Source: Siphonodentalium dalli
Taxonomy: Eukaryota > Mollusca > Scaphopoda > Gadilida > Siphonodentaliidae
NCBI GenBank assembly: GCA_032622095.1
Contig: CP136069.1
Coordinates: forward strand, 40,710,194 to 40,774,193
DNA: 64,000 nt
Direction: 5' to 3'
Of the stretch, positions 1-64,000 are shown in pieces. How positions within the stretch are numbered: position 1 is the stretch's first letter; every line of letters starts with the position of its first letter. A program made the position numbers and the translations under genes. A model generated the notes under the pieces. It was not told where the DNA came from. It worked only from the letters and a program-made list of their open reading frames with translations, and ran no database searches.

Positions 1-175
1 TTTCCACTACCAGCGGTCACACTCTCTACACATATGCATCAACTAATGTGGAGGGATATCTCTGTAGAGTGTCCTGGCACCTCGAAATTAGGTAGAAATG
101 ACAATTTATATGAAATCTCGACGAATATGTCGGGACCCGTGCTGACCTCGTGCTCTAGAAATCCAGCTGCGTGGG

Positions 176-3100
176 TTAAATTGTAATTAGGGCTGATGTG
201 TTGACCACAATGACATACCTGTTATGTTCGTGGGTTATTCGTGTGGAGTTTCCTGGAGCCCTAAAACGGGCCATAATAGCGATAATGTTCGGTTTTGTAC
301 ATAGACGTATTGAAGTCCGTGACGACCTGTTTTTACAAATTTCAACTGCGTGGGGTAGTTTTCCACTACCAGCGGTCACACTCTCTACACATATGCATCA
401 ACTAATGTGGAGGGATATCTCTGTAGAGTGTCCTGGCACCTCGAAATTAGGTAGAAATGACAATTTATATGAAATCACGACGAATATGTCGGGACCCGTG
501 CTGACCTCGTGCTCTAGAAATCCAGCTGCGTGGGGTTAAATTGTAATTAGGGCTGATGTGTTGACCACAATGACATACCTGTTATGTTCGTGGGTTATGC
601 GTGTGGAGTGTCCTGGAGCCCTAAAAACGGGCCATAATAGCGATAATGTTCGGTTTGTACATAGACGTATTGAAGTCCGTGATGACCTGTTTTTAACAAA
701 TTTCAACTGCATGGGGTGGTTTTCCACTACCAGCGGTCACACTGTCTACACATATGCATCAACTAATGTGGAGGGATATCTCTGTAGAGTGTCCTGGCAC
801 CTCGACATTAGTTAGAAATGACAATTTATATGAAATCTCGACGAATATGTCGGGACCCGTGCTGACCTCGTGTTCTAGAAATCCAGCTGCGTGGGGTTAA
901 ATTGTAATTAGGGCTGATGTGTTGACCACAATGACATACCTGTTATGTTCGTGGGTTATTCGTGTGTAGAGTCCTGGAGCCCTAAAAACGGGCCATAATA
1001 GCGATAATGTTCGGTTTGTATACATAGAAGTATTGAAGTCCGTGATGACCTGTTTTTACCAAATTTCAACTGCGTGGGGTGGTTTTCCACTACCAGCGGT
1101 CACACTATCTACACATATGCATCAACTAATGTGGATGGATATCTCTGTAGAGTGTCCTGGCACCTCGAAATTAGGTAGAAATGACAATTTATATGAAATC
1201 ACGACGAATATGTCGGGACCCGTGCTGACCTCGTGCTCTAGAAATCCAGCTGCGTGGGGTTAAATTGTAATTAGGGCTGATGTGTTGACCACAATGACAT
1301 ACCTGTTATGTTCGTGGGTTATTCGTGTGGAGTGTCCTGGAGCCCTAAAAACGGGCCATAATAGCGATAATGTTCGGTTTGTACATAGAAGTATTGAAGT
1401 CCGTGATGACCTACTTTTCCCAAATTTCAACAGCGTGGGGGGTTTTCCACTACCAGCGGTCACACTGTCTACACATATGCATCAACTAATGTGGAAGGAT
1501 ATCTCTGTAGAGTGTCCTGGCACCTCGAAATTAGGTAGAAATGACAATTTATATGAAATCACGACGAATATGTCGGGACCCGTGCTGACCTCGTGCTGTA
1601 GAAATCCAGCTGCGTGGGGTTAAATTGTAATTAGGGCTGATGTGTTGACCACAATGACATACCTGTTATGTTCGTGGGTTATGCGTGTGGAGTGTCCTGG
1701 AGCCCTAAAACGGGCCATAATAGCGATAATGTTCGGTTTGTACATAGAAGTATTGAAGTCCGTGATGACCTGTTTTTACCAAATTTCAACTGCGTGGGGT
1801 GGTTTTCCACTACCAGCGGTCACACTTTCTACACATATGCATCAACTAATGTGGAGGGATATCTCTGTAGAGTGTCCTGGCACCTCGAAATTAGGTAGAA
1901 ATGACAATTTATATGAAATCTCGACGAATATGTCGGGACCCGTGCTGACCACGTGCTCTAGAAATCCAGCTGCGTGGGGTTAAATTGTAATTAGGGCTGA
2001 TGTGTTGACCACAATGACATACCTGTTATGTTCGTGGGTTATTCGTGTGGAGTGTACTGGGGCCCTAAAAACGGGCCATAATAGCGATAATGTTCGGTTT
2101 GTACATAGAAGTATTGAAGTCCGTGATGACCTGTTTTTACCAAATTTCAACTGCGTGGGGTGGTTTTCCACTACCAGCGGTCACACTATCTACACATATG
2201 CATCAACTAATGTGGAGGGATATCTCTGTAGAGTGTCCTGGCACCTCGAAATTAGGTAGAAATGACAATTTATATGAAATCACGACGAATATGTCGGGAC
2301 CCGTGCTGACCTCGTGCTCTAGAAATCCAGCTGCGTGGGGTTAAATTGTAATTAGGGCTGATGTGTTGACCACAATGACATACCTGTTATGTTCGTGGGT
2401 TATTCGTGTGGAGTGTCCTGGAGCCCTAAAAACGGGCCATAATAGCGATAATGTTCGGTTTGTACATAGAAGTATTGAAGTCCGTGATGACCTACTTTTC
2501 CCAAATTTCAACAGCGTGGGGGGTTTTCCACTACCAGCGGTCACACTGTCTACACATATGCATCAACTAATGTGGAAGGATATCTCTGTAAAGTGTCCTG
2601 GCACCTCGAAATTAGGTAGAAATGACAATTTATATGAAATCACGACGAATATGTCGGGACCCGTGCTGACCTCGTGCTGTAGAAATCCAGCTGCGTGGGG
2701 TTAAATTGTAATTAGGGCTGATGTGTTGACCACAATGACATACCTGTTATGTTCGTGGGTTATGCGTGTGGAGTGTCCTGGAGCCCTAAAACGGGCCATA
2801 ATAGCGATAATGTTCGGTTTGTACATAGAAGTATTGAAGTCCGTGATGACCTGTTTTTACCAAATTTCAACTGCGTGGGGTGGTTTTCCACTACCAGCGG
2901 TCACACTTTCTACACATATGCATCAACTATTGTGGAGGGATATCTCTGTAGAGTGTCCTGGCACCTCGAAATTAGGTAGAAATGACAATTTATATGAAAT
3001 CTCGACGAATATGTCGGGACCCGTGCTGACCACGAGCTCTAGAAATCCAGCTGCGTGGGGTTAAATTGTAATTAGGGCTGATGTGTTGACCACAATGACA

Positions 3101-5600
3101 TACCTGTTATGTTCGTGGGTTATTCGTGTGGAGTGTACTGGGGCCCTAAAAACGGGCCATAATAGCGATAATGTTCGGTTTGTACATAGAAGTATTGAAG
3201 TCCGTGATGACCTGTTTTTACCAAATTTCAACTGCGTGGGGTGGTTTTCCACTACCAGCGGTCACACTATCTACACATATGCATCAACTAATGTGGAGGG
3301 ATATCTCTGTAGAGTGTCCTGGCACCTCGAAATTAGGTAGAAATGACAATTTATATGAAATCACGACGAATATGTCGGGACCCGTGCTGACCTCGTGCTA
3401 TAGAAATCAGGCTGCGTGGGGTTAAATTGTAATTAGGGCTGATGTGTTGACCACAATGACATACCTGTTATGTTCGTGGGTTATGCGTGTGGAGTGTCCT
3501 GGAGCCCTAAAACGGGCCATAATAGCGATAATGTTCGGTTTGTACATAGACGTATTGAAGTCCGTGACGACCTGTTTTTACCAAATTTCAACTGCGTGGG
3601 GTAGTTTTCCACTACCAGCGGTCACACTCTCTACACATATGCATCAACTAATGTGGAGGGATATCTCTGTAGAGTGTCCTGGCACCTCGAAATTAGGTAG
3701 AAATGACAATTTATATGAAATCACGACGAATATGTCGGGACCCGTGCTGACCTCGTGCTCTAGAAATCCAGCTGCGTGGGGTTAAATTGTAATTAGAGCT
3801 GATGTGTTGACCACAATGACATACCTGTTATGTTCGTGGGTTATGCGTGTGGAGTGTCCTGGAGCCCTAAAAACGGGCCATAATAGCGATAATGTTCGGT
3901 TTGTACATAGACGTATTGAAGTCCGTGATGACCTGTTTTTAACAAATTTCAACTGCATGGGGTGGTTTTCCACTACCAGCGGTCACACTATCTACACATA
4001 TGCATCAACTAATGTGGAGGGATATCTCTGTAGAGTGTCCTGGCACCTCGAAATTAGGTAGAAATGACAATTTATATGAAATCTCGACGAATATGTCGGG
4101 ACCCGTGCTGACCTCGTGCTCTAGAAATCCAGCTGCGTGGGGTTAAATTGTAATTAGGGCTGATGTGTTGACCACAATGACATACCTGTTATGTTCGTGG
4201 GTTATTCGTGTGGAGTTTCCTGGAGCCCTAAAACGGGCCATAATAGCGATAATGTTCGGTTTGTACATAGACGTATTGAAGTCCGTGACGACCTGTTTTT
4301 ACCAAATTTCAACTGCGTGGGGTAGTTTTCCACTACCAGCGGTCACACTCTCTACACATATGCATCAACTAATGTGGAGGGATATCTCTGTAGAGTGTCC
4401 TGGCACCTCGAAATTAGGTAGAAATGACAATTTATATGAAATCACGACGAATATGTCGGGACCCGTGCTGACCTCGTGCTCTAGAAATCCAGCTGCGTGG
4501 GGTTAAATTGTAATTAGGGCTGATGTGTTGACCACAATGACATACCTGTTATGTTCGTGGGTTATGCGTGTGGAGTGTCCTGGAGCCCTAAAAACGGGCC
4601 ATAATAGCGATAATGTTCGGTTTGTACATAGACGTATTGAAGTCCGTGATGACCTGTTTTTAACAAATTTCAACTGCATGGGGTGGTTTTCCACTACCAG
4701 CGGTCACACTGTCTACACATATGCATCAACTAATGTGGAGGGATATCTCTGTAGAGTGTCCTGGCACCTCGACATTAGTTAGAAATGACAATTTATATGA
4801 AATCTCGACGAATATGTCGGGACCCGTGCTGACCTCGTGTTCTAGAAATCCAGCTGCGTGGGGTTAAATTGTAATTAGGGCTGATGTGTTGACCACAATG
4901 ACATACCTGTTATGTTCGTGGGTTATTCGTGTGTAGAGTCCTGGAGCCCTAAAAACGGGCCATAATAGCGATAATGTTCGGTTTGTATACATAGAAGTAT
5001 TGAAGTCCGTGATGACCTGTTTTTACCAAATTTCAACTGCGTGGGGTGGTTTTCCACTACCAGCGGTCACACTATCTACACATATGCATCAACTAATGTG
5101 GATGGATATCTCTGTAGAGTGTCCTGGCACCTCGAAATTAGGTAGAAATGACAATTTATATGAAATCACGACGAATATGTCGGGACCCGTGCTGACCTCG
5201 TGCTCTAGAAATCCAGCTGCGTGGGGTTAAATTGTAATTAGGGCTGATGTGTTGACCACAATGACATACCTGTTATGTTCGTGGGTTATTCGTGTGGAGT
5301 GTCCTGGAGCCCTAAAAACGGGCCATAATAGCGATAATGTTCGGTTTGTACATAGAAGTATTGAAGTCCGTGATGACCTACTTTTCCCAAATTTCAACAG
5401 CGTGGGGGGTTTTCCACTACCAGCGGTCACACTGTCTACACATATGCATCAACTAATGTGGAAGGATATCTCTGTAGAGTGTCCTGGCACCTCGAAATTA
5501 GGTAGAAATGACAATTTATATGAAATCACGACGAATATGTCGGGACCCGTGCTGACCTCGTGCTGTAGAAATCCAGCTGCGTGGGGTTAAATTGTAATTA
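176..5600. repeat. 11-dimer (~3967 bp) duplication within the satellite
   Basis: Units from about 176 to 1820 match those from about 4143 to 5787 with an offset of 3967 bp, i.e. eleven 360-bp units, including private changes: the stop-generating gtgtgtagagtcctgg at 963 and 4930, and gacattagttag at 804 and 4771. The match weakens after about 1827/5794. This is a larger unequal-exchange or conversion step laid over the 3-dimer repeat. Confidence 0.82.
1260..3421. repeat. 3-dimer higher-order repeat, two copies of ~1081 bp
   Basis: Three consecutive 360-bp units (1260-2340) are repeated almost base for base at 2341-3421, an offset of 1081 bp. Variant bases that separate neighbouring units (for example cctacttttccc at 1410 and 2491) recur only at this spacing. 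Neighbouring single units are less alike than units three apart, the usual definition of a higher-order repeat. Confidence 0.88.
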
Positions 5601-6525
5601 GGGCTGATGTGTTGACCACAATGACATACCTGTTATGTTCGTGGGTTATGCGTGTGGAGTGTCCTGGAGCCCTAAAACGGGCCATAATAGCGATAATGTT
5701 CGGTTTGTACATAGAAGTATTGAAGTCCGTGATGACCTGTTTTTACCAAATTTCAACTGCGTGGGGTGGTTTTCCACTACCAGCGGTCACACTATCTACA
5801 CATATGCATCAACTAATGTGGAGGGATATCTCTGTAGAGTGTCCTGGCACCTCGAAATTAGGTAGAAATGACAATTTATATGAAATCACGACGAATATGT
5901 CGGGACCCGTGCTGACCTCGTGCTGTAGAAATCCAGCTGCGTGGGGTTAAATTGTAATTAGGGCTGATGTGTTGACCACAATGACATACCTGTTATGTTC
6001 GTGGGTTATGCGTGTGGAGTGTCCTGGAGCCCTAAAACGGGCCATAATAGCGATAATGTTCGGTTTGTACATACACGTATTGAAGTCCGTGATGGCCTGT
6101 TTTTACCAAATTACAAACTGCGTGGGGTGGTTTTCCACTACCAGCGGTCACACTGTCTACACATATGCATCAACTAATGTGGAGGGATATCTCTGTAGAG
6201 TGTCCTGGCACCTCGAAATTAGGTAGAAATGACAATTTATATGAAATCTCGACGAATATGTCGGGACCCGTGCTGACCTCGTGCTCTAGAAATCCAGCTG
6301 CGTGGGGTTAAATTGTAATTAGGGCTGATGTGTTGACCACAATGACATACCTGTTATGCTCGTGGGTTATTCGTGTGGAGTGTCCTGGAGCCCTAAAACG
6401 GGCCATAATAGCGATAATGTTCGGTTTGTACATACATGTACATGTACATATTATCAAAAAAGTATGCCATTCAGATGTTTTACTGTTACGTGTACATAAA
6501 TTTGAACCGTGATAGCTTAGTTCCT

Positions 6526-6896
6526 TTAACCCTTTACCCAACAGAACGGCCCTGTGCCAGTGCATTCTCTTATATATGCGAGTCGACCATAGGTCGCCTC
6601 GCATATATAAGAGAATGCATTGGCTTAACACATATTAAAAACGATAAAATTGTTAAAGAATGTAAGAAAAAATGGTAAATGCATTATCTTATACATGCGA
6701 GGCGACCTATGGTCGACTCGCATATATAAGAGAATGCATTGGCACAGGGCATAACTGTAACCATCACAATGTGGTCAATGAACCGGTTCCAATGATATCC
6801 ATATTTGTATGGTGTTATTGAGACAGACCGAAGATATTTTAGGCTGTTGAAGCTTTATTTGGGCGTTTTTGGCCGCTGTGTTGGGTAAAGGGTTAA
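6526..6896. mobile_element. piggyBac-like MITE with paired hairpins (copy 1)
   Basis: A 371 bp non-autonomous element flanked by TTAA on both sides, with terminal inverted repeats CCCTTTACCCAACAG at the left and its complement at the right. TTAA duplications and CCC-starting ends are the hallmark of piggyBac transposons. Inside are two long hairpins (6556-6624 and about 6678-6744) with arms built on gcattctcttatatatgcg. There is no ORF. This copy is more diverged than the near-identical pair at 30,176 and 44,064. The transposase source is not in the window. Confidence 0.8.
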
Positions 6897-7773
6897 TATG
6901 TCTTTAAAGATGAGGCCATGTGACCAATTTTGAATAGGCATTTCCATGCAAATCTCCGCAACAAAAGTTACAGTTGAAAATAATTCTGGGCGTGACTTTG
7001 GGCGGTATTGAACAATACATATTTATCCATCTGGTTTGCTTGGAATATATACTATTAGAAATTTGGTATATTTATTTATGATTTTTATATAGATTTTTTT
7101 AATGTTTTAATTCCAGAAAAAAAATTCTCAAAAATAATAATTCTCAACCGCAGCCGCCAGTTAAATATTATGTGTGTTTAATGATAGGGCTGCTTTGGTG
7201 CCCAGACAACTGCTTCATTTATAACTTTTGCTGCCAAATTTGCATGGAAATCCCCATTCAAAATTGGTCACTTGACATCCCCCCACCACCCCCCCCCCCC
7301 CCCCCCACCCCCCGCAGCCTTTAAACCGGATTAAACGATACGAGCCAAATAATAAGTTTGAAAGTTTGGTCCTCTTCAAACTTCAAAGTTTCATAAGCAT
7401 TTTATTTAAATTTATGCATTGATGATTTAAGTTTCATAAAAATTATGATCGTAATTCTTATCGGAAAATCATAGTGTCACCACGGGAACTTGGCAAATTC
7501 TATGGTAAATTAGCAAATTAAGAGCAAAAAATGGGGTTGACCCATGAAAAAACACCATAGTATGACGGTTATTAGTTACGATATTGATGCTAATTGAAGG
7601 GTGTTGAGCCGTAAAAATACTACGGTCTGACAATTACTGGCTACAGTCTTCCAGTTACTTTAACGGTTTTTTACAGTGGAATATGCTACGGCCTAACCGT
7701 ATACGTTCCATGTTTGGCAGCGCGGTTTGACACAGTTAAACTAACGGGTATTTTTCTATCAGTGTAAGTATTG
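6897..7773. other. No gene seen; AT-rich with a C-rich tract
   Basis: I see no coding sequence. The stretch is AT-rich apart from a nearly pure C tract at about 7278-7314. Short A-rich runs near 7125 and 7640 have no recognisable element ends. Confidence 0.6.
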
Positions 7774-7871
7774 TTAGGCCAATGTATTCCGTTATATATG
7801 CGAAGCTCATTAAGGAAGACTAGCATATATAAGAGAATGCATTGCCCAGGGTTCTCGCAAAATTTCAGGAC
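7774..7871. repeat. Fragment of a hairpin MITE related to 37,037-37,284
   Basis: Contains a degenerate hairpin (arms ttatatatgcga and agcatatataagagaatgc) followed by cagggttctcgcaaaatttc, which closely matches the right part of the 248 bp element at 37,037. The left terminus is missing, so this is a truncated relic. The 65-codon ORF on its reverse strand is incidental. Confidence 0.55.
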
Positions 7872-7952
7872 TAATGGTGACACGTGAATTATGAAATTAA
7901 AGGCCCACTTAATTTTCGAACTCCAAGATCACATTATTTCAAATATATGCCA

Positions 7953-8877
7953 TCTACTATATATTTTGGGACTTCTGTCTGTCTGTTTGTTTGTTGTTTG
8001 TCTGTTAGCTATGGCCGGGAAAACTGCCGGGCGGATTTAGCCCAAACTTCCTATCTGAGGGTAAAATCACAGATGGAATGTCATCGCACCGCTTCTGAGA
8101 ACGTCAGAGCACTCATTCTCCAATCCCCCGCCACCGCAATGGGTAGTTCATGGGTTAATCGCGTGATAGTTAAAGAGCGTTCGTATCCGCAGTGTCGTTG
8201 ATAAAGAGCGTGTTTGTGTCCAGACATGAGCGTGTTGTGTCTGTGTACAGACATGAGCGTGTTGTGTGATTCTGTGTTCGTTCTTAGGGGCTCCTGTGAA
8301 TGGGGGAGATTTTCATCGGGTCAGTTTTTCCGCCCGAGGTGACCTTCACCTTGAAATGGGTACCCACAAATGATCTAATATATATTTTGGGACTTCTGTC
8401 TGTTTGTTTGTCTGTTAGCTATGGCCGGGAAAACTGCTGGACGGATTTCGACGAAATTTGATACCTACAGGTAATTTTGTCCAGGAAGTGTTTTGGACGG
8501 GTCAAATCGTGACTCCGGCCTGACCTTGACCTTTAAAAGGGTCAATTCAAGGTCAAATCGGGTAAAACGGACGGATTTCGACGAAATTTGATACCCATGG
8601 GTACTTTTGTCCGGGGAGTGTTTTGGACGGGTCAAATCGTGACCCCAACCTGACCTTGACCTTCAAAATGGTCAATTCAAGGTCAAATCGAGTAAAACCT
8701 GACGGAACTCGACGGGTACTTTTGTCGGGTACTTTTGTCCGGGGAGTGTTTTGGACGGGTCAAATCGTGACCTCGACCTGACCATGACCTTCAAAATGGT
8801 CAATTCAAGGTAAAATCGCGCAATTCGCCGAAAAGCAGAGGGGAAACAGCCCGGACGAAGTCGGGTCCACCAGCTAG
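7953..8877 (+). mobile_element. Non-autonomous Helitron with a nested second 5' end
   Basis: The 5' end reads TCTACTATATATTTTGGGAC after a host A. The 3' end carries a GC-rich imperfect hairpin (cccggacgaagtcggg), eight spacer bases and CTAG at 8874-8877 followed by T. That is the Helitron signature: 5'-TC, hairpin, CTRR-3', inserted between A and T. A second near-identical 5' end begins at 8374, so a shorter 504 bp Helitron (8374-8877) seems to sit in, or be fused to, an older one. The interior repeats TGACCTTGA/TCAAGGTCA modules. No Rep/helicase is encoded. Related minus-strand copies lie at 19.5-27.1 kb. Confidence 0.8.
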
Positions 8878-9847
8878 TAGTATATATAATGTGAAATAGG
8901 AAGTTCCATAGCATTGTTTTGTCAACTTATCCGTGTAATAAGCTGTAAACATGTTGTTTTTGTTGAGGTACGGACGTGTTTTCTGTGCTTAAGTTTCATC
9001 TACAAAGTACTACAAAGTTTATTATTATCACTGGAAGGGGAATAACTCTATATCTTAGTTTGAATTATGTTGCATTCTGGGAGCGAGACGGGGAAATGTT
9101 TCTATGATTTCAGGTATATTTTATTACTCTATGGGCACCTTCTGTGACACAGACGTTCCAAATGGTGATGAATGATAGTATATTATATTATATGTTATGT
9201 CATAGATTGTTATTAAAACCGTATATCAAGGCACCATAAAAACTTATTGGTGACTCGAAAATTAAATACGCCTTTCATGTTGCCAACAATGATATTCTTT
9301 ATTAATTAGATAAGACATTTTTGCCCAGAACGGACTGTTATCGAGCTGTGTGAATATCTCTTCAATTTGCCCTAAAACCGAGCGATATAGTTCTGTGACA
9401 TTACCAATCCGATTAATATATTGTTTTACAATATCACCATGTGTCGTAACTCTACATCACTGCTAAATAATGTACAGATATAAATTTTAGGATGTCATTC
9501 ATTTGAAAGAGTTGCAATCTTACACTGCTACTAAGATGCTATCTAATTAACAAATATGGTATATTTGGTTCATTTCATATTATATGCCTGATGTCAGCCA
9601 TCGGTTACCTCTGGTTGGTATCGGACCTCATATCAATCGTAATTATATAGACATACACAGAGATAACTATATGTACCGGTACTGTTTTTAATTATCAAAG
9701 TAAGATTGTGTATATCATTTTTATAATCTTTTTGAAAACATGCAAAACGACCGCGACGAAGATGAAGCAATTTTCACAACGCAGAGTTCGTTTAAAGACC
9801 GGAACAAACAACCTTTTTCCTTGACTGAGATATCATTTACATTTTAG
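8878..9847. other. No gene recognised (intergenic or intron)
   Basis: AT-rich sequence with no convincing ORF or repeat ends. If the exon at 9848 is real, an upstream exon with the signal peptide should lie here or further left. I looked for an ATG-hydrophobic segment-donor arrangement and found none whose phase fits. Confidence 0.4.
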
Positions 9848-9880
9848 GAGCTGCGACAGTGTTAGGCGGGCAGCAAACTG
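9848..9880 (+). CDS. Candidate 33-nt microexon of the receptor-like gene
   Basis: A 33-nt segment preceded by a pyrimidine-rich acceptor (catttacattttag) and followed by a consensus donor (gtaagt). Read so that it ends in phase 1 it translates AATVLGGQQT plus the first base of a codon. This joins without a stop to the exon at 16,430, which opens in phase 1 and continues VSPDADVHIF. The exon is symmetrical (phase 1-1). The composition suits the short segment after a signal peptide. Support is only the splice sites and the phase; a chance AG...GT pair is possible. Confidence 0.3.
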
Positions 9881-12800
9881 GTAAGTTACTTTTAGTTAGA
9901 TGAAATCATTATCTTAATTAGCCCCCCTCCCCCCACTATTATTTCAGATGGCATTTCCGGTATCCATCACCCAACTGTACCATCATTCATTTAACTAAAC
10001 AAAACGCCCAACGCCTGCATGGCCAGATATATTCACTGAAAATGTTGTTCAATTTCGTTTGCCCAATTGCTCACCCTTCCCATGAAACCATCCGCTTCAA
10101 ATTCTGAGAAACTGCAAAGATTAAAATGTTCTTACTGATATATCTAGCTTTCAAGTTGTAGGACAATTCCGACCGAACGCCCATTGTGGGAAATATGCCA
10201 ACTCATGACGATTTAAATCTACAATAGTCTTTGTCAAAACAAAAACAAAATATTGTACTCTAAATATATTGGTTGGGGAAATAGGTATTGCATAAAATAT
10301 TCAACTAAGTTATTGGAAATTACAAATGTTAAACAGTTTGTCCTAAATTGAGAGGGGAGACACGGGGGAACTGACACCCAATCCCCTGTCAATATGTACA
10401 TCCCTTTTTGCACACAGTTTACCATAATTGTTCCAACTCAAGTTATCCCATACTTGAATATCCTCACTGACAGGTACATAACAAGAAGGGCGTCAGGGCT
10501 GCCTACCCCAGAAATTTTGACAAAATATTGCAACAGTTGTGAATTTCATGGCTGCCACGTCATTAAGAGGGACGTGAAGTGGCAACATTTAAATGGGGAA
10601 TTCAATGTTAATTTTCAAGACAAGATTACTCAATATTTACAACCCGTAGAATAATATGTAATGCCCTGTTGGAATGTTTGAGCATTTACCAAGTGACAAC
10701 GCAAAGCACATTTTTCATTTTATGTTTTGTTATTGACATTTGATGGAAATATTATAAACAATGATAAACAATTGTGACCTACTTTTTAATAATGTCCGAT
10801 AATATCCAGCCTGGGATGAAAATCAAAATTCCGCTTTGCGTTGTCACTAGATAAGTCTTCAAACTTTCCAAAAAGGTATGATATGGTCACCTGCGCTTTG
10901 TAAGGTTTGAGCACTTTATCTCCCTCTTAATTGGAAATTTCAGACCAATCGCATGTCTTTTTATGATAGTTTGATGTTCCAGCTATTACCCCTGCTAAAT
11001 ACAGTTCCGAGCACGGGATGGGTGAAAATAGAACACTGATAATAGATTATCCACACAGTTTTTATTTGTTAAACACACCAGTCGACGTCATCATGCAATC
11101 AAAGCAGGATGACACAAATATAAATAACACCATACAATATAAACAATCACATAAACAGGAAAGTTCGTGCTGACAAGACAGCGATTAGTTAATAGTTTTA
11201 TAGAAAGATACTCAGAGGCGGAGAGTGGGAGTTTTTAATTTTAATAATTAGGATTGTTAGTGTATTATATCAGAAACATGGCGAATACAATATTTCAATC
11301 ACTGCTACAAAACCAGTATGTAGTGAAAAATTTCTTACTTTCAATTCGTATTGTTCGCAGATTTAGTTTTCGGCTTGTTCGGTTCAAGAATTATTATTAC
11401 AGGGACCCTCTAACTCATGATTTATACTGATTTAATGTTTCCATTCGGGCCTATAATATCGAACAACACAGAATAGTTTATACTATTAACATGACATTAG
11501 CACATAAAACACAAACAAACATACAGGTTTTCACCCTTGCACATGCATCCTAACCCAAAAGATGGTGCATTTGCCGGTATGTTCAATGCGAAGTATATCA
11601 TCCGCATCTTTGACATCCCAAATCTGGTTTGGCGACATCTCATCGCAGGATCGATCCGCAGCTTTGACACCAGAAATTATGGTGGGTACCCACACTTGGT
11701 CGCGGATAGTATTTTTGCGGACCGCTCTGTAGGCTAGACATTTGTATGGCTCATTAAACATATATTTTTCTATTGATACACGAATTATCCACCGTCAATG
11801 GCTGATAATTATGTTTCAAACGAACTACCTAACGTCAAAAAGTTTTTCTACTATTTATGATAAAATCGGAAATGAGCCGGCATTTCCATTATAGTTATCG
11901 GGATGAGAGCAAGCTATATATGGTCGCTATCCCATTGAGGGAACCTTCCGCTTTACGAAATTATGTTTTGAATAGTGGATATCACTATTCAACTGGGAGA
12001 TATATAGATTCATCTGAGGGAAGATATATTCATTTATCAAAACCGCATTGTCTGTTTTGGCGATACCTTCCGTTTTGGCGATACCACGTACACGGGGGGG
12101 GGGGGGTATAGAGAAGCGATTAAGTTATTCTTATCGTTTCTGAAATATTGTTAATGTTCACGGTCGCTAGAACTGTGTCACTAAATGCAGACGTGTTGTT
12201 TAAGTTGTTATATTTAGACGGACATGGATTTGACCTGGAACTATAAGGTGACAGCCAATCGCAAAGATGTTTTGAATAATTGACCAATCAAGTCGACGGA
12301 AGGTGCTAAGATATTAAAGTGATGTGAAACACTCCAGTAGGTGATCAAATATAAATGGAGAATAATCTTGTTCAAAGTAGTAATTTTTACAAATATTATA
12401 TCCAAATTGACAACACACAACGTCATTCTTATATATTAATTAAATGCAGTCAATCTCGATGGCGAAATCGTTTTCGTTAGTTTATCGATATATGCGTCCC
12501 GAATCGAGTAGTAATTATTTACAATTGAGCGTAGTTCAGACGATGTTTTTTATGGAGTGGTACGGTCGATTTTCTTCAGATTGTCGGCGATGTTAGTAAA
12601 ATGCTACATTCCCCCAGTTGGCATAGCGTTTTGTTACTAACTGATCAGTTTCACGCACCCGAACAAGTACATAATATGTCTTTAAATAATTACACTTGGA
12701 GTTATGAACTGCATGATGCCCACTATAAGGCGTAATTAAGTCAATGATTTGTTCTAGTCTGCGTGAACCCAGACTACCGGACAGCTATACGCGCGTATAA

Positions 12801-13165
12801 AGGTACTTAGTCCGATCAGAGGGTCCCCATATCATCAAGATACAACAACATCAACATTTCTTCAAAATATGCTTTAGTTATCAGAATCGATTAATTGCAA
12901 CAACATTATGCTAACCACTGTCAGCTATGGTATCACATTCCCAAAACGTGTTATTTATCAACATTTTGTTCAACGAAATATGGCCGTATTATCACTTGAG
13001 TATTCACGAAATTTTGCCGTATTACCACTTGTTTTTAGAGTTATCCATCTTCATCCACAATGTTGATCGAGACCATCCGTTTGACGGCGTGTTTCTGGGC
13101 CACAAATAATTGAAATAACAAACTTCAAAAATCGATATCTGATCACTCTGAGCTTTGATGGTGTT
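9881..13165. other. Probable intron; no gene recognised
   Basis: About 3.3 kb with no recognisable coding sequence. ORFs of 60-86 codons at 10,394, 11,531 (both strands), 11,857 and 12,927 match no family I know and show no splice context. A pure G tract lies at about 12,094-12,107. One small inverted-repeat element at 10,691 is listed separately. If the flanking exons belong together, this is intron. Confidence 0.45.
10691..10848. repeat. Small element with terminal inverted repeats
   Basis: AAGTGACAACGCAAAGC at 10,691 is matched by its reverse complement, GCTTTGCGTTGTCACT, at 10,833-10,848, enclosing about 125 bp of AT-rich DNA. No clear target-site duplication is visible. It may be a MITE of about 158 bp or a fortuitous inverted repeat. 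Confidence 0.4.
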
Positions 13166-13169
13166 ATAT

Positions 13170-14130
13170 TAGTCCCAGGTTAAACTGAATGCTACCGATA
13201 CTCAGTTTGGCTTTAAATCCAGACACTCTACCGACTGATGCGTATTCGATCTCAATCAGACTATACGATACCAGTAAGAATGCTTCAAATGCTTTTGACC
13301 ATGTGAATCATTGAAAACTGTTGTTCTAGCTTATAGACTGAGACGTTTCTTCTTTCTTCATAAAACTTATTGATGATCGGTTCAAGAACCCAACTTTGAC
13401 TGTGCGTTGTGGGACTTCGGATTCCTCTTTCTTGTGTTCTTGCAGTGGAGTTAGACATGGGGTTTACTCATTCCTAATTTATTTAACGTTTACGTGTATG
13501 GGATCTCACGAGAACTGAACAAGACAGACACCGGGTATGTTGTCGACGGTCATTGGCTTAATCTTTTGAGTTATGCAGATGATATGAGTTTAATTTATCC
13601 TTGCCCGGCGGGACTGCGCCGTCACTTAAATGTTTGTGATGCTCAATCCGCCAACATAAACCTTGATTACTACACTGCAAAAAAAAATTGTATTGGCGTT
13701 TCTACCCAGATATCTTGATAACAAAAACTTAGCAAGGATAGCTTTGAACGGAGATGTGATGAAGTTCATCCCCTGCTGTAAATATATCGGACATAGTTAT
13801 TTGACCAACGAATTATCGAACAACGTCGATATACAGGGACAATAGAGGGCTATCTGTGTGAGCGATAACAGTGAACTACGAACATTATCTAGATTTTCAT
13901 CACCAGTTAAATTTTCCTATTTCAAAGATTTGTGTATCCGCTCTACTGTGCTCATATCTGGACTACTTATACTACAAAGAATGTGAATAAGTTATCGGTC
14001 TGCTACACCGATGCCCACTTAATGTTAATGAAATATAATATATCATGCACTGCAAGTGGGATATTTGTGTCTGACCACACACTATCGATGTTGATGTTAA
14101 GGCGTAAGCATGTGTTAGTTCTCTCGCGAT
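13170..14130 (+). pseudogene. Decayed non-LTR retrotransposon reverse transcriptase
   Basis: Broken frames on the plus strand spell a LINE reverse transcriptase in order: TQFGFKSRHST, SNAFDHVNH (the ASKAFDxVxH motif), TLTVRCG, SGVRHG (from GVRQG), SYADDMSLIYP (catalytic YADD, near 13,573), then a C-terminal part SASG-like (SCTASGIFV, near 14,045) and a final LMLRRK. The longest surviving frame is 13,494-13,718. Frame changes lie near 13,480, 13,690 and 13,850, and there are internal stops. No endonuclease domain or 3' tail is seen. The clade is uncertain. The fragment lies inside the putative receptor intron. Confidence 0.82.
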
Positions 14131-15076
14131 AAAATCAAACAGCTGCAATTGTATAATATCATCTATTAATAACTCTGATTTGAAATTTACCTCTCAACTA
14201 TTCAGAAACTGGAATATTATAATATATACCTATTATGACATAATTAATTATTTATATATTACTATAATTTGTAATACGCTATGGACTGAAATAAAATATA
14301 GTATAGTATTACATGCACACCCCTTTAAATGAATGTAGCATGTAGGTCGTTCCAATGCATACTTGTATAACTGAATGGGATAATCAATACTCAGTAAAGA
14401 AAGATTTAAAGGTGGATTATCTCTTCCGCAACATGATATATATAGTTTCCTAGGTATGAAATGATAAATATGAATCGAAGACCCCTGTCCGAAAACGCGT
14501 CTATCAATTAATATTGATTTGATTTCGATTTTTTTGTTCGTATAAAATAACTGTGTCGTTCAATAATGGTCCCGGATATTCACGACCGTCTTTTTTATTT
14601 ACGTATATTGGATATTTTAAGTTGATTGTATTCATTGAAAATAAGCACATGGTACACTCTAGGTAGTGTTTACTCATGCGTACATAATATTACAATAGAT
14701 ATACAATCAATTGGAGACATTTTGCGAACATTCGGTCGGAGCACCACGCTGGAAGCCTCTATCTAAAAGTTCTATTTATACTAAATTTATAGAGCAAAGA
14801 ATTGTTCCATTAATTGAATAAAATAATATCGAAATAAAATCAATATTAACTGATAAAACGTTTCCGGGCAGGGATTTCAACCTCATGCGTATTATTTCAT
14901 ACCCAGGGAACTATCTAAAATTGTTATTTAAATAGATAATCCATCTTTAAATATACTTGTTCTTTTTTGCCAAGTGGGTACGATCACAGGGGTTTGTCAG
15001 AATGATAGTAAATAACAAATATAAGAGATATATAGATATATATAGATATATAAGTAATAAATAAAGAATAGGGATG
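14131..15076. other. No gene seen; AT-rich intronic sequence
   Basis: Very AT-rich sequence with short ATAT runs and no ORF or repeat ends that I can define. A short tatatagatata tract sits near 15,030. Confidence 0.5.
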
Positions 15077-15799
15077 CAACTAGGGGATTAGCGATTTACG
15101 TCATTTTTGTTTTGTTTTTTTTTGTATCACGAAATTTAGAAACGTGAAAAAACGTTCCGCTCGTGGCACTCTCGATATTCATTGCTATTATGACTGTTAT
15201 ACATCAACGTGACCGCTGTGATTTACATTTAGCATGACATTGGCAATATCACCTTATGTTCTCTTTATATCACCGCAACGCCAGGTTTCCTTTTCGAACC
15301 GTCCGCTGATTTCGTGGACACGCGACCATGTACATCCGTTGTAATTAGTTGGCGGTGTCGGGCAAAAATGTACACATATAATAAAAGGGCCGAGGAATCT
15401 GTGCCGTTTGCATCGTGCTGTCCGAATATTTCCAGGGCATGTTAATGTTAGTAACGATGTAACATTTAAAAGATTTAGGTAGAAATATTCGGACCACTGC
15501 TGCAAACAACTTCGTCCAAGAGTTGATCAAGTTTTACTGGACACCGTGTCCAGCAGCGTGTCACAGAGGGCAGCCAACGCTTCGAAAATGAAACCTGCCG
15601 TTGCGGTGATATAAAGAGAAAATAGGTGATGTAGTCAATGCGAAGTTGAATTTCAGCCACATGCGGTCATATTGATGTATAGTAGTCATAATAGCAATCT
15701 GTCTGAAGATCGCTACAATCGATAATGTTTTGGCTTTCCTATTTTCGAGGCAAAAACTTTATAAATAAACATTTGTAGGTCAAATCACTAATCCCCTTG
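15077..15799. mobile_element. Long fold-back (palindromic) element, ~723 bp
   Basis: The two halves are imperfect reverse complements over most of their length. Left landmarks (taggggattagcgattta near 15,081; attgctattatgactg near 15,182; tctctttatatcaccgcaac near 15,261; gtccgaatatttc near 15,420) recur inverted at the right (ending 15,799; about 15,690; 15,610; 15,490). The termini are CAACTAGGGG and, inverted, CAAGGGG. The TIR length and CA-rich ends suggest a hAT-like fold-back MITE, but I find no clean target-site duplication. The overlapping minus-strand ORFs at 15,254-15,660 are by-products of the palindrome. Confidence 0.72.
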
Positions 15800-15898
15800 C
15801 TTCATTCCTTGTGTTTTATTTGTATTTATTATTACTTATTTTGTATTATTATTATTTATTATCATTCTCACAAACTCCTGTGGTACGATAGATAAAAC

Positions 15899-16372
15899 CA
15901 CAGGCCTTCTAAAAAGTGAGTGATAAATAATTAAAATACAATTTTAATTAACATTTACCTATAAGTAGATACAGGTATGAATCAAACAATGTCAGCCATA
16001 TTCTTCTCCCTGCTCAGTACTGGCAACTGGTCATTTTACAGTTTACAAGTCCTGTGTCCATCTCGACACTTCCCGTGGTGGGCAGGAAGTAGTGAGTGGA
16101 CACAATTTACTGGCCAGTTATATAAACAAAGGATTTAATATTGTTGACAGTTGACATCGCCAGTGATCACTTCCTGTGGTCAGTTAGCTATTTCCTGTGA
16201 AGAGTTAAACTGGACATATCACTTGTACACTTTAAAATGACCATTTGCCAGTACTGATCAGGGAGAAGGATATGGCTGACATTGTTTGATTCATACCTGT
16301 ATCCACTTATAGGTAAATATTAATTAAAATTGTATTTTAATTATTTATCACTCACTGTTTAGAAGGCCTGTG
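15899..16372. mobile_element. hAT-like MITE with ~150 bp inverted repeats
   Basis: 474 bp with terminal inverted repeats starting CACAGGCCTTCTAAA at both ends, matching inward for about 150 bp (through the shared gtcagccata and ccagtactg boxes). Flanking 8-mers are gataaaac at 15,891-15,898 and gctaaaac at 16,373-16,380, a 7-of-8 target-site duplication. Ends starting CA(C/G)G and 8 bp duplications are typical of hAT elements. Non-coding. It lies 58 bp upstream of the exon at 16,430. Confidence 0.85.
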
Positions 16373-16429
16373 GCTAAAACGATATTATTGTGTACGGCCT
16401 CGCTAACTTGATTTACCCTTCCTCTACAG

Positions 16430-16599
16430 TATCTCCTGATGCGGATGTTCATATATTCGATGTTTCTGAAGAGTCAATGTTACGGAAGAGCTTGTTGGGT
16501 AATGCTGCACGTGGCGTGAGTTTGTACGAAAAGTCTATACGCCCAACAGGAGTAGTCAGCGTCGATGTCAAATTCTACCCACTGTCGCTGAATTCACTG
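16430..16599 (+). CDS. Exon of a nicotinic-receptor-like Cys-loop channel
   Basis: A 170-nt segment with a strong acceptor (ttacccttcctctacag) and donor (gtgagt at 16,600). It opens in phase 1, closes in phase 0 and has no stop: VSPDADVHIFDVSEES, then SLYEKSIRP, then VVSVDVKFYPLSLNSL. The order (helical start, tyrosine..RP motif, V-x-V beta strand, L-S-L) matches the N-terminal ligand-binding domain of nicotinic acetylcholine receptor subunits, where the conserved pattern is Y..xIRP then VxVxxxxxLxxL. In vertebrate nAChR genes the equivalent exon 2 is roughly 140-155 nt and is followed by a 45-nt phase-0 exon; a 45-nt phase-0 exon candidate follows at 28,345. Such channels are pentameric ion channels of the plasma membrane. 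Ligand and ion selectivity cannot be judged from this piece. The frame also reads through the donor to 16,686. Confidence 0.6.
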
Positions 16600-18934
16600 G
16601 TGAGTGTAGACCATGCCACGAATCACTACTTTAGCTTCGCCCGTAGAGATCATATTCCACCAGTACAAAACCTTGGAACTTTTTGATGTTGTAACATGGA
16701 AGTGCATAATATTGAACAAACAATGCAGGTAATATATGTCTCAGTTATTACTTGTCCCTTTATAATGTACATCATTGTAGTTGTAGGTCCCAACTCGAAA
16801 TTGCACGATGTATTGGTGACTGTGAGCGAATTTGCTTTGCGTCGCTTACAATTATGGAATTTCCCCCGAGTAATTAATTCAATGTTTTTCATTGCGATAT
16901 CCGCTCACAAAAGTCGCAAAAAAATGCAATCTCGATCTGGGACAACACCCTAATTTGATTTAGAATAATTGTGAATAATAACAAAGAAATGTATTCCCAC
17001 ACTTGTTTATTTAATGTCATAATCACTGTGTAGGAACTGTTACATCGGAAGTCGTTCTATCGCCGGTATTGTGATGGTTCTTGCCTGATTTGTTACGGTT
17101 CCTGATGATTGAAAATAATCATTTTTGTGACAAAATCACAGCATAATTATAGATATCTTGAATATATTAAACTTTCCTGAATGAACAGAGGCTGCAGAAG
17201 TGCCGTTTTATCGAAACCTGAACTCTAGACCACAATTAACTCGGTATTAGCGAGTTAACGCTTAAATATCAATATGTTAGCACTGAAAATCAAGCCAAGT
17301 GGACGCAATTTCTTTGTTTTTCGTGGCGTATAAAATATGAAACGCATTCTGAAGACAAACACTGACTATAAAGTGTACCCGTGTTATTCTTTTGTAAAAT
17401 AGCTGAGAAAGTATCCCGATAGGGGTTGATAATTGGGAGCTGTGAGTGTGACCTCGTAATCAACACGGGTGCGTGTTACGGTTCTATTTCAAACCGATCA
17501 TGGCTGTGACGGTTCTGTCCATGATATTTATTCGAACGATTTCTGCACTTGGGTCCGAAAATCGTCTTGTGTATTTGACATTTTAAACCAGATAATGACT
17601 GTAGCTTATGTAATTTGCATAATAGAACAGGTATATTAAGAAATAACACAATAAATACCTAATACGGGAGAATAAGTGACATTAATAGGCAGAAATAAAA
17701 TATTGAAAGTCCCGATGAGTATAGTATCATAATCATGCCCGCCTATATAAATGACCAATGGGGGTAATATAAATCTACTCTCAGGAGAATATGAGATGTT
17801 ATATTCATTTACTTAATCTGGGCATTATTGAAAGATCCAGGTGTGACAATATGTCAATGCCAGCGCCATCATATTTCCTCCTCTGAAGTCCGCCTGAGGG
17901 ACATTTACACATGTTTGTCGCCCAGACATGAATATAACTTATGAAATCACGTTCAACTGAATCATTGATAGGTTATGACGTGATTGGGTGGTGGGGGGAT
18001 TTGGAGAGGGGTGCTTAATTGGTGTCTATCCCCAACTTTTGTCAAAATGTTCAACAGTTACAAATTTCTTATCTTACAATAGATTGGTTTGAAATTTAAC
18101 ACCAACAATATGTTGAAATTGTTCTCTTAATTTGATTTGACAACAATTTAATAGTGGGGATTTTGTCGTTTTTAGACTAACATTTGCATACTTTCCTACA
18201 CTTTAAACATGTAATCAACCATATTTGACATATACAAATGGACACCTCTTCTTTAGAGTTGATCCAAATCTCATGATGGGTGGACATGAAGTAGGGAGCA
18301 GGTGTGATCTAGTTTTCTATATCACATTTACCCCCCCCCCCCCCCATTGGCAAGAAACTGGTTTAATGGACAAATAATCTAATTCCATTGAATTAATATG
18401 CTTTGTATTAAATAATGTATGCTCTTTTGCTAAATAAATCATCTCTCTCTCCATCTGTTGGGAACATTTCCAATCTTGTGGGGGTGGGGGCACCAGGTTG
18501 GAAACTTCCAACACTTGGGAATCTTGAAGCCAGTCTAGATGTTTTTTCAATTTTCAGGTTCAGATATCCACATTTTCTCACTGGGCCCATGTATCCTGAG
18601 TTTCTCCCCCGGTCTGCATGGTGGCCAATCAAAGGCTACTGATTAATTCACTTGAGAATGGTATACAATCTAGAGCTATAATGTGTCATGCAGTTGGGGA
18701 AAACCAAAGCCCAGGCATTGTGCATGAGTTTGGTCTGTTTCAAGGGGATGGTGCGTTGGATATTCCAAGGTGGACGCCCCAACATTGGATACCCTCCAGC
18801 CCACGTCCCTGCTCACTTGACACGTTAGTAGCGAGGAATAATAATGTGCCTTATAATAGCCAGGTTCAGACACCCAGAATACTAATTTTTAATGATTTAT
18901 TTGTATGAATGTTTAGCTAATAATTCAAACAATC
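16600..18934. other. Probable intron; no gene recognised
   Basis: Holds no ORF that I recognise. The plus-strand ORF at 18,415-18,642 and its neighbours show no family motif. A pure C tract lies at about 18,330-18,346. About 17,015-17,150 is a copy of a repeat that recurs inverted at 27,625-27,750 and 41,530-41,655. Confidence 0.45.
17015..17150 (+). repeat. Interspersed repeat, inverted partner at 27.6 kb
   Basis: The stretch around ggaactgttacatcggaag matches the reverse complement of 27,625-27,750 over about 110 bp with a few changes, and again the duplicate at 41,530. The sequence around the match differs, so it is a dispersed family rather than part of the 13 kb duplication. Type unknown. 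Confidence 0.65.
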
Positions 18935-19233
18935 TGTTACTGCATGTTGAAATTAATAGCTGAGCATTCCTACAAATGAATCAATAGGATCCAAGTCGCT
19001 GCTCTTTATAGCACATTTAGTCACCAAAGGATTAACATCCATATAATAATATTTGTAACTGCATGATTCTTTTCTCTTTTTTATATGTTACTGCTTGTTG
19101 AACTTAATAGCTAAGCATTCCTACAAATTAATCAGTAGGATTCAAGTCAATTCTCATTACAGCGCATTTAGTAACCAAAGGTTTAACATCCATATAATAA
19201 TATTCGTAACTGTAGGATTCTTTGCTTTTTTAT
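18935..19233. repeat. Two-copy tandem repeat, ~151 bp
   Basis: Unit 1 begins tgttactgcatgttgaa at 18,935 and unit 2 begins tgttactgcttgttgaa at 19,086. They align to about 19,233 with roughly 10-15% difference. Non-coding; the 62-codon ORF at 19,095 lies within unit 2. Confidence 0.8.
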
Positions 19234-19492
19234 ATCTTCTATTAAAAAATCAGAGATCCCTTGTCAAACTAAAATATGATTGAATGGAAGATTATCGTGC
19301 TTGTATATGCTTTAATAGCTACATATTCTAGAATTCTAGAATTTAACCTAGATAAGCAGCATCCAGCAAGCGGATGCCCGACATAAACTTCATAAACTGC
19401 GTAATCAGAATATTGTATGGGTGTCAACGAACTTTTAACGTCTTATTTTTGGCTTTTTGTTGAGTAAAATACGTCAACGAAAATAGACAACA

Positions 19493-20044
19493 CTAGCCGA
19501 TGTGCCGCCTCTTCGTCCGGGCTATTTAGGGATTTTTTTGTGATCGTCTCCGCCTGGGCAAACTATTGTTCGATCGGCCCGGAAACATGCCTATATGAGC
19601 GAATATGGTCAAGGTCAAGGGCATCGTTGCACGTGAAATTGGACCCACCATATTGTTCCCGGGATCAAAGTAGGCCTACATTATACCAAATTTGAGTCGG
19701 ATCGGTCGAGGTCCAGAAACATGCCTATATGAGCGTATATGAGCGAGGTCAAGTTCAAGGACACGGTCGCAAGTGAAATTGGACCCGCCCATATTGTTCC
19801 CGTGATTAAAGTAGAACCAGCTACCAAATTTTAGTGGGATCGGTCGAGGTCCAGAAACATGCCTATATGAGCGTATTTGAGCGAGGTCAAGTACACGGAC
19901 GCACGTGAAATTGGACCCGCCCATATTGTTCCCAGGATCAAAGTAGGCCTACACACCAATTTGAGTCGGATCGGTTGAGCAGTTTTTCCGAGTCTATAAC
20001 ACAAATACATACATACAGACAGAAGTTCCAAAATATATAATAGA
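19493..20044 (-). mobile_element. Helitron array unit 1 (552 bp)
   Basis: On the minus strand it starts TCTATTATATATTTTGG at 20,044 and ends with a GC-rich hairpin region and CTAG at 19,496-19,493, followed by T. The interior holds about three ~120 bp tandem modules containing catgcctatatgagcg and a gtcggatcggtcgaggt core. Its 5' end abuts the 3' CTAG of unit 2 with no base between. Non-coding. Confidence 0.8.
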
Positions 20045-20420
20045 CTAGCCGATGAGCCCGACGTTGTCCGGGATATTCAAAAACCAAATTTCAAGTCGAT
20101 AGCTCCACCCGTTTCTGAGATCTGGTCTGCGCATGCGCGAAGCTGGCGTCGCTCGGGCTCGGCGACCCGATAAAATTCGTATCCGGGGCAAGATACATTC
20201 ACATAGCAAATTTCAAGTCGATAGCTCCACCCGTTTCCGAGATCTCGTCTGCGCATGCGCTGCACGGGCGTCGCACGGGCTCGCCAATACGACGTTTACG
20301 ACCGCTTGGTCAAACTACACACACGTACCAAGTTTCGTCCCGATCGGTCGAGAATCGTAGATTTGTATTAATGACATACATACATACAGACAGACAGAGG
20401 TCTTCAAAATATATAGGAGA
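20045..20420 (-). mobile_element. Helitron array unit 2 (376 bp)
   Basis: Minus-strand 5' TCTCCTATATATTTTGAAG at 20,420; 3' hairpin cccggacaacgtcggg and CTAG at 20,048-20,045. It carries two ~122 bp modules, each with the palindrome TGCGCATGCGC (20,128 and 20,250) and a shared aaatttcaagtcgatagc box. It directly adjoins units 1 and 3. Confidence 0.82.
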
Positions 20421-20996
20421 CTAGCCGATGAGCCCGACGTTGTCCGGGCTATTCAAAAAACAAATTTCAAGTCGATAGCTCTACCCGTTTCCGAGATCTG
20501 GTCTGAGCATGCGCGAAGCTGGCGTCGCATTCAAAAACCAAATTTCAAGTCGATAGCTCCACCCGTTTCCGAGATCTCGTCTGCGCATGCGCGAAGCTGG
20601 CGTCGCACTGGCTCGGCGACCCGATAAAATTCGTATCCGGGGCAAGATACATTCACATACCAAATTTCAAGTCGATAGCTCCACCCGTTTCCGAGATCTG
20701 GTCTGCGCATGCGCCAAGTTGGCGTCGCACGGACTCGGCGACCCGATAAAATTCGTATCCGGGGCAAGACACATTCACATACCAAATTTCAAGTCGATAG
20801 CTCCACCCGTTGCCGATATCTCGTCTGCGCATGCGCGAAGCGGGCGCCGCACGGGCTCGCCAATACGACAACGTTCACCGCCTGGTCAAACTACACACAC
20901 GTACCAAGTTTCGTCCCGATCGGTCGAGAATCGTAGATTTGTATTAATGACAGACAAACATACATACAGACAGAGGTCTTCAAAATATATATGAGA
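20421..20996 (-). mobile_element. Helitron array unit 3 (576 bp)
   Basis: Same ends as unit 2 (5' at 20,996, CTAG at 20,424-20,421). Four or more ~122 bp modules with TGCGCATGCGC at 20,582, 20,704 and 20,825 and a mutated version near 20,506. The 84-135 codon ORFs here, rich in RARRPDKIRIRGK, are readings of the tandem module in several frames and strands and are not genes. Confidence 0.82.
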
Positions 20997-21135
20997 CTAG
21001 CCGATGAGCCCGACGTTGTCCGGGCTATTCAAAAACCAAATTTCAAGTCGATAGCTCCACCCGTTTCCGAGATCTCGTCTGCGCATGCGCTGCACGGGCG
21101 TCGCACGAGATCGCCAATACGACAAGGACGACCGC
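20997..21135 (-). mobile_element. Helitron array unit 4, 5'-truncated
   Basis: The 3' end (CTAG, hairpin) and one module with TGCGCATGCGC at 21,080 are present. The similarity stops at about 21,135 and no 5' TC end follows, so the unit is truncated or interrupted. The 280 bp after it looks unique. Confidence 0.7.
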
Positions 21136-21414
21136 CGTATATCTCTCTGCACGTTGCGTTTGCGTAAATACGAAATTGTGAGTGTTGGTTTGTAACCGGG
21201 TTTTCTGAGAAGCATTATGCCTATATCCACACTAACTACCCCTCCCCCCCTAAGCCCTGACATAAGTGTCATACATACTATAACAATGATGTTGTAAGAG
21301 TACTATGGCATCCAATAAATCTCCCCGCATAGGAAACCACTCAAAATTATTGTTCCCGTATATCTCTATGCAGATGCTAATAACGTTGAATGGTAAACAG
21401 ACGCTCTTTAAAGC

Positions 21415-21630
21415 GATGCGTCAAAAACAAACGCTCATTAAATTATGACTTGATTAACCACCGCGGTGCCGATTGCGGTGATTTAGGAAGGGAGAAACGG
21501 TGCTCTGAGCTTCTCCAAAACGCGACAACTACGGTATCCGTGGATTTTTACCCTTAGATGGGAAGTTTGAACTCAATCGAGCCAGACGTTTTCGATTCTA
21601 TAAAGTACATATATATACATATATATATAT
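21415..21630 (-). mobile_element. Helitron-module fragment
   Basis: Contains the module gagcttctccaaaacgc, a Ttacccttagatggga box and a tail cgattctataaagtac with ATAC repeats. These recur at 25,100-25,680 and 26,150-26,350. It has no recognisable terminus of its own and runs into the next Helitron. Confidence 0.6.
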
Positions 21631-22243
21631 TCGTCCGGGCTGTTGCCCCTGTGCTTTTCGGCGAATTGCGCGATTTGACCTTGAATTGTCCATTTTGAAG
21701 GTCAAGGTCAGGTGGGGTCACGATTTGACCGGTCCAAAACACTGCCCAGAAAAAGTACCCCGTCGAAATCCATCCGGTTTTACCCGATTTTACCTCGAAT
21801 TGATCATTTTGAAGGTCAAGGTCAGGTCGGGGTCACGACTCGACCCGTCCAAAACACTCAGTGGACAAAGGTAACCCTACGTATCAAATTTCTTCGAAAT
21901 CCCATCAAAATTCGCGATTTGACCTTGAATTGACCGGATTTCAAGGTCAATGTAACGTCGCACGGGCAAGTGATAGGCTCGTGAGACTCCCCATACGAAA
22001 GTATCCCTAGACACTAATTTTCATCGAAACCCCGTGATACTCGGGCGTTTGACCTTGAAATGACCCGATATCAAGGTCAAGGTCACGTCGCACGGGCATA
22101 TTAACAGGCCCATGCCTCTCCCCGACCGAAAGTACCACACATACCAAGTTTCATCGAAATCGGCTCGGCCGTTTTCGAGTCCATCGCGTACACACAGACA
22201 GACAGACACACACACACAGAGATCTTCCAAAATATATACTAGA
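21631..22243 (-). mobile_element. Helitron array unit 5, 3'-truncated
   Basis: The minus-strand 5' end TCTAGTATATATTTTGGAAG at 22,243 abuts the next CTAG. At the left the sequence starts inside the hairpin (tcgtccgggctg at about 21,631), so the CTAG terminus is lost. The interior has repeated TGACCTTGA/TCAAGGTCA modules and an ACAC/GACA tail next to the 5' end. Confidence 0.75.
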
Positions 22244-22785
22244 CTAGCCGATGAGCCCGACGTTGTCCGGGCTATTCAAAAACCAAATTTCAAGTCGATA
22301 GCTCTACCCAGCCCGACGATTTCATTTCGATAGCTCTACCCGTTTCCGAGATCTGGTCTGCGCATGCGCGAAGCTGGCATCGCACGGGCTCGGCGACCCG
22401 ATAAAATTCGTATCCGGGGCAAGATACATTCACATACCAAATTTCAAGTCGATAGCTCCACCCGTTTCCGAGATCTCGTCTGCGCATGCGCGAAGCTGGC
22501 GTCGCACGGGCTCGGCAACCTTATAAAATTCGTATCCGGAGCAAGAAACATTCGCATAGCATGTTTCAAGTCGATAGCTCCACCCGTTTCCGAGATCTCG
22601 TCTGCGCATGCGCGAAGCGGGCGCCGCACGGGCTCGCCAATGCGACAACGTCGACCGCCTGGTCAAATTACACACACGTACCAAGTTTCGTCCCGATCGG
22701 TTGAGAATCGTAGATTTGTATAAATGACAGACAAACAGACAAACAGACAGACAGACAGACAGAGGTCTTCAAAATATATATGAGA
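22244..22785 (-). mobile_element. Helitron array unit 6 (542 bp)
   Basis: Complete ends: CTAG at 22,247-22,244 and 5' TC at 22,785. Modules of ~122 bp with TGCGCATGCGC at 22,359, 22,481 and 22,603, and a GACA microsatellite near the 5' end. Abuts its neighbours on both sides. Confidence 0.82.
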
Positions 22786-23428
22786 CTAGCAGGTGGACCC
22801 GACTTCTTCCGGGCTGTTTCATCTCTGCTTTTCGGCGAATTGCGCGATTTGACCTTGAATTGTCCATTTTGAAGGTCAAGGTCAGGTGGGGTCACGATTT
22901 GACCCGTCCAAAACACTGCCTGGACAAAAGTACCTGACAAAAGTACTCGTCGAAATCCATCCGGTTTTACCCGATTTTACCTCGAATTGATCATTTTGAA
23001 GGTCAAGGTCAGGTCGAGGTCACGATTCGATCCGTCCAAAATACTCAGTGGACAAAAGTAACCCTACGTATCAAATTTCGTCGAAATCCCATAAAAATTC
23101 GCGATTTGACCTCGAATTGACCCGATTTCAAGGTCAAGGTCACGTCGGACGGGCAAACGAATAGGCTTACGACACTGCCCATACGAAAGTATCCCTAGAC
23201 ACAAATTTTCATCGAAATCCCGTGATACTCGGGCGTTTGACCTTAAAATGACCCGATTTCAAGGTCAATGTCACGTCGCGCGGGTAATTTAATAGGCCCA
23301 TGCCACTCCCCGGCCGAAAGTATCCCCACATACCAAGTTTCATCGAAATTGGCTCGGCCGTTTTCGAGTCCATCGCGAACAGACAGACAGACACACACAC
23401 AGACAGATTTCCCAAAATATATACTAGA
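22786..23428 (-). mobile_element. Helitron array unit 7 (643 bp)
   Basis: Complete ends: CTAG at 22,789-22,786, hairpin cccggaagaagtcggg on the minus strand, 5' TC at 23,428. The interior belongs to the TCAAGGTCA subfamily, like units 5 and 26,405-27,058, so two Helitron subfamilies alternate in the array. Confidence 0.82.
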
Positions 23429-23930
23429 CTAGCCGATGAGCCCGACGTTGTCCGGGCTATTAAAAAACCAAATTTCAAGTCGATAGCTCTACCCGTTTCC
23501 GAGATCTGGTCTGCGCATGCGCGAAGCTGGCGTCGCACGGGCTCGGCGACCCGATAAAATTCGTATCCGGGGCAAGATACATTCACATACCAAATTTCAA
23601 GTCGATAACTCCACCCGTTTCCGATATCTCGTCTGCGCATGCGCGAAGCTGGCGTCGCACGGGCTCAGCGACCCGATAAAATTCGTATTCGGGGCAAGAT
23701 ACATTCACATAGCAAATTTCAAGTCGATAGCTCCACCCGTTTCCGAGATCCCGTCTGCGCATGCGCGAAGCGGGCGCCGCACGGGCTCGCCAATACGACA
23801 ACGTCCACCGCCTGGTCAAACTACACACACGTACCAAGTTTCGTCCCGATCGGTCGAGAATCGTAGATTTGTATTAATGACAGACAGACAGACAGACAGA
23901 CAGACAGAGGTCTTCAAAATATATATGAGA
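23429..23930 (-). mobile_element. Helitron array unit 8 (502 bp)
   Basis: Complete ends: CTAG at 23,432-23,429 and 5' TC at 23,930. TGCGCATGCGC modules at 23,512, 23,634 and 23,756 and a GACA tract at about 23,880-23,907. Abuts the next CTAG at 23,931. Confidence 0.82.
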
Positions 23931-26404
23931 CTAGCAGGTTAGCCCGCCACCGGCGGCAATCGTCAGAAACATGACAAATTTTTGTAATTAATTTTTTAAT
24001 TTAATTTTTTGTTTTTCAATGAGTTAATTGTGCCTTTTTAATTTACTGGCTTTTTTAATAAAAAAAATTTAATTAATTAATTCTTTAATTAATTTTTTGG
24101 TTTTTCAATGAGTTAATTTTTAAATTTCATTTTTGCGTTTTTCAATTTGACCCGATTTGACCTTGAATTGATCATTTTCAAGGTGAAGGTCAGGTCGGGG
24201 TAGCAAGTTTGAGCTCAATCGGTTCGAGTCTATAAAGGTCACACATTCACCACGGCAATCGACATTACCGTGGCAATCGCCGTTGGCTTCAATATTCGCC
24301 ACGGCAATTGACTGCCGTGGGCCACGGACTGCCGTAACAGTTGATAACATGTTCATATTCGGCGGATCGGGCACTGCGTCAGTCAAAAAACATAACGCGC
24401 ACGCTATAACTCCGGTATCACTAACGTACGCGGCATCGGAAGGGTCAGGTTAACTTCCGTCTGGATCCACGTGGCGTGACGTAATTCACAACCACGTGTA
24501 TTTACCTCGAAAGTGTTAAAATTGCGCGACCGCGACACACACAATGGCCCGATAATGGGCACGTATTCCCTGGAATTTCCCAGAAGATATTCATTGGGAG
24601 GTCTAGTGACCAATTTTGAAATTTGCTGGTCGCATTCGTCTGTAGGTCTGAGGAATTCTCAGCTAGATATTGTTACCAACATGACATATTTAAATTAATC
24701 CCGCCGTGCACCCCATCACCAACGCGACGTAATTTTAGTACCATGTGTTGCGTTCTAAAAATAGGTCGATTGCAGAGGATTCGTAGAGATGACGAAATAT
24801 GCGTGCGACAGAGAATGTTGTTTGATCGAAAGCATTTGAATTAATACGTCACAAGACTCGCCTTGATGCTGGCTAATATATATTTGTCCCTGATAGGTGT
24901 TGGGAATGTGAATTAAAATTTCCGTGGGGGTGTAATTTTGCCACGGCAATACACAAAATCGCCCCCGTTCCTGGAAGCGAGTTCCAGATAACGTAAACAA
25001 AGCCGTATGCGAAAGTCGAAGGGAATAAAGAGCGTTAACCGGTTAACGAACCCAAATATGGAAGATCTTTATCAACGACACTGTAGATACGAACGCTCTT
25101 TAACTATCAACGCTATTAAACCCGAAGTGCCGTTTTTTGTGACTGAGAGTGGAGAACGGTGCTCTGAGCTTCTCCAAAACGCCGCGACAACCATTCCCGT
25201 GGGTTTTTACCCTTAGATGGGTAGTTTGATCTCGATCGGTGCAGCCGTTTCGATTCTATAAAGTACACACATACACACATATATATTTATATACGTAGTC
25301 AACGCTATTAACCCCGAAGTGCCGTTTTTTGTGACTGAGAGTGGAGAACTGGTGCTGTGAGCTTCTCCAAAACGCCGCGACGACCATTCCCGTGGGTTTT
25401 TACCCTTAGATGGGAAGTTTGGTCTCGATCGGTGCAGCCGTTTTCGATTCTATAAAGTACACACATACACACATATATATTTATATACGTAGTCAACGCT
25501 ATTAACCCCGAAGTGCCGTTTTTTGTGACTGAGAGTGGAGAACGGGTGCTGTGAGCTTCTCCAAAACGCCGCGACGACCATTCCCGTGGGTTTTTACCCT
25601 TAGATGGGAAGTTTGGTCTCGATCGGTGCAGCCGTTTTCGATTCTATAAAGTACACATATATATTTATACACGTAGTTCTAAAAAAAAAATATTTACTTT
25701 ATGTTTTTTTTTTTTTTTTAATATTAATTTAATGTTTTGTTTTTTTTTGGTTTCTGGCGGAAAAATTTAGACGATGAAATCCCCCTTCCTAGGAACGACA
25801 GACAACGCATTCTTTGTTTTCCTTTTTTTTAACCTGCCCGTACCCGTCCTAATGTCGTGAAATCTCTCTGCATAATATTTCGAGCGATGACATTGCATTG
25901 AATTGAAAACAAACACTTCCCGTCGTGAAATCTCTCTACGATAACATTGCATTGAATTGAAAACAAACGCTTCTCGTCGGGAAATCAATTGAATTGAAAA
26001 CAAACGCTTCCCGTCGTGAAATCTCTCTGCATAATATTTCGAGCGACAGGCTACAATCAGACTCCCGTCATACAGATAAGTAGATAGTGAAAACGACGCT
26101 CTTTATATAGACACTGCGGAAAACGAACGCTCTTTATATATCAACGCTATTAACCCCGAAGTGCCGATTGCGGTGATTTTGATGATTGGGAAGGGAGAAA
26201 CGGTGCTCTGAGCTTCTCCAAAACGCGACCACGGCCGTGTCCGTGGGATTTTACACTTATATACGAAATTTGAGCTCGAACCGTCAACGTGTTTTCGATT
26301 CTATGAAGTACACACACACATATATCGAGCCAGCCGTTTTCGATTCTATGAAGTACACACACACATATATATACGGAAGTCTCAAAATATATAGTATAGA
26401 TAGA
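23931..26404 (-). mobile_element. Possible composite Helitron (~2.5 kb)
   Basis: A CTAG at 23,934-23,931 with a hairpin (gccgccggtggcggg on the minus strand) marks a 3' end, and the next 5' end facing it is at 26,404 (TCTATCTATACTATATATT). Between them are AT-rich runs, a cluster of CCACGGCAAT boxes (24,248-24,340), the ~193 bp tandem module and a short ~66 bp tandem with cccgtcgtgaaatctctc (25,850-26,040). It may be one expanded element or several broken ones. The start of the 13 kb duplication (25,483) lies inside it. Confidence 0.45.
25100..25676 (-). repeat. ~193 bp tandem module, three copies
   Basis: Units begin at about 25,107, 25,296 and 25,489, each with gctattaaccccgaagtg (first copy gctattaaacccgaagtg), gagcttctccaaaacgcc, a box acccttagatggga and a cgattctataaagtac tail. 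The third copy is the first sequence shared with the duplicate at 39,383, so the duplication breakpoint falls in this tandem repeat. Confidence 0.85.
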
Positions 26405-27058
26405 CTAGCAGGGTGATCCGACTTCGTCCGGGCTGTTTCCCCTCTGCTTTTCGGCGAATTGCGCGATTTGACCTTGAATTGTCCATGTTGAAGGCCAAGG
26501 TCAGGTGGGGGTCACGATTTGACCCGTCCAAAACACTGCCCGGACAAAAGTACCCGACAAAAGTACCCGTCGAAATCCATCCGGTTTTACCCGATTTGAC
26601 CTTGAATTGATCATTTTGAAGGTCAAGGTCAGGTCGGGGTCACGATTTGGCCCGTCCAAAACACCCAGTGGACAAAAGTAACCCTACGTATCAAATTTCG
26701 TCGATTTGACCTTGAATTGACCCGATTTCAAGGTCAATGTCACGTCGCACGGGAAAACGAATAGGCTTACGACACTCCCCATACGAAAGTATCCCCAGAC
26801 ACTAATTTTCATCGAAATCCCGTGATACTCAGGCGTTTGACCTCGAAATGACCCGATTTCAAGGTAACATCGCACGGGCAAATTAATAGGCCCATGCCAG
26901 TCCCCGTCCGAAAGTACCCCCACATACCAAGTTTCATCGAAATCGGCTCGGCCGTTTTCGAGTCCATCGCGAACACACACACACACACCTCCACACACAC
27001 TCACACAGCCTCACACACACACACACAGACAGACAGATCTCCCAAAATTTATAATAGA
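26405..27058 (-). mobile_element. Helitron (654 bp), original copy
   Basis: Minus-strand 5' TCTATTATAAATTTTGGGAG at 27,058; 3' hairpin and CTAG at 26,408-26,405. TCAAGGTCA modules and an AC-rich microsatellite. A further 5'-like end, TCTACTATATATTTTGAG, lies at 27,087, so this copy may have inserted beside or inside another Helitron end. Confidence 0.78.
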
Positions 27059-27087
27059 TATACGGAGTTCTCAAAATATATAGTAGA

Positions 27088-28344
27088 TAAATACAAGACA
27101 GATAACTCTATATATCCCGTCTACGCTCACGCTTTACGAAGTCCAGCGCAATGAAATTTCACTATTGTTAACCGGCTGTTGACTCATGGAAATGTCGGAC
27201 CTGCAAAACGCGTTATTTTTCAAACTAGCTGGCGACTTTGTGAATTTTGATAGGCTTAACACAGCTTATTGGATAACTATAGAAAGGCAGTGTAATTCAT
27301 CGGAATTAATGACAAGTGGTGCAAATTTAAACTTAATGCATAGTTTGTTGTGTTTATCTTTATATACTTTCACAAAATTGGCAGTTTGAACCATGTACCA
27401 TGGCAAATATTAGCCATAGTTTTACCCGTATAGAACGATTAAATGTGGAGAGAACAGACTCGATCAGGAGAGAACCCAAACAATTATCAAAATTCGCGGT
27501 TTTTGTCGTTGTTGTGACTCGCACAATGAAAGTTTCGTTATTAACACGCTCATTGGTGCCACAAATTGTGATGGGATCGAAAATAACTAATCGAATTATC
27601 ACCTAGATGATTCAAAATTGCGTTTTAACTGTCAAAAAGTCGTGAAAATGTATAATTTCGATCAGCAAGAACCGTCACAAATCAGTCAAGAACCATCACA
27701 AACCGGCGATAGAACGACTTCCGATGTAACAGTTCCTACACAGTGGTCATAATGTTCCCTGTCAGAACGGGTCAAAACACATTTTGAGATTCGATCACGA
27801 CTTGATATAATTATGGTACCAAGCCGTTCATTTTGACGTACATGTACATTTATAATGCGCGTTTTTATATAATCATGTTCCTGACACCAGGAATGTTTCT
27901 ATTTCTGTTAAGGTAACATTAACACCAAACACTGATTTATTGCAGAATTATTATCACTGTATCCTATTACGTTTATGATTTGAACAAGCTTATCAGCCAG
28001 AGCCTGGTTTGCAGCTCGTATAACACACATTTGGTTATTAGTTTCTGTAACAACTCTACACGGTGCTGGATGGCACCTTATTGCAGAATATTATATGTCA
28101 TTTATTGCACATGACACTTTGCTGACCTGTATTTAACCCATTTATGACCTGAATCTGGCATCCATGTTTCATTATATGCTAGATAATATTCATATAGACA
28201 TGAAACTGAAAAAAATGTGATTTTTCTCCAAAACAAAAAGTTCGGTTGGAGGGTTGTTGCTCTCAATAGATAAGAGATATACACCTTTAAAATGTGCAAA
28301 TACATTATGGAACCGATTGATTCCTTAACTACATTCTATTTTAG
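27088..28344. other. Probable intron; no gene recognised
   Basis: Two adjoining plus-strand ORFs (27,186-27,389 and 27,400-27,606) show no family motif. They are identical in the duplicate at 41,088, which is uninformative given the overall identity. 27,625-27,750 is the inverted partner of the repeat at 17,015. Confidence 0.4.
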
Positions 28345-28389
28345 GACACAAAGACGCAGGTATTCTCAATGAGTGGCTACTTCGATTTG
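28345..28389 (+). CDS. 45-nt exon of the Cys-loop receptor-like gene, copy 1
   Basis: Acceptor ctacattctattttag, then 45 nt, then donor gtgagt. In phase 0 it reads DTKTQVFSMSGYFDL. Vertebrate nAChR subunit genes have a 45-nt phase-0 exon at exactly this place, encoding the Dxx.Q.....xW(L) stretch that follows the strand seen in the exon at 16,430, which ends in phase 0. Length, phase, order and residue pattern agree. The intron from 16,600 would be 11.7 kb and would contain the Helitron array. The next expected exon (about 110 nt in vertebrates) was not found with confidence. Confidence 0.6.
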
Positions 28390-28940
28390 GTGAGTAATCC
28401 ATTTACGATGCGGTTGACAACATCTAAAAATTGTTTTAAACTGCACCAAAAGGCAGTGTTTGAATGTGTTTATTTTGTTCGCACCCGAATCTCTGTCATA
28501 TTTAAAAATGTTGTTTGACGTTTTCTAAGTGGTCGTCTTTAAATTTGAACCGAATTTCCTTAGTGGGCTTCTTAACACTGTCTATACTACAGCATCATTT
28601 CTATACTAAAGTATCATAGGAAACGTATTATCTGAAAATTCCCTCAATAAACAGGACGCTTTCTTCATTGTATTATATGTCGTCTGCTTATATTATATGC
28701 ACATCCCTGCAAAACAATAATAGGCCATTCCGATGTGCACGTTTAACTTGGTGAGATAATCCATTAAGATTAGAAGGGGTTAATTGAATTACGTGTATCG
28801 TGAGTAGTATATTTACTGATTTCTGGATAACAAATTTTATTGATTTATTTTATGGAAGTACAAAGTCGTCGCTAGGCATTACTGCTTAGGCACTACTGCT
28901 TGTGACTAACCCTACGTTAGTCAAGTTGCCTAATTTTGTC

Positions 28941-29635
28941 TTAGTGTGTAAGATTGATCTGTTTTCTTGTAGTTTCTTTGTTGTTTTCTTTACAGTTATT
29001 CACTCGTTGTTCTAGTTTCAGCATATTTGACTCTATTCTTGCCATTTCAGAAGTTTTTGTTTTCCATTTTTGGCCTGATTTTTCTCCAATGTTATCTATG
29101 TGCTCATAGCGCTGATTCACTTTGATTTTAATACACCCATCAAATTTGTCCTTATTTGCTATAACTCTTTTCCAGTAACTTTTCGATATGTAACATCCAA
29201 ACTCCAATTTCCTCCGAACTTAATAGTCCGGCATTAACTTTGCGTGTGTTCATTTCTACCCGCTTCTTCCATGTTTGATCCCAGTTCTTCTTTCGTTCCA
29301 ATAGCACTTCGTCTTCTGTAGTGGTTTTCATTTTATTTCCATGTCGTATTGGTGTCTTTCGATGGAATGATCAAAAGCTGTGCCAAATATTTCTGCCTCG
29401 TGTTCGAAGTAGCCTAACTTCATGGGAAAGTCATCTTTGCCATCTCTCGTTCTGAAATGAGAAGAAGTTTGGTTTTTATACTCATGCCTCCTTTGTAACG
29501 ATTACATTCCAAACAGACATGCACATTGTTTCTATTGAAAACTAATAGGAAATCCTGCAGTACAATTGGAAATCGACTTATACATGTAACTCGCATACTG
29601 ATGTACGTTTCCATGTCACTGCCGTACACTACCAT
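28941..29635 (-). pseudogene. Unrecognised decayed coding sequence, copy 1
   Basis: Several minus-strand frames follow one another with protein-like content: 29,635-29,420 (HVCLECNRYKGG), then from about 29,459 DGKDDFPMKLGYFEHEAEIF, then about 29,332-29,170 (LLERKKNWDQTWKKRVEMN), then 29,207-28,941, a lysine/glutamate-rich helical segment (EMARIESNMLKLEQRVNN, coiled-coil-like). This looks like one protein cut by frameshifts, or exons in different phases; tctcatttcag at about 29,460 could be an acceptor. I do not recognise the family. It lies antisense to the receptor-like gene. Confidence 0.4.
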
Positions 29636-29933
29636 GCTATAAACAAGCCAGAATTTTAGTGATAAAAGTCGTCAACGTGGCAACATGTTATACAGTGATA
29701 TAACCGTTAGAACGAAAGCTAAATGTACCATGAACAGAAAATGCACATTGAAGTGGCAGATGGAATTGTTTACATGCGAGTTTTCTGAATTATTTTTATA
29801 AATAACAGTCACTCAGCTGATAAAAGTATATAATTCAAAATATATCCCCTATGGGAAATACCACTACATAACACATCTATTGTACATAGATAGTAAGTAT
29901 AATCCAGAAACAAAGTACACTAATCCCAGTTTC

Positions 29934-30120
29934 ATGAAAGCAACTTATTATATAGTTGGGACTTAAGATGGTCTTAAGTTCAAATTTCAATCATAAGTGA
30001 GTTTCACGAACAAGGTTTTAACTTTTGCTGATCTTAACTTTGGTCTTAACTTTACATCTAGGGTGATCGAGATGTCTGGAGATAATCTTAAAGTTAAGAC
30101 CTAAGTTGTGATCCGCCTTT
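29934..30120 (+). repeat. Interspersed repeat with CAGTTTCATGAA end
   Basis: Starts cccagtttcatgaaagcaa and continues with repeated cttaag/taagac boxes. The same end, inverted, closes the repeat at 60,255-60,412. A duplicate is at about 43,818-44,008. Probably a MITE or SINE family; boundaries are uncertain. Confidence 0.55.
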
Positions 30121-30175
30121 GGACAGAAATCTGGATAGGATCTAGTTCGTGTATATTAGTATAAATAAATTGAAC

Positions 30176-30574
30176 TTAACCCTTTACCCAACAGAAGGGC
30201 CCTGTGCCAATGCATTCTCTTATATATGCGAGTCGACCATAGGTCGCCTCGCATATATAAGAGAATGCATTGGCTTAACACATTCAAAATTATAAAATTG
30301 TTAAAGAATGTAAGAAAAAATGGTAAAAAGTGTTAAAAAAAGAATTTATTTAGGCCAATGCATTCTCTTATATATGCGAGGCGACCTATGGTCGACTCGC
30401 ATATATAAGAGAATGCATTGGCACAGGGCTAACTGTAACTATCACAATGTGGTCAAGGAGCCGGTTCCAATGATATCCATATTTGTATGGTTCTATTGAG
30501 ACAGACCGAAGATATTTTAGGCTGTTGAAGCTTTATTTGGCCGGTTCTGGCCGGTTTGTTGGGTAAAGGGTTAA
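30176..30574. mobile_element. piggyBac-like MITE with mirror-image hairpins (copy 2)
   Basis: 399 bp including TTAA at both ends; TIRs CCCTTTACCCAACAG. Two 69-bp hairpins lie at 30,206-30,274 and 30,354-30,422. Each has perfect 27-bp arms, one mismatch, five more paired bases and a three-base loop. The second hairpin is the reverse complement of the first, so the element is a palindrome of palindromes around an A-rich spacer. No ORF. Confidence 0.85.
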
Positions 30575-31559
30575 CAGGAAGGATGTTCCAGAAATTGTAT
30601 TAATCCATACCCAGCTGGCACATGGCTAGTGGTTGCGCGATTGGCGGGGTGTCCACTTCTAACTATAAACCACCAAGACCGGACTTGGACATCATTTGTT
30701 TTAATTCCTAGATACAAATCACACAATCTCACTGTAGACAGTAATCATGTTATGATAATTGGTCCGAACATTTTCACATCAAGGACAATATAATAGGGAA
30801 TGGTTTATACTCATCTGTTTGATAAATTCTGAAGCCGGCTAATATATATTAAGGCTCGGTTGAATCTGACTGCAACCGAAACATGAGTTTTATTTGTTAG
30901 TGATTATCCATTTTCCTTAGAAGTAGATATGAACGACGAAGAACCACTGACTGCATGGCTCACATAGACACACACACTACCACTCTACTGCACAGATCAA
31001 CAATACAATACAACTAGAGGTCAAATTCCATGGAATCAGATATACTTCCACGGTATCCCATTCCATGTGTATACATGTACATGTAGGTGTGTTCCTCTTC
31101 ATGCGAATGCATACTGGTGCTCTGTGTTCTGATGATGGACTTGAATTAACATTTCTAAATAAGATATATATTCCAAACGTTTATGTCATTTGGTTCGACC
31201 CAGCGTGGATGGTTAATGACAGTCTAATGCATCATGGTCCTGACCAACTGGGCCACCGTTCACCCAGCCAAGCTTTCAGTTTTTTTAGGACTAATTACAG
31301 CACCTAAATCCTGTTCAACGGTCACGAAATTTGGCATGTTTGGTGATATCGTAATCTACATTTAAATCAATGGGTGGAAGACATATTAATGCACCAAAAC
31401 TCTGCTATTGCTCATTTTTTGATAATTTTTTTATATTTCTTTCAGTTTCGGATTCAGAATCTTTTAGAAGTTTTACTATATGTATTTCAGTGCGTTAGTG
31501 TCGTTAGCGTCTCTGTAATAGAAAGTTAACTGTTATCGAGAGATAACTCTATCGCAAAC
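30575..31559. other. No gene confirmed
   Basis: Holds a plus-strand ORF at 31,065-31,307 (copy 44,953-45,195) whose middle, IYIPNVYVIWFDP, faintly recalls the P..xIW.PD segment of Cys-loop receptors. No acceptor in the required phase 0 is visible, so I do not call it an exon. Confidence 0.35.
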
Positions 31560-32575
31560 GATAACGCTAGCTGAGTGCCTACCCTTCCGCTCTAAAACTT
31601 GGAAAGTCACACTACTGTTTTCCGTATATACTACACAACACATGCACTAGATTCGCGATTTTCCTTTTTTTCCCTTTTCGGTCGAATTTGGCAAAAATCC
31701 TCAACCCTCACCGAGGCGTAAGCGCCCTCACCATTGGGCAGGTTGCTGTCATGGTAGAGCGGTAGAACTTTTGGGCCGTAACTATGGAATATCTATGTAC
31801 CTGCTCATAGATTAGCCTTAATCCTTTATAAGCCCGTTTTAGATTGGCGTCAAGAAGAGTTAGTTTGAATTTGAGTAATATAGTACCGTTAACAACATTA
31901 CACCCTACCAGGAGTAAACCGTTCACTCTAAAACTTTGAAAATCGTATTAAAGTTTCGCGTGGATACTGCTTACCATGCACGTCCACTCATCAAAAAGTA
32001 TTTATCTCAATGTTTGATTTTTGGAGTCATTTCCCCATTTAATATTCGGGTGGAATTCACCAAGTCTGAATCCACGCCGACGCAGGGTCTCCGTTGAGCA
32101 GGTTGTATTTATAGTAGAGCGGTCAAATTTTGGAGGCGTACCTACAGTATACGGACTTACATGCCCCTGTATTAAACTCGCTCCTTCATTAGCCCGTTTG
32201 GATTTGGGGCTAAAAATAGGTTAGTGATAGACTACTTAAGTATATATATTTATGTTATATAGCGTTGTCACGAGTAAACCGTTCCATCTGAAAATTAGAA
32301 AATCGCAGTCTAGATGCGCGTGAACACTACTCATCAGATGTACTCGTCAAAAATATTTTATCTAGATGTTTGAATTTTGCCCCCTTGCGATTTTCGTGGA
32401 ATTTTCCAAAAGTCTCAACCCACCCCGACTCGCATTCTCCGTTGGGCAGGTTACTTTTAAAGTATATAGCTATCAAACTTTGGGGGCGGACATAGAGTAT
32501 GCCAACGTACCTGCTACGGCATTACCTTTGGTCTTTAATTAGCCCGTTTGGATTTGGCGGGAAAAATAGGTGCAA
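31560..32575. repeat. Diverged ~355 bp tandem repeat, three units
   Basis: Boxes recur with a period near 355 bp: (t)gggcaggtt at 31,735 and 32,446 with gagcaggtt at 32,096; gtagagcggt; ttagcccgttt(g/a)gat; gtaaaccgtt; cactcatca. Units differ by roughly a quarter, so the array is old. In copy 2 it is split at 45,885/53,809 by the retrotransposon. It shares no sequence with the satellite at 1-6430. Confidence 0.75.
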
Positions 32576-33601
32576 TATTTCCGTTCTCCGTAAAGCGAAA
32601 AAGCATCGGAGAACAAACTTTTAAGCGGCATATTCGAGTCAGAATCACTCTTCCTATTCGGAATATGCGATAAAAAAATAATAGCGCTGGAGACTTATGA
32701 AAAAAAAAACCTCAGTTTATACATCCTGGTGTATGGTGTTTGCCTATCTATGGGCGGTAACTCCGCATGGAAAGCGCGGACACAAGTTTTGATGCCCGTG
32801 GGTAGTAGGACATATCGAGGCGTGCATACGGTCCAATTTTCGATGCTCTACTTCTTATAATTTCAGAGAAAATAAAATGACAATTTTTCAGATAAAGGGA
32901 GATAGGAGATTCACTAGCATTTATAAGATTGTTCAATTCGCCGATATCCAACAAAGTTATATATAGTCATCTCCCAGGCCATCCCCATGTCGTTCTAAGG
33001 AGTTTTTGGCATTCCAGTCTCGACAAATGGTGACCGAATTAAGTCACTTGAACAATTATTTCTTCTCAACTGTCATATTTATATGGGGATGGAAATCAGG
33101 GCATTCCTATAATGATCTAGCAACACAGATACATAGAAGAAAGCATTAAAAGTATATTTATATCAATCTATTTAAGAGATACATATATTCATTCAAACTG
33201 AGGGACCTTGAATCGTCAGAGGATTGCATATTAGAATGGCTCATGAGTATATTATAACATTATTGAGTCTGTCCCATTCAATATAGTTTCCACACAAAAA
33301 GTTACAATTGCCAGGAGATATGGAAATGTAGAGCAGGCCTGTTCAAAAATAGTTGTCACAGTGTGCAGTCAAATATGGTTACTTCTGAGATAAAGGTAAA
33401 CGCAGTCCGTGGCACATGACTTTTCAGGATCCTCCAATAGTGATATCTGACAAGGGTATATCTGCCCGATACAGAGGATTTCTTTCATTTTTTAGCACAG
33501 ACTCATCGCCTAACATAAACACAAAATCTCGCTGTGTCGGGCACTTGTAGCTGCTATACCTGCATAACATCATTTCTTTTAAACTGAAAATGATTAGCCA
33601 G

Positions 33602-33603
<2 letters not shown>
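32576..33603. other. No gene seen
   Basis: About 1 kb without recognisable coding sequence or element ends, repeated at about 54,374-55,403. The 68-codon minus ORF at 32,748 matches no family I know. Confidence 0.45.
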
Positions 33604-33637
<34 letters not shown>

Positions 33638-34880
33638 TTTATATAGCGCCTATCCCCCGTAAGGGGCCCTAAGCGCTTTACACATTATATAAATACACAA
33701 GAAATGCACATGCAAAATAATCAATAGATATGTGGAATTATATATACTAGTAATCAGATTTTGTTAGTTTTCTTTGTGTCGGGGTAGCGTCGTCGGAACA
33801 TATAAGTTTTTAATGCAGATCGAAAATCGGTTAGCAAACACGATTGCCGCATTTCATTTGGTAGAAAGTTCCAAATGTCGGGACAGGCTACAGAGAAAGC
33901 TCTGTCGCCGACGGTCATAAGATTTGCACCTTGAGGGCAGAGAAGGGACGATTCACCAGAACGAAGTGTTCGCCGGGGATTGTATGGATATACCAGACTG
34001 TTAATATATTCGGGAAGGGAATCAGAGGCAAACATCCGACGGAAACCAAATGTGGCTATTTTGAATTGTATCCGATCTTTGATAGGTAGCCAGTGAAGGT
34101 CGGCGTGCATGGTTGTTACGCTACAGCCTTTTCTTCTTCGAAGTACAATTCTGGCAGCGGTGTCCTGCAAGCGTTGAAGTCTGCTGATTTGCGAATCGGG
34201 GAGCCGGAATAATAGTATGTTACAGTAGTCTAGACGACTCGTAACAAACGAAGCAACAAGTTTTTTTGCTGCGTCAACAGTGAGATATTTGCGGACCTGG
34301 CCAAGGCGTCGCAATTCCAAGAATATAGACCTGCAGAGGTGGTCGATATGTGTCTCCATAGACAGTGTTCGATCGAGATGGACTCCTAGATTTTTTACAC
34401 ACGGAGAGAAGATAATAGTGTCACGTTCTGCTTGCAGTGATGTAATGCACAATTGGTTGACAATGGATGGTTTTGCAACCCACGTGACTTCAGTTTTGTC
34501 ATTGTTTAACATCAGTTTATTGGAGGTCATCCAGGTTTTAACAGCGGAAAGACAGCTCTCGATCCTATTCACTAGGTATGAGTCTTGATCGGGTCTGCCG
34601 GAAAGGTATAACTGTTTGTCGTCCGCATACATGTGCACACATATGCCTTGCGATCGTACAACAGCACCGATAGGTTTGGTGTACAGCAGGTACAGAATTG
34701 GTCCTAGAACTTAGCCCTGGGGCACGCCATAATCAAGATTGTAATACTGTGACAACACATTGCCAATTTGTATTCTCTGTTGACGACCAGTTAGGTAAGA
34801 AACGAACCACTGTAGAACAGTACCGGATATGCCGAATCGTGGCATATAGCACCAGAACAGGGGAGCACCTGGACTGTTAA
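33604..34880 (-). pseudogene. CR1/L2-like LINE, 3' part of reverse transcriptase, copy 1
   Basis: On the minus strand, a 294-codon frame (34,638-33,754) opens with the catalytic YADD (MYADDKQLY) and continues with the thumb and C-terminal signature of CR1/L2-type LINEs: LMLNNDKTEV, KNLGVHLD, SRLDYCN, LQRLQDTAARIV, LHWLPIKDRI, RTLRSGESS, DRAFSVACPDIWNFLP, then the stop. Upstream in the same frame are WFVSYLTGR and GVPQG followed by a TAA (34,711-34,713) where a serine is expected, so it is inactive. The 3' UTR holds a stem-loop (agcgcc...ggggcc...gcgct) and ends in an (ATT)n tract at 33,604-33,638. The 5' side is interrupted by the MITE at 34,881. Confidence 0.88.
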
Positions 34881-35786
34881 CAGAGGCGGACTGGCCGATC
34901 GGGAGACCGGGAAATTTCCCGATGGGCCGGAGGCCGGAATTTTTTTTATTCCACGTGATTTTCTATCAAGCGAGAATCCGAGGGGTTTTTTTTACGGTTT
35001 GGGGGGGGGGGGTATATGTGGTTGGGCCGCCCAACCACAACTTGGGCCGCAAATGAAACCGACGTGGGCCGCCACATGTGTTGTTTAACCAGCCGTGTAT
35101 CCAATAAGATGGTACTCTTCTCACATAAATTCATGAGGGCAGAGGCGGACTGCATGGCCGATCGGGAGACCGGGAAAATTCCGGACGTGGGCCGCCACAT
35201 GTGTTGTTTAACCAGCCGAATTGGCTAATCGTAATTTTGACATTAAATGAACTTGTCGGCATCATATAACACCACGTAAAGACCCCATTAATCTCGAGAT
35301 TTTAACGGTAACTCCCAGCTGTAAATCCCAAAAAAAATCTTACGCACCCCTCCCCCAATTGAAATTTATAAGAAAATAGGAACGCTTCAGTTGATGCCAG
35401 TCTAGTTTATCGGATTCGAGATTTTCTTGTATAGTTTTCAAAATGTTCTCACCCGGGCCGAACAACCATGAACAGCCCGGTGTGTCCTGGTCTCTTGTCT
35501 GGAGTTAGACCGCTAGATGTTAGATTTTATGCAATTTTTCAGGTAAAAATATCTGAATGGTCTCATACCGGGAATATTAGAACCATGGTTTATGAATATA
35601 TAGGATATTAGACCAGAGGTGCAAATGGAATTATGCAAAAATATGTATTTGGTCTGATTCTGATTCAAGGGGGGGGGGTGCAGTTGGAATTTTCCAAGGT
35701 GGATTGTGGACCCCCCCCCCCCCCCAACAAATGGGCCGGTATTATATTAATTTCCCGGGCCGGTTTTTTGGCCCAGTCCGCCTCTG
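34881..35786. mobile_element. hAT-like non-autonomous element inside the LINE, copy 1
   Basis: 906 bp with ends CAGAGGCGGACTGG and, inverted, CCAGTCCGCCTCTG. CAG-starting ends suit the hAT superfamily. The LINE boxes cctggact (34,868-34,875) and cctggaca (35,787-35,794) look like an 8-bp duplication, though five extra bases (gttaa) lie between the left box and the terminus. The left part is itself repeated inside (about 35,140-35,219), and the interior has G and C homopolymers (34,999; 35,711). Short ORFs here are not genes. Confidence 0.72.
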
Positions 35787-35870
35787 CCTGGACATATCTT
35801 TAAAACATCTGTATCTTCATGAAGATATGATAAACTAGATAATATTGATTGATTGATTGATACATCTCTA
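35787..35870 (-). pseudogene. LINE fragment beyond the inserted MITE
   Basis: Directly after the MITE the minus strand continues the LINE frame (SYLHEDTDVLKICPG), joining in sense to the part at 34,880. It then ends in a tgat repeat. The LINE is therefore 5'-truncated close to here. Confidence 0.5.
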
Positions 35871-36182
35871 TGTAAAACACAATTGTCGTCTTTTATTTTT
35901 TCGAACTAATGTGTTTATGATGTTCATGTTTCACGCTATAACGTCTGAAGTATTCGCAGTTGTAAATAAATAAATACTTCTTTATTGGTGGGACGGATTA
36001 AACGCGATAAACAAAATGATAATCGCTCCGACCTGACAAGGTGGGCCACTACGTATATTCCGTGTGTAAGAATTATGTTTTGTGATGCCATTTGGATATA
36101 CAATTTATCAGAATACGTGTAACACTTTGAGAGCAAGGGTATTCTCTATTCCAACCAAATATCCGCAGAGGGTTTCACATTA

Positions 36183-36216
36183 CTTTAACCTGGGCAACGC
36201 CGGGTAACCCTGCTAG
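36183..36216 (+). mobile_element. Helitron 3' end, different family, copy 1
   Basis: A stem-loop cctgggcaacgccggg, spacer and CTAG at 36,213-36,216 followed by T form a classic animal Helitron 3' terminus. I could not place the matching 5' TC end to the left. The ~40 bp minisatellite begins about 60 bp downstream. Confidence 0.65.
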
Positions 36217-36274
36217 TAATATAAATGTATCATTGTTGAACAAACAGTTGTACATACATAAATAATCATCAAAA

Positions 36275-36670
36275 GCATAATCATTGGTCGAGGATAGTCG
36301 GATCTGACATAAAGCATTATCATTGGTCGGGGATAGTCGGAACTGACATAAAGCATTATCATTGGTCGAGAATAGTCGGATCTGACATAAAGCATTATCA
36401 TTGGTCGAGGATAGTCGGATCTGACAGAAAGCATAACCATTGGTCGAGGATAGTCGGATCTGACAGAAAGCATTATCATTGGTCGAGGATAGTCGGATCT
36501 GACAGAAAGCATAATCATTGGTCGAGGATAGTGGATCTGACATAAAGCATAATCATTGGTCGAGGATAGTCGGATCTGACATAAAACATAATCATTGGTC
36601 GAGGATAGTCGGATCCGACATAAAGCATTATCATTGGTCGAGGATAGTCGGATCTGACATAAAACATTAT
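36275..36670. repeat. ~40 bp minisatellite, 10 units
   Basis: Ten copies of a unit containing cattggtcgaggatagtcg and gatctgacata. One unit lacks two bases (gatagtggatc). The 73-153 codon ORFs here are repetitive readings (YPRPMIML, SSTNDNALCQIRL) and are not genes. Confidence 0.93.
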
Positions 36671-37036
36671 ACAAACGCCTTTTCTCTGGGTCATCTCCCG
36701 AGTTATATTTGTGGCCATTTCAAGATAGTACCTGTCTAAAACTTGTACCCCGATGGGCCTCATGAAGCTACGATCATATATATGATTGTATACTTCTGTA
36801 AGCACACAGATACATATTGTAACCTGTTGACTTATGCTATTTTGTTTGCATTTAAAGTGTTATTAGACATACCGTAGAATGGTTAATATGTTCCAACGCC
36901 AAATTTGTTGTCGGGAATTGTTGCATTGTTCATATGAACCGCTTCGATGCATCGATGCATTTCTTAAAGACGCTATATATATATCCTCCAGGTAGCAATT
37001 CCAAGAACGACAGAATTCCTATGAAACACATTATGA

Positions 37037-37284
37037 CCCTTTCGTGATTGGAGCCGCGCTGGTTCAGCATTAAATATCCTGTGCCAGTGCATTCTCGTAT
37101 ATATACAATTCACCCACATGGAGTGTCGCATATAAGAGAATGAACTGGCTTACAAGGTAAAGATATATATTGTTTATTGCATTCTCTGATATATGCGAGG
37201 CTCCCTATGCGATACTCGCATATATAAGAGAATGCATTGGCACAGGGTTTTCGCAAAATTTCAGGAAGCTCCAGTCATGAAAGG
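37037..37284. mobile_element. Second hairpin MITE family, copy 1
   Basis: 248 bp with imperfect TIRs (CCCTTTCGTGATTGGAGC and, inverted, CCTTTCATGACTGGAGC) and two internal degenerate hairpins built on the same gcattctctnatatatgcga arms as the TTAA-flanked MITEs. The flanks (ttatga, attaat) could be decayed TTAA sites. It is probably an older relative of the piggyBac-like family. Confidence 0.6.
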
Positions 37285-38599
37285 ATTAATGTGTGTTTGA
37301 TGTAAACATATTTATTTGCATCCAGAATTAAATGCAGGGGATTGAGGCACAAGTTACAAAACTTATCTTGGTCTCGCTCCCGGCAATAATATATAAAGAA
37401 CATATTTACATAAGTATAATGTAAGGTACGATCCACTTGTATAAAAAGTAGTATACAATATATATGGAATTATGATATAACAGATGTATATACATGATGT
37501 GTCGGGTCCATCACTGTGCGTCCGGGCGTGCTTCAACTGTATTGCTAAAACAATGCAAGACGTGGATCTCAGATCCAATGTATAACATTTATTACATCTG
37601 AATCACGTTTGTATTAACTATGAAATAAAAAAATATCTCATATATTCAATATATAGAACATATATCACTAAGAACCATCTATTCACTTATTGTTAATTGT
37701 AAACGCTCTTTACTCAAATTCGTCGCTGTGGTTTTATCAAAACATCTATGCAAAATTGTTGTTCAACGTAGCCCTGTGCGTATATTTTCGAAGTTCACAC
37801 GCAATTTATTAATTATAACAGCGTTTGGCATATTTGTCAACAGAAGCAGAGCAGATGGCATTAATGTAATTTATATATGGCTTCTACAATTATGTCTCAG
37901 ATTGGAAATAAGTCTATTTGGAGCATGTTATGAAGATCTATTCACATTACAGTAATATACATAAAGAGCTTTTTGTAACAGTATTCCATGACTGTTGGAA
38001 TTTAATAAAGAGCGTTTAGCTCGGTGCTTCCGTAATGGTGTATTGCGTGTGCATGCCATTGTGGGGAAATATTCGGTTTCCTATAGAATTATAGATGCAT
38101 CAAAGACGTATAATGTATTAGAATCTAATATCATGAACCCGAAAGGAGCGAGCATATGCCCTGGCCTTAGTGGCATGCACTATAGGTGACGGATCAGCTC
38201 CAGAGTTATGATGTATATATTGGGGCTCGTTCTATTTGTATATAATAGGTATCGGAAGCATGCAGCTATGTGTGCATGGAATATGACGTGAAAACATAGC
38301 ACCATGCATAGCACCATGCAGTCAGTATTCTGATTATCGCCATTTCATTACAATATCATAATTATGCCTCGACACGCTCTATTATCTATCACCAGACAAT
38401 ATACCTAGGCATATAGCAGACACAAAACCAATATTGTCAGCGCATAGCTGTAATAAATTGTCGCGAGCCAGTCTAAAAGCGCGGGAACTTAACTTTCAAC
38501 TTAAGATGGACTTAAGATTTTTGTTTATGAAACGCGTTCGCGAAACGGAAAAGTGACATCATAAGACCCATCTTACATCTTAGATTAAGTCCATCTTAA
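37285..38599. other. No gene recognised (end of duplication copy 1)
   Basis: ORFs of 60-75 codons (37,728 and 37,995 plus strand) recur in copy 2 but carry no known motif. The last ~150 bp belong to an interspersed repeat rich in cttaag boxes. Confidence 0.4.
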
Positions 38600-39382
38600 A
38601 GGATTTATTCGGTCTAGAAACTACAAAACGCAATCGGAAAGCCCTCCCTGTTGTGATTAAAATGATCCAAGTCCCATTCCGATCGCATAATAAATAACTC
38701 GTAAAATAAATAAATTATACCACCACCGGTATTCGGAGATTTCCGTGACTAAACTACGAGTGACGTACTTGTGGGGAGCAAATTAAAAACACAGATTCGG
38801 AACCGGAGTTTATTATGCAGACTACGATGACGTAATCGTAAGTCAGCCGATACTAAAATGCGGAGTCGTATGTGCGCGTGTGGTGTATAGATTACGTTAC
38901 GCTTTGGCCGTTTAGCTGGAATAGAAGACAAGAACTATGTTAAGAAAGTAATTAATAGCGCCTAGAATGGTTGTTGTTTTTGTAGCCATTAATAACATGC
39001 CGGCACGTGTCTGTTTTGGTAAATAGATGGCAGTAATTAGTGCTTTGATTGTCTCGCGTATTCACTCGGTGATTTGTAATCACTCAGTGACTATTCATCA
39101 GTGTCAGTCGCGAACTTATTTGTACTCTAAAATGCCACAAAGTGAATAGAAAGAACATTATCTCTCTGGTCATACATATATAAGAAGCGCCCAAATTTAT
39201 ATAAACACTGGGCTGAATAATGTTAACTCTATTTAGGCGCTTTTGTTTCGTGTTTGTTTGTTGTTTTACTTTCGATATAAATATCCCGAGTATCTGTCAT
39301 CTCCACATATTCCAAGATGCCTAGTAGATGTAGTGTGTTCAGTTGTGGGCGGGCTAGCGATCCAGTATTTAGTACCTCCAAA
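38600..39382. other. Unique spacer between the two duplicated blocks
   Basis: 783 bp with no counterpart elsewhere in the window, no convincing ORF and no repeat ends. It separates the end of copy 1 from the start of copy 2. Confidence 0.6.
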
Positions 39383-40308
39383 ATATACGTAGTCAACGCT
39401 ATTAACCCCGAAGTGCCGTTTTTTTTGTGACTGAGAGTGGAGAACGGGTGCTGTGAGCTTCTCCAAAACGCCGCGACGACCATTCCCGTGGGTTTTTACC
39501 CTTAGATGGGAAGTTTGGTCTCGATCGGTGCAGCCGTTTTCGATTCTATAAAGTACACATATATATTTATACACGTAGTTCTAAAAAAAAAAAATATTTT
39601 CTTTATGTTTTTTTTTTATTTTTTAATATTAATTTAATGTTTTTTAAATTTAAAAAAAAAAATTGTTTGTTTTTGGTTTTTTTTGGTTTCTGGCGGAAAA
39701 ATTTAGACGATGAAATCCCCCTTCCTAGGAACGACAGACAACGCATTCTTTGTTTTCCTTTTTTTTAACCTGCCCGTACCCGTCCTAATGTCGTGAAATC
39801 TCTCTGCATAATATTTCGAGCGATGACATTGCATTGAATTGAAAACAAACACTTCCCGTCGTGAAATCTCTCTACGATAACATTGCATTTAATTGAAAAG
39901 AAAACAAACGCTTCCCGTCGTGAAATCTCTCTGCATAATATTTCGAGCGACAGGCTACAATCAGACTCCCGTCATACAGATAAGTAGATAGTGAAAACGA
40001 CGCTCTTTATATAGACACTGCGGAAAACGAACGCTCTTTATATATCAACGCTATTAACCCCGAAGTGCCGATTGCGGTGATTTTGATGATTGGGAAGGGA
40101 GAAACGGTGCTCTGAGCTTCTCCAAAACGCGACCACGGCCGTGTCCGTGGGATTTTACACTTATATACGAAATTTGAGCTCGAACCGTCAACGTGTTTTC
40201 GATTCTATGAAGTACACACACACATATATCGAGCCAGCCGTTTTCGATTCTATGAAGTACACACACACATATATATACGGAAGTCTCAAAATATATAGTA
40301 TAGATAGA

Positions 40309-40960
40309 CTAGCAGGGTGATCCGACTTCGTCCGGGCTGTTTCCCCTCTGCTTTTCGGCGAATTGCGCGATTTGACCTTGAATTGTCCATGTTGAAGGCC
40401 AAGGTCAGGTGGGGGTCACGATTTGACCCGTCCAAAACACTGCCCGGACAAAAGTACCCGACAAAAGTACCCGTCGAAATCCATCCGGTTTTACCCGATT
40501 TGACCTTGAATTGATCATTTTGAAGGTCAAGGTCAGGTCGGGGTCACGATTTGGCCCGTCCAAAACACCCAGTGGACAAAAGTAACCCTACGTATCAAAT
40601 TTCGTCGATTTGACCTTGAATTGACCCGATTTCAAGGTCAATGTCACGTCGCACGGGAAAACGAATAGGCTTACGACACTCCCCATACGAAAGTATCCCC
40701 AGATACTAATTTTCATCGAAATCCCGTGATACTCAGGCGTTTGACCTCGAAATGACCCGATTTCAAGGTAACATCGCACGGGCAAATTAATAGGCCCATG
40801 CCAGTCCCCGTCCGAAAGTACCCCCACATACCAAGTTTCATCGAAATCGGCTCGGCCGTTTTCGAGTCCATCGCGAACACACACACACACCTCCACACAC
40901 ACTCACACACCCTCACACACACACACACAGACAGACAGATCTCCCAAAATTTATAATAGA
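40309..40960 (-). mobile_element. Helitron (652 bp), duplicate of 26,405-27,058
   Basis: Same ends and interior as 26,405-27,058, part of the 13 kb duplication, with only a few changes in the AC tract. Confidence 0.78.
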
Positions 40961-42247
40961 TATACGGAGTTCTCAAAATATATAGTAGATAAATACAAGA
41001 CAGATAACTCTATATATCTCGTCTACGCTCACGCTTTACGAAGTCCAGCGCAATGAAATTTCACTATTGTTAACCGGCTGTTGACTCATGGAAATGTCGG
41101 ACCTGCAAAACGCGTTATTTTTCAAACTAGCTGGCGACTTTGTGAATTTTGATAGGCTTAACACAGCTTATTGGATAACTATAGAAAGGCAGTGTAATTC
41201 ATCGGAATTAATGACAAGTGGTGCAAATTTAAACTTAATGCATAGTTTGTTGTGTTTATCTTTATATACTTTCACAAAATTGGCAGTTTGAACCATGTAC
41301 CATGGCAAATATTAGCCATAGTTTTACCCGTATAGAACGATTAAATGTGGAGAGAACAGACTCGATCAGGAGAGAACCCAAACAATTATCAAAATTCGCG
41401 GTTTTTGTCGTTGTTGTGACTCGCACAATGAAAGTTTCGTTATTAACACGCTCATTGGTGCCACAAATTGTGATGGGATCGAAAATAACTAATCGAATTA
41501 TCACCTAGATGATTCAAAATTGCGTTTTAACTGTCAAAAAGTCGTGAAAATGTATAATTTCGATCAGCAAGAACCGTCACAAATCAGTCAAGAACCATCA
41601 CAAACCGGCGATAGAACGACTTCCGATGTAACAGTTCCTACACAGTGGTCATAATGTTCCCTGTCAGAACGGGTCAAAACACATTTTGAGATTCGATCAC
41701 GACTTGATATAATTATGGTACCAAGCCGTTCATTTTTACGTACATGTACATTTACATGTGCGCGTTTTTATATAATCATGTTCCTGACACCAGGAATGTT
41801 TCTATTTCTGTTAAGGTAACATTAACACCAAACACTGATTTATTGCAGAATTATTATCACTGTATCCTATTACGTTTATGATTTGAACAAGCTTATCAGC
41901 CAGAGCCTGGTTTGCAGCTCGTATAACACACATTTGGTTATTAGTTTCTGTAACAACTCTACACGGTGCTGGATGGCACCTTATTGCAGAATATTATATG
42001 TCATTTATTGCACATGACACTTTGCTGACCTGTATTTAACCCATTTATGACCTGAATCTGGCATCCATGTTTCATTATATGCTAGATAATATTCATATAG
42101 ACATGAAACTGAAAAAAATGTGATTTTTCTCCAAAACAAAAAGTTCGGTTGGAGGGTTGTTGCTCTCAATAGATAAGAGATATACACCTTTAAAATGTGC
42201 AAATACATTATGGAACCGATTGATTCCTTAACTACATTCTATTTTAG

Positions 42248-42292
42248 GACACAAAGACGCAGGTATTCTCAATGAGTGGCTACTTCGATTTG
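42248..42292 (+). CDS. 45-nt receptor-like exon, duplicate copy
   Basis: Identical to 28,345-28,389, including both splice sites, as part of the 13 kb duplication. Because the exon is 45 nt and phase 0-0, inclusion of both copies would add 15 residues without shifting the frame. Alternatively only one is used, or the duplication is an assembly artefact. Confidence 0.55.
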
Positions 42293-42843
42293 GTGAGTAA
42301 TCCATTTACGATGCGGTTGACAACATCTAAAAATTGTTTTAAACTGCACCAAAAGGCAGTGTTTGAATGTGTTTATTTTGTTCGCACCCGAATCTCTGTC
42401 ATATTTAAAAATGTTGTTTGACGTTTTCTAAGTGGTCGTCTTTAAATTTGAACCGAATTTCCTTAGTGGGCTTCTTAACACTGTCTATACTACAGCATCA
42501 TTTCTATACTAAAGTATCATAGGAAACGTATTATCTGAAAATTCCCTCAATAAACAGGACGCTTTCTTCATTGTATTATATGTCGTCTGCTTATATTATA
42601 TGCACATCCCTGCAAAACAATAATAGGCCATTCCGATGTGCACGTTTAACTTGGTGAGATAATCCATTAAAATTAGAAGGGGTTAATTGAATTACGTGTA
42701 TCGTGAGTAGTATATTTACTGATTTCTGGATAACAAATTTTATTGATTTATTTTATGGAAGTACAAAGTCGTCGCTAGGCATTACTGCTTAGGCACTACT
42801 GTTTGTGACTAACCCTACGTTAGTCAAGTTGCCTAATTTTGTC

Positions 42844-43535
42844 TTAGTGTGTAAGATTGGTCTGTTTTCTTGTAGTTTCTTTGTTGTTTTCTTTACAGTT
42901 ATTCACTCGTTGTTCTAGTTTCAGCATATTTGACTCTATTCTTGCCATTTCAGAAGTTTTTGTTTTCCATTTTTGGCCTGATTTTTCTCCAATGTTATCT
43001 ATGTGCTCATAGCGCTGATTCACTTTGATTTTAATACACCCATCAAATACGTCCTTATTTGCTATAACTCTTTTCCAGTAACTTTTCGATATGTAACATC
43101 CAAACTCCAATTTCCTCCGAACTTAATAGTCCGGCATTAACTTTGCGTGTGTTCATTTCTACCCGCTTCTTCCATGTTTGATCCCAGTTCTTCTTTCGTT
43201 CCAATAGCACTTCGTCTTCTGTGGTGGTTTTCATTTTATTTCCATGTCGTATTGGTGTCTTTCGATGGAATGATCAAAAGCTATGCCAAATATTTCTGCC
43301 TCGTGTTCGAAGTAGCCTAACTGCATGGGAAAGTCATCTTTGCCATCTCTCGTTCTGAAATGAGAAGAAATTTGCCTCCTTTGTAACGATTACATTACAA
43401 ACAGACATGCACATTGTTTCTATTGAAAACTAATAGGAAATCCTGCAGTACAGTTGGAAATCGACTTATACATGTAACTCGCATGCTGTTTTACGTTTCC
43501 ATGTCACTGCCGTACACTACCATGCTATAAACAAA
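42844..43535 (-). pseudogene. Unrecognised decayed coding sequence, copy 2
   Basis: Duplicate of 28,941-29,635. It carries a deletion near 43,371 and a few substitutions in the upstream segment, while the 88-codon frame at 42,844-43,110 has two substitutions. Confidence 0.38.
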
Positions 43536-44063
43536 CCAGAATTTTAGTGATAAAAGTCGTCAACGTGGCAACATGTTATACAGTGATATAACCGTTAGAA
43601 CGAAAGCTAAATGTACCATGAACAGAAAATGCACATTGAAGTGGCAGATGGAATTGTTTACATGCGAGTTTTCTGAATTATTTTTATAAATAACAGTCAC
43701 TCAGCTGATAAAAGTATATAATTCAAAATATATCCCCTATGGGAAATACCACTACATAACACATCTATTGTACATAGATAGTAAGTATAATCCAGAAACA
43801 AAGTACACTAATCCCAGTTTCATGAAAGCAACTTATTATATAGTTGGGACTTAAGATGGTCTTAAGTTCAAATTTCAATCATAAGTGAGTTTCACGAACA
43901 AGGTTTTAACTTTTGCTGATCTTAACTTTGGTCTTAACTTTACATCTAGGGTGATCGAGGTGTCTGGAGATAATCTTAAAGTTAAGACCTAAGTTGTGAT
44001 CCGCCTTTGGACAGAAATCTGGATAGGATCTAGTTCGTGTATATTAGTATAAATAAATTGAAC

Positions 44064-44462
44064 TTAACCCTTTACCCAACAGAAGGGCCCTGTGCCAATG
44101 CATTCTCTTATATATGCGAGTCGACCATAGGTCGCCTCGCATATATAAGAGAATGCATTGGCTTAACACATTCAAAATTATAAAATTGTTAAAGAATGTA
44201 AGAAAAAATGGTAAAAAGTGTTAAAAAAAGAATTTATTTAGGCCAATGCATTCTCTTATATATGCGAGGCGACCTATGGTCGACTCGCATATATAAGAGA
44301 ATGCATTGGCACAGGGCTAACTGTAACTATCACAATGTGGTCAAGGAGCCGGTTCCAATGATATCCATATTTGTATGGTTCTATTGAGACAGACCGAAGA
44401 TATTTTAGGCTGTTGAAGCTTTATTTGGCCGGTTCTGGCCGGTTTGTTGGGTAAAGGGTTAA
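44064..44462. mobile_element. piggyBac-like MITE, duplicate of 30,176-30,574
   Basis: Same length and structure within the duplicated block, hairpins at 44,094-44,162 and 44,242-44,310, TTAA flanks intact. Its presence in both blocks dates it before the duplication (or to the common ancestor of two haplotypes). Confidence 0.85.
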
Positions 44463-45885
44463 CAGGAAGGATGTTCCAGAAATTGTATTAATCCATACCC
44501 AGCTGGCACATGGCTAGTGGTTGCGCGATTGGCGGGGTGTCCACTTCTAACTATAAACCACCAAGACCGGACTTGGACATCATTTGTTTTAATTCCTAGA
44601 TACAAATCACACAATCTCACTGTAGACAGTAATCATGTTATGATAATTGGTCCGAACATTTTCACATCAAGGACAATATAATAGGGAATGGTTTATACTC
44701 ATCTGTTTGATAAATTCTGAAGCCGGCTAATATATATTAAGGCTCGGTTGAATCTGACTGCAACCGAAACATGAGTTTTATTTGTTAGTGATTATCCATT
44801 TTCCTTAGAAGTAGATATGAACGACGAAGAACCACTGACTGCATGGCTCACATAGACACACACACTACCACTCTACTGCACAGATCAACAATACAATACA
44901 ACTAGAGGTCAGATTCCATGGAATCAGATATACTTCCACGGTATCCCATTCCATGTGTATACATGTACATGTAGGTGTGTTCCTCTTCATGCGAATGCAT
45001 ACTGGTGCTCTGTGTTCTGATGATGGACTTGAATTAACATTTCTAAATAAGATATATATTCCAAACGTTTATGTCATTTGGTTCGACCCAGCGTGGATGG
45101 TTAATGACAGTCTAATGCATCATGGTCCTGACCAACTGGGCCACCGTTCACCCAGCCAAGCTTTCAGTTTTTTTAGGACTAATTACAGCACCTAAATCCT
45201 GTTCAACGGTCACGAAATTTGGCATGTTTGGTGATATCGTAATCTACATTTAAATCAATGGGTGGAAGACATATTAATGCACCAAAACTCTGCTATTGCT
45301 CATTTTTTGATAATTTTTTTATATTTCTTTCAGTTTCGGATTCAGAATCTTTTAGAAGTTTTACTATATGTATTTCAGTGCGTTAGTGTCGTTAGCGTCT
45401 CTGTAATAGAAAGTTAACTGTTATCGAGAGATAACTCTATCGCAAACGATAACGCTAGCTGAGTGCCTACCCTTCCGCTCTAAAACTTGGAAAGTCACAC
45501 TACTGTTTTCCGTATATACTACGCAACACATGCACTAGATTCGCGATTTTCCTTTTTTTCCCTTTTCGGTCGAATTTGGCAAAAATCCTCAACCCTCACC
45601 GAGGCGTAAGCGCCCTCACCATTGGGCAGGTTGCTGTCATGGTAGAGCGGTAGAACTTTTGGGCCGTAACTATGGAATATCTATGTACCTGCTCATAGAT
45701 TAGCCTTAATCCTTTATAAGCCCGTTTTAGATTGGCGTCAAGAAGAGTTAGTTTGAATTTGAGTAATATAGTACCGTTAACAACATTACACCCTACCAGG
45801 AGTAAACCGTTCACTCTAAAACTTTGAAAATCGTATTAAAGTTTCGCGTGGATACTGCTTACCATGCACGTCCACTCATCAAAAA

Positions 45886-46220
45886 GTATTTATGCTTAGA
45901 CACCCCACAGTAAGGTACCGCATCAAAGTGTTTTCTGTATATTATCTGCGTACTACCCGTATTGCCCTTTTATTCTTAAGGGTTGAACTTATTGCGGTAC
46001 CTCCTTCTTTTTGGTTCCGCTTGGTTTGTTAAACAGATAACCCGTAACACAGTGTATCGTTTCAAATGGACTCTCAGGCATGAGCACTGAGAGCCGTATA
46101 TTTAATTTATATTAAGGTATATAACATTAATAATTAAACCAAAATGGTATAAAATTATAAATGAAATACTTATATTATACGGGTAATATTGAGAAACAAA
46201 GGTGAGGGCTATAACAGGCC
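45886..46220 (-). repeat. Split direct repeat B2 (335 bp)
   Basis: Matches 46,716-47,050 with one clear mismatch (ttggtttgttaaac against ttggttttttaaac). It is the outer 3' end of the element in its own orientation. The terminal gtatttat is also present in the empty target. Confidence 0.93.
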
Positions 46221-46357
46221 CCACACAGAGAAATGAAGTTGAAGATGGTGGGTAACCAGTAGCTGAAACTACGAAATGTTAGACCTGGAGAAGAGGGCTG
46301 AGCAAATAGCTGCGAAAGACCCTGACGCCAGCAATCAAGGGGGGGGGGTTGGGTGGG

Positions 46358-46723
46358 AAAAGAAAATTATGTGTTTTCGAAAATAAGGGAAGTCTAACGT
46401 GTTGAATAAATGTTAAGTTAAATAATTTTTGTTCCCGTAATATAAACACGACTTCCCTCTTTAGATTCTCTACGCAAAAGATCGAATTAGGAATATTTCA
46501 TTTAGTCATCCAGTGAAGACTATTTTTGTAACTCCCTTTCTGATTGGCTGAACCCCACTGACCTTTATCTTCGCCTCACCGATTGGCCCTCAGCGTACCG
46601 GCCTTAATTACGACAGCCTTGACCTTACCCCTACTGTTGTTTACCTCAGAATACGACAAAATATGGTTTGGGAGTCTTTGCATAAAGCTAGCTATGGTAC
46701 CTTGCCCAAAGCTGTGTATTTAT
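46358..46723 (-). repeat. Split direct repeat A2 (366 bp)
   Basis: Matches A1 at 53,443-53,808 with one clear mismatch (cgcctcacc against cgcctcagc). It overlaps B1 by the 8 bases gtatttat, so the A2/B1 joint reproduces the junction of a circular intermediate. Confidence 0.93.
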
Positions 46724-47050
46724 GCTTAGACACCCCACAGTAAGGTACCGCATCAAAGTGTTTTCTGTATATTATCTGCGTACTACCCGTATTGCCCTTT
46801 TATTCTTAAGGGTTGAACTTATTGCGGTACCTCCTTCTTTTTGGTTCCGCTTGGTTTTTTAAACAGATAACCCGTAACACAGTGTATCGTTTCAAATGGA
46901 CTCTCAGGCATGAGCACTGAGAGCCGTATATTTAATTTATATTAAGGTATATAACATTAATAATTAAACCAAAATGGTATAAAATTATAAATGAAATACT
47001 TATATTATACGGGTAATATTGAGAAACAAAGGTGAGGGCTATAACAGGCC
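46716..47050 (-). repeat. Split direct repeat B1 (335 bp)
   Basis: Inner copy of B2. Together with A2 it forms the internal A/B junction required for this class of element to restore both ends during reverse transcription. Confidence 0.93.
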
Positions 47051-47742
47051 ACAACTGCGACTACTTGAACAATACGCAGTGCCCCACCCGGAGGCCAAAA
47101 AAGAAAATGGGGGTTGTAAGTGAGACAGGTAAGGTGCCACAGGCCGAAAAACCGGGCAGTGGAATTCGCCAACCTGATAATGGGGAAGCGAGGTCGGGCC
47201 CCTTGGCCCCCGCCTGAGTTTCACAACGATGAAAAAAGGCCCATGTAATCAATCAGATGAGGCGCCTGAAGAATGAAGATGATCACAATGACAAAGTGAT
47301 GATATGACAAAATAGCCCTATAGCTATACAACCTAATCACGGTAATAACCAGAGCGACCTGCTCAGACGACCGTAAACATCATACGTATCATATCGTACG
47401 AGCAATCAACAAATTGGGCTACTTGCCCGCCAACAAACCAATTTGGTGGGTACATAGCGCACCCCCGAGGAACTACTTGTTCGCTCGGTAAACCGTATTG
47501 CAGCAAAGAGAGGAGCTACTTGCTCGCTCCCAATTGGACCCAAGAGGTCACCGGACCCACAGTGTTGAAAATAAAACCGGGGGTCGTGAAATGAAAAACC
47601 ACCGTGAAACCCGCTGTTGGGTGAAAACGGCAGAAAGAACGACTACTTGCCGTTCCTGCCGTGGTCAGAAAATTTAAAATAGCTAGGTAGTGACTGCCGC
47701 GAAGGAGGAAACCCAGACCAAGTCGACAGGAGGCCTAACCCG
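47051..47742 (-). other. Non-coding 3' region of the element with CTACTTG motifs
   Basis: Between the recombinase stop and B1. On the plus strand it has five CTACTTG boxes (47,061; 47,419; 47,473; 47,516; 47,643), several followed by gctcgct-like sequence. A sixth lies at 51,809 in the other non-coding stretch. No ORF of substance. Confidence 0.6.
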
Positions 47743-48693
47743 TCAGGAGACATGAGACCTCAGGTACTTCCTGAAAGCCTCTGATTTCCACCGGCCCATT
47801 GAACGGATTTGAGAGTCGGTGCATCCGCGGTCAGATGCATCAGAAGCAGCCCCGATACGTAGGCTGTGAGCCGTGTATAAGTGGACTGCGAGCCCGGTGA
47901 AACGGAGTGTTTGCTTGAGCATTACGTCAAACTCCTTGCGATGGATAACCGTACCAGATGCGTTTAAAAATAGAGGGCCGGCAGCGGAACCCCGGACCGA
48001 AAGGTAGTCATTAAGGCGAGCCACTGGACAGATCGTAGTCTCGTCGTGCTGGAAGAACCGGATAAAGTGCGGCTGATTGCCTAGGTTGTGCTTGAAAAAC
48101 CGAAAGGAGACTGTGACAGCCCGGGGTTCGATATTGAGATCGGACAGTTGTAGGGTACGGCCAGCCGCAACTGTTGACGTGGCGCATAATTCCGAAATTC
48201 TGGCAAAAGTGAAAAAGGCGAACGTAAGCATGCATTTAAACAGTGCCTGTCTATAATAGCCAATAGTGCAGTGATCCAGAGCCCCGACTAGTTGTGCCAG
48301 TATCACTCGGGTGATGGGACGCCGGGTATCAGCTAAAGGAGCCAATCGGGAAAACCCGGCGAGTGCTTTTTTCGCAAGAAAGTGTGTTGCAGGATCCTGT
48401 AAACTGCGAGCCTTATGGTAGAAGGCCAATGCGGATACGATGGCCCGTGCCGACTTGGCCCCATATTGGAGTTGAAAGAGGTAAGCTATAAATTGTAGAA
48501 GCAGCGGTAACGGGATCGGTAGCAGTGGAATGACCCTAATCGAGGAGCAAAATGTATGAAAAAGGCCCCAAGCCCGTGTGTATGCAGCGGTCGAACTTGG
48601 AGCCAGAGAGTTCTGTAGGAGTGTCGCTACTGTGGCATCAAGTATTGCGGGGTTAAATGAAGAGGCACTACTGTGGGCCGCCGGTCGCTCCAT
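47743..48693 (-). CDS. Tyrosine recombinase of the Ngaro-like element
   Basis: 316 residues. This is the phage-integrase-type enzyme that inserts the circular DNA copy by strand exchange through a phosphotyrosine link. The N-terminal half (about 20-115) fits the SAM-like core-binding domain. The catalytic half has Arg165 in FARISEL, His276 and Arg279 in HSLRIGAAS, Trp302 in GRWKS and the nucleophile Tyr310 in FRKYLR, so all key residues are present. The frame is intact and overlaps the end of the RT frame by 67 nt in another phase. The start codon is the first ATG in frame; a product made by frameshift or reinitiation from RT is possible. Confidence 0.93.
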   Translation of the reverse strand: MERPAAHSSASSFNPAILDATVATLLQNSLAPSSTAAYTRAWGLFHTFCSSIRVIPLLPIPLPLLLQFIAYLFQLQYGAKSARAIVSALAFYHKARSLQDPATHFLAKKALAGFSRLAPLADTRRPITRVILAQLVGALDHCTIGYYRQALFKCMLTFAFFTFARISELCATSTVAAGRTLQLSDLNIEPRAVTVSFRFFKHNLGNQPHFIRFFQHDETTICPVARLNDYLSVRGSAAGPLFLNASGTVIHRKEFDVMLKQTLRFTGLAVHLYTAHSLRIGAASDASDRGCTDSQIRSMGRWKSEAFRKYLRSHVS

Positions 48694-50411
48694 GGGGCCA
48701 GGCGTTTGAATTTGTCCACCTGAAAACGAGAGAGAGCATCAGCCAGGATGTTATGTGCGGAGGGTATATAGAAAGCCCGTAGTAGTATATTATAATGCAG
48801 CGACGTCAAAACGAGCTGACGTAATAGCGCCAGCATCGATCGATCCTTAGTGGACTGTTTGTTGATCACAGCGACCACAGCCTGGTTGTCTACGTATAGG
48901 AGTAGGCGTTTATTTTGCATCTCTGCCCCCCACAGAGACAAAGCGAGGACAATTGGATAAAACTCGAGGGTTGCGATGTTGTGAGATTTAGTCGTGTCAA
49001 AAGGCCCGTACACCCATTTATTACCAAAAATGGCACCGAAACCCTTGGACCCTGAAGCATCCGTTACGAGCTGGAGGGTATTGCTAGATATCCATTTTTC
49101 CTCTAAGAAAAAAGTGCACCCATTGTAATCGTCTAAAAAGTTGAGCCACAGTGTAAGGTCGGCCTTGGCTTCTTTGGTTATCCGGATCCTATGGTGGGGT
49201 TTTGAAATGTTGATGGTCAGATTAATTAGACGGCGTAAGAACGGTCTGCCCGGTAATATTACGGAGCAGCCGAAATTTAAAACGCCAATGATGCTCTGAA
49301 GTTCGACTAGCCGGGCCTTTTTGCGTTTGAGCATCTGGTGGATGCGGGTGCGGCAATCGTCCAGTTTTGCTTGTGGGAGGCGCGCCTGCATTATAAATGT
49401 GTCTAGCTCGATGCCGAGAAAAACTACAATTCTATTTGGTAAGACCGTTTTTTCGTGAGCCATTGGTAAACCGATCGATTGGCAAAGCTGGAGGAACCGC
49501 TCGAGGGACTCTCGACAGGCGAGCTCGGTAGATTCGACAATACAAAAATCGTCAAGCATATGGACCATGTGTATACCCAGCTTATTGCGAGCTACCCACT
49601 CCAGTGCGGAGCTAAATTTCTCGAATAATTGAGCGCTACTGGCCGCTCCAAAAGGGAGAACCTTATCGTAATAATAAAAGCCATCCCATTGGAAACCGAG
49701 GAGATATTGGTCCTCGGGTCGAATAGGTAAATTCCTGTAGGCCTGAGCTATGTCACAGAGAGCCAAATAAGGGTGAGCCCCTGCCTTTTGAATTAATTTA
49801 ATTGCATCTTGCACGGTGGCATATCGGACCGAAGAGAGCTGTGCCGGGATGCCGTCGTTGACGGAGAAACCTTCAGGGTGTGATAAATGGTGAATGATCC
49901 GATATTCCCCAGCCGTCTTTTTAGGAACCGCCCCAAGAGGAGAAATTTTGAAATGGGGAACAGGTGGGCAGGAGAAAGGCCCTGCTATGCGGCCTAAGAG
50001 TAGTTCCTGCCGTATTTTAGCGGTGACTGCTTCGGGGTGTTGATATGCGGACTGCAAGTTTTTCGTAGATGGGAGCAACGGACAGCCATGAAAACCGATT
50101 GAAAAACCGTGTGAAAAACCCTCGACCAGAGCCTCCGCCTTGCCTCGATCATAACCGACCAAAATGGTCTTTAAATGGCCAACATCGATCGGTGTACAGG
50201 TGGAGGTATCCCATACAAAATCAGAAATGCCAGGAAATGGTGGAGAGAGAGTACCGTCACGAGCCGGCTCTCTACTTGAGGGCGGCCGTGACTTAACGTT
50301 TAGATGTTCCGTACCCGAATTTACCACGTTTGCCACTCCGAAAATGCTGACGACAGAATTTTGCCGGGTGAGAGCCCATATTGCATTTGTAGCAAACGTG
50401 TTTATAAACAC
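48627..50411 (-). CDS. Reverse transcriptase-RNase H of the Ngaro-like element
   Basis: 594 residues, uninterrupted. It copies the element RNA into DNA. The RT core runs about 130-345: GPFSCPPVPHFKISPLGAVP (residues 144-163), first catalytic Asp220 in LALCDIAQAY, LPFGAASSAQLF, and the catalytic pair Asp287-Asp288 in HMLDDF. DIRS-type enzymes use LDD-like motifs in place of YxDD. A connection region is followed by RNase H with Asp451 (LVTDASG), Glu483 (TLEFYP), Asp508 (LYVDNQA) and Asp558 (LADALSRF), the DEDD set. There is no DAM methyltransferase domain, unlike DIRS1 proper. The frame overlaps the gag end (50,293-50,411), and the first 55 or so residues may be gag-overlap sequence rather than true protein. 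Confidence 0.94.
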   Translation of the reverse strand: MFINTFATNAIWALTRQNSVVSIFGVANVVNSGTEHLNVKSRPPSSREPARDGTLSPPFPGISDFVWDTSTCTPIDVGHLKTILVGYDRGKAEALVEGFSHGFSIGFHGCPLLPSTKNLQSAYQHPEAVTAKIRQELLLGRIAGPFSCPPVPHFKISPLGAVPKKTAGEYRIIHHLSHPEGFSVNDGIPAQLSSVRYATVQDAIKLIQKAGAHPYLALCDIAQAYRNLPIRPEDQYLLGFQWDGFYYYDKVLPFGAASSAQLFEKFSSALEWVARNKLGIHMVHMLDDFCIVESTELACRESLERFLQLCQSIGLPMAHEKTVLPNRIVVFLGIELDTFIMQARLPQAKLDDCRTRIHQMLKRKKARLVELQSIIGVLNFGCSVILPGRPFLRRLINLTINISKPHHRIRITKEAKADLTLWLNFLDDYNGCTFFLEEKWISSNTLQLVTDASGSKGFGAIFGNKWVYGPFDTTKSHNIATLEFYPIVLALSLWGAEMQNKRLLLYVDNQAVVAVINKQSTKDRSMLALLRQLVLTSLHYNILLRAFYIPSAHNILADALSRFQVDKFKRLAPWSDRRPTVVPLHLTPQYLMPQ

Positions 50412-51724
50412 ACCCAGTACACACCAAGCCGGTGTGGAACCTTACGCAGAAACCACGAGGAACTGTGGTAGCTTTCTGCTTTGATGGAATGTTATGTTTT
50501 GTAGCCTCTGGCTGTTTTTCAGTGGCGTGTTTGTCGAAACGGGCGTCCATCCACAGCATCTGGTGGATGTCGCTCCAATTTATGGGATGGCGCTCTTTAA
50601 GTTTACGGAACTCTCTATCGTATTGGGCCCAATTACCCCTACCGCGCGCTATCGTGCGTATGTTAGATTGATATTTTAACATCTGCCGGGCCACAAGGTT
50701 GGCCGGGTCCCCGTTCTTTTCCAGATAGGCTTTGGGTGGCAAGCCAACACAGGAGTGTTAGTCTGCAAACCTTCCATGGCTAAGGTGTACCCCGGTGAAG
50801 AATTGTTGGATGGCAACAACACCTGGAAGTCAATAAATTCCCCCGCCCAGATTTTTTCTTTAATTTTTTGGGGAACCTGATCTTCGAGTGGAATCGACGG
50901 AGATGTGAGGACCTCGGTGCATGGTTCCAGGGGTGGTGTGTACTGGGAGTTGGGATCACTATGTGCGGCTTTGACATACGTAGCGACCAATTGTTCAGCT
51001 AGTGATGACAATAACGGTAGATTTAAATGGCCCGCACCTGGTAACTGAGAGCTGCTATGGCTGTGGGAAGGCTGTCCAAATCCTGCCGAAGAAAAAAGTG
51101 GCATTCTGGCTGCCGGGCTGTGTGAGAGGCTAGTAATCGGCCGACTGCCCAATAACTGGTTGGACGACACGCTATAAATGGGCATGCTCTGTCTCGACTG
51201 AGGCACAGTGGATAGCGGAAGAGCCTGCCATGGCTGTCCCCTAGCTGTGGATGGTGAAATTGGAGACCAGGGTCGAGATGGTAAGCCGATAAAAAGTCAT
51301 GGTCGCCCGTGGCACTGGTAATGGCAGCTACTGTCAAAGGTGGGTCGTAACATACAGTAGTTGGAGGGGCCAACGAAGAGCGTGGTCTCCTGACTGCCCT
51401 CGGTCCGGACTCCGGCGAGTACCATGTCTGCCACGGAAAAGTGGGAGGTGGAAGTAAAGCACCACCAGTAGAGGCCTCTGTGCGAGGTCCCGATGACACC
51501 GTAGTCACTGTAGCCGCACCGGTAATGCCAGTGGGAGACTGAGTTGAGATCGGACGCTGTCTGGTGCGGGTTGTAACCCGGTCTGTCGCTGATGGCTCGA
51601 AAAATGTTGACAGATCATCATGCAAATCCTCTACTCGAGTTCGCCGTTTCTTGCCTGTGGTGAGTGCATGTCGGCCAGACCGTTTGGGACCCATTTCTGC
51701 AATAAGAATTGGCCCATAAACCAT
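50293..51724 (-). pseudogene. Gag-like gene, apparently frameshifted twice
   Basis: Three frames in series: 51,724-51,023 (start MVYGPILIAEMGPKRSGR, basic, Ser/Thr/Pro-rich), then the frame of 51,206-50,676 (which can be read back to about 51,290; ends with IKEKIWAGEFIDFQVLL), then 50,742-50,293, with YDREFRKLKERHP..W..IHQMLW typical of DIRS/Ngaro gag and a zinc knuckle C-x2-C-x4-H-x4-C (CYKCNMGSHPAKFC) at the C terminus. Frame changes fall near 51,250-51,300 and near 50,745. Because RT, recombinase and hydrolase are all intact, these could be sequencing errors, programmed shifts or early decay. Gag would package the element RNA. Confidence 0.82.
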
Positions 51725-52510
51725 AAAGTGTCAAACTGAGCTGCCAATTGTCTCTAGTGACATCTCACCTGTTAGTCACCTCCCCCGGGACTATACGCGC
51801 CGGGCTCGCTACTTGTTTGCCTGCTGGACGGAATGTTGTCAGGGGAAGAGAATTTCGGTAAAACAGGTACTGCGCCGTATCTATATAAAAAATAGTATCT
51901 CCCAAACAACAAACCTTATACCACATGTAGCCCCCTCCCGTGTCCATATGTCCTATGTCCTATTGGACACGAATGAGTCCTATTGGACCCTAAAAGCCTC
52001 TAAATGAGCCACTCGTCTGAGTCTACATATGAAGTACACGTCAATATGAACGGTTCTAAATGCCCGTCTGCCTTCGTGGACAACTCAGGAGAATAAGGAG
52101 GGTGCATACCGGTATCAGGGAGGAAAATTTGTAAGACCAGCTATTAGGCCGGCAAAAAAAACAAACAAAAAAAACAAAAAAAAAAACAAAGGCAGCGTAC
52201 CCACAGAAACTCTCTTTTCCTGTCCGCCGGATGTCGCCGAGGGAGCTGATGACTGACCGACAAACCTGTGCCCGTTATAAGGATACATACAAATATCGAA
52301 AAATTATCCCCTGACGAGAACAGTAATACCATGGACTTGTGTCATGGTGAATGAAATATAGGAATATTGTTATGATTTATCGAATGGCAGTCCGGAACAT
52401 GGTTGAATGTCTTTTGATTTGGTAAGTATACAACCGAGTATTACAAGGAGCAGCCACCCGTTCCTACTGTGTGGTATATGTAATAAACGCCAGGGCCCAA
52501 ATATGTGGCC
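51725..52510 (-). other. Non-coding stretch between hydrolase and gag frames
   Basis: 786 bp with an AAC-rich run near 52,155-52,195 and one CTACTTG box at 51,809. No ORF that I can support. Confidence 0.5.
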
Positions 52511-53209
52511 CTACCGGGTAAATGATGGGTCGTTAAATCGACCCACCGCATGCAAAATAGCACCCCGTACACTACGGTAGAACAATTTCAAACCAGCCTC
52601 ATTTAAATGGATGCCATCAGGTAACAACTTCATGAGGGCCTTATTGCCCAGACCAAAATGTGGCCAAAACGCCAACTGCGAATGTAGCAGAGGCGGCATT
52701 GCTCTGCAAAATTTCCGGAGCAACCGATTCACATAAGACATCTGTCCATTATATACATGGGGCGGCTTTGGAGAGGTAATCCAAGTGGGGCGACCGTTAC
52801 GCCTGGACCTGACCCTGAGACTGAGCTTAGCACGTGGAAATAACTGCCCTATAAATACCAGTTTCACCCCCAATTCCCGTACCAACCTCCGTGCCAAGGT
52901 CAGAATTTTGGCTGCCACAGTCACGCTGTCTGAGCCGGGTAGCGAGAGTTCGTTGCCACCAATCTGTAAAATGACAATGTGAGGCGCGAAACTCGCCACC
53001 TCGCTCAGGACGGACTGGTGCAAATGTTGTACTGTCGCCCCACCTGTACCCAACAATTTGATCTCAAAAGCCCCCGATTTTTTATTGGTGTCCAGATTGA
53101 AAGAATTGAAGGCATTGGTGAGGGGCGGGAGTTGTAAAAAATCAGTCCCCAAACGCCGAACAAAACTATGACCCCACACCAAAACCTTCAACCCCTCAAA
53201 GGGAGCCAT
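52511..53209 (-). CDS. SGNH (GDSL-type) hydrolase ORF of the Ngaro-like element
   Basis: 232 residues, intact, first ORF after A1. It has the four SGNH blocks: nucleophile Ser15 in VLVWGHSFVRRL (block I), Gly56-57 in LLGTGGATV (block II), Asn86 in LQIGGNELS (block III) and Asp198/His201 in LPDGIHLNEAG (block V). The family cleaves ester bonds through Ser-His-Asp with Gly and Asn forming the oxyanion hole; the substrate here is unknown. Hydrolase ORFs have been described in some Ngaro-group elements and esterase domains in some CR1 ORF1s, but their role in transposition is not established. No signal peptide. The first ATG lies about 235 nt inside A1. Confidence 0.88.
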   Translation of the reverse strand: MAPFEGLKVLVWGHSFVRRLGTDFLQLPPLTNAFNSFNLDTNKKSGAFEIKLLGTGGATVQHLHQSVLSEVASFAPHIVILQIGGNELSLPGSDSVTVAAKILTLARRLVRELGVKLVFIGQLFPRAKLSLRVRSRRNGRPTWITSPKPPHVYNGQMSYVNRLLRKFCRAMPPLLHSQLAFWPHFGLGNKALMKLLPDGIHLNEAGLKLFYRSVRGAILHAVGRFNDPSFTR

Positions 53210-53442
53210 GAACAGAGATATAACAGGTCAGATAACGACCTAGCAATTGCTTTTGCGTAGGAAAACACTTGCGGCCGAAAAAACGTTCGAAAAGTTCCAT
53301 AAAATTTAAAAAATAATAAAATACCGCAACTGAGTGCAAATTATTTTTTAAATATGGCGCTCTATAAATGGATTAGTCCAACTATCGATGTGTCAAAAGG
53401 ACGCTGAACGCCGGTTAACGAACGAATGGGCCGCAAGAAGAA

Positions 53443-53808
53443 AAAAGAAAATTATGTGTTTTCGAAAATAAGGGAAGTCTAACGTGTTGAATAAATGTTA
53501 AGTTAAATAATTTTTGTTCCCGTAATATAAACACGACTTCCCTCTTTAGATTCTCTACGCAAAAGATCGAATTAGGAATATTTCATTTAGTCATCCAGTG
53601 AAGACTATTTTTGTAACTCCCTTTCTGATTGGCTGAACCCCACTGACCTTTATCTTCGCCTCAGCGATTGGCCCTCAGCGTACCGGCCTTAATTACGACA
53701 GCCTTGACCTTACCCCTACTGTTGTTTACCTCAGAATACGACAAAATATGGTTTGGGAGTCTTTGCATAAAGCTAGCTATGGTACCTTGCCCAAAGCTGT
53801 GTATTTAT
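53443..53808 (-). repeat. Split direct repeat A1 (366 bp)
   Basis: Outer 5' end of the element in its own orientation, presumably carrying its promoter. Ends gtatttat next to the host ctcaatg. Confidence 0.92.
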
Positions 53809-55403
53809 CTCAATGTTTGATTTTTGGAGTAATTTCCCCATTTAATATTCGGGTGGAATTCACCAAGTCTGAATCCACGCCGACGCAGGGTCTCCGTTGA
53901 GCAGGTTGTATTTATAGTAGAGCGGTCAAATTTTGGAGGCGTACCTACAGTATACGGACTTACATGCCCCTGTATTAAACTCGCTCCTTCATTAGCCCGT
54001 TTGGATTTGGGGCTAAAAATAGGTTAGTGATAGACTACTTAAGTATATATATTTATGTTATATAGCGTTGTCACCAGTAAACCGTTCCATCTGAAAATTA
54101 GAAAATCGCAGTCTAGATGCGCGTGAACACTACTCATCAGATGTACTCGTCAAAAATATTTTATCTAGATGTTTGAATTTTGCCCCCTTGCGATTTTCGT
54201 GGAATTTTCCAAAAGTCTCAACCCACCCCGACTCGCATTATCCGTTGGGCAGGTTACTTTTAAAGTATATAGCTATCAAACTTTGGGGGCGGACATAGAG
54301 TATGCCAACGTACCTGCTACGGCATTACCTTTGCTCTTTAATTAGCCCGTTTGGATTTGGCGGGAAAAATAGGTGCAATATTTCCGTTCTCCGTAAAGCG
54401 AAAAAGCATCGGAGAACAAACTTTTAAGCGGCATATTCGAGTCAGAATCACTCTTCCTATTCGGAATATGCGATAAAAAAATAATAGCGCTGGACTTATG
54501 AAAAAAAAACCTCAGTTTATACATCCTGGTGTATGGTGTTTGCCTATCTATGGGCGGTAACTCCGCATGGAAAGCGCGGACACAAGTTTTGATGCCCGTG
54601 GGTAGTAGGACATATCGAGGCGTGCATACGGTCCAATTTTCGATGCTCTACTCCTTATAATTTCAGAGAAAATAAAATGACAATTTTTCAGATAAAGGGA
54701 GATAGGAGATTCACTAGCATTTATAAGATTGTTCAATTCGCCGATATCCAACAAAGTTATATATAGTCATCTCCCAGGCCATCCCCATGTCGTTCTAAGG
54801 AGTTTTTGGCATTCCAGTCTCGACAAATGGTGACCGAATTAAGTCACTTGAACAATTATATCTTCTCAACTGTCATATTTATATGGGGATGGAAATCAGG
54901 GCATTCCTATAATGATCTAGCAACACAGATACATAGAAGAAAGCATTAAAAGTATATTTATATCAATCTATTTAAGAGATACATATATTCATTCAAACTG
55001 AGGGACCTTGAATCGTCAGAGGATTGCATATTAGAATGGCTCATGAGTATATTATAACATTATTGAGTCTGTCCCATTCAATATAGTTTCCACACAAAAA
55101 GTTACAATTGCCAGGAGATATGGAAATGTAGAGCAGGCCTGTTCAAAAATAGTTGTCACAGTGTGCAGTCAAATATGGTTACTTCTGAGATAAAGGTAAA
55201 CGCAGTCCGTAGCACATGATATTTCAGGATCCTCCAATAGTGATATCTGACAAGGGTATATCTGCCCGATACAGAGGATTTCTTTCATTTTTTAGCACAG
55301 ACTCATCGCCTAACATAAACACAAAATCTCGCTGTGTCGGGCACTTGTAGCTGCTATACCTGCATAACATCATTTCTTTTAAACTGAAAATGATTAGCCA
55401 GTA

Positions 55404-56660
55404 TATAATAATAATAATAATAATAATAATATTTATATAGCGCCTATCCCCCGTAAGGGGCCCTAAGCGCTTTACACATTATATAAATACACAAGAAATG
55501 CACATGCAAAATAATCAATAGATATGTGGAATTATATATACTAGTAATCAGATTTTGTTAGTTTTCTTTGTGTCGGGGTAGCGTCGTCGGAACATATAAG
55601 TTTTTAATGCAGATCGAAAATCGGTTAGCAAACACGATTGCCGCATTTCATTTGGTAGAAAGTTCCAAATGTCGGGACAGGCTACAGAGAAAGCTCTGTC
55701 GCCGACGGTCATAAGATTTGCACCTTGAGGGCAGAGAAGGGACGATTCACCAGAACGAAGTGTTCGCCGGGGATTGTATGGATATACCAGACTGTTAATA
55801 TATTCGGGAAGGGAATCAGAGGCAAACAAATGTGGCTATTTTGAATTGTATCCGATCTTTGATAGGTAGCCAGTGAAGGTCGGCGTGCATGGTTGTTACG
55901 CTACAGCCTTTTCTTCTTCGAAGTACAATTCTGGCAGCGGTGTCCTGCAAGCGTTGAAGTCTGCTGATTTGCGAATCGGGGAGCCGGAATAATAGTATGT
56001 TACAGTAGTCTAGACGACTCGTAACAAACGAAGCAACAAGTTTTTTTGCTGCGTCAACAGTGAGATATTTGCGGACCTGGCCAAGGCGTCGCAATTCCAA
56101 GAATATAGACATGCAGAGGTGGTCGATATGTGTCTCCATAGACAGTGTTCGATCGAGATGGACTCCTAGATTTTTTACACACGGAGAGAAGATAATAGTG
56201 TCACGTTCTGCTTGCAGTGATGTAATGCACAATTGGTTGACAATGGATGGTTTTGCAACCCACGTGACTTCAGTTTTGTCATTGTTTAACATCAGTTTAT
56301 TGGAGGTCATCCAGGTTTTAACAGCGGAAAGACAGCTCTCGATCCTATTCACTAGGTATGAGTCTTGATCGGGTCTGCCGGAAAGGTATAACTGTGTGTC
56401 GTCCGCATACATGTGCACACATATGCCTTGCGATCGTACAACAGCACCGATAGGTTTGGTGTACAGCAGGTACAGAATTGGTCCTAGAACTTAGCCCTGG
56501 GGCACGCCATAATCAAGATTGTAATACTGTGACAACACATTGCCAATTTGTATTCTCTGTTGACGACCAGTTAGGTAAGAAACGAACCACTGTAGAACAG
56601 TACCGGATATGCCGAATCGTGGCATATAGCACCAGAACAGGGGAGCACCTGGACTGTTAA
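55404..56660 (-). pseudogene. CR1/L2-like LINE, copy 2, further damaged
   Basis: Duplicate of 33,604-34,880 with the same GVPQG-stop. A 14-bp deletion near 55,828 splits the frame into 56,418-55,816 and 55,829-55,548. It also restores YADDTQLY where copy 1 has YADDKQLY. The (ATT)n tail is shorter. Confidence 0.88.
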
Positions 56661-57505
56661 CAGAGGCGGACTGGCCGATCGGGAGACCGGGAAATTTCCC
56701 GATGGGCCGGAGGCCGGAATTTTTTTTATTCCACGTGATTTTCTATCAAGCGAGAATCCGAGGGGGTTTTTTTTACGGTTTGGGGGGGGGGTATATGTGG
56801 TTGGGCCGCCCAACCACAACTTGGGCCGCAAATGAAACCGACGTGGGCCGCCACATGTGTTGTTTAACCAGCCGTGTATCCAATAAGATGGTACTCTTCT
56901 CACATAAATTCATGAGGGCAGAGGCGGACTGCATGGCCGATCGGGAGACCGGGAAAATTCCGGACGTGGGCCGCCACATGTGTTGTTTAACCAGCCGAAT
57001 TGGCTAATCGTAATTTTGACATTAAATGAACTTGTCGGCATCATATAACACCACGTAAAGACCCCATTAATCTCGAGATTTTAACGGTAACTCCCAGCTG
57101 TAAATCCCAAAAAAATTCTTACGCACCCCTCCCCCAATTGAAATTTATAAGAAAATAGGAACGCTTCAGTTGATGCCAGTCTAGTTTATCGGATTCGAGA
57201 TTTTCTTGTATAGTTTTCAAAATGTTCTCACCCGGGCCGAACAACCATGAACAGCCCGGTGTGTCCTGGTCTCTTGTCCGTAGCCGTGTGCATTTGTCTG
57301 GAGTTAGACCGCTAGATGTTAGATTTTATGCAATTTTTCAGGTAAAAATATCTGAATGGTCTCATACCGGGAATATTAGAACCATGGTTTATGAATATAT
57401 AGGATATTAGACCAGAGGTGCAAATGGAATTATGCAAAAATATGTATTTGGTCTGATTCTGATTCAAGGGGGGGTGCAGTTGGAATTTTCCAAGGTGGAC
57501 TGTGG

Positions 57506-57538
<33 letters not shown>

Positions 57539-57597
57539 CAAATGGGCCGGTATTATATTAATTTCCCGGGCCGGTTTTTTGGCCCAGTCCGCCTCTG
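56661..57597. mobile_element. hAT-like non-autonomous element, copy 2
   Basis: Duplicate of 34,881-35,786, 937 bp. It has an extra 20 bp near 57,278 and a longer C tract (57,507-57,537). Confidence 0.72.
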
Positions 57598-57993
57598 CCT
57601 GGACATATCTTTAAAACATCTGTATCTTCATGAAGATATGATAAACTAGATAATATTGATTGATTGATTGATACATCTCTATGTAAAACACAATTGTCGT
57701 CTTTTATTTTTTCGAACTAATGTGTTTATGATGTTCATGTTTCACGCTATAACGTCTGAAGTATTCGCAGTTGTAAATAAATAAATACTTCTTTATTGGT
57801 GGGACGGATTAAACGCGATAAACAAAATGATAATCGCTCCGACCTGACAAGGTGGGCCACTACGTATATTCCGTGTGTAAGAATTATGTTTTGTGATGCC
57901 ATTTGGATATACAATTTATCAGAATACGTGTAACACTTTGAGAGCAAGGGTATTCTCTATTCCAACCAAATATCCGCAGAGGGTTTTACATTA

Positions 57994-58027
57994 CTTTAAC
58001 CTGGGCAACGCCGGGTAACCCTGCTAG
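57994..58027 (+). mobile_element. Helitron 3' end, copy 2
   Basis: Duplicate of 36,183-36,216, CTAG at 58,024-58,027. Confidence 0.65.
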
Positions 58028-58085
58028 TAATATAAATGTATCATTGTTGAACAAACAGTTGTACATACATAAATAATCATCAAAA

Positions 58086-58442
58086 GCATAATCATTGGTC
58101 GAGGATAGTCGGATCTGACATAAAGCATTATCATTGGTCGGGGATAGTCGGAACTGACATAAAGCATTATCATTGGTCGAGAATAGTCGGATCTGACATA
58201 AAGCATTATCATTGGTCGAGGATAGTCGGATCTGACAGAAAGCATTATCATTGGTCGAGGATAGTCGGATCTGACAGAAAGCATAATCATTGGTCGAGGA
58301 TAGTGGATCTGACATAAAGCATAATCATTGGTCGAGGATAGTCGGATCTGACATAAAACATAATCATTGGTCGAGGATAGTCGGATCCGACATAAAGCAT
58401 TATCATTGGTCGAGGATAGTCGGATCTGACATAAAACATTAT
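58086..58442. repeat. ~40 bp minisatellite, 9 units (duplicate)
   Basis: Same array as 36,275-36,670 but lacking the unit that begins accattggtcg in copy 1. Confidence 0.93.
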
Positions 58443-58808
58443 ACAAACGCCTTTTCTCTGGGTCATCTCCCGAGTTATATTTGTGGCCATTTCAAGATAG
58501 TACCTGTCTAAAACTTGTACCCCGATGGGCCTCATGAAGCTACGATCATATATATGATTGTATACTTCTGTAAGCACACAGATACATATTGTAACCTGTT
58601 GACTTATGCTATTTTGTTTGCATTTAAAGTGTTATTAGACATACCGTAGAATGGTTAATATGTTCCAACGCCAAATTTGTTGTCGGGAATTGTTGCATTG
58701 TTCATATGAACCGCTTCGATGCATCGATGCATTTCTTAAAGACGCTATATATATATCCTCCAGGTAGCAATTCCAAGAACGACAGAATTCCTATGAAACA
58801 CATTATGA

Positions 58809-59056
58809 CCCTTTCGTGATTGGAGCCGCGCTGGTTCAGCATTAAATATCCTGTGCCAGTGCATTCTCGTATATATACAATTCACCCACATGGAGTGTCG
58901 CATATAAGAGAATGAACTGGCTTACAAGGTAAAGATATATATTGTTTAATGCATTCTCTGATATATGCGAGGCTCCCTATGCGATACTCGCATATATAAG
59001 AGAATGCATTGGCACAGGGTTTTCGCAAAATTTCAGGAAGCTCCAGTCATGAAAGG
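58809..59056. mobile_element. Second hairpin MITE family, copy 2
   Basis: Duplicate of 37,037-37,284 with one or two substitutions. Confidence 0.6.
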
Positions 59057-60254
59057 ATTAATGTGTGTTTGATGTAAACATATTTATTTGCATCCAGAAT
59101 TAAATGCAGGGGATTGAGGCACAAGTTACAAAACTTATCTTGGTCTCGCTCCCGACAATAATATATAAAGAACATATTTACATAAGTATAATGTAAGGTA
59201 CGATCCACTTGTATAAAAAGTAGTATACAATATATATGGAATTATGATATAACAGATGTATATACATGATGTGTCGGGTCCATCACTGTGCGTCCGGGGC
59301 GTGCTTCAACTGTATTGCTAAAACAATGCAAGACGTGGATCTCAGATCCAATGTATAACATTTATTACATCTGAATCACGTTTTTATTAACTATGAAATA
59401 AAAAAATATCTCATATATTCAATATATAGAACATATATCACTAAGAACCATCTATTCACTTATTGTTAATTGTAAACGCTCTTTACTAAAATTCGTCGCT
59501 GTGGTTTTATCAAAACATCTATGCAAAATTGTCGTTCAACGTAGCCCTGTGCGTATATTTTCGAAGTTCACACGCAATTTATTAATTATAACAGCGTTTG
59601 GCATATTTGTCAACAGAAGCAGAGCAGATGGCATTAATGTAATTTATATATGGCTTCTACAATTATGTCTCAGATTGGAAATAAGTCTATTTGGAGCATG
59701 TTATGAAGATCTATTCACATTACAGTAATATACATAACGAGCTTTTTGTAACAGTATTCCATGACTGTTGGAATTTAATAAAGAGCGTTTAGCTCGGTGC
59801 TTCCGTAATGGTGTATTGCGTGTGCATGCCATTGTGGGGAAATATTCGGTTTCCTATAGAATTATAGATGCATCAAAGACGTATAATGTATTAGAACCTA
59901 ATATCATGAACCCGAAAGGAGCGAGCATATGCCCTGGCCTTAGTGGCATGCACTATAGGTGAAGGATCAGCTCCAGAGTTATGATGTATATATTGGGGCT
60001 CGTTCTATTTGTATATAATAGGTATCGGAAGCATGCAGCTATGTGTGCATGGAATATGACGTGAAAACATAGTACCATGCATAGCACCATGCAGTCAGTA
60101 TTCTGATTATCGCCATTTCATTACAATATCATAAGTATGCCTCGACACGCTCTATTATCTATCACCAGACAATATACCTAGGCATATAGCAGACACAAAA
60201 CCAATATTTTCAGCGCATAGCTGTAATAAATTGTCGCGAGCCAGTCTAAAAGCG
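59057..60254. other. No gene recognised (end of duplication copy 2)
   Basis: Counterpart of 37,285-38,482 with a few substitutions. No known motif in its short ORFs. Confidence 0.4.
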
Positions 60255-60412
60255 CGGGAAGTTAACTTTCAACTTAAGATGGACTTAAGATTTTTGTTTA
60301 TGAAACGCGTTCGTGAAACGGAAAAGTGACATCATAAGACCCATCTTACATCTTAGATTAAGTCCATCTTAAGATCATCATCTTAAGTCCTTGCTTCATG
60401 AAACTGGGCCCA
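60255..60412 (-). repeat. Interspersed repeat crossing the duplication end
   Basis: Runs from about ttaactttcaacttaag to an end reading cttcatgaaactgggccc, the inverse of the end at 29,934. In copy 1 (38,480-38,599) the repeat is cut off after ccatcttaa, so the duplication break at 60,372 lies inside it. Confidence 0.6.
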
Positions 60413-61447
60413 GATTATATACCGAGAGTTCAGGGAAGAGATACACCACCATGAACCTGTTTGAATTGTTCACGTTTCCATTGTACGTTAGTGTATATAG
60501 AACCATTACAATTGGTTTTAATGTCTATAGTGATGATGATAACTCGTAGAATCATTGGCATCTATGTTAAAAAAAACAATGGAATATGTTTAGTTTCTCT
60601 ATATCCCAAAATTAGCAGACAACACATTGCATACTCGAGGAACTTAATCTGAGTCTATGTCTCCCATAGCAGATGATGCCAAAGCAGCTAGAATGAGGTC
60701 TTTAGAGGGTGAATTTAGTCTACGTGGGATAGCGTCACTAAATTCACCATTCTGGGGACCTCATTCTGCAAATGACAGGTATACTAAACTCAGGCTTGTA
60801 TGGAGAACAGATACATCATCTTTCATATGATCCTTCAGCATTGGAGCGATACACGACTAAACTGGACTTTGATATCGAACATCACGGAACTCTTCTTTGA
60901 TGAGACGGTGATATGGCGACCAACATTGGCCATCAGTAACGAGTGAGTATATACAATAGACACATTTCGCATTATGATAAAAATTAAGAATAGCTAATGG
61001 AAGTCCTAAATTATGCGGACTGTCCAAAAACCGTTTCGCAGAATTGACAATAAGCACATTTGTAAAACAAAAATTGAGCCGTTCAAACTTCTTTCAAACG
61101 CAGTAAGGTTATATTTTTCTGTTTGGATCGGGATTGGGTCATGCTCGAGATGTGTTCCTGAGTAAACCTAATTTTCGGTGGGAAAACAAATTTAAAGTAT
61201 TTTTTGAAATTACAAAGGTTGTGATATCCAGAAATTGGGATGAAGAAGGTGTAATATGCTACTATTTACAGACAAACAAAATAGTGAGTCGATCGGGAAC
61301 TAAATCTTTAAATATCAGTAATTTGAACTATCAGAATTTGACTCGCCTATTTTCGAGGTATTGTTGTTGACATTATCACTGGTATGTGTGATAGCATAAA
61401 CGAAAAAACGCCCTATTGTCTCATCAGTAAGCAGCGCCGACGAAAGT
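60413..61447. other. No gene recognised
   Basis: Single-copy sequence apart from the hairpin at 60,686. ORFs at 60,461 and 61,134 (78 codons, plus) carry no family motif. The right part may be the 5' UTR of the LINE whose ORF1 follows. Confidence 0.4.
60686..60770. repeat. Hairpin with ~32 bp arms
   Basis: gcagctagaatgaggtc...ggtgaatttag at the left is repeated inverted as ctaaattcacc...gacctcattctgc at the right around a ~19 bp loop. A small MITE or a regulatory hairpin; nothing else identifies it. Confidence 0.6.
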
Positions 61448-62308
61448 ATGTCAGACAAAAGCAAATCTTCTAAACCAAAGAAAGTGTTGCCAAGTAAAAA
61501 ACAGAAAACAGACAGTAATGAAGTAAAAATTCCTAATCATCCACTAAAATTCCATCCTGTTTCAATAGAACAGACATTTGTAGAAATGAGTAGGAAACTG
61601 GAGACTCTGGTGACAAAAGTGACCTTGAAGAAAGTCTGAAGGGAATGGTGAAAAGTGAAGACTTGGAAAACATTATATTAAAGATGAAAACTGAATATGA
61701 CCAGAAAGTGGACAACATAAACTTGGGATGAATTCAATGGGAAATTGTTTGAATTCGAACAAAACATAGATAAGCTAATGGTTACAACGACTACTCTACA
61801 AAATGATGACAAAGCAAAGGATGATGAAATCGAACAATTAAAAAGGCAAAATTCCAAACTGATTGACACAATCAATAATCTAGAACAACATACCCACAAA
61901 GAGAGTGTGCGCATATATGGAATTGCAGATAAAAGTGATGAAACCTCAGATCAGACTGAACAGATAGTTGTCAACTTCTGTAATGACACACTGAAGCTGA
62001 ATCTCAAATTATCTGACATCAGTATTGCTCATAGACTTGGACATTATGCACAGGTACAACCCAGGGGTATAATTGTGAAGTTTGCTCTGAGAAGAACAAA
62101 AAATGATGTGATTAAGGAAAGAAATAAACTAAAAGGACTCAACATTGTTATTAAAGAAGATCTCACACCAATAAACAGTTCTCTCATCAAAAAGGCCAAA
62201 TACACGGCTGGAATTGGTGATGCATGGAGCATGGGCGGTAAGGTCTTTGTGAAGTACATAGATGCAACTAAGAATAAGAAGACCATCAGCAATGTATCTG
62301 AGATATAA
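61448..62308 (+). pseudogene. LINE ORF1 (RNA-binding protein), two frameshifts
   Basis: Plus strand. It starts MSDKSKSSKPKKVLPSKK, a basic N terminus, changes frame near 61,610 and again near 61,725, then runs open to 62,308. The last 187 codons give a coiled coil (DDKAKDDEIEQLKRQNSKL, ending NNLEQH) followed by an RRM-like domain (SVRIYGIADK, ISIAHRLG, RGIIVKFALRRTKNDVI, LKGLNIVIKEDLTPINSSL, AWSMGGKVFVKY). This coiled coil-RRM order is typical of LINE ORF1 proteins that bind the element RNA. No ORF2 follows: the sequence passes at once into a minisatellite. Confidence 0.8.
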
Positions 62309-62339
62309 TGAACTTGTCTGTTATTGATAATGACACATG

Positions 62340-64000
62340 TAAATATTTAGTTATATAACATGATATGTTATGTGAGTCTATACCTACTGGTTATATGAAG
62401 TATTATTCAAGTATAATAGGACATATTATCTAGTATGTGAGTCTATACTGACTGAAATATTAGTCTAGTATGTGGGCTTATACTGACTAATTATATGAAG
62501 TATTATTGAAGTATAACATGATATATTATAATCTATTATGTGAGTCTATAATGACTGGTTATATGAAGTACCATTCAAGTATAACATGTTATATTATAAT
62601 CTACACTGACTGGTTATATGAAGTACTATTCAAATATAACATGTTATATTTCAATCTATTATTTGAGTATACTGTCTGGCCATATGAATTACTATTCAAG
62701 TGAACATTTAGGTACATAACATGACATATTGTGTGAGTCTATATCTACTGGTTAATTGAAGTACTATTCATTATTCTAGTATAACATGACATATTATGGT
62801 CTATTAAGTGAGTTTATACTAACTGGTTATATCAGATACTGTCCAAGTGGAACATGATATATTGTAGTGTACTACGTTGGTCTAGAATGTCTACATTGTA
62901 GTATATTCGGTCTGGATTGACTGGGTATATAATATAAACTACTATTCAAGTACTATTACATGATGTATTATGGTATACTAGTACTATGTGAGTCTATACT
63001 GACTGGTTATATGAAGTACAGTTCAAGTATAACATGATATGTTATAATCTATTACTAGTATGTGAGTCAATACTGACTAGTGATATGAAGTAGTATTCAA
63101 GTATAACATGATATATTATAATATGGTATGTGAGTCTATACTGACTGGTTATATGAAGTACTATTCCAATCACAACATGATATAATCTGTTTTGTGAGTC
63201 TGTGCAGACTGGTTATATGAAGTACTGTTCAAGTATAACATGTTATAATAGAGTATACTGTCTGGCCATATGAATTACTATTCAAGTGAATATTTAGGTA
63301 CATAACATGATATATTATGTGAGTCTATATCTACTGGTTAATTGAAGTACTATTCATTATTCTAGTATAACATGATATATTATAATCTATTAAGTGAGTT
63401 TATACTAACTGGTTATATCAGATACTGTCCAAGTGGAACATGATATATTGTAGTGTATTAAGATGGTCTAGAATGTCTATATTGTAGTATATTTGGTCTG
63501 GATTGACTGGGTATATAAACTACTATTCAAGTACTATTACATGATGTATTATGGTATACTATGTGAGTCTATACTGACTGGTTATATGAGGTACAGTTCA
63601 AGTATAACATGATATGTTATAATCTATTATGTGAGTCTACACTGACTAGTTATATGAAATACTATTCAAGTATAACATGATATATTATAATATGTTATGT
63701 GAGTCTATACTGACTGTTTATATGAAGTACTATTCCAATCATAACATGATATAATATATTATGTGAGTCTATGCATACTGGTTATATGAAGTACTTTTCC
63801 AATCATAACATGATATAATATATTATGTGAGTCTATGCAGACTGGTTATATGAAGTACTATTCAAGTATAACATGTTATATTATAATCTATACTGACTTG
63901 TCATATGAAGTACTATTCAAATATAACATGTTATATTTCAATCTATTATGTGAGTATACTGTCAGGTCATATGAAATACTATTCAAGTGAATATTTAGGT
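62340..64000. repeat. AT-rich ~68 bp minisatellite with higher-order units
   Basis: About two dozen degenerate copies of a unit containing gtgagtctatactgactgg, ttatatgaagtactattcaa and gtataacatgatatattata. A longer block starting gtgaacatttaggtacataa at 62,700 recurs at 63,287 and restarts at about 63,988, giving spacings of ~587 and ~701 bp. It runs off the right edge of the window. Confidence 0.92.

Follow-up and report, generated by a model that had tools for sequence, protein, structure and literature searches.

In this study, the window, i.e., a stretch of 64,000 nucleotides from contig CP136069.1 of the scaphopod Siphonodentalium dalli, was found to contain a duplication, one copy of which is interrupted by a retrotransposon. 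Judging from its repeat layout, its ORF content and the lack of a target duplication, the element is a Ngaro-type tyrosine recombinase (YR) retrotransposon. Its features and those of its surroundings, in window orientation, are as follows:

25,483-38,599, plus strand: duplication copy 1, empty (self-BLAST)
31,998-32,005, no strand: empty site GTATTTAT in duplication copy 1, crossover T at 32,001
39,383-60,372, plus strand: duplication copy 2, filled (self-BLAST)
45,889-53,804, coding strand minus: Ngaro-type YR retrotransposon, delimited by the family rule (left TTTAT.., right ..GTAT, one T common with the target)
45,886-46,220, no strand: split direct repeat A1, which starts with the core GTATTTAT
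46,221-46,357, no strand: X, 137 bp that separate A1 from B1
46,358-46,723, no strand: split direct repeat B1
46,667-46,740, no strand: predicted joint hairpin, with outer stem arms at 46,672-46,686 and 46,719-46,733, an inner stem between them and three bases left unpaired immediately 5' of T 46,719
46,716-47,050, no strand: split direct repeat A2, whose overlap with B1 (46,716-46,723) is GTATTTAT, crossover T at 46,719
47,743-48,738, minus strand: tyrosine recombinase ORF, 331 aa (PF00589, E 1.7e-4, a score under Pfam's gathering cut-off; catalytic residues R..HxLR..W..Y identified by eye only)
48,627-50,441, minus strand: reverse transcriptase/RNase H ORF, 604 aa (PF00078, E 1.7e-13; RNase H weak, E 0.12)
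50,293-51,730, minus strand: three overlapping open frames in the gag position, a role suggested by position only
52,511-53,227, minus strand: SGNH/GDSL hydrolase ORF, 238 aa (PF13472, E 1.1e-10)
53,443-53,808, no strand: split direct repeat B2, in which the arm GAGTCTTTGCATAAA lies at 53,757-53,771, the core at 53,801-53,808 and the crossover T at 53,804

Including both GTATTTAT cores, the element occupies 45,886-53,808. In coding orientation, its repeats are arranged as A1-[ORFs]-B1A2B2 and, because it lies on the minus strand, the window shows the reverse order. In Ngaro elements, a tyrosine recombinase replaces the DDE integrase, and the absence of a methyltransferase separates them from the DIRS1-like elements. 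A Pfam scan of six of the eight listed ORFs revealed no DNA methyltransferase domain at E <= 1, and there was no credible match for the frames in the gag position. The A-ORFs-B-A-B split direct repeats, the reverse transcriptase, the recombinase and the SGNH ORF are also those of the Ngaro superfamily; an SGNH ORF occurs in the Ngaros of Xenopus (PMC9210276; this and the other papers cited by accession were represented by parts of their text). In DIRS1-like elements, the terminal repeats are inverted and one of the ends is extended (PMC3266345), whereas no inverted repeat of at least 25 bp was reported in the present element; the only one found is cryptic, 13-15 bp long and displaced at one end by 22-32 bp. 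Neither the inverted terminal repeats nor the internal complementary regions of the DIRS1-like type were found in it. The search for relatives outside this genome found none in viral contigs. The class itself, the Ngaro superfamily of the DIRS order, is already known, and it is the site rules described below that look new to us.

The empty copy of the duplication reads ...CATCAAAAA-GTATTTAT-CTCAATG..., and the filled copy reads CATCAAAAA-GTATTTAT-GCTTAG... at 45,886 and ...GCTGT-GTATTTAT-CTCAATG... at its right end, which terminates at 53,808. The core is common to the empty site, both ends of the element and the internal B1/A2 joint, and nothing is duplicated. Self-BLAST matched the two copies with an alignment that was interrupted by the element at 31,998-32,005. 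Together with the direct reading of both copies, this confirmed the filled and empty pair of the original prediction; its placement of the core at the internal joint and of about one difference in each pair of split repeats was also correct (A1 and A2 differ at 1/335 positions, B1 and B2 at 1/366, together 2/701 or 0.29%). The insertion had also been called recent, but it is only weakly dated: the duplicate copies differ at 53/12,130 aligned sites (0.44%) and, hence, the age of the insertion is not separable from that of the duplication. These divergences give no order of events, which would also suit a precise excision from copy 1, an unequal exchange of filled and empty alleles or haplotypes that were placed in tandem by the assembly; given the 8/8 match of the core, no trace of an excision would remain. 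Against these explanations, which we consider quite unlikely, the window contains no N bases and the 783 bp that separate the copies have no other match within it, so that the copies are not simply abutted; for the same two reasons, two tandem haplotypes are unlikely. Such pairs had been expected to be rare, and this was not borne out, as empty homologues were found at 4/4 other sites searched, readily so because these sites lie in repeats.

The junctions of 32 separate insertions were compared (L021 and L013 were omitted as copies of other events), all of the family counts coming from one genome. The B1/A2 joint and the target recombine at one fixed base, the T at position 0: in 32/32 insertions, the left end retains the target as far as one T, and the right end retains the element as far as that same T. 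At the left junction, the target therefore runs to the T and is followed by TTATGC.. of the element; at the right junction, the element runs to ..GTGTAT and is followed by the target. The insertion neither duplicates nor removes any base. The left ends, which are unbiased since the A-end search pattern began five bases beyond the T, read TTTAT in 36/38 cases (TGTAT in L043 and L053), and the element spacer GTGTA was found on the left in 0/38. Right ends read GTAT in 47/49 cases (GTGT in L051 and GCAT in L078), a count that is partly built in because the B-end pattern included GTAT; the right ends that were found by BLAST, without selection on the core, read GTGTAT in 20/20. All 21 tallied joints (21/21) read GTATTTAT. 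In a second family, of which ten copies were read from 126 A-type and 55 B-type pattern sites with a right-end pattern that contained the T, the T was present in 10/10 left ends and the element spacer in 0/10; L157 of this family reads TGTAT. Moreover, in six other families (one element each, the second family included), the left spacer differed from the joint and the right spacer equalled it in 6/6. Among the loci of other families, 6/13 had both repeats clean.

A target-site duplication was ruled out, because the flanking repeats at the 32 sites were no longer than in shuffled pairings; the absence of a staggered-cut duplication had been predicted, and so had a tyrosine recombinase crossover inside GTATTTAT, which is supported as well. 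Duplications of 4-6 bp and junctions without similarity to the joint were looked for and were not seen. The original prediction also held that the circle and the target share eight bases. This is true of the window site, where it is beyond chance given that only 0.0008 of the background T's match the joint at each of the seven core positions around them, and of L017; as a requirement it failed, since only 2/32 insertions match at 8/8. With 30/32 sites lacking it and spacer positions -5 to -2 matching near chance (1.13/4 compared to 0.99 expected), eight-base identity is refuted as a family rule, and a mechanism that recombines circle and target across eight bases identical in both is most improbable.

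The similarity of target and joint is real but partial, with a mean of 3.8/7 free positions compared to 2.2 at background T's. Constant in the targets are one T and an A or T at +1 and +2, to which a preference for CATAA-N6-TTATG is added (0/2000 permutations were as symmetrical). Additionally, A or T was found at -1 in 29/32 targets, which indicates that similarity adjoining the T helps. The preferred target thus consists of CATAA and TTATG as inverted arms, with six bases between them, and the crossover takes place at the TTATG edge of the spacer, as a result of which the target's spacer stays on the left and the element's on the right.

Empty homologues elsewhere in the genome were examined by reading five per site from among 34, 11, 40 and 40 listed matches. 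Exactly one T separated the flanks in 14/15 cases (L047 5/5, L022 5/5 and L012 4/5), and L112 had one more, in a T-run. In the homologues of L015, which were 80-81% identical, one G stood between the flanks in 5/5. A fill of one base restored a motif-bearing frame at L037 (zinc finger) and at L015 and L012 (LINE), which a fill of zero bases, two bases or a doubled core did not. At L037, a two-base fill gave a longer open frame (93 vs 80 aa) but with the finger broken.

The joint was predicted to fold into a long asymmetric hairpin. In the window, the z score was -3.7 for one strand and -3.9 for the other (0/200 shuffles each); both strands folded equally well and, hence, the folding does not identify the exchanged strand. 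A shorter stretch (46,684-46,760), in which the left arm was missed, gave no hairpin (z -0.74 and 0.00); only the longer one folds. Among the joints folded, which included nine beginning with TTTAT and L174 from a second set of 17 loci and L139 from the first set, 13/18 reached z <= -2 in this predicted shape, three of these being closely related to others; no joint was obtained for L169, L171, L175 and L177. There was no fold in L143, L176 and L139, L178 had a z of -1.25, and L174 folded in another shape; of the unclear joints L141, L179, L181 and L184, which were tested apart, only L141 folded. The crossover T usually lay beside a small bulge, and the unpaired bases were more numerous on the crossover side in 13/17 joints and equal in four. 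The pairing of B with its own A was better than that of re-paired B and A (0/20,000 in 15 families). For the inner part of the hairpin, Fisher p was 9e-7 over 13 joints, with 4/13 individually below 0.05. In five related families, 12/24 pairs had changed on both sides (0/500 shuffles, which do not correct for the relatedness of the families or for the derivation of the structure from the same five), and pairing was 90.8% in register vs 31-44% when slid. Within the window family alone the covariation was weak, one pair being two-sided in 3/21 rows and broken in 8/21. The inverted donor arms lay 22-32 bp apart in seven families; of 2000 shuffles, 256 reached the score in L136, 38 in L143, three in the window and none in the other four families. 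Conserved structure with variable sequence is seen in the 13/18 joints and in the two-sided changes, and fails in L143, L176 and L139. In most families, folding thus predicts a joint strand with a covarying asymmetric hairpin that has the T at its stem edge, and inserted ends without the hairpin. Among inserted ends, z -2.1 was reached by the right ends of L136 and L148 and by the left end of L143; right ends carry the inner stem.

The hairpin could also serve circle formation or RNA functions (cDNA-end splint, packaging or 3' end formation) unrelated to strand exchange. Its arms lie at opposite ends of the linear element, so that their pairing would join the ends; the joint is internal to the element and hence present in its RNA, and covariation cannot distinguish DNA from RNA. 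A purely RNA role, however, needs no particular position of the crossover base, and almost every folding joint places that base at the edge of the stem; we regard this explanation as possible but doubtful.

Our preferred reading, to which we assign a probability of roughly 0.6, is a crossover at a fixed base on the edge of a palindromic target, with an exchange of one strand and a donor presented by the hairpin. Only the coding strand would be exchanged by the recombinase, at a point 3' of CATAA that adjoins the TTAT arm, the half-site shared by circle and target. The second half-site of the donor, six bases away, may be poor or absent, in which case the second exchange would not occur, and replication or repair would complete the insertion. 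The hairpin would present the donor, perhaps as a folded single strand as in integrons, to the recombinase. The one-strand exchange is inferred from the constant crossover edge of the products; such an edge would equally follow from an ordered two-strand exchange with biased repair. A double-stranded circle could accordingly recombine by a two-strand YR reaction with a six-base overlap, in which ordered exchange or nick-directed repair always corrects the heteroduplex one way and the hairpin is just the recombinase arms. In a typical YR site, two inverted arms are separated by 6-8 bp (PMC3212892), an arrangement that the target shows. Moreover, the Vibrio elements SE-6945 and SE-6283 have a 6-bp spacer, with the target's spacer at one end and the donor's at the other, and follow a "strict rule" of exchange order (PMC9345347). 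The six-base spacer and its distribution are alike here, but the SE elements are bacterial DNA elements without reverse transcription and with arms directly at the spacer (PMC9345347). The donor arms described above are not 6 bp apart, the sequence that they enclose forms an inner stem whose pairs have changed on both sides, spacer identity is near chance, and the same sense of correction would be required in 38/38 and 10/10 left ends, which makes a two-strand reaction unlikely.

Returning to the exchange of one strand, the integron attC site is a folded single-strand hairpin with extrahelical bases, an unpaired spacer and a strong strand preference (PMC6393395, PMC3053210), to which the joint hairpin with its bulge at the crossover is alike. 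Recombination at one strand edge would be a further likeness, which the products of one polarity may reflect. The attC site is bacterial and the single-stranded Ngaro donor putative; the likeness is an analogy and no homology is claimed. By this analogy, we tentatively suggest, at less than even odds, that Ngaro-type elements integrate like integron cassettes: the A/B hairpin of a folded single-stranded or locally unwound cDNA circle would be the recombinase site, one strand would be exchanged at a fixed base beside the bulge, and host replication would complete the insertion. If so, the recombinase would recognise its donor by structure and its target by a short palindrome in double-stranded form, and a eukaryotic retrotransposon would parallel the integrons of bacteria. 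In the model for DIRS1-like elements, a circle likewise integrates at a short junction without a target duplication, but three identical bases are needed (PMC3266345), compared to one constant base here. The accessible part of that paper gives little base-level evidence for integration. The parts of the Ngaro and DIRS literature that were covered describe no target motif, crossover polarity or joint hairpin, in which the present Ngaro-type element differs. Together, the fixed edge of the crossover, the palindrome in the target and the covariation of the joint hairpin amount to an integration mechanism that can be tested. Such a mechanism would also provide a rule by which the ends of these elements could be placed to the base and their empty sites located, and its donor site, small and structured, would lend itself to assays with oligonucleotides.

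Solo A-X-B copies were common in the genome, and at L118, L120 and L135, A was joined directly to the interior. Solo AB copies also occur among the Ngaros of Cafeteria, for which recombination between repeats was proposed (PMC8547959, in part), and by analogy the solo copies and A-interior joins are taken as probable products of such recombination.

The original prediction had read the second copy of the approximately 13 kb duplication as filled by a Ngaro-type tyrosine recombinase (YR) retrotransposon and the first as its empty site, and direct inspection of both copies agreed with this reading, the first copy being empty at GTATTTAT (31,998-32,005). The host genome comprises 2.23 Gb in nine contigs. 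The element is coded on the minus strand and encodes YR, RT/RNase H, frames in the gag position and an SGNH hydrolase; its split direct repeats are as follows:

45,886-46,220: split direct repeat A1
46,358-46,723: split direct repeat B1
46,716-47,050: split direct repeat A2
53,443-53,808: split direct repeat B2

The element is present in one of the two duplication copies and the divergences give no order for insertion and duplication; the filled/empty pair may also have arisen by excision or by an exchange between alleles. The window additionally carries a long tandem array at 1-6434 (repeat unit of about 360 bp, with approximately 97% similarity between copies), a short tandem repeat, stepping by about 39 bp, in the right-hand portion of each duplicate copy (36272-36670 and 58083-58442) and further tandemly repeated sequence at its right end (62458-64000).

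Copies of the window family were gathered by a sequence search (40 scored of 204 candidates) and by two end patterns (53 A-type sites for the left end and 71 B-type sites for the right end), after which their junctions were read; all of the copies and families that were compared come from this one genome. The core of the joint, at which B1 and A2 meet, was GTATTTAT in 21/21 tallied joints. NNNTTTAT was found at 36 of 38 left ends and GTATNNNN at 47 of 49 right ends, the latter figure being partly built in, as the B-end pattern held GTAT; GTGTAT was present at all 20 right ends that were found by the sequence search. Among the 34 copies with both ends, 32 were counted as separate events. It had been proposed that the circle and its target share eight bases, but this does not hold as a rule: when the junctions of the other copies were listed, sites did not always match the A/B joint, and all eight bases equalled it in only two of the 32 insertions, the window element and locus L017. 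A complete match was still commoner than at background T's (0.0008), because the targets lean towards the joint sequence, and it is no requirement for insertion; what both ends always have in common is a single T. The left junctions of L043, L053 and L157 read TGTAT rather than TTTAT, the same change each time, across two families. Among the copies of the window family, solo A-X-B forms of approximately 0.8 kb are frequent (L022, L036-L038, L044-L051), and the opposite deletion occurs in L118, L120 and L135; passages of PMC8547959 and PMC9210276 show that solo AB repeats and SGNH were already known in Ngaros.

Four sites, with their two flanks joined, were searched singly and five homologues were read per site. 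The flanks were one T apart in the empty homologues of L047 (5/5), L022 (5/5) and L012 (4/5, the fifth having one additional T within a T-run), and one G lay between them in those of L015 (5/5; 80-81% identical). In three coding sequences interrupted by an insertion, one base restored the frame that carries the motif; in L037, two bases yield a longer open frame, but break the zinc finger. The insertion is therefore precise, with nothing duplicated, nothing lost and one base common to the element and the target, which bears out the earlier claim that there is no staggered-cut duplication. In the DIRS1 model, as outlined in parts of PMC3266345, a circle likewise recombines without duplication, but at a junction of 3 bp that are the same in the target. 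Two loci on contig C8, L013/L032 and L057/L034, lie about 1.6 Mb apart and have a common right flank, and about 21 bp of the left flank adjoining the element are missing at one of them.

With the crossover T as position 0, the 32 targets read Y-A-W-A-A at -10 to -6 (A at -7 in 27/32), show little preference at -5 to -2 and have A or T at -1 in 29 cases and at both +1 and +2 in all 32, followed by A (23), T (19) and G (13). This pattern, CATAA, six bases and TTATG, is mirror-symmetric about -2.5, with a score that was reached by none of 2000 column permutations. The crossover takes place where the six-base spacer ends on the right, and the target's spacer is kept at the left junction and the element's at the right. 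The left ends are an unbiased sample, as the A-end pattern began beyond the core, and the element spacer GTGTA was found in 0/38 of them (4/38 with at most one mismatch), whereas random resolution of a heteroduplex would place it there in about half. Similarly, in a second family (YR 42% identical), T was present in 10/10 left ends and its own spacer in 0/10, the right ends having been picked with a pattern that included T. In six other families (YR 34-47% identical), the second included and one element each, the joints have TTTAT, with the left spacer unlike the joint and the right spacer equal to it in 6/6. A YR search of the genome gave at least 122 matches (121 scored of 1463 candidates; 33-47% identity, many frames intact), so many YR retrotransposon families are present in this genome.

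In seven families, an inverted copy of each A start lies in the B end, 22-32 bases left of the T, and own-family 15-mers agree at 12, 10, 13, 10, 13, 13 and 13 positions; the inverted 15-mers of L136 and L143 were little or no better than shuffles. When folded as DNA, the stretch from -50 to +22 is predicted to form a hairpin with an outer stem from the A/B inverted repeat and an inner stem between. This shape had z <= -2 in 13 of 18 folded joints, three of the 13 being near kin of others, and z -1.25 in L178; L174 folds differently, and no hairpin of the shared shape was found in L143, L176 and L139. The stem junction has more unpaired bases on the crossover-T side in 13/17 joints, equal numbers in four and fewer in none. 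Pairing each B with its own A beat all 20,000 re-pairings (15 families), and the inner part alone was stabler than shuffles with 13 families combined and in 4/13 singly. In five mutually related families, whose kinship was not corrected for, both sides had changed in 12/24 pairs, and 90.8% of cells pair; shuffles reach 78%, and sliding lowers the figure to 31-44%. Of seven complete elements, six have a joint that folds; in these six, no folding is seen at the inserted left ends (z -0.6 to 1.1), and the right ends fold more weakly than the joints (z -2.1 to 0.9). The hairpin is thus present at the B/A joint, at which recombination of a circle would take place. It could also have a part in forming the circle or a role at the RNA level. 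A literature search, with subscription reviews outside its reach, found no published description of the target palindrome, the crossover polarity or the joint hairpin.

YR cleavage falls 3' of an arm, and a single strand is exchanged at either spacer edge. In the products, the crossover is at one edge only, and therefore one exchange decides the outcome. TTTAT is common to donor and target at the crossover edge; at the opposite edge, CATAA is present in the target, and the donor carries no more than a poor match to it (AAGCT in the window). Probably only the strand at the TTTAT edge is exchanged between donor and target, and replication or repair would complete the remainder. The target has the same layout as the YR sites described in part of PMC3212892, with arms 6-8 bp apart. 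The predicted folding of the joint can be compared with integron cassettes, which recombine as a folded strand according to passages of PMC6393395 and PMC3053210, and the crossover polarity resembles the 'strict rule' and six-base spacer of the SE elements of Vibrio, as presented in a section of PMC9345347.
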